64,000 nt of DNA from Cornus controversa (taxonomy: Eukaryota > Streptophyta > Magnoliopsida > Cornales > Cornaceae). The position numbers and the translations under genes were made by a program. Shown one piece after another: positions 1-64,000 of the stretch; the first letter of the stretch is position 1; each line of letters starts with the position of its first letter. The stretch lies in assembly GCA_026545225.1 (NCBI GenBank), contig CM048847.1:1550001-1614000 (forward strand). The letters run 5' to 3'. A model generated the notes under the pieces. That model was not told the origin of the DNA and did not search any database. It saw only the letters and a program-made list of their open reading frames with translations.

Positions 1-212
1 GAATCAAAAAGAGTAATTCCATGCTGCACCCATGAATGATCACAACCGTATAGTGCTCTATGCCAACTTCAACCATCTGGACAAGTAAAAGAAACAATTC
101 CCAAGCTATCGATGATTTTAAACAAGTTTAGTTTGAGTTGTTCTGATTCAAAAACCCATTCCTTGAGAAGTCGTGCCATAATCAGAATCGTAAGTTTCTT
201 TTTTCCAAATTA

Positions 213-293
213 GACCATCAAAACATCCAAAAGAAGTGACGAACATGTCAATCCGATCTTCATCACAACCATATGGTGCTTTGTTCCAAGTTC
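213..293. repeat. Satellite monomer A (truncated, 81 bp)
   Basis: It starts GACCATCAAAACATCC and runs through AATCCGATCTTCATCACAACC to the next core. Compared with monomer C it lacks 61 bp between GATCTTC and the ATCACAACC-like stretch. In C the missing part begins at the ATC of CTTCATC and ends just before the GACGACAACC that corresponds to GATCACAACC of monomer F. The end of the segment carries the perfect 10-bp palindrome ACCATATGGT (268-277); other units have ACCGTATGGT. Confidence 0.8.
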
Positions 294-436
294 GACCGTT
301 TGGACATCTAAAGGAAACAATTAGCAAGCTACCAACCATTTTAAACTTGTTTCATTTGAGTTGCTTTGATTTGAAAACCGCATTCCAAGAGAAGTCGTGC
401 CATAATACTAATCGTACGCTGCTTTTTTCTAAATGA
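294..436. repeat. Satellite monomer B (full length, 143 bp)
   Basis: The core reads GACCGTTTGGACATC, followed by AAAGGAAACAATTAGCAAG and a TTTTAAACTTGTTTCATTTG segment that contains the dyad AAAC-TT-GTTT. It ends in the T-rich run GCTTTTTTCTAAATG ahead of monomer C. It is the unit in which the array-wide landmark ACCAACCAT lies. From about 42 kb onward some copies lose one T in GAGTTGTTTTGATTC, which produces the 735-bp HORs. Confidence 0.8.
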
Positions 437-578
437 AACCATCAAAGCGTCCCAAAGAAACGACGAGCATGTCAATCCGATCTTCATCTGTGTTTGTTTG
501 AGTTGTTCTGAGTCGAAAGAAAAATTGCTTGCAATAATCAGGCATGACGACAACCGTATGTCGCTTTGTGCTAGAATT
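437..578. repeat. Satellite monomer C (full length, 142 bp)
   Basis: The core AACCATCAAAGCGTCCC is followed by AAAGAAACGACGAGCATG, AATCCGATCTTCAT, and a GTTTGTTTGAGTTGTTCTGA segment. Much of its 5' half matches monomer A closely (CATGTCAATCCGATCTTCAT), which makes A the internally deleted counterpart of C. Sub-variants carry ATCTGTGTTTG, ATCCGTGTTTG or ATCCATGTTTG, and these are useful labels for tracing which HORs were co-amplified. Confidence 0.8.
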
Positions 579-719
579 GACCATCTGGATGTCCAGAAGA
601 ATAGAGAATGACAAGAACAGTTTTAAACTTGTTTCGTTTGACTTGTCCTGATTCGAAAAGTCCCAATCCACGTGAAATCGTGCCATACCAAGAATTATAC
701 GTTGCTTTATGCCAAATTC
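579..719. repeat. Satellite monomer D (full length, 141 bp)
   Basis: The core GACCATCTGGATGTCC is followed by AGAAGAATAGAGAATGACAA, a TTTTAAACTTGTTTCGTTTG segment, TGTCCTGATTCG and TCCACGTGAAATCGTGCCAT. It holds a CACGTG palindrome (669-674 here) that recurs once in nearly every HOR; a few units have CATGTG. The two TGTCC words, 54 bp apart, matter for the origin of monomer E. Confidence 0.8.
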
Positions 720-806
720 AACCGTCAGGATGTGCTGAATCAAAAAGAGTAATTCCATGCTGCACCCATGAATGATCAGAACCGTATGGTGCTCTATGCC
801 AACTTC
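720..806. repeat. Satellite monomer E (truncated, 87 bp)
   Basis: The core AACCGTCAGGATGT runs directly into CCTGAATCAAAAAGAGTAAT. Aligned to monomer D this skips exactly the 54 bp between D's two TGTCC words (141 minus 54 is 87). Here the word reads TGTGCTGA in this unit and TGTCCTGA in most others. It ends in CATGAATGATCACAACCG and GCTCTATGCCAACTTC before monomer F. Confidence 0.8.
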
Positions 807-948
807 AACCATCTAGACAAGTAAAAGAAACAATTCCCAAGCTATCGATGATTTTAAACAAGTTTAGTTTGAGTTGTTCTGATTCAAAAACCCATTCCTT
901 GAGAACTCGTGCCATAATCAGAATCGTAAGTTTCTTTTTTCCAAATTA
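807..948. repeat. Satellite monomer F (full length, 142 bp)
   Basis: The core AACCATCTAGACAAG (CTGGACAAG in most units) is followed by AAACAATTCCCAAGCTATCG, TTTTAAACAAGTTTAGTTTG, CCCATTCCTTGAGAAGTCG and the run TTTCTTTTTTCCAAATTAG. It contains the dyad TAAAC-AA-GTTTA. Both retrotransposons in the window inserted in this monomer, at CTATC (about base 36) and GAAGT (about base 97). Confidence 0.8.
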
Positions 949-2547
949 GACCATCAAAACATCCAAAAGAAGTGACGAACATGTCAATCCGATCTTCATC
1001 ACAACCATATGGTGCTTTGTTCCAAGTTCGACCATTTGGACATCTAAAGGAAACAATTAGCAAGCTACCAACCATTTTAAACTTGTTTCATTTGAGTTGC
1101 TTTGATTCGAAAACCGCATTCCAAGAGAAGTCGTGCCATAATACTAATCGTACGCTGCTTTTTTCTAAATGAAACCATCAAAGCGTCCCAAAGAAACGAC
1201 GAGCATGTCAATCCGATCTTCATCTGTGTTTGTTTGAGTTGTTCTGAGTCGAAAGAAAAATTGCTTGCAATAATCAGGCATGACGACAACCGTATGTCGC
1301 TTTGTGCTAGAATTGACCATCTGGATGTCCAGAAGAATAGAGAATGACAAGAACGGTTTTGAACTTGTTTCGTTTGACTTGTCCTGATTCGAAAAGTCCC
1401 AATCCACGTGAAATCGTGCCATACCAAGAATTATACGTTGCTTTATGCCAAATTCAACCGTCAGGATGTCCTGAATCAAAAAGAGTAATTCCATGCTGCA
1501 CCCATGAATGATCACAACCGTATAGTGCTCTATGCCAACTTCAACCATCTGGACAAGTAAAAGAAACAATTCCCAAGCTATCGATGATTTTAAACAAGTT
1601 TAGTTTGAGTTGTTCTGATTCAAAAACCCATTCCTTGAGAAGTCGTGCCATAATCAGAATCGTAAGTTTCTTTTTTCCAAATTAGACCATCAAAACATCC
1701 AAAAGAAGTGACGAACATGTCAATCCGATCTTCATCACAACCATATGGTGCTTTGTTCCAAGTTCGACCGTTTGGACATCTAAAGGAAACAATTAGCAAG
1801 CTACCAACCATTTTAAACTTGTTTCATTTGAGTTGCTTTGATTTGAAAACCGCATTCCAAGAGAAGTCGTGCCATAATACTAATCGTACGCTGCTTTTTT
1901 CTAAATGAAACCATCAAAGCGTCCCAAAGAAACGACGAGCATGTCAATCCGATCTTCATCTGTGTTTGTTTGAGTTGTTCTGAGTCGAAAGAAAAATTGC
2001 TTGCAATAATCAGGCATGACGACAACCGTATGTCGCTTTGTGCTAGAATTGACCATCTGGATGTCCAGAAGAATAGAGAATGACAAGAACAGTTTTGAAC
2101 TTGTTTCGTTTGACTTGTCCTGATTCGAAAAGTCCCAATCCACGTGAAATCGTGCCATACCAAGAATTATACGTTGCTTTATGCCAAATTCAACCGTCAG
2201 GATGTGCTGAATCAAAAAGAGTAATTCCATGCTGCACCCATGAATGATCAGAACCTTATGGTGCTCTATGCCAACTTCAACCATCTAGACAAGTAAAAGA
2301 AACAATTCCCAAGCTATCGATGATTTTAAACAAGTTTAGTTTGAGTTGTTCTGATTCAAAAACCCATTCCTTGAGAACTCGTGCCATAATCAGAATCGTA
2401 AGTTTCTTTTTTCCAAATTAGACCATCAAAGCATCCAAAAGAAGTGACGAACATGTCAATCCGATCTTCATCACAACCGTATGGTGCTTTGTTCCAAGTT
2501 CGACCGTTTGGACATCTAAAGGAAACAATTAGCAAGCTACCAACCAT

Positions 2548-2920
2548 TTTAAACTTGTTTCATTCAACCATCAGGACATCCTGAATCAAAAATAATAATT
2601 CCTTGCTGCACTCATGAATGATCACAACCATATGGTGCTCTATGCCAACTTCAACCATCTGGAAAAGTAAAAGAAACAATTCCCAAGCTATCGAGGATTT
2701 TAAACAAGTTTAGTTTGAGTTGTTCTGATTCAAAAACCCATTCCTTGAGAAGTCGTGCCTTAATCAGAATCGTAAGTTTCTTTTTCCAAATTAGACCATC
2801 AAAGCATCCAAAAGAAGTGACGAACATGTCAATCCGATCTTCATCACAACCGTATGGTGCTTTGTTCCAAGTTCGTCCATTCGGACATCTAAAGGAAACA
2901 ATTAGCAAGCTACCAACCAT
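2548..2920. repeat. Truncated HOR (373 bp instead of 736)
   Basis: The landmark spacing drops from 736 to 373 bp. At 2555-2575 the monomer B sequence AACTTGTTTCATT passes directly into CAACCATCAGGACATCC of monomer E, so the rest of B, all of C and D, and the start of E (363 bp) are missing. The breakpoint shows a 3-base overlap, ATT (2562-2564), shared by the two parent sequences. This looks like an illegitimate deletion rather than an in-register exchange. Confidence 0.85.
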
Positions 2921-5900
2921 TTTAAACTTGTTTCATTTGAGTTGTTTTGATTCGAAAACCGCATTCCAAGAGAAGTCGTGCCATAATACTAATCGTACGC
3001 TGCTTTTTTCTAAATGAAACCATCAAAGCGTCCCAAAGAAACGACGAGCATGTCGATCCGATCTTCATCCATGTTTGTTTGAGTTATTCTGACTCGAAAA
3101 GAACAATTGCTTGCAATAATCAGGCATGACGACAACCGTATGGCGCTTTGTGCTAGAATTGACCATCTGGATGTCCAGAAGAATAGAGAATGACAAGAAT
3201 GGTTTTGAACTTGTTTCGTTTGACTTGTCCTGATTCGAAAAGTCCCAATCCACGTGAAATCGTGCCATACCAAGAATTATACGTTGCTTTATGCCAAATT
3301 CAACCGTCAGGATGTCCTGAATCAAAAAGAGTAATTCCATGCTGCACCCATGAATGATCACAACCGTATAGTGCTCTATGCCAACTTCAACCATCTGGAC
3401 AAGTAAAAGAAACAATTCCCAAGCTATCGATGATTTTAAACAAGTTTAGTTTGAGTTGTTCTGATTCAAAAACCCATTCCTTGAGAAGTCGTGCCATAAT
3501 CAGAATCGTAAGTTTCTTTTTTCCAAATTAGACCATCAAAACATCCAAAAGAAGTGACGAACATGTCAATCCGATCTTCATCACAACCATATGGTGCTTT
3601 GTTCCAAGTTCGACCGTTTGGACATCTAAAGGAAACAATTAGCAAGCTACCAACCATTTTAAACTTGTTTCATTTGAGTTGCTTTGATTTGAAAACCGCA
3701 TTCCAAGAGAAGTCGTGCCATAATACTAATCGTACGCTGCTTTTTTCTAAATGAAACCATCAAAGCGTCCCAAAGAAACGACGAGCATGTCAATCCGATC
3801 TTCATCTGTGTTTGTTTGAGTTGTTCTGAGTCGAAAGAAAAATTGCTTGCAATAATCAGGCATGACGACAACCGTATGTCGCTTTGTGCTAGAATTGACC
3901 ATCTGGATGTCCAGAAGAATAGAGAATGACAAGAACGGTTTTGAACTTGTTTCGTTTGACTTGTCCTGATTCGAAAAGTCCCAATCCACGTGAAATCGTG
4001 CCATACCAAGAATTATACGTTGCTTTATGCCAAATTCAACCGTCAGGATGTCCTGAATCAAAAAGAGTAATTCCATGCTGCACCCATGAATGATCACAAC
4101 CGTATGGTGCTCTATGCCAACTTCAACCATCTGGACAAGTAAAAGAAACAATTCCCAAGCTATCGATGATTTTAAACAAGTTTAGTTTGAGTTGTTCTGA
4201 TTCAAAAACCCATTCCTTGAGAAGTCGTGCCATAATCAGAATCGTAAGTTTCTTTTTTCCAAATTAGACCATCAAAACATCCAAAAGAAGTGACGAACAT
4301 GTCAATCCGATCTTCATCACAACCATATGGTGCTTTGTTCCAAGTTCGACCGTTTGGACATCTAAAGGAAACAATTAGCAAGCTACCAACCATTTTAAAC
4401 TTGTTTCATTTGAGTTATTTTGATTCGAAAACCGCATTCCAAGAGAAGTCATGCCATAATACTAATCGTACGCTGCTTTTTTCTAAATGAAACCATCAAA
4501 GCGTCCCAAAGAAACGACGAGCATGTCGATCCGATCTTCATCCATGTTTGTTTGAGTTATTCTGAGTCGAAAAGAACAATTGCTTGCAATAATCAGGCAT
4601 GACGACAACCGTATGGCGGTTTGTGCTAGAATTGACCATCTGGATGTTCAAAAAAATAGAGAATGATAACAACGGTTTTGAACTTGTTTCGTTTGACTTG
4701 TCCTGATTTGAAAAGTCCAATCCACGTGAAATCGTGCCATACTTAGAATTATACATTGCTTTATGCCAGATTCAACCATCAGGACGTCCTGAATCAAAAA
4801 TAGTAATTCCTTGCTGCACTCATGAATGATCACAACCGTATGGTGCTCTATGCCAACTTCAACCATCTGGAAAAGTAAAAGAAACAATTCCCAAGCTATC
4901 GAGGATTTTAAACAAGTTTAGTTTGAGTTGTTCTGATTCAAGAACCCATTCCTTGAGAAGTCGTGCCTTCATCAAAATCGTAAGTTTCTTTTTTCCAAAT
5001 TAGACAATCAAAGCATCCAAAAGAAGTGACGAACATGTCAATCCGATCTTCATCACAACCGTATGGTGCTTTGTTCCAAGTTCGACCGTTTGGACATCTA
5101 AAGGAAACAATTAGCAAGCTACCAACCATTTTAAACTTGTTTCATTTGAGTTGTTTTGATTCGAAAACCGCATTCCAGAAGAAGTCGTGCCATAATACTA
5201 ATCGTACGCTGCTTTTTTCTAAATGAAACCATCAAAGCATCCCAAAGAAACGACGAGCATGTCAATCCGATCTTCATCCGTGTTTGTTTGAGTTGTTTTG
5301 AGTCGAAAGAACAATTGCTTGCAATAATCAGGCATGACGACAACCGTATGGCGCTTTGTGCTAGAATTGACCATCTGGATGTCCAGAAGAATAGAGAATG
5401 ACAAGAACGGTTTTGAACTTGTTTCGTTTGACTTGTCATGATTCGAAAAGTCCAATCCACGTGAAATCGTGCCATACCTAGAATTATACGTTGCTTTATG
5501 CCAAATTCAACCGTCAGGATGTCCTGAATCGAAAAGAGTAATTCCATGCTGCACCCATGAATGATCACAACCGTATGGTGCTCTATGCCAACTTCAACCA
5601 TCTAGAAAAGTAAAAGAAACAATTCCCAAGCTATCGAGGATTTTAAACAAGTTTAGTTTGAGTTGTTCTGATTCAAAAACCCATTCCTTGAGAACTCGTG
5701 CCATAATCAGAATCGTAAGTTTCTTTTTTCCAAATTAGACCTTCAAAGCATCCAAAAGAAGTGACGAAAATGCAATCCGATCTTCATCACAACCGTATGG
5801 TGCTTTGTTCCAAGTTCGACCGTTTGGACATCTAAAGGAAACAATTAGCAAGCTACCAACCATTTTAAACTTGTTTCATTTGAGTTGTTTTTATTTGAAA

Positions 5901-7878
5901 ACTGCATTCCAAGAGAAGTCGTGCCATAATACTAATCGTACGCTGCTTTTTTCTAAATGAAACCATCAAAGCGTCCCAAAGAAATGACGAGCATGTCAAT
6001 CCGATCTTCATCCGTGTTTGTTTGAGTTGTTCTGAGTCGAAAGAACAATTGCTTGCAATAATCAGGCATGACGACAACCGTATGGCGCTTTGTGCTAGAA
6101 TTGACCATCTGGATGTCCAGAAGAATAGAGAATGACAAGAACGGTTTTGAACTTATTTCGTTTGACTTGTCCTGATTTGAAAAGTCCAATCCACGTGAGA
6201 TCGTGCCATACTTAGAATTATACATTGCTTTATGCCAAATTCAACCATCAGGACATCCTGAATCAAAAATAGTAATTCCTTGCTGCACTCATGAATGATC
6301 ACAACCATATGGTGCTCTATGCCAACTTCAACCATCTGGAAAAGTAAAAGAAACAATTCCCAAGCTATCGAGGATTTTAAACAAGTTTAGTTTGAGTTGT
6401 TCTGATTCAAAAACCCATTCCTTGAGAAGTCGTGCCTTAATCAGAATCGTAAGTTTCTTTTTCCAAATTAGACCATCAAAGCATCCAAAAGAAGTGACGA
6501 ACATGTCAATCCAATCTTCATCACAACCGTATGGTGCTTTGTTCCAAGTTCGACCATTCGGACATCTAAAGGAAACAATTAGCAAGCTACCAACCATTTT
6601 AAACTTGTTTCATTTGAGTTGTTTTGATTCGAAAACCGCATTCCAAGAGAAGTCATGCCATAATACTAATCGTACGCTGCTTTTTTCTAAATGAAACCAT
6701 CAAAGCGTCCCAAAGAAACGACGAGCATGTCAATCCGATCTTCATCCGTGTTTGTTTGAGTTGTTCTGAGTCGAAAGAACAATTGCTTGCAATAATCAGG
6801 CATGACGACAACCGTATGGCGGTTTGTGCTAGAATTGACCATCTGGATGTCCAGAAAAATAGAGAATGACAAGAACGGTTTCGAACTTGTTTCGTTTGAC
6901 TTGTCCTGATTCGAAAAGTCCCAATCCACGTGAAATCGTGCCATACCTAGAATTATACGTTGCTTTATGCCAAATTCAACCGTCAGGATGTCCTGAATCG
7001 AAAAGAGTAATTCCATGCTGCACCCATGAATGATCACAACCGTATGGTGCTCTATGCCAACTTCAACCATCTGGACAAGTAAAAGAAACAATTCCCAAGC
7101 TATCGATGATTTTAAACAAGTTTAGTTTAAGTTGTTCTGATTCAAAAACCCATTCCTTGAGAAGTCGTGCCATAATCAGAATCGTAAGTTTCTTTTTTCC
7201 AAATTAGACCATCAAAACATCCAAAAGAAGTGACGAACATGTCAATCCGATCTTCATCACAACCGTGTGGTGCTTTGTTCCAAGTTCGATAGTTTGGACA
7301 TCTAAAGGAAACAATTAGCAAGCTACCAACCATTTTAAACTTGTTTCATTTGAGTTGTTTTGATTCGAAAACCGCATTCCAAGAGAAGTCGTGCCATAAT
7401 ACTAATCGTACGCTGCTTTTTTCTAAATGACACCATCAAAGCGTCCCAAAGAAACGACGAGCATGTCGATCCGATCTTCATCCATGTTTGTTTGAGTTAT
7501 TCTGACTCGAAAAGAACAATTGCTTGCAATAATCAGGCATGACGACAACCGTATGGCGCTTTGTGCTAGAATTGACCATCTGGATGTCCAGAAGAATAGA
7601 GAATGACAAGAATGGTTTTGAACTTGTTTCGTTTGACTTGTCCTGATTCGAAAAGTCCCAATCCACGTGAAATCGTGCCATACCAAGAATTATACGTTGC
7701 TTTATGCCAAATTCAACCGTCAGGATGTCCTGAATCAAAAAGAGTAATTCCATGCTGCACCCATGAATGATCAGAACCGTATGGTGCTCTATGCCAACTT
7801 CAACCATCTAGACAAGTAAAAGAAACAATTCCCAAGCTATCGATGATTTTAAACAAGTTTAGTTTGAGTTGTTCTGAT

Positions 7879-9350
7879 TCAAAAACCCATTCCTTGAGAA
7901 CTCGTGCCATAATCAGAATCGTAAGTTTCTTTTTTCCAAATTAGACCATCAAAGCATCCAAAAGAAGTGACGAACATGTCAATCCGATCTTCATCACAAC
8001 CATATGGTGCTTTGTTCCAAGTTCGACCGTTTGGACATCTAAAGGAAACAATTAGCAAGCTACCAACCAATTTAAACTTGTTTCATTTGAGTTGTTTTGA
8101 TTCGAAAACTGCATTCCAAGAGAAGTCGTGCCATAATACTAATCGTACGCTGCTTTTTTCTAAATGAAACCATCAAATTGTCCCAAAGAAACGACGAGCA
8201 TGTCAATCCGATCTTCATCCGTGTTTGTTTGAGTTGTTCTGAGTCGGAAAGAACAATTGCTTGCAATAATCAGGCATGACGACAACCGTATGGCGCTTTG
8301 TGCTAGAATTGACCATCTGGATGTCTAGAAGAATAGAGAATGACAAGAACGGTTTCGAACTTGTTTCGTTTGACTTGTCATGATTCGAAAAGTCCAATCC
8401 ATGTGAAATCGTGCCATACCTAGAATTATACGTTGCTTTATGCCAAATTCAACCGTCAGGATGTCCTGAATCGAAAAGAGTAATTCCATGCTGTACCCAT
8501 GAATGATCACAACCGTATGGTGCTCTATGCCAACTTCAACCATCTGGACAAGTAAAAGAAACAATTCCCAAGCTATCGAGGATTTTAAACAAGTTTAGTT
8601 TGAGTTGTTCTGATTCAAAAACCCATTCCTTGAGAAGTCGTGCCATAATCAGAATCGTAAGTTTCTTTTTTCCAAATTAGACCATCAAAACATCCAAAAG
8701 AAGTGACGAACATGTCAATCCGATCTTCATCACAACCATATGGTGCTTTGTTCCAAGTTCGACCGTTTGGACATCTAAAGGAAACAATTAGCAAGCTACC
8801 AACCAATTTAAACTTGTTTCATTTGAGTTGTTTTGATTCGAAAACTGCATTCCAAGAGAAGTCGTGCCATAATACTAATCGTACGCTGCTTTTTTCTAAA
8901 TGAAACCATCAAAGCGTCCCAAAGAAACGACGAGCATGTCAATCCGATCTTCATCCGTGTTTGTTTGAGTTGTTCTGAGTCGGAAAGAACAATTGCTTGC
9001 AATAATCAGACATGACGACAACCGTATGGCGCTTTGTGCTAGAATTGACCATCTGGATGTCTAGAAGAATAGAGAATGACAAGAACGGTTTCGAACTTGT
9101 TTCGTTTGACTTGTCATGATTCGAAAAGTCCAATCCATGTGAAATCGTGCCATACCTAGAATTATACGTTGCTTTATGCCAAATTCAACCGTCAGGATGT
9201 CCTGAATCGAAAAGAGTAATTCCATGCTGTACCCATGAATGATCACAACCGTATGGTGCTCTATGCCAACTTCAACCATCTGGACAAGTAAAAGAAACAA
9301 TTCCCAAGCTATCGAGGATTTTAAACAAGTTTAGTTTGAGTTGTTCTGAT
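7879..9350. repeat. Two adjacent, nearly identical HORs
   Basis: Units 7879-8614 and 8615-9350 share several private variants: ACCAATTTAAACTTG, GAGTCGGAAAGAAC, GATGTCTAGAAG, CCATGTGAAATCG and ATGCTGTACCC. They differ at few positions, for example CAAATTGTCCC against CAAAGCGTCCC. Parts of the first unit (TTGAGAACTCG) instead match the preceding neighbours. This is a recent single-unit duplication. Confidence 0.75.
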
Positions 9351-10105
9351 TCAAAAACCCATTCCTTGAGAAGTCGTGCCATAATCAGAATCGTAAGTTT
9401 CTTTTTTCCAAATTAGACCATCAAAACATCCCAAAGAAGTGACGAACATGTCAATCCGATCTTCATCACAACCATATGGTGCTTTGTTCCAAGTTCGACC
9501 GTTTGGACATCTAAAGGAAACAATTAGCAAGCTACCAACCATTTTAAACTTGTTTCATTTGAGTTGTTTTGATTCGAAAACCGCATTCCAAGAGAAGTCA
9601 TGCCATAATACTAATCGTACGCTGCTTTTTTCTAAATGAAACCATCAAAGCGTCCCAAAGAAACGACGAGCATGTCAATCCGATCTTCATCCGTGTTTGT
9701 TTGAGTTGTTCTGAGTCGAAAGAACAATTGCTTGCAATAATCAGGCATGACGACAACCGTATGGCGGTTTGTGCTAGAATTGACCATCTGGATGTCCAGA
9801 AAAATAGAGAATGACAAGAACGGTTTCGAACTTGTTTCGTTTGACTTGTCCTGATTCGAAAAGTCCCAATCCACGTGAAATCGTGCCATACCAAGAATTA
9901 TACGTTGCTTTATGCCAAATTCAACCGTCAAGATGTCCTGAATCAAAAAGAGTAATTCCATGCTGCACCCATGAATGATCACAACCGTATAGTGCTCTAT
10001 GCCAACTTCAACCATCTGGACAAGTAAAAGAAACAATTCCCAAGCTATCGATGATTTTAAACAAGTTTAGTTTGAGTTGTTCTGATTCAAAAACCCATTC
10101 CTTGA

Positions 10106-10110
10106 GAAGT
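10106..10110. repeat. Left target-site duplication of element 1 (GAAGT)
   Basis: GAAGT lies directly before TGTCACGCC and is repeated at 21148-21152 directly after CCTTACA. It belongs to the satellite context CCTTGAGAAGTCGTGCC. Confidence 0.93.
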
Positions 10111-10288
10111 TGTCACGCCCCGGTTCCCGAGGCCCGGAAACCGAGGTGTGAACCCCGTGAGATCACCCTCACGACATAACCTCCACCTGATCATACAATT
10201 CAATTTCCTATTATTTTTACGAAAATCGGGCATGACCCATTCTAAATAATCAGCTCCTGGCATATTACACCTGCTTTACAATTCATAT

Positions 10289-10361
10289 GGACACTTCTGG
10301 GCACGTGTCCCCCCAGCATTTATATCTAACAGTAAATATGGACACTTCTGGGCCCGTGTCC
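10289..10361 (-). other. Paired hairpins in 3' LTR
   Basis: Two 22-nt inverted repeats lie 51 bp apart: GGACAC...GTGTCC at 10289-10310 and at 10340-10361, each with a 10-nt loop of the type TTCTGGGCAC or TTCTGGGCCC and each followed by a C-run. The arrangement is a tandem duplication of about 51 bp. It recurs in the solo LTR of a diverged subfamily, which suggests constraint. A role in RNA structure (3' end formation, dimerisation or packaging) is only a guess. Confidence 0.65.
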
Positions 10362-10558
10362 CCCCAATATTTCTACAACATGCATAAACAATCATAAATA
10401 TACATGCATCAGTCTTTGAATGTCCGTATTAAATACATCCATCACATGAATAAATACAACTGAAGGAACTGAATCTACGTAATCGCCTCATACATTTAAT
10501 CCAAATGTAATACATCTATCTATCCAAAATCCTGAACATAAATTAGATTCTAAGGAAT

Positions 10559-10720
10559 CTAATTACTACCTCTGTAACTGGTGCTATCAGTTTCCCCAAC
10601 TGACTCCAAAACCAGCAACACCTGCAAAACCTGGGAGGGGGTGAGCTCAAAGGCCCAACAAGGTATGTAGAACCATACTATCACTGCTGCAGCAGGTCGA
10701 TCCTCACATATTCTCAAAAA
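10559..10720 (-). other. Conserved LTR block with splice-acceptor-like end
   Basis: On the minus strand this contains GAGGATCGACCTGCTGC, then TTGGGCCTTTGAGCTCACC, CCCTCCCAGG and TTTTGCAGGTG. About 130 bp align without gaps to the solo LTR at 38410-38540 although the two LTRs are otherwise well diverged. A reading frame is shared, but replacement changes outnumber silent ones among those I could read (about six to three), so a nucleotide-level function is more likely than a peptide. The pyrimidine-rich CCCCCTCCCAG and TTTTGCAG ends resemble 3' splice sites. Confidence 0.5.
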
Positions 10721-11250
10721 TATACTTATGCACTTAAATATATCACAATATTTAAGACCATGCCCCACCTAGCATGCATGAACCAATGATGTATATGGCT
10801 ACTCTAGCACACATGAACATACAAAATCCACTATACATGATTTTAGAAATCATTTTCAACATGCTTGAGAACAGTAAACATTCCGCACCAATATGTATGT
10901 AGAACATATATGTCAAAGCATTTACATGACCAATGTAAATCATCTACCACATTTCCTACTCGACAAGTAGCAATCCCAAATGCAATGAAGATGCATTTAA
11001 ACAGGAAAACATGCTTAACAGATAAACACATAAGCATAAATGTATTTTTCACCTTCCACGGTCATAATCCGATACATAGGACAAGCATCAAAGCTTGCAC
11101 GTACTCTCACTCTCGGTCCTCATCCGATACCCCACATGATTGGCCCGCTCCGAGGATCATGTGACCTAGGACAACTCCAATAACCATCCTATGACCTTGA
11201 CCTACTCCGCCAACGTCATACTTCCGGGGCAATATTTTGGTTTGCCCATT

Positions 11251-11640
11251 GGTGATTAGACCATATCAGCACCGTCACCAATTATTTGTCTACTCAAGGT
11301 GATTAGACCATATCAGCACCGTCACCGAGTATTGGGTAACTCGAAGTGGTTAGACCATATCAGCACCGCCACTGAGCTTATTTTGACTCAAGATGATTAG
11401 ACCATATCAGCACCGTCACCGAGTCTTAGATGGTTCAAGGTGGTTAGACCATATCAGCACCGCCACCGAGTATTTACCTACTCCAGGGTGGATAGACCAC
11501 TGTCACCGAGTATTTACCTACTCCAAGGTGACATAACCGCTCCAACGCCCTCACCGTGACCGAGTATTGACCTACTCTGGGTGATTTGCCTACTTTATGA
11601 CCACAACCATACCCGAGTATTAACCTACTCTAGGTAATTC
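11251..11640 (-). repeat. 47-bp minisatellite inside 3' LTR
   Basis: The word AGACCATATCAGCACC starts at 11258, 11305, 11352, 11399 and 11446, a strict 47-bp period, followed by decayed copies (AGACCACTGTCACC at 11494 and further to about 11640). Copies alternate CCGTCACC and CCGCCACC. The solo LTR lacks this minisatellite, so it separates the two subfamilies. Confidence 0.85.
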
Positions 11641-11659
11641 AACCACACTTCCCCGTTTC

Positions 11660-12740
11660 CTCACAACGGCCCCATATATGCATTTCAAACATATAAACAC
11701 TAAGCATTCAATTTTGTGCTTCACAATGTACAAGCCAGTTTTAAGAAAACATAGTGTACATTTCGTCTCCGCATAACCACACATATAATTACCTATACAT
11801 GTAAACCCACGTACAATCACGTATGTGTCATTTCCCTCCTATACATGCAATATGGATGCATATATACATAGCATAGTACTTTCATGCTTCAACCCATGCT
11901 TATGAATACTAAAAAGAAGTATCTAGCATGCTTCTCATCACATTCCAACACATATAGCACATATATGTTCAATACCCGCATAACACATCACATATGCCAA
12001 CAATTTCAACCCTAGCACTTATTTATCATGCTATAACCCATGCATACATTTTCTATAAACAGATAGCATGCATTTCATTCCCGTAAACCCACATGTAATC
12101 ACGTACATGTCAAATCATGCATATAAATCACATATGCACCTACACTAGCATAAATACAGTCATGCTCTCATTCAATGCATGTATTCATTACAAGTAGCTA
12201 ACATGCATTCCAATCACAATATATATACACATATATATTACATCACCCACATATGTATCAAGAACATATAAAACACTTAGCACATTTCATGCTTTTCAAA
12301 TGCTCGCCAAAAGTTAAATTCAACTTAGCATGCATTTCTACCACTGCAACCATATGTATATATATATATATATAATCACATACATATATATACTTCCTGA
12401 ACACCATGCATAAGAACCACATATGCATACAAGACAACACAGAGCTAAACAGGTATTATTTAGCATGCTTTCCATAGACTTTAATCTATACATACATGCT
12501 TATCACAATGCAATTAGGCGATTAATCTAACATGTTATCGCTTCCCAAACCCGCGCATACATATATATACACACACGCGTATATATATATATATATATAT
12601 ATCCTCTCACATCCCATGTATGTACCACATTCCCTATACACATATATATATAAACGCCTACATATATATGTATATACACATACCACATATGATCAAATTA
12701 ATAACATATGTAAATTACTCAACGTAATAAAATGTACGTA
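11660..12740. repeat. AT-rich, ATGCAT/CATATG-rich zone of 3' LTR with TA microsatellites
   Basis: About 1.1 kb of low-complexity sequence rich in ATGCAT, CATATG and ACATGT words, with TA runs at about 12354-12374 and 12580-12602. No open frame of interest is present. An equivalent zone exists at about 37000-38400 in the solo LTR. Confidence 0.7.
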
Positions 12741-13419
12741 AGAGATAGAGGCAAGAATCAACTTGCCTTAGGTCCCGCTCTCAACTGGTTCGTGCCTGCA
12801 AAGCAGTCCATTTCCAAGTCTGGTCCAGTCCCGTGTCAAAGCCCACACAACAATCCTCTGAACCATCTCCTTGCTCTTTCTGATTTTCGGTCCAACCCAA
12901 AACACGAGCCATAACTTCCTGTTATGCAGACCCTCAAGCCAACACCGAGGCCGGCATCATCAAACCATCCAATCGAAGTTCCAAGTTTCGGCACTATTGT
13001 CGACCCCAAAGCCGAACTCATCAAATCAGAACTGTGGCTGTTACTCCTAGCAACCCCCATGAAAATGCCCAGCTGAGACCAACTGAGACCTTCTGATATT
13101 CAACCCCCGTAGTTACCTCTTCACGGCTCAACCATGAAACCATCCATTCGGCAGCTAGCCTATAACCGGCCACTAACCGAAATCAACCACAAACCTATAC
13201 ATTTGTAGACCTCCAACATCGCAGCCCAAAATATGGTTGCTCAAACAAACCCAACAACTACATACTAGACAGTCCACAACCAAATACAACCCAGCTATCT
13301 GCCGAGTCTCATCCCAAATCCCAATCGAGAAATACCACCATAGAAGCCCAAAATTAACCCCATCGACTCACCTCTGGACATCGGAACAGGTTGTCACCAC
13401 CACTGTCGCTACCAGCCAC

Positions 13420-14025
13420 GACCGCCGAGAAGAAACCCAAAACTCAGCCAAATCGAAACCCCATCAACACCCCGGTCAAGCCACACACGACCCAGTCCGT
13501 GGAACCACCCGAAGACCCAGCCATTTCCGGCCACCACTCAGCCAAGTCGAACCACCAACGTCAGCCCAGCCGCTGCCGTGAACCGAGCCCATCGCCGACT
13601 GACCAAAGCCTCAAACCTCAGCCGCGAAGACTCAGCTGAAGCCACCGTCGGCACCAGCCACGGCCAAACCCACCACCGTGACCTCCGTGACCACCACCAT
13701 CCGGCCGCCACAACCGGAACCACCCGAAAACCCACCGTGATCGGACCCCCATCGAACCAGTCGAAGCCCCCTTCGCGAACGTCTCGGCCGAACCGGGCCA
13801 CCCCGCGTCACCGGGCAACACCACCGTGGGCAACCACGGTCGCCGTCGACGCCTCTGCCGGAGACGACCCCCGCCGCCGCTGATCGGGCCGCCGGAGCCG
13901 ATCTCCCGATCTCTCTCTCTCCTCGGCTTCTCTCTCCCCGGTCTCCTTTTCTCTCTTCTTTTCCTTTTCTTTTTCTTTCTTCTTTTCTTTTCTTTTCTTT
14001 TCTTTTTCTTTCTTCTTTTCTTTTT
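13420..14025 (-). other. GC-rich patch and purine tract of 3' LTR (putative leader region)
   Basis: A GC-rich, CpG-dense stretch (about 13420-13908) adjoins a pyrimidine microsatellite on the plus strand, CT and CTTTT repeats at 13909-14025, which is a GA tract on the element strand. The same order, AT run then GA tract then GC-rich patch, is found in the solo LTR. On the element strand this would lie just downstream of a TATA-rich stretch, so it may be the 5' transcribed leader. Overlapping open frames here are compositional and differ between subfamilies. Confidence 0.5.
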
Positions 14026-14238
14026 AAATTAAAATCCCACCTTTAACACACACCACACAATCCTCACACACATATATGTATATAAACATTATTTATATAT
14101 ATACACATTACATCACACAATACATGTATTCACATGTATTTTCCCACACCTACCTACAATTATGTAAATGCACCCACATTTCTTTATAGTTGCACATGAG
14201 CCCACCACATATTTATAATTTAATATAAATATAGGCAC

Positions 14239-14286
14239 TATATATATATATAGAGATATATATATATATATATACATATACACACA
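14239..14286. repeat. TA/CA microsatellite in 3' LTR
   Basis: Mixed TA dinucleotide run interrupted by GAGA, ending ACATATACACACACC. The other LTR has one extra CA here (about 21015), one of only two length differences between the LTRs that I found. Confidence 0.85.
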
Positions 14287-14405
14287 CCTTCCACTTGGAT
14301 GGAAACATAAATGTCCCTACCCTTTCCGGAATTTTAATTAATCCGAAAAAATTTCAATCCGGTCCAAATTCACCCGGAACCGGTCAAAATATTCCGGTCC
14401 TTACA

Positions 14406-14419
14406 ACCTCCCCTCCTTC
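14406..14419 (-). other. Polypurine tract of element 1
   Basis: On the minus strand GAAGGAGGGGAGGT directly precedes the LTR start TGTAAGG. The PPT primes plus-strand DNA synthesis in reverse transcription. Upstream on that strand is TTTCGAGGACGAAATTCC, a sequence resembling the end of plant Ty3/gypsy polyproteins. Confidence 0.85.
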
Positions 14420-14730
14420 AAGGAATTTCGTCCTCGAAATTAGCATAGTCATGGTCTTTCCAAAACCAATCTTACTAGACGTCATTCTCGCCAATGATCG
14501 TCACTTTCCCTTTCCACATACCATAGGCGCTACACTTGCAACACCTAACTCATAACTCTCAAGTCTTGCACAACAGTGCATCTCGACTGCCGTAAGGCAA
14601 TAGAACCACTTCCGTGACATGGCTGAGTGACTCCTAAGCCCATGTACGGTTCACTCACGAAATCCTCCGAAGCACTTGCGTCGTTGAATCCATAGTCTCT
14701 ATCTCGAGACTTATCAAGCCCATCTCTATT

Positions 14731-14815
14731 CCTAGTCTAAGGCAACACCTTTGACTAATCGTTCCAATCACTCACAGTGATACTTCCCTATAATCCGGGA
14801 TCATCAATACTCAAA
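14731..14815. repeat. Diverged internal duplication, pair 1 copy a
   Basis: CTAGTCTAAGG, CCTTTGACTA, CCAATCACT, CAGTGATAC and TTCCCTA occur in the same order as at 16054-16140, where they read ATAGTCTAAGG, CCTTGACTA, CCAATCACT, CAGTGACAT and ATCCCTA. Similarity is about 70% by eye. Confidence 0.6.
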
Positions 14816-14929
14816 GTCATTCTTTTATTATCAAACATGACTTTCAATCTCTGGCATATCATTCCCGGGCTTAGTCCAATATCCTGGGCATCATCATACC
14901 ACAAACCACATCAATCCAGTGCACATCAC

Positions 14930-15090
14930 AAGCGCACTCACCAGCAAGGCACATGACAGTGTACTCGCCGATAAAAACAACACAAACAGTGTACTTGCCA
15001 CAGCAAGCCACATAATCCTGCCCAGTCTCATGGACTACCACCCACTGGAATCCAATGCCAAGTTCAGGATCTTACATCCCACTAATTTCA
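14930..15090. repeat. Diverged internal duplication, pair 2 copy a
   Basis: The order AAGGCACATGACAGTG, AATCCTGCCCAGTC, GGACTACCACCCACTGG and CAGGATCTTACATCC matches the segment about 510 bp further on (15450-15600), which has AAGGCACATAAGGAGTG, ATCCAGTCCTGTCC, GGACTACATTCCATTCC and AAGATCCTGACTGC. The similarity is weak but colinear. Confidence 0.45.
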
Positions 15091-15449
15091 CAATCTCATT
15101 ACTCAAGAGGAGAAGCATTTATCCCCTTTCATCCTTCACACCAAGGAATCAGTTGACAATTAGAGAGAATTCCTTTCATATCAGCACTTCACTTTAGACA
15201 ACCCTTACCAATGAAAGTTTGAGGTCACCTACAGTAGCCAAACAGCAGCCATACAGTGGCCGTAGCCCACTGCGTCTACACGTCCACTGCGTCCACCTCT
15301 CCCCTTCACGGTAAAAAAAAAATTATCCTCACTTCAGATACCATATGTCAGGATCCTCATCTACTATCAACCCATCTTCCTCTTAACATCATATCCACAC
15401 TGTGATCTAGCTGCATCTATCATGCGCATATCACAGTACACCACTGAGG

Positions 15450-15600
15450 TCAAGGCACATAAGGAGTGCACTTGTCAAAACAAATCATCCAGTCCTGTCC
15501 ATTGTTGTGGACTACATTCCATTCCTTTCCAGCATCTCACTTGAGACCCCAAGATCCTGACTGCTTCGTCTAGGACCTCACAATTCCAGACTTACTTTCA
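15450..15600. repeat. Diverged internal duplication, pair 2 copy b
   Basis: Colinear partner of 14930-15090, recognised from AAGGCACATA, GTGCACTTGTCA, GGACTACATTCC and GATCCTGAC. It shows that the interior grew by duplication. Confidence 0.45.
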
Positions 15601-16053
15601 AAGCCTATCACTATACGTCTATTTCAACATCACAGTCCACTCGGGTTCAAACCTCTACCCAGGTTTACAAATCCTTAAAACCAGGACTTCTAGGTGACTA
15701 CATGTCACTACTAGCCATGCAACACAAAATGCAACACAAAAGGGTAATGCATAGTCACATGAATCAAGTATACCACATAGCATATAACACACAACATGCT
15801 AACCAAATAATCACATACCATGCATGATATGACATATGATGCATAAATCAACCCCCTAGCCCTCGGGCTAAAACTAGGAAAATACCCCTGAACCCACACG
15901 GTCCTGGTACTTCCTCTGCCTGAGCAAGTGTGAAACACGACCCAGTCCCCCTAGTATACACACATACTAAAACACAAATCTAGAGTGGTTCAAACCAACC
16001 TACTCTCATCCTCTGTACTCATTGGTAAACACCTACCAATCTATCCACATCTA

Positions 16054-16140
16054 TAGTCTAAGGTAGTATCCTTGACTATATACACCAATCACTTTCAGTG
16101 ACATATCCCTACTATTGGGAATCCTTTATCTATCGTCATC
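16054..16140. repeat. Diverged internal duplication, pair 1 copy b
   Basis: Partner of 14731-14815, about 1320 bp away, with the same order of AGTCTAAGG, CCTTGACTA, CCAATCACT and ATCCCTA. Confidence 0.6.
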
Positions 16141-16597
16141 CAGACGAAATAACTCAACATCCACAAGAGCCGGCGCATCGTAAGAGAAGCGCTAATCCAA
16201 GAAAAATGTCTGGCCAGGCCACTTTTCCCAGTTAGCCCAACTCTGGCAACATGCCTTCCTTGTATCCCATCTCAATCCCAATTGCCAACCTCGGCAATAC
16301 ACTTACCAACAACACATCATAAGCCCCTAAGTATTTCTAAGGACTTAAGCACTCGCAAACTTCCTTGCGGTATCTCTTCATTGCTCACTAATGAGACTTG
16401 ATCACCAAATCAAATGTCTAAACTCAACCAACTCTGGGAGTTTTACCAACTGAATTCAATTTCATACTAACACTTTGATCTTTCATTAGGATTGCTCCAA
16501 CCGAGCAGATCATTCCACTACCGTCCATATGTAATCAAACATATCGTCCAGACAACTATCAACCATTGCCTATCTCCAAACCATCACGTGATTTGAC

Positions 16598-16839
16598 CAT
16601 CCGTCCTTAGGTATTCGAACCTACGACTTTGATACCCTAGGTTTTCAAACCTAATGCTTTAACAGCAATCCAGAGTTCCTTAATTCCTCAACTCTATCCC
16701 GTCGCCCCTAGGTATTCCAACCTAGTGCTCTCATAGCATTCTGCTATTAGGTACATAATCCAATCTTTTCAACCATACACATGAGATGTCCATCACCCGT
16801 CGTCCCTAGGTATTCTGACCTAGAGCTCTGATACCATTC
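16598..16839 (-). repeat. Four PBS-flanking hairpin modules
   Basis: Four related segments on the plus strand each hold a short inverted repeat followed by a PBS-like word. They are TTAGGTATTCGAACCTAC with ACTTTGATACC (16605-16636), CTAGGTTTTCAAACCTAA with GCTTTAACAGC, CTAGGTATTCCAACCTAG with GCTCTCATAGC (to 16738), and CTAGGTATTCTGACCTAG with GCTCTGATACCA (to 16836). Only the last, next to the LTR, matches initiator Met tRNA over 12 bases. The third has perfect 6-bp arms (CTAGGT/ACCTAG), as does the last. Confidence 0.7.
16825..16836 (-). other. Primer-binding site (initiator Met tRNA)
   Basis: On the minus strand TGGTATCAGAGC lies three bases (GAA) inside the LTR end. It is complementary to the 3' end of plant initiator Met tRNA, the usual primer for minus-strand DNA synthesis in plant Ty1 and Ty3 elements. 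The next bases are TC rather than the commonly seen C/CA, so the match is 12 nt. It fixes the element on the minus strand. Confidence 0.92.
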
Positions 16840-17017
16840 TGTCACGCCCCGGTTCCCGAGGCCCGGAAACCGAGGTGTGAACCCCGTGAGATCACCCTCA
16901 CGACATAACCTCCACCTGATCATACAATTCAATTTCCTATTATTTTTACGAAAATCGGGCATGACCCATTCTAAATAATCAGCTCCTGGCATATTACACC
17001 TGCTTTACAATTCATAT

Positions 17018-17090
17018 GGACACTTCTGGGCACGTGTCCCCCCAGCATTTATATCTAACAGTAAATATGGACACTTCTGGGCCCGTGTCC
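17018..17090 (-). other. Paired hairpins in 5' LTR
   Basis: Second copy of the GGACAC...GTGTCC pair, at 17018-17039 and 17069-17090, unchanged relative to the other LTR. Confidence 0.65.
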
Positions 17091-17287
17091 CCCCAATATT
17101 TCTACAACATGCATAAACAATCATAAATATACATGCATCAGTCTTTGAATGTCCGTATTAAATACATCCATCACATGAATAAATACAACTGAAGGAACTG
17201 AATCTACGTAATCGCCTCATACATTTAATCCAAATGTAATACATCTATCTATCCAAAATCCTGAACATAAATTAGATTCTAAGGAAT

Positions 17288-17449
17288 CTAATTACTACCT
17301 CTGTAACTGGTGCTATCAGTTTCCCCAACTGACTCCAAAACCAGCAACACCTGCAAAACCTGGGAGGGGGTGAGCTCAAAGGCCCAACAAGGTATGTAGA
17401 ACCATACTATCACTGCTGCAGCAGGTCGATCCTCACATATTCTCAAAAA
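17288..17449 (-). other. Conserved LTR block, 5' LTR copy
   Basis: Same block as at 10559-10720, containing the minus-strand words TTTGAGCTCACC and TTTTGCAGGTG, with no difference seen from the left LTR. Confidence 0.5.
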
Positions 17450-17979
17450 TATACTTATGCACTTAAATATATCACAATATTTAAGACCATGCCCCACCTA
17501 GCATGCATGAACCAATGATGTATATGGCTACTCTAGCACACATGAACATACAAAATCCACTATACATGATTTTAGAAATCATTTTCAACATGCTTGAGAA
17601 CAGTAAACATTCCGCACCAATATGTATGTAGAACATATATGTCAAAGCATTTACATGACCAATGTAAATCATCTACCACATTTCCTACTCGACAAGTAGC
17701 AATCCCAAATGCAATGAAGATGCATTTAAACAGGAAAACATGCTTAACAGATAAACACATAAGCATAAATGTATTTTTCACCTTCCACGGTCATAATCCG
17801 ATACATAGGACAAGCATCAAAGCTTGCACGTACTCTCACTCTCGGTCCTCATCCGATACCCCACATGATTGGCCCGCTCCGAGGATCATGTGACCTAGGA
17901 CAACTCCAATAACCATCCTATGACCTTGACCTACTCCGCCAACGTCATACTTCCGGGGCAATATTTTGGTTTGCCCATT

Positions 17980-18369
17980 GGTGATTAGACCATATCAGCA
18001 CCGTCACCAATTATTTGTCTACTCAAGGTGATTAGACCATATCAGCACCGTCACCGAGTATTGGGTAACTCGAAGTGGTTAGACCATATCAGCACCGCCA
18101 CTGAGCTTATTTTGACTCAAGATGATTAGACCATATCAGCACCGTCACCGAGTCTTAGATGGTTCAAGGTGGTTAGACCATATCAGCACCGCCACCGAGT
18201 ATTTACCTACTCCAGGGTGGATAGACCACTGTCACCGAGTATTTACCTACTCCAAGGTGACATAACCGCTCCAACGCCCTCACCGTGACCGAGTATTGAC
18301 CTACTCTGGGTGATTTGCCTACTTTATGACCACAACCATACCCGAGTATTAACCTACTCTAGGTAATTC
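17980..18369 (-). repeat. 47-bp minisatellite inside 5' LTR
   Basis: Identical in layout to 11251-11640, with the AGACCATATCAGCACC word repeated every 47 bp. No copy-number difference from the other LTR is visible, which fits a very recent insertion since minisatellites change quickly. Confidence 0.85.
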
Positions 18370-18388
18370 AACCACACTTCCCCGTTTC

Positions 18389-19469
18389 CTCACAACGGCC
18401 CCATATATGCATTTCAAACATATAAACACTAAGCATTCAATTTTGTGCTTCACAATGTACAAGCCAGTTTTAAGAAAACATAGTGTACATTTCGTCTCCG
18501 CATAACCACACATATAATTACCTATACATGTAAACCCACGTACAATCACGTATGTGTCATTTCCCTCCTATACATGCAATATGGATGCATATATACATAG
18601 CATAGTACTTTCATGCTTCAACCCATGCTTATGAATACTAAAAAGAAGTATCTAGCATGCTTCTCATCACATTCCAACACATATAGCACATATATGTTCA
18701 ATACCCGCATAACACATCACATATGCCAACAATTTCAACCCTAGCACTTATTTATCATGCTATAACCCATGCATACATTTTCTATAAACAGATAGCATGC
18801 ATTTCATTCCCGTAAACCCACATGTAATCACGTACATGTCAAATCATGCATATAAATCACATATGCACCTACACTAGCATAAATACAGTCATGCTCTCAT
18901 TCAATGCATGTATTCATTACAAGTAGCTAACATGCATTCCAATCACAATATATATACACATATATATTACATCACCCACATATGTATCAAGAACATATAA
19001 AACACTTAGCACATTTCATGCTTTTCAAATGCTCGCCAAAAGTTAAATTCAACTTAGCATGCATTTCTACCACTGCAACCATATGTATATATATATATAT
19101 ATAATCACATACATATATATACTTCCTGAACACCATGCATAAGAACCACATATGCATACAAGACAACACAGAGCTAAACAGGTATTATTTAGCATGCTTT
19201 CCATAGACTTTAATCTATACATACATGCTTATCACAATGCAATTAGGCGATTAATCTAACATGTTATCGCTTCCCAAACCCGCGCATACATATATATACA
19301 CACACGCGTATATATATATATATATATATATCCTCTCACATCCCATGTATGTACCACATTCCCTATACACATATATATATAAACGCCTACATATATATGT
19401 ATATACACATACCACATATGATCAAATTAATAACATATGTAAATTACTCAACGTAATAAAATGTACGTA
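18389..19469. repeat. AT-rich zone of 5' LTR
   Basis: Counterpart of 11660-12740, with TA runs at about 19083-19103 and 19309-19331. No gene is seen. Confidence 0.7.
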
Positions 19470-20159
19470 AGAGATAGAGGCAAGAATCAACTTGCCTTAG
19501 GTCCCGCTCTCAACTGGTTCGTGCCTGCAAAGCAGTCCATTTCCAAGTCTGGTCCAGTCCCGTGTCAAAGCCCACACAACAATCCTCTGAACCATCTCCT
19601 TGCTCTTTCTGATTTTTGGTCCAACCCAAAACACGAGCCATAACTTCCTGTTATGCAGACCCTCAAGCCAACACCGAGGCCGGCATCATCAAACCATCCA
19701 ATCGAAGTTCCAAGTTTCGGCACTATTGTCGACCCCAAAGCCGAACTCATCAAATCAGAACTGTGGCTGTTACTCCTAGCAACCCCCATGAAAATGCCCA
19801 GCTGAGACCAACTGAGACCTTCTGATATTCAACCCCCGTAGTTACCTCTTCACGGCTCAACCATGAAACCATCCATTCGGCAGCTAGCCTATAACCGGCC
19901 TCTAACCGGCCACTAACCAAAATCAACCACAAACCTATACATTTGTAGACCTCCAACATCGCAGCCCAAAATATGGTTGCTCAAACAAACCCAACAACTA
20001 CATACTAGACAGTCCACAACCAAATACAACCCAGCTATCTGCCGAGTCTCATCCCAAATCCCAATCGAGAAATACCACCATAGAAGCCCAAAATTAACCC
20101 CATCGACTCACCTCTGGACATCGGAACAGGTTGTCACCACCACTGTCGCTACCAGCCAC

Positions 20160-20765
20160 GACCGTCGAGAAGAAACCCAAAACTCAGCCAAATCGAAACC
20201 CCATCAACACCCCGGTCAAGCCACACACGACCCAGTCCGTGGAACCACCCGAAGACCCAGCCATTTCCGGCCACCACTCAGCCAAGTCAAACCACCAACG
20301 TCAGCCCAGCCGCTGCCGTGAACCGAGCCCATCGCCGACTGACCAAAGCCTCAAACCTCAGCCGCGAAGACTCAGCTGAAGCCACCGTCGGCACCAGCCA
20401 CGGCCAAACCCACCACCGTGACCTCCGTGACCACCACCATCCGGCCGCCACAACCGGAACCACCCGAAAACCCACCGTGATCGGACCCCCATCGAACCAG
20501 TCGAAGCCCCCTTCGCGAACGTCTCGGCCGAACCGGGCCACCCCGCGTCACCGGGCAACACCACCGTGGGCAACCACGGTCGCCGTCGACGCCTCTGCCG
20601 GAGACGACCCCCGCCGCCGCTGATCGGGCCGCCGGAGCCGATCTCCCGATCTCTCTCTCTCCTCGGCTTCTCTCTCCCCGGTCTCCTTTTCTCTCTTCTT
20701 TTCCTTTTCTTTTTCTTTCTTCTTTTCTTTTCTTTTCTTTTCTTTTTCTTTCTTCTTTTCTTTTT
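20160..20765 (-). other. GC-rich patch and purine tract of 5' LTR
   Basis: Counterpart of 13420-14025. The GA tract of the element strand is at 20649-20765. If the LTR promoter lies in the TA-rich stretch to its right (about 20980-21020 or 20810-20860), this would be the start of the element transcript. That is inference from layout only. Confidence 0.5.
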
Positions 20766-20995
20766 AAATTAAAATCCCACCTTTAACACACACCACACAA
20801 TCCTCACACACATATATGTATATAAACATTATTTATATATATACACATTACATCACACAATACATGTATTCACATGTATTTTCCCACACCTACCTACAAT
20901 TATGTAAATGCACCCACATTTCTTTATAGTTGCACATGAGCCCACCACATATTTATAATTTAATATAAATATAGGCACTATATATATATATAGAG

Positions 20996-21029
<34 letters not shown>

Positions 21030-21147
21030 CTTCCACTTGGATGGAAACATAAATGTCCCTACCCTTTCCGGAATTTTAATTAATCCGAAAAAATTTCAAT
21101 CCGGTCCAAATTCACCCGGAACCGGTCAAAATATTCCGGTCCTTACA

Positions 21148-21152
21148 GAAGT
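21148..21152. repeat. Right target-site duplication of element 1 (GAAGT)
   Basis: It follows CCTTACA directly and matches 10106-10110. The landmark at 21320 lies exactly 11,042 bp beyond the expected 10278, equal to the element plus the 5-bp duplication, so no satellite was lost. Confidence 0.93.
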
Positions 21153-24100
21153 CATGCCATAATCAGAATCGTAAGTTTCTTTTTCCCAAATTAGACCATC
21201 AAAACATCCAAAAGAAGTGACGAACATGTCAATCCGATCTTCATCACAACCATATGGTGCTTTGTTCCAAGTTCGACCGTTTGGACATCTAAAGGAAACA
21301 ATTAGCAAGCTACCAACCATTTTAAACTTGTTTCATTTGAGTTGTTTTGATTCGAAAACCGCATTCCAAGAGAAGTCATGCCATAATACTAATCGTACGC
21401 TGCTTTTTTCTAAATGAAACCATCAAAGCGTCCCAAAGAAACGACGAGCATGTCGATCCGATCTTCATCCATGTTTGTTTGAGTTGTTCTGAGTCGAAAA
21501 GAACAATTGCTTGCCATAATCAGGCATGACGACAACCGTATGGTGGTTTGTGCTAGAATTGACCATCTGGATGTTCAGAAAAATAGAGAATTATAACAAC
21601 GGTTTCGAACTTGTTTCGTTTGACTTGTCCTGATTTGAAAAGTCCAATCCACGTGAAATCGTGCCATACTTAGAATTATACATTGCTTTATGCCAAATTC
21701 AACCATCAGGACATCCTGAATCAAAAATAGTAATTCCTTGCTGCACTCATGAATGATCACAACCGTATGGTGCTCTATGCCAACTTCAACCATCTGGAAA
21801 AGTAAAAGAAACAATTCCCAAGCTATCGAGGATTTTAAACAAGTTTAGTTTGAGTTGTTCTAATTCAAAAACCCATTCCTTGAGAAGTCGTGCCATAATC
21901 AGAATCGTAAGTTTCTTTTTTCCAAATTAGACCATCAAAACATCCAAAAGAAGTGACGAACATGTCAATCCGATCTTCATCACAACCATATGGTGCTTTG
22001 TTCCAAGTTCGACCGTTTGGACATCTAAAGGAAACAATTAGCAAGCTACCAACCATTTTAAACTTGTTTCATTTGAGTTGTTTTGATTCGAAAACCGCAT
22101 TCCAAGAGAAGTCGTGCCATAATACTAATCGTACGCTGCTTTTTTCTAAATGAAACCATCAAAGCGTCCCAAAGAAACGACGAGCATGTCAATACGATCT
22201 TCATCCGTGTTTGTTTGAGTTGTTCTGAGTCGGAAAGAACAATTGCTTGCAATAATCAGGCATGACGACAACCGTATGGCGCTTTGTGCTAGAATTGACC
22301 ATCTGGATGTCCAGAAGAATAGAGAATGACAAGAACGGTTTCGAACTTGTTTCGTTTGACTTGTCATGATTCGAAAAGTCCAATCCACGTGAAATCGTGC
22401 CATACCTAGAATTATACGTTGCTTTATGCCAAATTCAACCGTCAGGATGTCCTGAATCGAAAAGAGTAATTCCATGCTGCACCCATGAATGATCACAACC
22501 GTATGGTGCTCTATGCCACTTTAACCATCTGGACAAGTAAAAGAAACAATTCCCAAGCTATCGAGGATTTTAAACAAGTTTAGTTTGAGTTGTTCTGATT
22601 CAAAAACCCATTCCTTGAAAAGTCGTGCCATAATAAGAATCGTAAGTTTCTTTTTTCCAAATTAGACCATCAAAGCATCCAAAAGAAGTGACGAACATGT
22701 CAATCCGATCTTCATCACAACCATATGGTGCTTTGTTCCAAGTTCGACCGTTTGGACCTCTAAAGGAAACAATTAGCAAGCTACCAACCATTTTTAACTT
22801 GTTTCATTTGAGTTGCTTTGATTCGAAAACCGCATTCCAAGAGAAGTCGTGCCATAATACTAATTGTACGCTGCTTTTTTCTAAATGAAACCATCAAAGC
22901 GTCCCAAAGAAACGACGAGCATGTCAATCCGATCTTCATCTGTGTTTGTTTGAGTTGTTCTGAGTCGAAAGAAAAATTGCTTGCAATAATCAGGCATGAC
23001 GACAACCGTATGGCGCTTTGTGCTAGAATTGACCATCTGGATGTCCAGAAGAATAGAGAATGACAAGAAGGGTTTTGAACTTGTTTCGTTTGACTTGTCC
23101 TGATTCGAAAAGTCCCAATCCACGTGAAATCGTGCCATACCAAGAATTATACGTTGCTTTATGCCAAATTCAACCGTCAGGATGTCCTGAATCAAAAAGA
23201 GTAATTCCATGCTGCACCCATGAATGATCACAACCGTATGGTGCTCTATGCCAACTTCAACCATCTGGACAAGTAAAAGAAACAATTCCCAAGCTATCGA
23301 TGATTTTAAACAAGTTTAGTTTGAGTTGTTCTGATTCAAAAACCCATTCCTTGAGAAGTCGTGCCATAATCAGAATCGTAAGTTTCTTTTTTCCAAATTA
23401 GACCATCAAAACATCCAAAAGAAGTGACGAACATGTCAATCCGATCTTCATCACAACCATATGGTGCTTTGTTCCAAGTTCGACCGTTTGGACATCTAAA
23501 GTAAACAATTAGCAAGCTACCAACCATTTTAAACTTGTTTCATTTGACTTGTTTTGAATCGAAAACCGCATTCCAAGAGAAGTCATGCCATAATACTAAT
23601 CGTACGCTACTTTTTTCTAAATGAGACCATCAAAGCATCCCAAAGAAACGACGAGCATGTCAATCCGATCTTCATCCGTGTTTGTTTGAGTTGTTTTGAG
23701 TCGAAAGAACAATTGCTTGCAATAATCAGGCATGACGACAACCGTATGGTGCTTTGTGCTAGAATTGACCATCTGGATGTCCAGAAGAATAGAGAATGAC
23801 AAGAACGGTTTTGAACTTGTTTCGTTTGACTTGTCATGATTCGAAAAGTCCAATCCACGTGAAATCGTGCCATACCTAGAATTATACGTTGCTTTATGCC
23901 AAATTCAACCGTCAGGATGTCCTGAATCGAAAAGAGTAATTCCATGCTGCACCCATGAATGATCACAACCGTATGGTGCTCTATGCCACTTTAACCATCT
24001 GGACAAGTAAAAGAAACAATTCCCAAGCTATCGATGATTTTAAACAAGTTTAGTTTGAGTTGTTCTGATTCAAAAACCCATTCCTTGAGAAGTCGTGCCA

Positions 24101-27029
24101 TAATCAGAATCGTAAGTTTCTTTTTTCCAAATTAGACCATCAAAACATCCAAAAGAAGTGACGAACATGTCAATCCGATCTTCATCACAACCATATGGTG
24201 CTTTGTTCCAAGTTCGACCGTTTGGACATCTAAAGGAAACAATTAGCAAGCTACCAACCATTTTAAACTTGTTTCATTTGAGTTGTTTTGATTCGAAAAC
24301 TGCATTCCAAGAGAAGTCATGCCATAATACTAATCGTACGCTGCTTTTTTCTAAATGAAACCATCAAAGCGTCCCAAAGAAACGACGAGCATGTCGATCC
24401 GATCTTCATCCATGTTTGTTTGAGTTGTTCTGAGTCGAAAAGAACAATTGCTTGCCATAATCAGGCATGACGACAACCGTATGGTGGTTTGTGCTAGAAT
24501 TGACCATCTGGATGTTCAGAAAAATAGAGAATTATAACAACGGTTTCGAACTTGTTTCGTTTGACTTGTCCTGATTTGAAAAGTCCAATCCACGTGAAAT
24601 CGTGCCATACTTAGAATTATACATTGCTTTATGCCAAATTCAACCATCAGGACATCCTGAATCAAAAATAGTAATTCCTTGCTGCACTCATGAATGATCA
24701 CAACCGTATGGTGCTCTATGCCAACTTCAACCATCTGGAAAAGTAAAAGAAACAATTCCCAAGCTATCGAGGATTTTAAACAAGTTTAGTTTGAGTTGTT
24801 CTAATTCAAAAACCCATTCCTTGAGAAGTCGTGCCATAATCAGAATCGTAAGTTTCTTTTTTCCAAATTAGACCATCAAAACATCCAAAAGAAGTGACGA
24901 ACATGTCAATCCGATCTTCATCACAACCATATGGTGCTTTGTTCCAAGTTCGACCGTTTGGACATCTAAAGGAAACAATTAGCAAGCTACCAACCATTTT
25001 AAACTTGTTTCATTTGAGTTGTTTTGATTCGAAAACCGCATTCCAAGAGAAGTCGTGCCATAATACTAATCGTACGCTGCTTTTTTCTAAATGAAACCAT
25101 CAAAGCGTCCCAAAGAAACGACGAGCATGTCAATACGATCTTCATCCGTGTTTGTTTGAGTTGTTCTGAGTCGGAAAGAACAATTGCTTGCAATAATCAG
25201 GCATGACGACAACCGTATGGCGCTTTGTGCTAGAATTGACCATCTGGATGTCCAGAAGAATAGAGAATGACAAGAACGGTTTCAAACTTGTTTCGTTTGA
25301 CTTGTCATGATTCGAAAAGTCCAATCCACGTGAAATCGTGCCATACCTAGAATTATACGTTGCTTTATGCCAAATTCAACCGTCAGGATGTCCTGAATCG
25401 AAAAGAGTAATTCCATGCTGCACCCATGAATGATCACAACCGTATGGTGCTCTATGCCACTTTAACCATCTGGACAAGTAAAAGAAACAATTCCCAAGCT
25501 ATCGAGGATTTTAAACAAGTTTAGTTTGAGTTGTTCTGATTCAAAAACCCATTCCTTGAAAAGTCGTGCCATAATAAGAATCGTAAGTTTCTTTTTTCCA
25601 AATTAGACCATCAAAGCATCCAAAAGAAGTGACGAACATGTCAATCCGATCTTCATCACAACCATATGGTGCTTTGTTCCAAGTTCGACCGTTTGGACCT
25701 CTAAAGGAAACAATTAGCAAGCTACCAACCATTTTAAACTTGTTTCATTTGAGTTGCTTTGATTCGAAAACCGCATTCCAAGAGAAGTCGTGCCATAATA
25801 CTAATTGTACGCTGCTTTTTTCTAAATGAAACCATCAAAGCATCCCAAAGAAACGACGAGCATGTCAATCCGATCTTCATCTGTGTTTGTTTGAGTTGTT
25901 CTGAGTCGAAAGAAAAATTGCTTGCAATAATCAGGCATGACGACAACCGTATGGCGCTTTGTGCTAGAATTGACCATCTGGATGTCCAGAAGAATAGAGA
26001 ATGACAAGAAGGGTTTTGAACTTGTTTCGTTTGACTTGTCCTGATTCGAAAAGTCCCAATCCACGTGAAATCGTGCCATACCAAGAATTATACGTTGCTT
26101 TATGCCAAATTCAACCGTCAGGATGTCCTGAATCAAAAAGAGTAATTCCATGCTGCACCCATGAATGATCACAACCGTATGGTGCTCTATGCCAACTTCA
26201 ACCATCTGGACAAGTAAAAGAAACAATTCCCAAGCTATCGATGATTTTAAACAAGTTTAGTTTGAGTTGTTCTGATTCAAAAACCCATTCCTTGAGAAGT
26301 CGTGCCATAATCAGAATCGTAAGTTTCTTTTTTCCAAATTAGACCATCAAAACATCCAAAAGAAGTGACGAACATGTCAATCCGATCTTCATCACAACCA
26401 TATGGTGCTTTGTTCCAAGTTCGACCGTTTGGACATCTAAAGGAAACAATTAGCAAGCTACCAACCATTTTAAACTTGTTTCATTTGAGTTGTTTTGATT
26501 CAAAAACCGCATTCCAAGAGAAGTCATGCCATAATACTAATCGTACGCTGCTTTTTTCTAAATGAGACCATCAAAGCATCCCAAAGAAACGACGAGCATG
26601 TCAATCCGATCTTCATCCGTGTTTGTTTGAGTTGTTTTGAGTCGAAAGAACAATTGCTTGCAATAATCAGGCATGACGACAACCGTATGGTGCTTTGTGC
26701 TAGAATTGACCATCTGGATGTCCAGAAGAATAGAGAATGACAAGAACGGTTTTGAACTTGTTTCGTTTGACTTGTCATGATTCGAAAAGTCCAATCCACG
26801 TGAAATCGTGCCGTACCTAGAATTATACGTTGCTTTATGCCAAATTCAACCGTCAGGATGTCCTGAATCGAAAAGAGTAATTCCATGCTGCACCCATGAA
26901 TGATCACAACCGTATGGTGCTCTATGCCACTTTAACCATCTGGACAAGTAAAAGAAACAATTCCCAAGCTATCGAGGATTTTAAACAAGTTTAGTTTGAG
27001 TTGTTCTGATTCAAAAACCCATTCCTTGA
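21148..27029. repeat. Four-HOR super-repeat, 2941 bp, two tandem copies
   Basis: Diagnostic variants repeat at an offset of 2941 bp: ATGGTGGTTTGTGC near 21540 and 24481; GAATTATAACAACGG near 21588 and 24529; GTCAATACGATC near 22187 and 25128; TTGGACCTCTAAAGG near 22753 and 25694; CATTTTTAACTTG or its equivalent near 22790 and 25731; ATGGTGCTTTGTGC near 23746 and 26687. Differences within the pair are sparse. A further copy of the TTGGACCTC unit at about 27164 begins a third, partial copy out of order. Confidence 0.85.
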
Positions 27030-28499
27030 AAAGTCGTGCCATAATAAGAATCGTAAGTTTCTTTTTTCCAAATTAGACCATCAAAGTATCCAAAAGAAGT
27101 GACGAACATGTCAATCCGATCTTCATCACAACCATATGGTGCTTTGTTCCAAGTTCGACCGTTTGGACCTCTAAAGGAAACAATTAGCAAGCTACCAACC
27201 ATTTTAAACTTGTTTCATTTGAGTTGTTTTTATTTGAAAACTGTATTCCAAGAGAAGTCATGCGATAATACTAATCGTACGCTGCTTTTTTCTAAATGAG
27301 ACCATCAAAGCATCCCAAAGAAACGATGATCATGTCAATCCGATCTTCATCCGTGTTTGTTTGAGTTGTTTTGAGTCGAAAGAACAATTGCTTGCAATAA
27401 TCAGGCATGACGACAACCGTATGGCGCTTTGTGCTAGAATTGACCATCTGGATGTCCAGAAGAATAGAGAATGACAAGAACGGTTTTGAACTTGTTTCGT
27501 TTGACTTGTCATGATTCGAAACGTCCAATCCACGTGAAATCGTGCCATACCTAGAATTATACGTTGCTTTATGCCAAATTCAACCGTCAGGATGTCCTGA
27601 ATCGAAAAGAGTAATTCCATGCTGCACCCATGAATGATCACAACCGTATGGTGCTCTATGCCAACTTCAACCATCTAGACAAGTAAAAGAAACAATTCCC
27701 AAGCTATCGAGGATTTTAAACAAGTTTAGTTTGAGTTGTTCTGATTCAAAAACCCATTCCTTGAGAACTCGTGCCATAATCAGAATCGTAAGTTTCTTTT
27801 TTCCAAATTAGACCATCAAAGCATCCAAAAGAAGTGACGAACATGTCAATCCGATCTTCGTCACAACCGTATGGTGCTTTGTTCCAAGTTCGACCGTTTG
27901 GACATCTAAAGGAAACAATTAGCAAGCTACCAACCATTTTAAACTTGTTTCATTTGAGTTGTTTTTATTTGAAAACAGCATTCCAAGAGAAGTCGTGCCA
28001 TAATACTAATCGTACGCTGCTTTTTTCTAAATGAAACCATCAAAGCGTCCCAAAGAAACGACGAGCATGTCAATCCGATCTTCATCCGTGTTTGTTTGAG
28101 TTGTTCTGAGTCGAAAGAACAATTGCTTGCAATAATCAGGCATGACGACAACCGTATGGCGCTTTGTGCTAGAATTGACCATCTGGATGTCCAGAAGAAT
28201 AGAGAATGACAAGAACGGTTTTGAACTTGTTTCGTTCGAGTTGTCCTGATTTGAAAAGTCCAATCCACGTGAGATCGTGCCATACTTAGAATTATACATT
28301 GCTTTATGCCAAATTCAACCATCAGGACATCCTGAATCAAAAATAGTAATTCCTTGCTGCACTCATGAATGATCACAACCATATGGTGCTCTATGCCAAC
28401 TTCAACCATCTGGAAAAGTAAAAGAAATAATTCCCAAGCTATCGAGGATTTTAAACAAGTTTAGTTTGAGTTGTTCTGATTCAAAAACCCATTCCTTGA

Positions 28500-31400
28500 G
28501 AAGTCGTGCCTTAATCAGAATCGTAAGTTTCTTTTTCCGAATTAGACCATCAAAGCATCCAAAAGAAGTGACGAACATGTCAATCCGATCTTCACCACAA
28601 CCGTATGGTGCTTTGTTCCAAGTTCGACCATTTGGACATCTAAAGGAAACAATTAGCAAGCTACCAACCATTTTAAACTTGTTTCATTTGAGTTGTTTTG
28701 ATTCGAAAACCGCATTCCAAGAGAAGTCATGCCATAATGCTAATCGTACGCTGCTTTTTTCTAAATGAAACCATCAAAGCGTCCCAAAGAAACGACGAGC
28801 ATGTCAATCCGATCTTCATCCGTGTTTGTTTGAGTTGTTCTGAGTCGAAAGAACAATTGCTTGCAATAATCAGGCATGACGACAACCGTATGGCGGTTTG
28901 TGCTAGACTTGACCATCTGGATGTCCAGAAAAATAAAGAATGACAAGAACGGTTTCGAACTTGTTTCGTTTGACTTGTCCTGATTCGAAAAGTCCCAATC
29001 CACGTGAAATCGTGCCATACCTAGAATTATACGTTGCTTTATGCCAAATTCAACCATCAGGATGTCCTGAATCGAAAAGAGTAATTCCATGCTGCACCCA
29101 TGAATGATCACAACCGTATGGTGCTCTATGCCAACTTCAAACATCTGGACAAGTAAAAGAAACAATTCCCAAGCTATCGATGATTTTAAACAAGTTTAGT
29201 TTGAGTTGTTCTGATTCAAAAACCCATTCCTTGAGAAGTCGTGCCATAATCAGAATCGTAAGTTTCTTTTTTCCAAATTAGACCATCAAAACATCCAAAA
29301 GAAAAGACGAACATGTCAATCCGATCTTCATCACAACCATATGGTGCTTTGTTCCAAGTTCGACCGTTTGGACATCTAAAGGAAACAATTAGCAAGCTAC
29401 CAACCATTTTAAACTTGTTTCATTTGAGTTGTTTTGATTCGAAAACCGCATTCCAAGAGAAGTCATGCCATAATACTAATCGTACGCTGCTTTTTTCTAA
29501 ATGAAACCATCAAAGCGTCCCAAAGAAACGACGAGCATGTCGATCCGATCTTCATCCATGTTTGTTTGAGTTATTCTGACTCAAAAAGAACAATTGCTTG
29601 CAATAATCAGGCATGACGACAACCGTATGGTGCTTTGTGCTAGAATTGACCATCTGGATGTCCAGAAGAATAGAGAATGACAAGAATGGTTTTGAACTTG
29701 TTTCGTTTGACTTGTCCTGATTCGAAAAGTCCCAATCCACGTGAAATCGTGCCATACCAAGAATTATACGTTGCTTTATGCCAAATTCAACCGTCAGGAT
29801 GTCCTGAATCAAAAAGAGTAATTCCATGCTGCACCCATGAATGATCACAACCGTATAGTGCTCTATGCCAACTTCAACCATCTGGACAAGTAAAAGAAAC
29901 AATTCCCAAGCTATCGATGATTTTAAACAAGTTTAGTTTGAGTTGTTCTGATTCAAAAACCCATTCCTTGAGAAGTCGTGCCATAATCAGAATCGTAAGT
30001 TTCTTTTTTCCAAATTACACCATCAAAACATCCAAAAGAAGTGACAAACATGTCAATCCGATCTTCATCACAACCATATGGTGCTTTGTTCCAAGTTCGA
30101 CCGTTTGGACATCTAAAGGAAACAATTAGCAAGCTACCAACCATTTTAAACTTGTTTCATTTGAGTTGTTTTGATTCGAAAACCGCATTCCAAGAGAAGT
30201 CATGCCATAATACTAATGGTACGCTGCTTTTTTCTAAATGAAACCATCAAAGCGTCCCAAAGAAACGACGAGCATGTCGATCCGATCTTCATCCATGTTT
30301 GTTTGAGTTGTTCTGAGTCGAAAAGAACAATTGCTTGCAATAATCAGGCATGACGACAACCGTATGGCGCTTTGTGCTAGAATTGACCATCTGGATGTCC
30401 AGAAGAATAGAGAATGACAAGAATGGTTTTGAACTTGTTTCGTTTGACTTGTCCTGATTTGAAAAGTCCAATCCATGTGAAATCGTGCCATACTTAGAAT
30501 TATACATTGCTTTATGCCAAATTCAACCATCAGGACATCCTGAATCAAAAATAGTAATTCCTTGCTGCACTCATGAATGATCACAACCGTATGGTGCTCT
30601 ATGCCAACTTCAACCATCTGGAAAAGTAAAAGAAACAATTCCCAAGCTATCGAGGATTTTAAACAAGTTTAGTTTGAGTTGTTCTGATTCAAAAACCCAT
30701 TCCTTGAGAAGTCGTGCCATAATTAGAATCGTAAGTTTCTTTTTTCCAAATTAGACCATCAAAACATCCAAAAGAAGTGACGAACATATCAATCCGATCT
30801 TCATCACAACCATATGGTGCTTTGTTCCAAGTTCGACCGTTTGGACATCTAAAGGAAACAATTAGCAAGCTACCAACCATTTTAAACTTGTTTCATTTGA
30901 GTTGTTTTGATTCGAAAACCGCATTCCAAGAGAAGTCATGCCATAATACTAATCGTACGCTGCTTTTTTCTAAATGAAACCATCAAAGCGTCCCAAAGAA
31001 ACGACGAGCATGTCAATCCGATCTTCATCCGTGTTTGTTTGAGTTGTTCTGAGTCGAAAGAACAATTGCTTGCAATAATCAGGCATGACGACAACCGTAT
31101 GGCGGTTTGTGCTAGACTTGACCATCTGGATGTCCAGAAAAATAGAGAATGACAAGAACGGTTTCGAACTTGTTTCGTTTGACTTGTCCTGATTCGAAAA
31201 GTCCCAATCCACGTGAAATCGTGCCATACCTAGAATTATACGTTGCTTTATGCCAAATTCAACCATCAGGATGTCCTGAATCGAAAAGAGTAATTCCATG
31301 CTGCACCCATGAATGATCACAACCGTATGGTGCTCTATGCCAACTTCAAACATCTGGACAAGTAAAAGAAACAATTCCCAAGCTATCGATGATTTTAAAC

Positions 31401-33900
31401 AAGTTTAGTTTGAGTTGTTCTGATTCAAAAACCCATTCCTTGAGAAGTCGTGCCATAATCAGAATCGTAAGTTTCTTTTTTCCAAATTAGACCATCAAAA
31501 CATCCAAAAGAAAAGACGAACATGTCAATCCGATCTTCATCACAACCGTATGGTGCTTTGTTCCAAGTTCGACCATTTGGACATCTAAAGGAAACAATTA
31601 GCAAACTACCAACCATTTTAAACTTGTTTCATTTGAGTTGTTTTGATTCGAAAACCGCATTCCAAGAGAAGTCATGCCATAATGCTAATCGTACGCTGCT
31701 TTTTTCTAAATGAAACCATCAAAGCGTCCCAAAGAAACGACGAGCATGTCAATCCGATCTTCATCCGTGTTTGTTTGAGTTGTTCTGAGTCGAAAGAACA
31801 ATTGCTTGCAATAATCAGGCATGACGACAACCGTATGGCGGTTTGTGCTAGACTTGACCATCTGGATGTCCAGAAAAATAGAGAATGACAAGAACGGTTT
31901 CGAACTTGTTTCGTTTGACTTGTCCTGATTCGAAAAGTCCCAATCCACGTGAAATCGTGCCATACCTAGAATTATACGTTGCTTTATGCCAAATTCAACC
32001 ATCAGGATGTCCTGAATCGAAAAGAGTAATTCCATGCTGCACCCATGAATGATCACAACCGTATGGTGCTCTATGCCAACTTCAAACATCTGGACAAGTA
32101 AAAGAAACAATTCCCAAGCTATCGATGATTTTAAACAAGTTTAGTTTGAGTTGTTCTGATTCAAAAACCCATTCCTTGAGAAGTCGTGCCATAATCAGAA
32201 TCGTAAGTTTCTTTTTTCCAAATTAGACCATCAAAACATCCAAAAGAAAAGACGAACATGTCAATCCGATCTTCATCACAACCATATGGTGCTTTGTTCC
32301 AAGTTCGACCGTTTGGACATCTAAAGGAAACAATTAGCAAGCTACCAACCATTTTAAACTTGTTTCATTTGAGTTGTTTTGATTCGAAAACCGCATTCCA
32401 AGAGAAGTCATGCCATAATACTAATCGTACGCTGCTTTTTTCTAAATGAAACCATCAAAGCGTCCCAAAGAAACGACGAGCATGTCGATCCGATCTTCAT
32501 CCATGTTTGTTTGAGTTATTCTGACTCGAAAAGAACAATTGCTTGCAATAATCAGGCATGACGACAACCGTATGGCGCTTTGTGCTAGAATTGACCATCT
32601 GGATGTCCAGAAGAATAGAGAATGACAAGAATGGTTTTGAACTTGTTTCGTTTGACTTGTCCTGATTCGAAAAGTCCCAATCCACGTGAAATCGTGCCAT
32701 ACCAAGAATTATACGTTGCTTTATGCCAAATTCAACCGTCAGGATGTCCTGAATCAAAAAGAGTAATTCCATGCTGCACACATGAATGATCACAACCGTA
32801 TAGTGCTCTATGCCAACTTCAACCATCTGGACAAGTAAAAGAAACAATTCCCAAGCTATCGATGATTTTAAACAAGTTTAGTTTGAGTTGTTCTGATTCA
32901 AAAACCCATTCCTTGAGAAGTCGTGCCATAATCAGAATCGTAAGTTTCTTTTTTCCAAATTACACCATCAAAACATCCAAAAGAAGTGACAAACATGTCA
33001 ATCCGATCTTCATCACAACCATATGGTGCTTTGTTCCAAGTTCGACCGTTTGGACATCTAAAGGAAACAATTAGCAAGCTACCAACCATTTTAAACTTGT
33101 TTCATTTGAGTTGTTTTGATTCGAAAACCGCATTCCAAGAGAAGTCATGCCATAATACTAATGGTACGCTGCTTTTTTCTAAATGAAACCATCAAAGCGT
33201 CCCAAAGAAACGACGAGCATGTCGATCCGATCTTCATCCATGTTTGTTTGAGTTGTTCTGAGTCGAAAAGAACAATTGCTTGCAATAATCAGGCATGACG
33301 ACAACCGTATGGCGCTTTGTGCTAGAATTGACCATCTGGATGTCCAGAAGAATAGAGAATGACAAGAATGGTTTTGAACTTGTTTCGTTTGACTTGTCCT
33401 GATTTGAAAAGTCCAATCCATGTGAAATCGTGCCATACTTAGAATTATACATTGCTTTATGCCAAATTCAACCATCAGGACATCCTGAATCAAAAATAGT
33501 AATTCCTTGCTGCACTCATGAATGATCACAACCGTATGGTGCTCTATGCCAACTTCAACCATCTGGAAAAGTAAAAGAAACAATTCCCAAGCTATCGAGG
33601 ATTTTAAACAAGTTTAGTTTGAGTTGTTCTGATTCAAAAACCCATTCCTTGAGAAGTCGTGCCATAATTAGAATCGTAAGTTTCTTTTTTCCAAATTAGA
33701 CCATCAAAACATCCAAAAGAAGTGACGAACATGTCAATCCGATCTTCATCACAACCATATGGTGCTTTGTTCCAAGTTCGACCGTTTGGACATCTAAAGG
33801 AAACAATTAGCAAGCTACCAACCATTTTAAACTTGTTTCATTTGAGTTGTTTTGATTCGAAAACCGCATTCCAAGAGAAGTCATGCCATAATACTAATCG
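28500..33900. repeat. Four-HOR super-repeat, 2945 bp, about two copies
   Basis: Shared private variants lie 2945 bp apart: CCATAATGCTAATCG near 28731 and 31676; CAAAAGAAAAGACG near 29296 and 32241; AAATTACACCATC near 30013 and 32958; AATGGTACGCTGC near 30216 and 33161; CATAATTAGAATCG near 30718 and 33663. The AAAAGAAAAGACG and TTCAAACATC variants also occur in the intervening units at about 31500 and 31345, so single-unit exchanges are superimposed. A fourth ATTACACC unit lies at about 34431. Confidence 0.8.
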
Positions 33901-35064
33901 TACGCTGCTTTTTTCTAAATGAAACCATCAAAGCGTCCCAAAGAAACGACGAGCATGTCATTCCGATCTTCATCCGTGTTTGTTTGAGTTGTTCTGAGTC
34001 GGAAAGAACAATTGCTTGCAATAATCAGGCATGACGACAACCGTATGGCGCTTTGTGCTAGAATTGACCATCTGGATGTCTAGAAGAATAGAGAATGACA
34101 AGAATGGTTTTGAACTTGTTTCGTTTGACTTGTCCTGATTCGAAAAGTCCCAATCCACGTGAAATCGTGCCATACCAAGAATTATACGTTGCTTTATGCC
34201 AAATTCAACCGTCAGGATGTCCTGAATCAAAAAGAGTAATTCCATGCTGCACCCATGAATGATCACAACCGTATAGTGCTCTATGCCAAGTTCAACCATC
34301 TGGACAAGTAAAAGAAACAATTCCCAAGCTATCGATGATTTTAAACAAGTTTAGTTTGAGTTGTTCTGATTCAAAAACCCATTCCTTGAGAAGTCGTGCC
34401 ATAATCAGAATCGTAAGTTTCTTTTTTCCAAATTACACCATCAAAACATCCAAAAGAAGTGACAAACATGTCAATCCGATCTTCATCACAACCATATGGT
34501 GCTTTGTTCCAAGTTCGACCGTTTGGACATCTAAAGGAAACAATTAGCAAGCTACCAACCATTTTAAACTTGTTTCATTTGAGTTGTTTTGATTCGAAAA
34601 CCGCATTCCAAGAGAAGTCATGCCATAATACTAATGGTACGCTGCTTTTTTCTAAATGAAACCATCAAAGCGTCCCAAAGAAACGACGAGCATGTCGATC
34701 CGATCTTCATCCATGTTTGTTTGAGTTGTTCTGAGTCGAAAAGAACAATTGCTTGCAATAATCAGGCATGACGACAACCGTATGGCGCTTTGTGCTAGAA
34801 TTGACCATCTGGATGTTCAGAAAAATAGAGAATGATAACAACGGTTTCGAACTTGTTTCGTTTGACTTGTCCTGATTTGAAAAGTCCAATCCACGTGAAA
34901 TCGTGCCATACTTAGAATTATACATTGCTTTATGCCAAATTCAACCATCAGGACATCCTGAATCAAAAATAGTAATTCCTTGCTGCACTCATGAATGATC
35001 ACAACCGTATGGTGCTCTATGCCAACTTCAACCATCTGGAAAAGTAAAAGAAACAATTCCCAAG

Positions 35065-35069
35065 CTATC
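35065..35069. repeat. Left target-site duplication of the solo LTR (CTATC)
   Basis: CTATC lies directly before TGTAAGGACCGG and recurs at 39074-39078. It is part of the satellite context CCCAAGCTATCGAGG. Confidence 0.93.
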
Positions 35070-35165
35070 TGTAAGGACCGGAATTTTGTTGACCGGTTCC
35101 GGGTGGATTTTGACCGGATTTAATTTTTTTTTTTTGAATAAATTAATTTTGAAAAAAATATGTGG

Positions 35166-35360
35166 ATATATATATATATATAAATGGAACTATATATATA
35201 TATATGTGTGTAGAAGTGGATGTTTATATAAATGGGTATACATGTGTGTATTGTGCATGTATATTGGACTTAAGTGGAATAAAATACATGGAATACATGT
35301 ATTGGGTGTATAGTGTAGTATATTATATATATATATATATATATGTATATAATATGTGTG
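35166..35360. repeat. TA-rich microsatellites at the start of the solo LTR
   Basis: TA runs at about 35166-35182, 35190-35205 and 35322-35345 are separated by TGTGTG-rich sequence. Similar TA runs occupy the equivalent place in element 1. Confidence 0.8.
35346..35353 (+). promoter_or_regulatory. Possible TATA box of the solo LTR
   Basis: TATATAAT is the last AT-rich word before the purine tract that opens at 35411, and it sits about 280 bp into the LTR. A start site some 30 bp downstream would place the GA tract in the leader. Many TATA-like words occur nearby, so the choice is weak. Confidence 0.2.
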
Positions 35361-35410
35361 GACCAAATGATAAGAAGAGAAGATAAGAGAATGAGTGGTC
35401 TCGGCTAAAA

Positions 35411-35960
35411 GAGAAGAAAAGAAAAAGAAAAGAAAAGAAAAGAAAAGAAAAGGAAAAGAAGAAAAGGAAAAAGAGAAGGGGAAACCGAGGGAGAAGAGTG
35501 AGATCGGGAGAGAGAGAACCGAGAGGAAGAAGAGGCTTCGGCGGCAGGTGGGTTCTCACGACGGGGCTTCGGCCGGTCGTCGGCAACGGTGGCGACGTGG
35601 GGTGAAGTTGCCCGACGTCGCATGGTGGCTCGGTGCGGCGGAGCGGTTCGCGAATGAGGAGTTGTGCACGGTGGGGTTCCACCTGGGCGACGGCGACGGC
35701 GGTCGCGACGGCTGGAGGAGGCCGAGGTTGGTCCGATTTTGGGTTGGGTTCGCCGGTTCGGTTGGACTCTTCGATGTGGCTTCGGCTGGTGCTCAGACCG
35801 TACGGGGTTTGTTTCGGTGAGCTCCGGCGGCGGCTAGCGGTGGTGGTGCAGGGTTGAAATGGCTGTTTTTGGTTCGGGTGATGGTTGAGCTTGGTGGCTC
35901 GGCTGTGACGGCTTGTTTGGGTGAGTTTCGGTAGGGGCGATCCTCGGTTGGGCTCTTCCA
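35411..35960 (+). other. Purine tract and GC-rich patch of the solo LTR
   Basis: GAAAA and GAGA repeats (35411-35533) are followed by a CpG-dense stretch, GGCTTCGGCGGCAGG onward. The same order is found on the element strand of element 1. A short in-frame resemblance between the two subfamilies exists just after the tract (35607-35665 against the minus strand of about 13720-13830), but neither frame is long or bounded in a gene-like way. Confidence 0.5.
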
Positions 35961-36999
35961 TGTGGGTTCGGTTTCAAGGTTTTCATGGCTGTTTGGGTAG
36001 CTTGCTGAGGTGGTCTGATAATGGAGGTTTCTTAGGTGGAGCTCGTGGGTTGCGACTAGTTTTGGTGTTCGGTAGTTGCGGGTGATCATAACAGGTGGTG
36101 TTGGCGAGTGGTTCACCGTGTTTGGCCTTGGCTGGTAAGTCCGTTGAGGTGAGTCGCTGTGTTCGGTTGCTAGTTGGTTGGGTTTGGATTTCGAATGAGT
36201 TCCACTTGTGTATGGTTTGTTGGCGATGGAGGCTCGGTGATGGCAGATTGTACTATTCAAAGTGGGTTTTTCGGCTTGGCTAGATGGTGGGCCGAGGTTT
36301 GGTGGTTGCCGACGCATGTTCACAGAGGGGTATGCACGACTGTGGTGTCACGACTGGTATAGGGGGATGTTGCAGATGGTTGGCTTGGTGAGTACTTTGG
36401 GTGGTTTACGGCTGATGGTGGTGAGGCTAGTTATGGGTTGGATTTGGATTGGAAATGGGCTGAAATAAAATTGGGTTCATATTTTGTAAATTGGGTTGGT
36501 TTATTTGAACATCATAGTGCAGCTTGGTGCTTGAAATTGGGGTGGTTTGTTGATGGCTTGGGGTGGCTTCGGCGAGAAACTCGTGGCCCATTTGGCTGGT
36601 ACGTGGTGAGGGCAGCTGGTGTGGTTCATGGTAGTTTTATTTTGTGGGTTAATTGTAGAGTGTTCCATGATGGAAGTGGGTTGCTTGCTTCCATAGTTTT
36701 GGCTGCCATGATTCCAGGTTGGTGGTTAGTTTGGATTGGTTTGAAAAATGATTTGAGTTATCATAGGAATTAGTTCTAGTTTGGGCCTCAAAGTTTAAAT
36801 TAAAGTGGGCTGTTATATTGGGTTTCCTTGAGATCAATTGGGCTTTGGATTTGAAATAGAGCCGGACTGGATGGGAACCTAGACGTGGACTGGACCGAGC
36901 ATGGAAATAGGCCGCTTGGCAGGCGCGGGCACAGAAAAAGCTGGACCTAAGGCAAGTTGATTCTTGCCTCTATCTCTATGTATATTTTAATTATGCTGA

Positions 37000-38400
37000 T
37001 TAATTTTACATATGTGCGTAATTTGATCGTATGTGGTCTTTGCATATATATATGTGCATATATATATATATATAAAGATGGATGTATATGTATATGCGTG
37101 GGAGGTGAGGATATATATATATGTGGGTAGATATATATATATATATATGTGTGTGGGCTTGAAGGGTAAGAGCATTGTTAAGTGCGGATACCGAATTGCA
37201 TTGTCACATGCATATTTAGGGATTGAGCCATGTAAAGTATGCTAAATTATGTATGTACATTTAGCTAGATGTTGCCTTGTATACATATATGATTCTTATA
37301 CGTGAGTTGAATGTATGTAAGTATATACGTGATTATATATGTGGTGCAGTAGTTGAAATGCATGCTAACTTGCTTATAGCATAGAAGAGCATTGAAAAAG
37401 CATGAATTACGTGAATTGTTCTGTAGGTTTTTACTACCTACATGGGCGACATGATATGTATATATATATATATTTGCGTGATTGTATATAGTTGTAAGAA
37501 TGCATGTTAGTTGCTCGTAGTAAATGCATGATTGGAATGAAAGCATGATTATATTTATGCTAATATACGTATATATGTGATTATATGCAAGATGTGACAT
37601 CTATGTATATGTTGTGTATGTGCAAATGTGATTATGAATGATTTCCATGAAAAGTGTGTTTATTGGTGAAAACGTGAGGATGTGGTGTTTACAGATTTAT
37701 GCATGAAAGAAATGACTTTCTTGAAAAATGCATAAGCATGATGATTTCCATGATATGAGTGTGATGACATTGTGACAATCTTGAGGTGAAAGGAAAATGC
37801 ATTGATTTGACAAAAATGCATTCATGGTGTGGATAAGTGCATGGGTGTGATTATATGCACTATATATATGATTTTGGGGCAGGAGTGTGAAATTAAGATA
37901 AGGGGATGGCCCCTAGGGTGAAAGACCCAAAACTTGGCCAAGAGGAGGTGCTCCCTTCGGGTTAGTAACCCGATAAAGCACAAGCAGAGTTTGGGTGCCG
38001 AAGAGACCCTTACTATTGGAGTGATGAGAAAGCCCCTTATGAATTAGTTTGGTGTGAGTTATATACGTATGTATTTGCACTTCATGTGAAGCATCATGCA
38101 TGATTTGAGAAATGTGGATGTTTGGGTAAAAATGCATGAGCATGTGCATTTATGCATGATTCAATGGATCTTGTTGAGTAGGTGACGTGGTATTTGATTC
38201 ACATTCTTCATGTAAATGCTTCTGTTCATATATGTTTTCTATACATAATGACGTTGGAAGTGTACTGCCTTGAACATGTTGTAAATGATTTTCATAAGTC
38301 ATGTACAGTTGATTTAAATGTTCATAAGTGCTAGAACTGCCATGTGCATTGTTAGTTCATGTATGCTAGGAGGGGCATGACTTTAAATATGGTGATATAT
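37000..38400. other. AT-rich zone of the solo LTR, with a subfamily-specific insert
   Basis: Sequence rich in ATGCAT and TATATG words holds TA runs at about 37040-37075 and 37110-37148. At 37880-38060 it carries a more complex stretch (GGTGCTCCCTTCGGGTTAG, AAGCCCCTTATGAATTAG) in roughly the position of the 47-bp minisatellite of element 1. No gene is seen. Confidence 0.5.
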
Positions 38401-38404
38401 TTTA

Positions 38405-38560
38405 GTGCGTGTATATTTTTGAGAATATGTGAGGATCGACCTGCTGCTGCGATGATAGTATGGTTCTACTTATCTTGTTGGGCCTTTGAGCTCACCCCCT
38501 CCCAGGTTTTGCAGGTATTGCTGATTACGGAGTCAGTTAGAGGACTCATAGTACCGGTGG
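38405..38560 (+). other. Conserved LTR block, solo LTR copy
   Basis: It contains GAGGATCGACCTGCTGC, TTGGGCCTTTGAGCTCACC, CCCTCCCAGG and TTTTGCAGGTA in the same spacing as element 1, with no gaps over about 130 bp. It is the best-conserved stretch I can find between the two subfamilies apart from the termini. Confidence 0.55.
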
Positions 38561-38753
38561 CAGAGGTAGTAGTTAAATTCTTTAGAATTTAATGTATAAC
38601 TAGGACATTTGGGTTAGATGTATGGAGCGAATATGGTGATTCAGTTCCTTCAGATGTATTTCATTCATGTGATGTATAGATTTAATACGGACATTCAAGG
38701 ACTGAGGCATGTATAATTATGATTGTTTTATGCATGTTGTAGAAAGTTTGGGG

Positions 38754-38826
38754 GGACACGGGCCCAGAAGTGTCCATTTTATTGTTTAGATATAAATGCT
38801 GGGGGGACACGTGCCCAGAAGTATCC
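38754..38826 (+). other. Paired hairpins in the solo LTR
   Basis: GGACAC...GTGTCC at 38754-38775 is followed 51 bp on by GGACAC...GTATCC at 38805-38826. The second has one arm mismatch (G-U pairing is still possible in RNA). Loops read GGGCCCAGAA and GTGCCCAGAA, and a G-run precedes each. Confidence 0.65.
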
Positions 38827-39073
38827 ATATAAATTGTAAAGCAGGTACATCACACCAGGGGCTGATTATTTAGAATGGGTCATGCCCGATTTTCGTGAAA
38901 ATCATTTGCAAGGGCCATTGATGATCTTATGTCACCTGAATGGTGTACATATAGAATGCTTCCGCAATAGAATAGATTAAAATGAGATTAAGGTGTGGGA
39001 ACTTGAGGTGAAATTACGGATTCACCCCCGTTTCCCTCACTCCTAACCGGGTGTCGGAAACCGGGGCGTGACA

Positions 39074-39078
39074 CTATC
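39074..39078. repeat. Right target-site duplication of the solo LTR (CTATC)
   Basis: It directly follows GCGTGACA. The next landmark (39307) lies 4009 bp beyond the expected 35298, equal to the LTR plus 5 bp, so the insertion removed no satellite. Confidence 0.93.
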
Positions 39079-41529
39079 GAGGATTTTAAACAAGTTTAGT
39101 TTGAGTTGTTCTAATTCAAAAACCCATTCCTTGAGAAGTCGTGCCTTAATCAGAATCGTAAGTTTCTTTTTTCCAAATTAGACTATCAAAACATCCAAAA
39201 GAAGTGACGAACATGTCAATCCGATCTTCATCACAACCATATGGTGCTTTGTTCCAAGTTCGACCGTTTGGACATCTAAAGGAAACAATTAGCAAGCTAC
39301 CAACCATTTTAAACTTGTTTCATTTGAGTTGTTTTGATTCGAAAACCGCATTCCAAGAGAAGTCATGCCATAATACTAATCGTACGCTGCTTTTTTCTAA
39401 ATGAAACCATCAAAGCGTCCCAAAGAAACGACGAGCAAGTCAATCCGATCTTCATCCGTGTTTGTTTGAGTTGTTCTGAGTCGAAAGAACAATTGCTTGC
39501 AATAATCAGGCATGACGACAACCGTATGGCGCTTTGTGCTAGAATTGACCATCTGGATGTCCAGAAGAATAGAGAATGACAAGAATGGTTTTGAACTTGT
39601 TTCGTTTGACTTGTCCTGATTCGAAAAGTCCCAATCCACGTGAAATCGTGCCATACTTAGAATTATACATTGCTTTATGCCAAATTCAACCATCAGGACA
39701 TCCTGAATCAAAAATAGTAATTCCTTGCTGCACTCATGAATGATCACAACCGTATGGTGCTCTATGCCAACTTCAACCATCTGGAAAAGTAAAAGAAACA
39801 ATTCCCAAGCTATCGAGGATTTTAAACAAGTTTAGTTTGAGTTGTTCTGATTCAAAAACCCATTCCTTGAGAAGTCGTGCCATAATCAGAATCGTAAGTT
39901 TCTTTTTTCCAAATTAGACCATCAAAACATCCAAAAGAAGTGACGAACATGTCAATCCGATCTTCATCACAACCATATGGTGCTTTGTTCCAAGTTCGAC
40001 CGTTTGGACATCTAAAGGAAACAATTAGCAAGCTACCAACCATTTTAAACTTGTTTCATTTGAGTTGTTTTGATTCGAAAACCGCATTCCAAGAGAAGTC
40101 ATGCCATAATACTAATCGTACGCTACTTTTTTCTAAATGAAACCATCAAAGCGTCCCAAAGAAACGACGAGCATGTCGATCCGATCTTCATCCATGTTTG
40201 TTTGAGTTGTTCTGAGTCAAAAAGAACAATTGCTTGCAATAATCAGGCATGACGACAACCGTATGGCGGTTTGTGCTAGAATTGACCATCTGGATGTTCA
40301 GAAAAATAGAGAATGATAACAACGGTTTCGAACTTGTTTCGTTTGACTTGTCCTGATTTGAAAAGTCCAATCCACGTCAAATCGTGCCATACTTAGAATT
40401 ATACATTGCTTTATGCCAAATTCAACCATCAGGACATCCTGAATCAAAAATAGTAATTCCTTGCTGCACTCATGAATGATCACAACCGTATGGTGCTCTA
40501 TGCCAACTTCAACCATCTGGTAAAGTAAAAGAAACAATTCCCAAGCTATCGAGGATTTTAAACAAGTTTAGTTTGAGTTGTTCTGATTCAAAAACCCATT
40601 CCTTGAGAAGTCGTGCCATAATCAGAATCGTAAGTTTCTTTTTTCCAAATTAGACCATCAAAACATCCAAAAGAAGTGACGAACATGTCAATCCGATCTT
40701 CATCACAACCATATGGTGCTTTGTTCCAAGTTCGACCGTTTGGACATCTAAAGGAAACAATTAGCAAGCTACCAACCATTTTAAACTTGTTTCATTTGAG
40801 TTGTTTTGATTCGAAAACCGCATTCCAAGAGAAGTCATGCCATAATACTAATCGTACGCTGCTTTTTTCTAAAGGAAACCATCAAAGCGTCCCAAAGAAA
40901 CGACGGGCATGTCAATCCGATCTTCATCCGTGTTTGTTTGAGTTGTTCTGAGTCGAAAGAACAATTGCTTGCAATAATCAGGCATGACGACAACCGTATG
41001 GCGCTTTGTGCTATAATTGACCATCTGGATGTCCAGAAAAATAGAGAATGACAAGAACGGTTTCGAACTTGTTTCGTTTGACTTGTCCTGATTCAAAAAG
41101 TCACAATCCACGTGAAATCGTGCCATACCTAGAATTATACATTGCTTTATGCCAAATTCAACCGTCAGGATGTCCTGAATCAAAAAGAGTAATTCCATGC
41201 TGCACCCATGAATGATCACAACCGTATGGTGCTCTATGCCAACTTCAACCATCTGGACAAGTAAAAGAAACAATTGCCAAGCTATCGATGATTTTAAACA
41301 AGTTTAGTTTGAGTTGTTCTGATTCAAAAACCCATTCCTTGAGAAGTCGTGCCATAATCAGAATCGTAAGTTTCTTTTTTCCAAATTAGACCATCAAAAC
41401 ATCCAAAAGAAGTGACGAACATGTCAATCCGATCTTCATCACAACCATATGGTGCTTTGTTCCAAGTTCGACCGTTTGGACATCTAAAGGAAACAATTAG
41501 CAAGCTACCAACCATTTTAAACTTGTTTC
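39074..41529. repeat. Duplicated segment, copy a (offset 8093 bp)
   Basis: This segment matches 47167-49622 with only a few differences found, for example GTGCCTTAATC against GTGCCATAATC, and CCTGATTC against CCGGATTC. It begins exactly at the solo LTR and stops matching at 41530, where this copy has TTTCGTTTGAG and the other TTTCATTTGAG. Confidence 0.85.
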
Positions 41530-44500
41530 GTTTGAGTTGTTTTGATTCGAAAACCGCATTCCAAGAGAAGTCATGCCATAATACTAATCGTACGCTGCTT
41601 TTTTCTAAATGAAACCATCAAAGCGTCCCAAAGAAATGACGAGCATGTCAATCCGATCTTCATCCGTGTTTGCTTGAGTTGTTCTGAGTCGAAAGAACAA
41701 TTGCTTGCAATAATCAGGCATGACGACAACCGTATGGCGCTTTGTGCTATAATTGACCATCTGGATGTCCAGAAAAATAGAGAATGACAAGAACGGTTTC
41801 GAACTTGTTTCGTTTGACTTGTCCTGATTCAAAAAGTCCCAATCCACGTGAAATCGTGCCATACCTAGAATTATACATTGCTTTATGCCAAATTCAACCG
41901 TCAGGATGTCCTGAATCAAAAATAGTAATTCCATGCTGCACCCATGAATGATCACAACCGTTAGGTGCTCTATGCCAACTTCAACCATCTGGACAAGTAA
42001 AAGAAACAATTGCCAAGCTATCGATGATTTTAAACAAGTTTAGTTTGAGTTGTTCTGATTCAAAAACCCATTCCTTGAGAAGTCGTGCCATAATCAGAAT
42101 CGTAAGTTTCTTTTTTCCAAATTAGACCATCAAAACATCCAAAAGAAGTGACGAACATGTCAATCCGATCTTCATCACAACCATATGGTGCTTTGTTCCA
42201 AGTTTGACCGTTTGGACATCTAAAGGAAACAATTAGCAACCTACCAACCATTTTAAACTTGTTTCATTTGAGTTGTTTGATTCAAAAACCGCATTCCAAG
42301 AGAAGTCATGCCATAATACTAATCGTACGCTGCTTTTTTCTAAATAAAACCATCAAAGCGTCCCAAAGAAACGACGAGCATGTCAATCCGATCTTCATCC
42401 GTGTTTGTTTGAGTTGTTCTGAGTCGAAAGAACAATTGCTTGCAATAATCAGGCATGACGACAACCGTATGGCGCTTTGTGCTAGAATTGACCATCTGGA
42501 TGTCCAAAAAAATAGAGAATGACAAGAACGATTTCGAACTTGTTTCGTTTGACTTGTCCTGATTCAAAAAAGTCCAATCCACGTGAAATCGTGCCATACC
42601 TAGAATTATACGTTGCTTTATGCCAAATTCAACCGTCAGGATGTCCTGAATCGAAAAGAGTAATTCCATGCTGCACCCATGAATGATCACGACCGTATGG
42701 TGCTCTATGCCAACTTCAACCATCTGGACAAGTAAAAGAAACAATTGCCAAGCTATCGATGATTTTAAACAAGTTTAGTTTGAGTTGTTCTGATTCAAAA
42801 ACCCATTCCTTGAGAAGTCGTGCCATAATCAGAATCGTAAGTTTCTTTTTTCCAAATTAGACCATCAAAACATCCAAAAGAAGTGACGAACATGTCAATC
42901 CGATCTTCATCACAACCATATGGTGCTTTGTTCCAAGTTCGACCGTTTGGACATCTAAAGGAAACAATTAGCAAGCTACCAACCATTTTAAACTTGTTTC
43001 GTTTGAGTTGTTTTGATTCGAAAACCGCATTCCAAGAGAAGTCATGCCATAATACTAATCGTACGCTGCTTTTTTCTAAATGAAACCATCAAAGCGTCCC
43101 AAAGAAATGACGAGCATGTCAATCCGATCTTCATCCGTGTTTGCTTGAGTTGTTCTGAGTCGAAAGAACAATTGCTTGCAATAATCAGGCATGACGACAA
43201 CCGTATGGCGCTTTGTGCTATAATTGACCATCTGGATGTCCAGAAAAATAGAGAATGACAAGAACGGTTTCGAACTTGTTTCGTTTGACTTGTCCTGATT
43301 CGAAAAGTCCCAATCCACGTGAAATCGTGCCATACCTAGAATTATACATTGCTTTATGCCAAATTCAACCGTCAGGATGTCCTGAATCAAAAATAGTAAT
43401 TCCATGCTGCACCCATGAATGATCACAACCGTTAGGTGCTCTATGCCAACTTCAACCATCTGGACAAGTAAAAGAAACAATTGCCAAGCTATCGATGATT
43501 TTAAACAAGTTTAGTTTGAGTTGTTCTGATTCAAAAACCCATTCCTTGAGAAGTCGTGCCATAATCAGAATCGTAAGTTTCTTTTTTCCAAATTAGACCA
43601 TCAAAACATCCAAAAGAAGTGACGAACATGTCAATCCGATCTTCATCACAACCATATGGTGCTTTGTTCCAAGTTCGACCGTTTGGACATCTAAAGGAAA
43701 CAATTAGCAACCTACCAACCATTTTAAACTTGTTTCATTTGAGTTGTTTGATTCAAAAACCGCATTCCAAGAGAAGTCATGCCATAATACTAATCGTACG
43801 CTGCTTTTTTCTAAATGAAACCATCAAAGCGTCCCAAAGAAACGACGAGCATGTCAATCCGATCTTCATCCGTGTTTGTTTGAGTTGTTCTGAGTCGAAA
43901 GAACAATTGCTTGCAATAATCAGGCATGACGACAACCGTATGGCGCTTTGTGCTAGAATTGACCATCTGGATGTCCAAAAAAATAGAGAATGACAAGAAC
44001 GATTTCGAACTTGTTTCGTTTGACTTGTCCTGATTCAAAAAAGTCCAATCCACGTGAAATCGTGCCATACCTAGAATTATACGTTGCTTTATGCCAAATT
44101 CAACCGTCAGGATGTCCTGAATCGAAAAGAGTAATTCCATGCTGCACCCATGAATGATCACGACCGTATGGTGCTCTATGCCAACTTCAACCATCTGGAC
44201 AAGTAAAAGAAACAATTCCCAAGCTATCGAGGATTTTAAACAAGTTTAGTTTGAGTTGTTCTGATTCAAAAACCCATTCCTTGAGAAGTCGTGCCATAAT
44301 CAGAATCGTAAGTTTCTTTTTTCCAAATTAGACCATCAAAACATCCAAAAGAAGTGACGAACATGTCAATCCGATCTTCATCACAACCATATGGTGCTTT
44401 GTTCCAAGTTCGACCGTTTGGACATCTAAAGGAAACAATTAGCAAGCTACCAACCATTTTAAACTTGTTTCGTTTGAGTTGTTTTGATTCGAAAACCGCA

Positions 44501-46430
44501 TTCCAAGAGAAGTCATGCCATAATACTAATCGTACGCTGCTTTTTTCTAAATGAAACCATCAAAGCGTCCCAAAGAAATGACGAGCATGTCAATCCGATC
44601 TTCATCCGTGTTTGCTTGAGTTGTTCTGAGTCGAAAGAACAATTGCTTGCAATAATCAGGCATGACGACAACCGTATGGCGCTTTGTGCTATAATTGACC
44701 ATCTGGATGTCCAGAAAAATAGAGAATGACAAGAACGGTTTCGAACTTGTTTCGTTTGACTTGTCCTGATTCGAAAAGTCCCAATCCACGTGAAATCGTG
44801 CCATACCTAGAATTATACATTGCTTTATGCCAAATTCAACCGTCAGGATGTCCTGAATCAAAAATAGTAATTCCATGCTGCACCCATGAATGATCACAAC
44901 CGTTAGGTGCTCTATGCCAACTTCAACCATCTGGACAAGTAAAAGAAACAATTGCCAAGCTATCGATGATTTTAAACAAGTTTAGTTTGAGTTGTTCTGA
45001 TTCAAAAACCCATTCCTTGAGAAGTCGTGCCATAATCAGAATCGTAAGTTTCTTTTTTCCAAATTAGACCATCAAAACATCCAAAAGAAGTGACGAACAT
45101 GTCAATCCGATCTTCATCACAACCATATGGTGCTTTGTTCCAAGTTCGACCGTTTGGACATCAAAAGGAAACAATTAGCAACCTACCAACCATTTTAAAC
45201 TTGTTTCATTTGAGTTGTTTGATTCAAAAACCGCATTCCAAGAGAAGTCATGCCATAATACTAATCGTACGCTGCTTTTTTCTAAATGAAACCATCAAAG
45301 CGTCCCAAAGAAACGACGAGCATGTCAATCCGATCTTCATCCGTGTTTGTTTGAGTTGTTCTGAGTCGAAAGAACAATTGCTTGCAATAATCAGGCATGA
45401 CGACAACCGTATGGCGCTTTGTGCTAGAATTGACCATCTGGATGTCCAAAAAAATAGAGAATGACAAGAACGATTTCGAACTTGTTTCGTTTGACTTGTC
45501 CTGATTCAAAAAAGTCCAATCCACGTGAAATCGTGCCATACCTAGAATTATACGTTGCTTTATGCCAAATTCAACCGTCAGGATGTCCTGAATCGAAAAG
45601 AGTAATTCCATGCTGCACCCATGAATGATCACGACCGTATGGTGCTCTATGCCAACTTCAACCATCTGGACAAGTAAAAGAAACAATTCCCAAGCTATCG
45701 AGGATTTTAAACAAGTTTAGTTTGAGTTGTTCTGATTCAAAAACCCATTCCTTGAGAAGTCGTGCCATAATCAGAATCGTAAGTTTCTTTTTTCCAAATT
45801 AGACCATCAAAACATCCAAAAGAAGTGACGAACATGTCAATCCGATCTTCATCACAACCATATGGTGCTTTGTTCCAAGTTCGACCGTTTGGACATCTAA
45901 AGGAAACAATTAGCAAGCTACCAACCATTTTAAACTTGTTTCGTTTGAGTTGTTTTGATTCGAAAACCGCATTCCAAGAGAAGTCATGCCATAATACTAA
46001 TCGTACGCTGCTTTTTTCTAAATGAAACCATCAAAGCGTCCCAAAGAAATGACGAGCATGTCAATCCGATCTTCATCCGTGTTTGCTTGAGTTGTTCTGA
46101 GTCGAAAGAACAATTGCTTGCAATAATCAGGCATGACGACAACCGTATGGCGCTTTGTGCTATAATTGACCATCTGGATGTCCAGAAAAATAGAGAATGA
46201 CAAGAACGGTTTCGAACTTGTTTCGTTTGACTTGTCCTGATTCGAAAAGTCCCAATCCACGTGAAATCGTGCCATACCTAGAATTATACATTGCTTTATG
46301 CCAAATTCAACCGTCAGGATGTCCTGAATCAAAAATAGTAATTCCATGCTGCACCCATGAATGATCACAACCGTTAGGTGCTCTATGCCAACTTCAACCA
46401 TCTGGACAAGTAAAAGAAACAATTGCCAAG
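41412..46430. repeat. Dimeric super-repeat, 1471 bp, about 3.5 copies
   Basis: ACTTGTTTCGTTTGAG occurs near 41520, 42991, 44462 and 45933, each 1471 bp apart. It alternates with units that have GAGTTGTTTGATTCAAAAAC near 42270, 43741 and 45212. ATCACAACCGTTAGG (GTTAGG private) near 41950, 43421, 44892 and 46363 follows the same rhythm. A further copy of the pair is at about 49500-50840. Confidence 0.88.
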
Positions 46431-47166
46431 CTATCGATGATTTTAAACAAGTTTAGTTTGAGTTGTTCTGATTCAAAAACCCATTCCTTGAGAAGTCGTG
46501 CCATAATCAGAATCGTAAGTTTCTTTTTTCCAAATTAGACCATCAAAACATCCAAAAGAAGTGACGAACATGTCAATCCGATCTTCATCACAACCATATG
46601 GTGCTTTGTTCCAAGTTCGACCGTTTGGACATCTAAAGGAAACAATTAGCAAGCTACCAACCATTTTAAACTTGTTTCATTTGAGTTGTTTTGATTCGAA
46701 AACCGCATTCCAAGAGAAGTTATGCCATAATACTAATCGTACGCTGCTTTTTTCTAAATGAAACCATCAAAGCGTCCCAAAGAAACGACGAGCATGTCGA
46801 TCCGATCTTCATCCATGTTTGTTTGAGTTGTTCTGAGTCGAAAAGAACAATTGCTTGCAATAATCAGGCATGACGACAACCGTATGGCGCTTTGTGCTAG
46901 AATTGACCATCTGGATGTTCAGAAAAATAGAGAATGATAACAACGGTTTCGAACTTGTTTCGTTTGACTTGTCCTGATTTGAAAAGTCCAATCCACGTGA
47001 AATCGTGCCATACTTAGAATTATACATTGCTTTACGCCAAATTCAACCATCGGGACATCCTGAATCAAAAATAGTAATTCCTTGCTGCACTCATGAATGA
47101 TCACAACCGTATGGTGCTCTATGCCAACTTCAACCATCTGGAAAAGTAAAAGAAACAATTCCCAAG

Positions 47167-49622
47167 CTATCGAGGATTTTAAACAAGTTTAGTTTGAGTT
47201 GTTCTAATTCAAAAACCCATTCCTTGAGAAGTCGTGCCATAATCAGAATCGTAAGTTTCTTTTTTCCAAATTAGACTATCAAAACATCCAAAAGAAGTGA
47301 CGAACATGTCAATCCGATCTTCATCACAACCATATGGTGCTTTGTTCCAAGTTCGACCGTTTGGACATCTAAAGGAAACAATTAGCAAGCTACCAACCAT
47401 TTTAAACTTGTTTCATTTGAGTTGTTTTGATTCGAAAACCGCATTCCAAGAGAAGTCATGCCATAATACTAATCGTACGCTGCTTTTTTCTAAATGAAAC
47501 CATCAAAGCGTCCCAAAGAAACGACGAGCAAGTCAATCCGATCTTCATCCGTGTTTGTTTGAGTTGTTCTGAGTCGAAAGAACAATTGCTTGCAATAATC
47601 AGGCATGACGACAACCGTATGGCGCTTTGTGCTAGAATTGACCATCTGGATGTCCAGAAGAATAGAGAATGACAAGAATGGTTTTGAACTTGTTTCGTTT
47701 GACTTGTCCTGATTCGAAAAGTCCCAATCCACGTGAAATCGTGCCATACTTAGAATTATACATTGCTTTATGCCAAATTCAACCATCAGGACATCCTGAA
47801 TCAAAAATAGTAATTCCTTGCTGCACTCATGAATGATCACAACCGTATGGTGCTCTATGCCAACTTCAACCATCTGGAAAAGTAAAAGAAACAATTCCCA
47901 AGCTATCGAGGATTTTAAACAAGTTTAGTTTGAGTTGTTCTGATTCAAAAACCCATTCCTTGAGAAGTCGTGCCATAATCAGAATCGTAAGTTTCTTTTT
48001 TCCAAATTAGACCATCAAAACATCCAAAAGAAGTGACGAACATGTCAATCCGATCTTCATCACAACCATATGGTGCTTTGTTCCAAGTTCGACCGTTTGG
48101 ACATCTAAAGGAAACAATTAGCAAGCTACCAACCATTTTAAACTTGTTTCATTTGAGTTGTTTTGATTCGAAAACCGCATTCCAAGAGAAGTCATGCCAT
48201 AATACTAATCGTACGCTACTTTTTTCTAAATGAAACCATCAAAGCGTCCCAAAGAAACGACGAGCATGTCGATCCGATCTTCATCCATGTTTGTTTGAGT
48301 TGTTCTGAGTCAAAAAGAACAATTGCTTGCAATAATCAGGCATGACGACAACCGTATGGCGGTTTGTGCTAGAATTGACCATCTGGATGTTCAGAAAAAT
48401 AGAGAATGATAACAACGGTTTCGAACTTGTTTCGTTTGACTTGTCCTGATTTGAAAAGTCCAATCCACGTCAAATCGTGCCATACTTAGAATTATACATT
48501 GCTTTATGCCAAATTCAACCATCAGGACATCCTGAATCAAAAATAGTAATTCCTTGCTGCACTCATGAATGATCACAACCGTATGGTGCTCTATGCCAAC
48601 TTCAACCATCTGGTAAAGTAAAAGAAACAATTCCCAAGCTATCGAGGATTTTAAACAAGTTTAGTTTGAGTTGTTCTGATTCAAAAACCCATTCCTTGAG
48701 AAGTCGTGCCATAATCAGAATCGTAAGTTTCTTTTTTCCAAATTAGACCATCAAAACATCCAAAAGAAGTGACGAACATGTCAATCCGATCTTCATCACA
48801 ACCATATGGTGCTTTGTTCCAAGTTCGACCGTTTGGACATCTAAAGGAAACAATTAGCAAGCTACCAACCATTTTAAACTTGTTTCATTTGAGTTGTTTT
48901 GATTCGAAAACCGCATTCCAAGAGAAGTCATGCCATAATACTAATCGTACGCTGCTTTTTTCTAAAGGAAACCATCAAAGCGTCCCAAAGAAACGACGGG
49001 CATGTCAATCCGATCTTCATCCGTGTTTGTTTGAGTTGTTCTGAGTCGAAAGAACAATTGCTTGCAATAATCAGGCATGACGACAACCGTATGGCGCTTT
49101 GTGCTATAATTGACCATCTGGATGTCCAGAAAAATAGAGAATGACAAGAACGGTTTCGAACTTGTTTCGTTTGACTTGTCCGGATTCAAAAAGTCACAAT
49201 CCACGTGAAATCGTGCCATACCTAGAATTATACATTGCTTTATGCCAAATTCAACCGTCAGGATGTCCTGAATCAAAAAGAGTAATTCCATGCTGCACCC
49301 ATGAATGATCACAACCGTATGGTGCTCTATGCCAACTTCAACCATCTGGACAAGTAAAAGAAACAATTGCCAAGCTATCGATGATTTTAAACAAGTTTAG
49401 TTTGAGTTGTTCTGATTCAAAAACCCATTCCTTGAGAAGTCGTGCCATAATCAGAATCGTAAGTTTCTTTTTTCCAAATTAGACCATCAAAACATCCAAA
49501 AGAAGTGACGAACATGTCAATCCGATCTTCATCACAACCATATGGTGCTTTGTTCCAAGTTCGACCGTTTGGACATCTAAAGGAAACAATTAGCAAGCTA
49601 CCAACCATTTTAAACTTGTTTC
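47167..49622. repeat. Duplicated segment, copy b (offset 8093 bp), lacking the solo LTR
   Basis: Partner of 39074-41529. Upstream of 47167 the satellite continues without interruption through a single CTATC (47167-47171). The sequence there resembles the left flank of the solo LTR, so this is a paralogous pre-insertion site. Confidence 0.85.
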
Positions 49623-51624
49623 ATTTGAGTTGTTTGATTCAAAAACCGCATTCCAAGAGAAGTCATGCCATAATACTAATCGTACGCTGCTTTTTTCTAA
49701 ATGAAACCATCAAAGCGTCCCAAAGAAACGACGAGCATGTCAATCCGATCTTCATCCGTGTTTGTTTGAGTTGTTCTGAGTCGAAAGAACAATTGCTTGC
49801 AATAATCAGGCATGACGACAACCGTATGGCGCTTTGTGCTAGAATTGACCATCTGGATGTCCAAAAAAATAGAGAATGACAAGAACGATTTCGAACTTGT
49901 TTCGTTTGACTTGTCCTGATTCAAAAAAGTCCAATCCACGTGAAATCGTGCCATACCTAGAATTATACGTTGCTTTATGCCAAATTCAACCGTCAGGATG
50001 TCCTGAATCGAAAAGAGTAATTCCATGCTGCACCCATGAATGATCACGACCGTATGGTGCTCTATGCCAACTTCAACCATCTGGACAAGTAAAAGAAACA
50101 ATTCCCAAGCTATCGAGGATTTTAAACAAGTTTAGTTTGAGTTGTTCTGATTCAAAAACCCATTCCTTGAGAAGTCGTGCCATAATCAGAATCGTAAGTT
50201 TCTTTTTTCCAAATTAGACCATCAAAACATCCAAAAGAAGTGACGAACATGTCAATCCGATCTTCAGCACAACCATATGGTGCTTTGTTCCAAGTTCGAC
50301 CGTTTGGACATCTAAAGGAAACAATTAGCAAGCTACCAACCATTTTAAACTTGTTTCGTTTGAGTTGTTTTGATTCGAAAACCGCATTCCAAGAGAAGTC
50401 ATGACATAATACTAATCGTACGCTGCTTTTTTCTAAATGAAACCATCAAAGCGTCCCAAAGAAATGACGAGCATGTCAATCCGATCTTCATCCGTGTTTG
50501 CTTGAGTTGTTCTGAGTCGAAAGAACAATTGCTTGCAATAATCAGGCATGACGACAACCGTATGGCGCTTTGTGCTATAATTGACCATCTGGATGTCCAG
50601 AAAAATAGAGAATGACAAGAACGGTTTCGAACTTGTTTCGTTTGACTTGTCCTGATTCGAAAAGTCCCAATCCACGTGAAATCGTGCCATACCTAGAATT
50701 ATACATTGCTTTATGCCAAATTCAACCGTCAGGATGTCCTGAATCAAAAATAGTAATTCCATGCTGCACCCATGAATGATCACAACCGTTAGGTGCTCTA
50801 TGCCAACTTCAACCATCTGGACAAGTAAAAGAAACAATTGCCAAGCTATCGATGATTTTAAACAAGTTTAGTTTGAGTTGTTCTGATTCAAAAACCCATT
50901 CCTTGAGAAGTCGTGCCATAATCAGAATCGTAAGTTTCTTTTTTCCAAATTAGACCATCAAAACATCCAAAAGAAGTGACGAACATGTCAATCCGATCTT
51001 CATCACAACCATATGGTGCTTTGTTCCAAGTTCGACCGTTTGGACATCTAAAGGAAACAATTAGCAAGCTACCAACCATTTTAAACTTGTTTCATTTGAG
51101 TTGTTTTGATTCGAAAACCGCATTCCAAGAGAAGTCATGCCATAATACTAATCGTACGCTGCTTTTTTCTAAATGAAACCATCAAAGCGTCCCAAAGAAA
51201 CGACGAGCATGTCGATCCGATCTTCATCCATGTTTGTTTGAGTTATTCTGACTCGAAAAGAACAATTGCTTGCAATAATCAGGCATGACAACAACCGTAT
51301 GGTGCTTTGTGCTAGAATTGACCATCTGGATGTCCAGAAGAATAGAGAATGACAAGAATGGTTTTGAACTTGTTTCGTTTGACTTGTCCTGATTCGAAAA
51401 GTCCCAATCCACGTGAAATCGTGCCATACCAAGAATTATACGTTGCTTTATGCCAAATTCAACCGTCAGGATGTCCTGAATCAAAAAGAGTAATTCCATG
51501 CTGCACCCATGAATGATCACAACCGTATAGTGCTCTATGCCAACTTCAACCATCTGGACAAGTAAAAGAAACAATTCCCAAGCTATCGATGATTTTAAAC
51601 AAGTTTAGTTTGAGTTGTTCTGAT

Positions 51625-54600
51625 TCAAAAACCCATTCCTTGAGAAGTCGTGCCATAATCAGAATCGTAAGTTTCTTTTTTCCAAATTACACCATCAAAA
51701 CATCCAAAAGAAGTGACAAACATGTCAATCCGATCTTCATCACAACCATATGGTGCTTTGTTCCAAGTTCGACCGTTTGGACATCTAAAGGAAACAATTA
51801 GCAAGCTACCAACCATTTAAAACTTGTTTCATTTGAGTTGTTTTGATTCGAAAACCGCATTCCAAGAGAAGTCATGCCATAATACTAATCGTACGCTGCT
51901 TTTTTCTAAATGAAACCATCAAAGCGTCCCAAAGAAACGACGAGCATGTCGATCCGATCTTCATCCATGTTTGTTTGAGTTGTTCTGAGTCGAAAAGAAC
52001 AATTGCTTGCAATAATCAGGCATGACGACAACCGTATGGCGCTTTGTGCTAGAATTGACCATCTGGATGTTCAGAAAAATAGAGAATGATAACAACGGTT
52101 TTGAACTTGTTTCGTTTGACTTGTCCTGATTTGAAAAGTCCAATCCACGTGAAATCGTGCCATACTTAGAATTATACATTGCTTTATGCCAAATTCAACC
52201 ATCAGGACATCCTGAATCAAAAATAGTAATTCCTTGCTGCACTCATGAATGATCACAACCGTATGGTGCTCTATGCCAACTTCAACCATCTGGAAAAGTA
52301 AAAGAAACAATTCCCAAGCTATCGAGGATTTTAAACAAGTTTAGTTTGAGTTGTTCTAATTCAAAAACCCATTCCTTGAGAAGTCGTGCCATAATCAGAA
52401 TCGTAAGTTTCTTTTTTCCAAATTAGACTATCAAAACATCCAAAAGAAGTGACGAACATGTCAATCCGATCTTCATCACAACCATATGGTGCTTTGTTCC
52501 AAGTTCGACCGTTTGGACATCTAAAGGAAATAATTAGCAAGCTACCAACCATTTTAAACTTGTTTCATTTGAGTTGTTTTGATTCGAAAACCGCATTCCA
52601 AGAGAAGTCATGCCATAATACTAATCGTACGCTGCTTTTTTCTAAAGGAAACCATCAAAGCGTCCCAAAGAAACGACGGGCATGTCAATCCGATCTTCAT
52701 CCGTGTTTGTTTGAGTTGTTCTGAGTCGAAAGAACAATTGCTTGCAATAATCAGGCATGACGACAACCGTATAGCGCTTTGTGCTATAATTGACCATCTG
52801 GATGTCCAGAAAAATAGAGAATGACAAGAACGGTTTCGAACTTGTTTCGTTTGACTTGTCCTGATTCAAAAAGTCACAATCCACGTGAAATCGTGCCATA
52901 CCTAGAATTATACATTGCTTTATGCCAAATTCAACCGTCAGGATGTCCTGAATCAAAAAGAGTAATTCCATGCTGCACCCATGAATGATCACAACCGTAT
53001 GGTGCTCTATGCCAACTTCAACCATCTGGACAAGTAAAAGAAACAATTGCCAAGCTATCGATGATTTTAAACAAGTTTAGTTTGAGTTGTTCTGATTCAA
53101 AAACCCATTCCTTGAGAAGTCGTGCCATAATCAGAATCGTAAGTTTCTTTTTTCCAAATTAGACCATCAAAACATCCAAAAGAAGTGACGAACATGTCAA
53201 TCCGATCTTCATCACAACCATATGGTGCTTTGTTCCAAGTTCGACCGTTTGGACATCTAAAGGAAACAATTAGCAACCTACCAACCATTTTAAACTTGTT
53301 TCATTTGAGTTGTTTGATTCAAAAACCGCATTCCAAGAGAAGTCATGCCATAATACTAATCGTACGCTGCTTTTTTCTAAATGAAACCATCAAAGCGTCC
53401 CAAAGAAACGACGAGCATGTCAATCCGATCTTCATCCGTGTTTGTTTGAGTTGTTCTGAGTCGAAAGAACAATTGCTTGCAATAATCAGGCATGACGACA
53501 ACCGTATGGCGCTTTGTGCTAGAATTGACCATCTGGATGTCCAAAAAAATAGAGAATGACAAGAACGATTTCGAACTTGTTTCGTTTGACTTGTCCTGAT
53601 TCAAAAAAGTCCAATCCACGTGAAATCGTGCCATACCTAGAATTATACGTTGCTTTATGCCAAATTCAACCGTCAGGATGTCCTGAATCGAAAAGAGTAA
53701 TTCCATGCTGCACCCATGAATGACCACGACCGTATGGTGCTCTATGCCAACTTCAACCATCTGGACAAGTAAAAGAAACAATTCCCAAGCTATCGATGAT
53801 TTTAAACAAGTTTAGTTTGAGTTGTTCTGATTCAAAAACCCATTCCTTGAGAAGTCATGCCATAATCAAAATCGTAAGTTTCTTTTTTCCAAATTAGACC
53901 ATCAAAACATCCAAAAGAAGTGACGAACATGTCAATCCGATCTTCATCACAACCATATGGTGCTTTGTTCCAAGTTCGACCGTTTGGACATCTAAAGGAA
54001 ACAATTAGCAAGCTACCAACCATTTTAAACTTGTTTCATTTGAGTTGTTTTGATTCGAAAACCGCATTCCAAGAGAAGTCATGCCATAATACTAATCGTA
54101 CGCTGCTATTTTCTAAATGAAACCATCAAAGCGTCCCAAAGAAACGACGAGCATGTCGATCCGATCTTCATCCATGTTTGTTTGAGTTATTCTGACTCGA
54201 AAAGAACAATTGCTTGCAATAATCAGGCATGACGACAACCGTATGGTGCTTTGTGCTAGAATTGACCATCTGGATGTCCAGAAGAATAGAGAATGACAAG
54301 AATGGTTTTGAACTTGTTTCGTTTGACTTGTCCTGATTCGAAAAGTCCCAATCCACGTGAAATCGTGCCATACCAAGAATTATACGTTGCTTTATGCCAA
54401 ATTCAACCGTCAGGATGTCCTGAATCAAAAAGAGTAATTCCATGCTGCACCCATGAATGATCACAACCGTATAGTGCTCTATGCCAACTTCAACCATCTG
54501 GACAAGTAAAAGAAACAATTCCCAAGCTATCGATGATTTTAAACAAGTTTAGTTTGAGTTGTTCTGATTCAAAAAACCCATTCCTTGAGAAGTGGTGCCA

Positions 54601-57600
54601 TAATCAGAATCGTAAGTTTCTTTTTTCCAAATTAGACCATCAAAACATCCAAAAGAAGTGACGAACATGTCAATCCGATCTTCATCACAACCATATGGTG
54701 CTTTGTTCCAAGTTCGACCGTTTGGACATCTAAAGGAAACAATTAGCAAGCTACCAACCATTTTAAACTTGTTTCATTTGAGTTGTTTTGATTCGAAAAC
54801 CGCATTCCAAGAGAAGTCATGCCATAATACTAATCGTACGCTGCTTTTTTCTAAATGAAACCATCAAAGCGTCCCAAAGAAACGACGAGCATGTCGATCC
54901 GATCTTCATCCATGTTTGTTTGAGTTATTCTGACTCGAAAAGAACAATTGCTTGCAATAATCAGGCATGACGACAACCGTATGGTGCTTTGTGCTAGAAT
55001 TGACCATCTGGATGTCCAGAAGAATAGAGAATGACAAGAATGGTTTTGAACTTGTTTCGTTTGACTTGTCCTGATTCGAAAAGTCCCAATCCACGTGAAA
55101 TCGTGCCATACCAAGAATTATACGTTGCTTTATGCCAAATTCAACCGTCAGGATGTCCTGAATCAAAAAGAGTAATTCCATGCTGCACCCATGAATGATC
55201 ACAACCGTATAGTGCTCTATGCCAACTTCAACCATCTGGACAAGTAAAAGAAACAATTCCCAAGCTATCGATGATTTTAAACAAGTTTAGTTTGAGTTGT
55301 TCTGATTCAAAAACCCATTCCTTGAGAAGTCGTGCCATAATCAGAATCGTAAGTTTCTTTTTTCCAAATTACACCATCAAAACATCCAAAAGAAGTGACA
55401 AACATGTCAATCCGATCTTCATCACAACCATATGGTGCTTTGTTCCAAGTTCGACCGTTTGGACATCTAAAGGAAACAATTAGCAAGCTACCAACCATTT
55501 AAAACTTGTTTCATTTGAGTTGTTTTGATTCGAAAACCGCATTCCAAGAGAAGTCATGCCATAATACTAATCGTACGCTGCTTTTTTCTAAATGAAACCA
55601 TCAAAGCGTCCCAAAGAAACGACGAGCATGTCGATCCGATCTTCATCCATGTTTGTTTGAGTTGTTCTGAGTCGAAAAGAACAATTGCTTGCAATAATCA
55701 GGCATGACGACAACCGTATGGCGCTTTGTGCTAGAATTGACCATCTGGATGTTCAGAAAAATAGAGAATGATAACAACGGTTTTGAACTTGTTTCGTTTG
55801 ACTTGTCCTGATTTGAAAAGTCCAATCCACGTGAAATCGTGCCATACTTAGAATTATACATTGCTTTATGCCAAATTCAACCATCAGGACATCCTGAATC
55901 AAAAATAGTAATTCCTTGCTGCACTCATGAATGATCACAACCGTATGGTGCTCTATGCCAACTTCAACCATCTGGAAAAGTAAAAGAAACAATTCCCAAG
56001 CTATCGAGGATTTTAAACAAGTTTAGTTTGAGTTGTTCTAATTCAAAAACCCATTCCTTGAGAAGTCGTGCCATAATCAGAATCGTAAGTTTCTTTTTTC
56101 CAAATTAGACTATCAAAACATCCAAAAGAAGTGACGAACATGTCAATCCGATCTTCATCACAACCATATGGTGCTTTGTTCCAAGTTCGACCGTTTGGAC
56201 ATCTAAAGGAAATAATTAGCAAGCTACCAACCATTTTAAACTTGTTTCATTTGAGTTGTTTTGATTCGAAAACCGCATTCCAAGAGAAGTCATGCCATAA
56301 TACTAATCGTACGCTGCTTTTTTCTAAAGGAAACCATCAAAGCGTCCCAAAGAAACGACGGGCATGTCAATCCGATCTTCATCCGTGTTTGTTTGAGTTG
56401 TTCTGAGTCGAAAGAACAATTGCTTGCAATAATCAGGCATGACGACAACCGTATAGCGCTTTGTGCTATAATTGACCATCTGGATGTCCAGAAAAATAGA
56501 GAATGACAAGAACGGTTTCGAACTTGTTTCGTTTGACTTGTCCTGATTCGAAAAGTCACAATCCACGTGAAATCGTGCCATACCTAGAATTATACATTGC
56601 TTTATGCCAAATTCAACCGTCAGGATGTCCTGAATCAAAAAGAGTAATTCCATGCTGCACCCATGAATGATCACAACCGTATGGTGCTCTATGCCAACTT
56701 CAACCATCTGGACAAGTAAAAGAAACAATTGCCAAGCTATCGATGATTTTAAACAAGTTTAGTTTGAGTTGTTCTGATTCAAAAACCCATTCCTTGAGAA
56801 GTCGTGCCATAATCAGAATCGTAAGTTTCTTTTTTCCAAATTAGACCATCAAAACATCCAAAAGAAGTGACGAACATGTCAATCCGATCTTCATCACAAC
56901 CATATGGTGCTTTGTTCCAAGTTCGACCGTTTGGACATCTAAAGGAAACAATTAGCAACCTACCAACCATTTTAAACTTGTTTCATTTGAGTTGTTTGAT
57001 TCAAAAACCGCATTCCAAGAGAAGTCATGCCATAATACTAATCGTACGCTGCTTTTTTCTAAATGAAACCATCAAAGCGTCCCAAAGAAACGACGAGCAT
57101 GTCAATCCGATCTTCATCCGTGTTTGTTTGAGTTGTTCTGAGTCGAAAGAACAATTGCTTGCAATAATCAGGCATGACGACAACCGTATGGCGCTTTGTG
57201 CTAGAATTGACCATCTGGATGTCCAAAAAAATAGAGAATGACAAGAACGATTTCGAACTTGTTTCGTTTGACTTGTCCTGATTCAAAAAAGTCCAATCCA
57301 CGTGAAATCGTGCCATACCTAGAATTATACGTTGCTTTATGCCAAATTCAACCGTCAGGATGTCCTGAATCGAAAAGAGTAATTCCATGCTGCACCCATG
57401 AATGACCACGACCGTATGGTGCTCTATGCCAACTTCAACCATCTGGACAAGTAAAAGAAACAATTCCCAAGCTATCGATGATTTTAAACAAGTTTAGTTT
57501 GAGTTGTTCTGATTCAAAAACCCATTCCTTGAGAAGTCATGCCATAATCAAAATCGTAAGTTTCTTTTTTCCAAATTAGACCATCAAAACATCCAAAAGA

Positions 57601-60600
57601 AGTGACGAACATGTCAATCCGATCTTCATCACAACCATATGGTGCTTTGTTCCAAGTTCGACCGTTTGGACATCTAAAGGAAACAATTAGCAAGCTACCA
57701 ACCATTTTAAACTTGTTTCATTTGAGTTGTTTTGATTCGAAAACCGCATTCCAAGAGAAGTCATGCCATAATACTAATCGTACACTGCTTTTTTCTAAAT
57801 GAAACCATCAAAGCGTCCCAAAGAAACGACGAGCATGTCGATCCGATCTTCATCCATGTTTGTTTGAGTTATTCTGACTCGAAAAGAACAATTGCTTGCA
57901 ATAATCAGGCATGACGACAACCGTATGGTGCTTTGTGCTAGAATTGACCATCTGGATGTCCAGAAGAATAGAGAATGACAAGAATGGTTTTGAACTTGTT
58001 TCGTTTGACTTGTCCTGATTCGAAAAGTCCCAATCCACGTGAAATCGTGCCATACCAAGAATTATACGTTGCTTTATGCCAAATTCAACCGTCAGGATGT
58101 CCTGAATCAAAAAGAGTAATTCCATGCTGCACCCATGAATGATCACAACCGTATAGTGCTCTATGCCAACTTCAACCATCTGGACAAGTAAAAGAAACAA
58201 TTCCCAAGCTATCGATGATTTTAAACAAGTTTAGTTTGAGTTGTTCTGATTCAAAAACCCATTCCTTGAGAAGTCGTGCCATAATCAGAATCGTAAGTTT
58301 CTTTTTTCCAAATTACACCATCAAAACATCCAAAAGAAGTGACAAACATGTCAATCCGATCTTCATCACAACCATATGGTGCTTTGTTCCAAGTTCGACC
58401 GTTTGGACATCTAAAGGAAACAATTAGCAAGCTACCAACCATTTAAAACTTGTTTCATTTGAGTTGTTTTGATTCGAAAACCGCATTCCAAGAGAAGTCA
58501 TGCCATAATACTAATCGTACGCTGCTTTTTTCTAAATGAAACCATCAAAGCGTCCCAAAGAAACGACGAGCATGTCGATCCGATCTTCATCCATGTTTGT
58601 TTGAGTTGTTCTGAGTCGAAAAGAACAATTGCTTGCAATAATCAGGCATGACGACAACCGTATGGCGCTTTGTGCTAGAATTGACCATCTGGATGTTCAG
58701 AAAAATAGAGAATGATAACAACGGTTTTGAACTTGTTTCGTTTGACTTGTCCTGATTTGAAAAGTCCAATCCACGTGAAATCGTGCCATACTTAGAATTA
58801 TACATTGCTTTATGCCAAATTCAACCATCAGGACATCCTGAATCAAAAATAGTAATTCCTTGCTGCACTCATGAATGATCACAACCGTACGGTGCTCTAT
58901 GCCAACTTCAACCATCTGGAAAAGTAAAAGAAACAATTCCCAAGCTATCGAGGATTTTAAACAAGTTTAGTTTGAGTTGTTCTAATTCAAAAACCCATTC
59001 CTTGAGAAGTCGTGCCATAATCAGAATCGTAAGTTTCTTTTTTCCAAATTAGACTATCAAAACATCTAAAAGAAGTGACGAACATGTCAATCCGATCTTC
59101 ATCACAACCATATGGTGCTTTGTTCCAAGTTCGACCGTTTGGACATCTAAAGGAAATAATTAGCAAGCTACCAACCATTTTAAACTTGTTTCATTTGAGT
59201 TGTTTTGATTCGAAAACCGCATTCCAAGAGAAGTCATGCCATAATACTAATCGTACGCTGCTTTTTTCTAAAGGAAACCATCAAAGCGTCCCAAAGAAAC
59301 GACGGGCATGTCAATCCGATCTTCATCCGTGTTTGTTTGAGTTGTTCTGAGTCGAAAGAACAATTGCTTGCAATAATCAGGCATGACGACAACCGTATAG
59401 CGCTTTGTGCTATAATTGACCATCTGGATGTCCAGAAAAATAGAGAATGACAAGAACGGTTTCGAACTTGTTTCGTTTGACTTGTCCTGATTCAAAAAGT
59501 CACAATCCACGTGAAATCGTGCCATACCTAGAATTATACATTGCTTTATGCCAAATTCAACCGTCAGGATGTCCTGAATCAAAAAGATTAATTCCATGCT
59601 GCACCCATGAATGATCACAACCGTATGGTGCTCTATGCCAACTTCAACCATCTGGACAAGTAAAAGAAACAATTGCCAAGCTATCGATGATTTTAAACAA
59701 GTTTAGTTTGAGTTGTTCTGATTCAAAAACCCATTCCTTGAGAAGTCGTGCCATAATCAGAATCGTAAGTTTCTTTTTTCCAAATTAGACCATCAAAACA
59801 TCCAAAAGAAGTGACGAACATGTCAATCCGATCTTCATCACAACCATATGGTGCTTTGTTCCAAGTTCGACCGTTTGGACATCTAAAGGAAACAATTAGC
59901 AACCTACCAACCATTTTAAACTTGTTTCATTTGAGTTGTTTGATTCAAAAACCGCATTCCAAGAGAAGTCATGCCATAATACTAATCGTACGCTGCTTTT
60001 TTCTAAATGAAACCATCAAAGCGTCCCAAAGAAACGACGAGCATGTCAATCCGATCTTCATCCGTGTTTGTTTGAGTTGTTCTGAGTCGAAAGAACAATT
60101 GCTTGCAATAATCAGGCATGACGACAACCGTATGGCGCTTTGTGCTAGAATTGACCATCTGGATGTCCAAAAAAATAGAGAATGACAAGAACGATTTCGA
60201 ACTTGTTTCGTTTGACTTGTCCTGATTCAAAAAAGTCCAATCCACGTGAAATCGTGCCATACCTAGAATTATACGTTGCTTTATGCCAAATTCAACCGTC
60301 AGGATGTCCTGAATCGAAAAGAGTAATTCCATGCTGCACCCATGAATGATCACGACCGTATGGTGCTCTATGCCAACTTCAACCATCTGGACAAGTAAAA
60401 GAAACAATTCCCAAGCTATCGAGGATTTTAAACAAGTTTAGTTTGAGTTGTTCTGATTCAAAAACCCATTCCTTGAGAAGTCGTGCCATAATCAGAATCG
60501 TAAGTTTCTTTTTTCCAAATTAGACCATCAAAACATCCAAAAGAAGTGACGAACATGTCAATCCGATCTTCATCACAACCATATGGTGCTTTGTTCCAAG

Positions 60601-63600
60601 TTCGACCGTTTGGACATCTAAAGGAAACAATTAGCAAGCTACCAACCATTTTAAACTTGTTTCATTTGAGTTGTTTTGATTCGAAAACCGCATTCCAAGA
60701 GAAGTCATGCCATAATACTAATCGTACGCTGCTTTTTTCTAAATGAAACCATCAAAGCGTCCCAAAGAAACGACGAGCATGTCGATCCGATCTTCATCCA
60801 TGTTTGTTTGAGTTATTCTGACTCGAAAAGAACAATTGCTTGCAATAATCAGGCATGACGACAACCGTATGGTGCTTTGTGCTAGAATTGACCATCTGGA
60901 TGTCCAGAAGAATAGAGAATGACAAGAATGGTTTTGAACTTGTTTCGTTTGACTTGTCCTGATTCGAAAAGTCCCAATCCACGTGAAATCGTGCCATACC
61001 AAGAATTATACGTTGCTTTATGCCAAATTCAACCGTCAGGATGTCCTGAATCAAAAAGAGTAATTCCATGCTGCACCCATGAATGATCACAACCGTATAG
61101 TGCTCTATGCCAACTTCAACCATCTCGACAAGTAAAAGAAACAATTCCCAAGCTATCGATGATTTTAAACAAGTTTAGTTTGAGTTGTTCTGATTCAAAA
61201 AACCCATTCCTTGAGAAGTGGTGCCATAATCAGAATCGTAAGTTTCTTTTTTCCAAATTAGACCATCAAAACATCCAAAAGAAGTGACGAACATGTCAAT
61301 CCGATCTTCATCACAACCATATGGTGCTTTGTTCCAAGTTCGACCGTTTGGACATCTAAAGGAAACAATTAGCAAGCTACCAACCATTTTAAACTTGTTT
61401 CATTTGAGTTGTTTTGATTCGAAAACCGCATTCCAAGAGAAGTCATGCCATAATACTAATCGTACGCTGCTTTTTTCTAAATGAAACCATCAAAGCGTCC
61501 CAAAGAAACGACGAGCATGTCGATCCGATCTTCATCCATGTTTGTTTGAGTTATTCTGACTCGAAAAGAACAATTGCTTGCAATAATCAGGCATGACGAC
61601 AACCGTATGGTGCTTTGTGCTAGAATTGACCATCTGGATGTCCAGAAGAATAGAGAATGACAAGAATGGTTTTGAACTTGTTTCGTTTGACTTGTCCTGA
61701 TTCGAAAAGTCTCAATCCACGTGAAATCGTGCCATACCAAGAATTATACGTTGCTTTATGCCAAATTCAACCGTCAGGATGTCCTGAATCAAAAAGAGTA
61801 ATTCCATGCTGCACCCATGAATGATCACAACCGTATAGTGCTCTATGCCAACTTCAACCATCTGGACAAGTAAAAGAAACAATTCCCAAGCTATCGATGA
61901 TTTTAAACAAGTTTAGTTTGAGTTGTTCTGATTCAAAAACCCATTCCTTGAGAAGTCGTGCCATAATCAGAATCGTAAGTTTCTTTTTTCCAAATTACAC
62001 CATCAAAACATCCAAAAGAAGTGACAAACATGTCAATCCGATCTTCATCACAACCATATGGTGCTTTGTTCCAAGTTCGACCGTTTGGACATCTAAAGGA
62101 AACAATTAGCAAGCTACCAACCATTTAAAACTTGTTTCATTTGAGTTGTTTTGATTCGAAAACCGCATTCCAAGAGAAGTCATGCCATAATACTAATCGT
62201 ACGCTGCTTTTTTCTAAATGAAACCATCAAAGCGTCCCAAAGAAACGACGAGCATGTCGATCCGATCTTCATCCATGTTTGTTTGAGTTGTTCTGAGTCG
62301 AAAAGAACAATTGCTTGCAATAATCAGGCATGACGACAACCGTATGGCGCTTTGTGCTAGAATTGACCATCTGGATGTTCAGAAAAATAGAGAATGATAA
62401 CAACGGTTTCGAACTTGTTTCGTTTGACTTGTCCTGATTTGAAAAGTCCAATCCACGTGAAATCGTGCCATACTTAGAATTATACATTGCTTTATGCCAA
62501 ATTCAACCATCAGGACATCCTGAATCAAAAATAGTAATTCCTTGCTGCACTCATGAATGATCACAACCGTATGGTGCTCTATGCCAACTTCAACCATCTG
62601 GAAAAGTAAAAGAAACAATTCCCAAGCTATCGAGGATTTTAAACAAGTTTAGTTTGAGTTGTTCTAATTCAAAAACCCATTCCTTGAGAAGTCGTGCCAT
62701 AATCAGAATCGTAAGTTTCTTTTTTCCAAATTAGACTATCAAAACATCCAAAAGAAGTGACGAACATGTCAATCCGATCTTCATCACAACCATATGGTGC
62801 TTTGTTCCAAGTTCGACCGTTTGGACATCTAAAGGAAATAATTAGCAAGCTACCAACCATTTTAAACTTGTTTCATTTGAGTTGTTTTGATTCGAAAACC
62901 GCATTCCAAGAGAAGTCATGCCATAATACTAATCGTACGCTGCTTTTTTCTAAAGGAAACCATCAAAGCGTCCCAAAGAAACGACGGGCATGTCAATCCG
63001 ATCTTCATCCGTGTTTGTTTGAGTTGTTCTGAGTCGAAAGAACAATTGCTTGCAATAATCAGGCATGACGACAACCGTATAGCGCTTTGTGCTATAATTG
63101 ACCATCTGGATGTCCAGAAAAATAGAGAATGACAAGAACGGTTTCGAACTTGTTTCGTTTGACTTGTCCTGATTCAAAAAGTCACAATCCACGTGAAATC
63201 GTGCCATACCTAGAATTATACATTGCTTTATGCCAAATTCAACCGTCAGGATGTCCTGAATCAAAAAGAGTAATTCCATGCTGCACCCATGAATGATCAC
63301 AACCGTATGGTGCTCTATGCCAACTTCAACCATCTGGACAAGTAAAAGAAACAATTGCCAAGCTATCGATGATTTTAAACAAGTTTAGTTTGAGTTGTTC
63401 TGATTCAAAAACCCATTCCTTGAGAAGTCGTGCCATAATCAGAATCGTAAGTTTCTTTTTTCCAAATTAGACCATCAAAACATCCAAAAGAAGTGACGAA
63501 CATGTCAATCCGATCTTCATCACAACCATATGGTGCTTTGTTCCAAGTTCGACCGTTTGGACATCTAAAGGAAACAATTAGCAACCTACCAACCATTTTA

Positions 63601-64000
63601 AACTTGTTTCATTTGAGTTGTTTGATTCAAAAACCGCATTCCAAGAGAAGTCATGCCATAATACTAATCGTACGCTGCTTTTTTCTAAATGAAACCATCA
63701 AAGCGTCCCAAAGAAACGACGAGCATGTCAATCCGATCTTCATCCGTGTTTGTTTGAGTTGTTCTGAGTCGAAAGAACAATTGCTTGCAATAATCAGGCA
63801 TGACGACAACCGTATGGCGCTTTGTGCTAGAATTGACCATCTGGATGTCCAAAAAAATAGAGAATGACAAGAACGATTTCGAACTTGTTTCGTTTGACTT
63901 GTCCTGATTCAAAAAAGTCCAATCCACGTGAAATCGTGCCATACCTAGAATTATACGTTGCTTTATGCCAAATTCAACCGTCAGGATGTCCTGAATCGAA
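51625..64000. repeat. Five-HOR super-repeat, 3682 bp, with a four-HOR variant
   Basis: Call the five units a (AAATTACACCATC), b (TTCTAATTCAAAAACC with AGACTATCAAAAC), c (TTAGCAACCTACC), d and e (TTCAAAAAACCC with GAAGTGGTGCC). The order is abcde from 51625, abcd from 55307 (2944 bp, e missing), abcde from 58251 with d partly replaced, and abc from 61933 to the window end. Unit e is present only near 54571 and 61197. Copies look almost identical by eye. Confidence 0.88.

Follow-up and report, generated by a model that had tools for sequence, protein, structure and literature searches.

The window, by which we mean the whole 64-kb stretch of Cornus controversa DNA analyzed here, is almost entirely occupied by a 736-bp satellite. 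It is a higher-order repeat (HOR) satellite, in which diverged copies of a monomer make up near-identical units that follow one another head to tail, and very probably represents a noncoding array that arose through a ladder of tandem duplications and was homogenized at the level of 736 bp. The evidence comes from this one array in one genome.

The array, its units, and two late insertions

An nhmmer search with the unit at positions 213 to 948 as the query recovered 70 rows, all of them inside the array with E values of ≤1e-10 and all 70 on the + strand, which establishes the head-to-tail orientation. Rows with a query start of ≤2 and a query end of ≥730 were kept as full units, and there are 63 of these in the window, on a single strand. 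The seven rows left out comprise two at the window ends, two flanking an irregular junction near 2562, two pieces to the left of an LTR element and a solo LTR, and one piece to the right of the solo LTR (Table 1). Unit length is mostly 734 to 738 bp, and the GC content of the array is 38 to 39%. The alignment of the 63 units has 738 columns, with 575 of the 736 consensus columns invariant; agreement with the consensus averages 98.0%, and two units differ at a median of 24 of the 738 columns (range, 0 to 45). A search for RNA genes returned no tRNA and no Rfam match. The CpG observed/expected ratio of the 736-bp consensus is 1.03, i.e., there is no depletion, which is unexpected for long-methylated plant heterochromatin.

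Table 1. Positions of the array stretches, the insertions, and the six segments of one unit within the window
Feature	Positions	Strand	Remarks
Satellite array, stretch 1	1..10110	+	12 full units of 736 bp, in addition to partial ones; nhmmer
Irregular junction	2562..2564	+	Consensus 1-144 fused to consensus 504 onward; ~362 bp lost
LTR retrotransposon in array	10111..21147	-	LTRs 10111-14405 and 16840-21147; interior 2434 bp; target duplication GAAGT (5 bp)
Satellite array, stretch 2	21148..35069	+	18 full units; 4-unit super-period
Solo LTR, 4004 bp	35070..39073	+	Intact 5-bp target duplication CTATC
Satellite array, stretch 3	39074..64000	+	33 full units; 2-, 5/4 (9)-, and 11-unit blocks; continues past window end
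M1, class A, full, 144 bp	264..407	+	Cut points; 81% identity to M5
M2, class B, full, 142 bp, sole full B member	408..549	+	82% identity to M6 over 80 columns
M3, class A, full, 143 bp, most divergent A	550..692	+	67-69% identity to M1 and M5
M4, class B, 85 bp, ~57-bp internal deletion	693..777	+	B assignment depends on alignment
M5, class A, full, 142 bp	778..919	+	Cut points, pairwise alignment
M6, class B, 80 bp, without last ~62 bp of monomer	920..999	+	Cut points

At the irregular junction, M1 is joined directly to M4, with a three-base overlap between the matches; this is a join with little homology, in contrast to the 736-bp register seen elsewhere. The array is also interrupted by two insertions. 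The LTRs of the larger one are 4295 and 4308 bp long and are separated by four transitions, no transversions, and 13 gap columns (K2P distance, 0.0009). Just before position 16840, the + strand carries a stretch complementary to the usual initiator-Met primer site, which indicates that the element reads on the - strand. The element is young. No Pfam domain reached the cutoff in 8 of the 10 listed frames of the interior; a match to Vesiculo_matrix (E value of 0.072; 13.4 bits versus a cutoff of 22) was attributed to chance. With its very long LTRs (~4.3 kb) and short interior devoid of a recognized domain, the element is probably nonautonomous. Its LTRs also contain a 47-bp tandem repeat (11251 to 11475 and 17980 to 18204). 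The solo LTR is a diverged relative of these LTRs in the opposite orientation: three pieces of it align to the other LTR, with identities of 82%, 71%, and 65%.

Each unit split by one of these insertions is exactly 736 bp long once the insertion and one copy of the target duplication are removed, so the array was continuous before the insertions, and the target duplications on both insertions show that these arrived later than the array.

Six related segments in two alternating classes

The earlier note had described six core motifs whose spacings sum to 736, and the same values were recovered in the unit at 213 to 948, where the motifs at positions 278, 421, 563, 704, 791, 933, and 1014 give spacings of 143, 142, 141, 87, 142, and 81 bp. 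Along the window there are 336 exact matches to the motif words (66 for M1, 61 for M2, 47 for M3, 38 for M4, 61 for M5, and 63 for M6). Between exact copies, the spacing from motif 6 to motif 1 is 81 bp in 61 of 62 cases, that from 1 to 2 is 143 bp in 52 of 60, and that from 4 to 5 is 87 bp in all 37. From motif 2 to motif 3 it is 142 bp in 31 of 47 cases and 143 bp in the other 16, from 3 to 4 it is 141 bp in 18 of 24 and 140 bp in 6, and from 5 to 6 it is 142 bp in 50 of 57, one exception, of 4151 bp, being the pair that bridges the solo LTR. At the chosen cut points, the unit divides, as had been proposed, into four full and two truncated members (lengths in Table 1). The expectation that a simple period search would report 736 bp alone did not hold, as TRF, the longest period of which was 500 here, placed 61 of its 83 rows at a period of 222 to 224 with 77 to 82% matches.

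The proposal that the segments descend from one ancestral monomer gained support from two kinds of comparison. In local alignments, 13 of the 15 segment pairs reach scores that were matched by no more than 5 of the 1000 dinucleotide shuffles, so segment identity is above random; the pairs that are not significant alone are M3-M6 (254/1000 shuffles) and M5-M6 (107/1000). Further, an HMM built from M1, M3, and M5 retrieved M2 (model positions 3 to 114 aligned to bases 3 to 113; E value of 1.2e-10), M4 (8 to 56 aligned to 6 to 54; 5.5e-5), and M6 (3 to 67 aligned to 3 to 67; 3.4e-3), against a best E value of 0.43 among 3000 shuffled sequences. M2, M4, and M6 thus share the register of this profile, as predicted by descent from a single monomer. 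No finer subrepeat was found within the monomer, as half-versus-half scores were reached by 248 (M1), 411 (M2), 453 (M3), and 401 (M5) of 500 shuffles.

The higher-order organization is genuine, as claimed previously: identity between units is 95 to 98% within a segment type (means of 0.951 to 0.980; lowest pair, 0.871), versus 55 to 82% between types within one unit (0.549 to 0.816). A FastTree analysis of 374 segments from the 63 units (63 each of M1 to M5 and 59 of M6, as the four units directly preceding a break lack this segment) recovered each of the six types as its own clade, with support of 0.63 for M1, 0.88 for M2, 0.99 for M3, 0.94 for M4, 0.98 for M5, and 0.84 for M6. The segments therefore cluster by position in the HOR and not by neighborhood.

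A feature absent from the earlier note is the alternation of two classes among the six segments, A (M1, M3, and M5) and B (M2, M4, and M6), a split that received a support of 0.78 in the 374-segment tree. The class order within the unit is A5-B6-A1-B2-A3-B4, with B4 and B6 shortened. Pairwise identity is 81% for M1-M5, 82% for M2-M6, 67 to 69% for M3 with M1 and M5, and 62 to 63% for M4 with M2 and M6, versus 57 to 64% for A with B; overall, the two classes are 55 to 65% alike. The strongest self-match of the consensus extends over 227 bp at 81.5% identity and covers one full A member and one B member. The best of eight trees tested was ((M1,M5),M3) versus ((M2,M6),M4), with bootstrap values of 76, 94, and 88, or 84, 92, and 98 after M4 was realigned with its gap set at the deletion point. 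Two trees lacking the A/B split were rejected (AU P values of 0.0001 to 0.0002, or 0.0006 to 0.0008 with the realigned M4). A tree grouping M4 with M3 had an AU P value of 0.10 originally and 0.015 after realignment, so the placement of M4 in class B leans on that realignment. Since classes A and B show the same branching order in the best tree, the unit can be read as a series of three A-B dimers, with a shortened B in two of them. Rival orders were not rejected within A (AU P values of 0.21 to 0.25) or within B (0.12 to 0.15), and the finer branching order, and with it the order of the duplications, is statistically not fixed.

The two truncated members differ in the kind of deletion, a distinction not drawn before: M6 matches M2 up to the terminal bases that it lacks, and M4 lacks internal ones. 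M3 carries two copies of the motif TGTCC with a spacing of 54 bp, and M4 has a single copy, located at its deletion join; if the M3 pair is collapsed, the expected length is 89 bp, versus the 85 bp observed in M4. It is a reasonable guess that M4 was shortened by a deletion between short direct repeats. Both deletions removed the GTTTGAGTTG part of a B member. Among the units at 213 to 63469, M3 and M4 are about twice as variable as the other segments (mean minor frequencies of 0.034 and 0.030 versus 0.007 to 0.016 elsewhere), an excess that may reflect a few shared variants, as the units are not independent.

Blocks of units above 736 bp

A second level of organization, also new relative to the earlier note, lies above 736 bp and consists of local blocks of 2, 4, 5, 9, and 11 units. 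When units are labeled by single linkage at ≤5 differences, they read from left to right ABA / CBDEFGHII / JKLMJKLNOPQRSTURSV / WXYZaZaZaZbWXYaZRcYaRRcYaRcYaRRcY, where the first break is the irregular junction and the other two are the LTR element and then the solo LTR. Among the 18 units at 21 to 34 kb, units four apart show a mean of 16.6 differences versus 24.8 (0/2000 permutations of unit order). Among the 33 units at 39 to 64 kb, the values are 15.6 versus 21.3 at lag 5 (1/2000) and 15.8 versus 21.3 at lag 9 (3/2000); lag 11 was nonsignificant across this whole third stretch (491/2000). In two subregions picked post hoc, the contrast is sharper, with 1.2 versus 12.7 differences at lag 2 in the seven units at 41.4 to 46.5 kb (9/2000) and 1.8 versus 21.4 at lag 9 in the 17 units at 50.9 to 63.5 kb (0/2000). 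No super-period of units was seen in the first stretch, at 2794 to 9415.

A diagonal scan for block copies (shifts of 600 to 29,999, excluding copies starting at 10,000 to 21,200) listed 20 of them. The segment at 50926 to 57374 differs from that at 57552 to 64000 by 14 mismatches in 6449, and that at 39074 to 41529 differs from that at 47167 to 49622 by 2 in 2456. The second copy of the 11-unit duplication is without the solo LTR, with 2 mismatches in 400 in the left flank and 2 before base 2456 in the right. As regards the age of this duplication relative to the solo LTR, the left flank is closer to other units than to its block partner.

Origin of the array and its place among known satellites

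On the basis of these observations, we propose that a monomer of ~142 bp was duplicated to yield an A-B dimer of about 285 bp, which would then have been duplicated twice, with A3B4 splitting off first and A1B2 separating from A5B6 afterward. Two independent deletions would have shortened B4 and B6, after which the 736-bp unit may have become the register of exchange and spread, and multiunit blocks may have been copied recently by unequal exchange or break-induced replication. Most likely, the array is inert heterochromatic satellite DNA, located in or close to a centromere or within some other block of heterochromatin. The duplication steps correspond to identity levels of about 57%, 67%, 81%, 97%, and over 99%. 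Both unequal exchange and break-induced replication are published models for multiunit blocks (PMC8997354), and circular DNA made of multiples of the satellite unit is a further model (PMC2543021); the data presented here do not choose among the three. Out-of-register exchange at 223 bp, where the sequences are ~80% alike, is absent, and exchange at 736 bp (~97%) is common, which agrees with the dependence on similarity set out in PMC8997354. A more ambitious version, tentative and on the improbable side, posits a five-step ladder in a single 64-kb window, from monomer to A/B dimer, 736-bp trimer of dimers, 4- and 5-unit blocks, and a 9-unit block, with every step more recent than its predecessor and with shortened members confined to class B, as if length were tuned to a fixed unit.

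Alternatively, the unit might have grown monomer by monomer out of a simple 142-bp array, as six independent monomers with no dimer stage. The regular ~142-bp spacing, the unfixed branching order within A and within B, and the monomeric expansion that the authors of HiCAT report for Arabidopsis would all suit such growth. It is quite unlikely, given the strict A/B alternation, the rejection of the two unsplit trees (AU P values of 0.0001 to 0.0008), and the adjacent A-B pairs having diverged together (81% for M1-M5 and 82% for M2-M6). An origin by tandemization of part of a retrotransposon, be it an LTR or an untranslated region, is a route known for plant satellites (PMC3648361; see also PMC7004042), and two LTR insertions do lie inside the array. 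Both, however, carry target duplications and are hence later arrivals, and the unit has no nhmmer match in either of them, all 70 rows being in the array; such an origin is very unlikely.

The strictly conserved unit length (mostly 734 to 738 bp) and an A/B alternation that recalls the dimers of alpha satellite invite a functional reading by analogy, in which the array might be a centromeric repeat selected for the wrapping of whole nucleosomes (736 = 4 x 184) or for the A/B spacing of a protein site. This reading is unlikely: a clear 10-bp periodicity is absent, there being no clear sign of nucleosome-scale phasing (among 500 shuffles, the 10-bp power was reached by 115 for AA/TT and by 30 for WW), and there was no match to the single CENP-B-box pattern tried.

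The view that HORs are reported less often in plants than in primates was overstated, since those of Arabidopsis and Vaccinium are described in the literature; higher-order plant satellites are already in print, and the 736-bp array adds one more example. By those descriptions, Arabidopsis CEN180 and Vaccinium VaccSat1, 2, 5, and 6 resemble it in having subunits or monomer patterns arranged in a higher order. HiCAT reports monomeric expansion in all Arabidopsis centromeres, whereas the present array consists throughout of a fixed unit of 736 bp made of three dimers, and the VaccSat units measure 36 to 240 bp versus 736 bp, a comparison by description and not by sequence. Primate alpha satellite shares divergent monomers within a unit, near-identical units, a dimeric A/B base, and local nested blocks. 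It differs, again by description and not by sequence, in its monomer of ~171 bp versus ~142 bp; here two of the six members are shortened and there is no CENP-B-box match. Maize Cent4, compared by unit size alone, likewise forms a tandem array (260 kb in Mo17) of a 741-nt unit but has reported homology to the telomeric repeat. Exact telomere-like words number one TTTAGGG and no CCCTAAA in the window. Rumex RAE730 has a similar unit length by its name alone and is built from ~120-bp subunits versus 142 bp here. A 285-bp cowpea repeat and 142-bp hits from the literature showed no link to the array. The satellite did not appear in the parts of the literature searched, a weak result since satellite sequences mostly sit in databases and supplements, and neither viral_contigs nor genome_contigs contained its exact 22-base words, which is to be expected of plant DNA.

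The array is a clear but ordinary layered satellite that leaves existing knowledge of such repeats unchanged. Because its steps sit at separate levels of divergence, models of HOR formation and programs for the annotation of nested repeats can be tested on it as a neat natural example.
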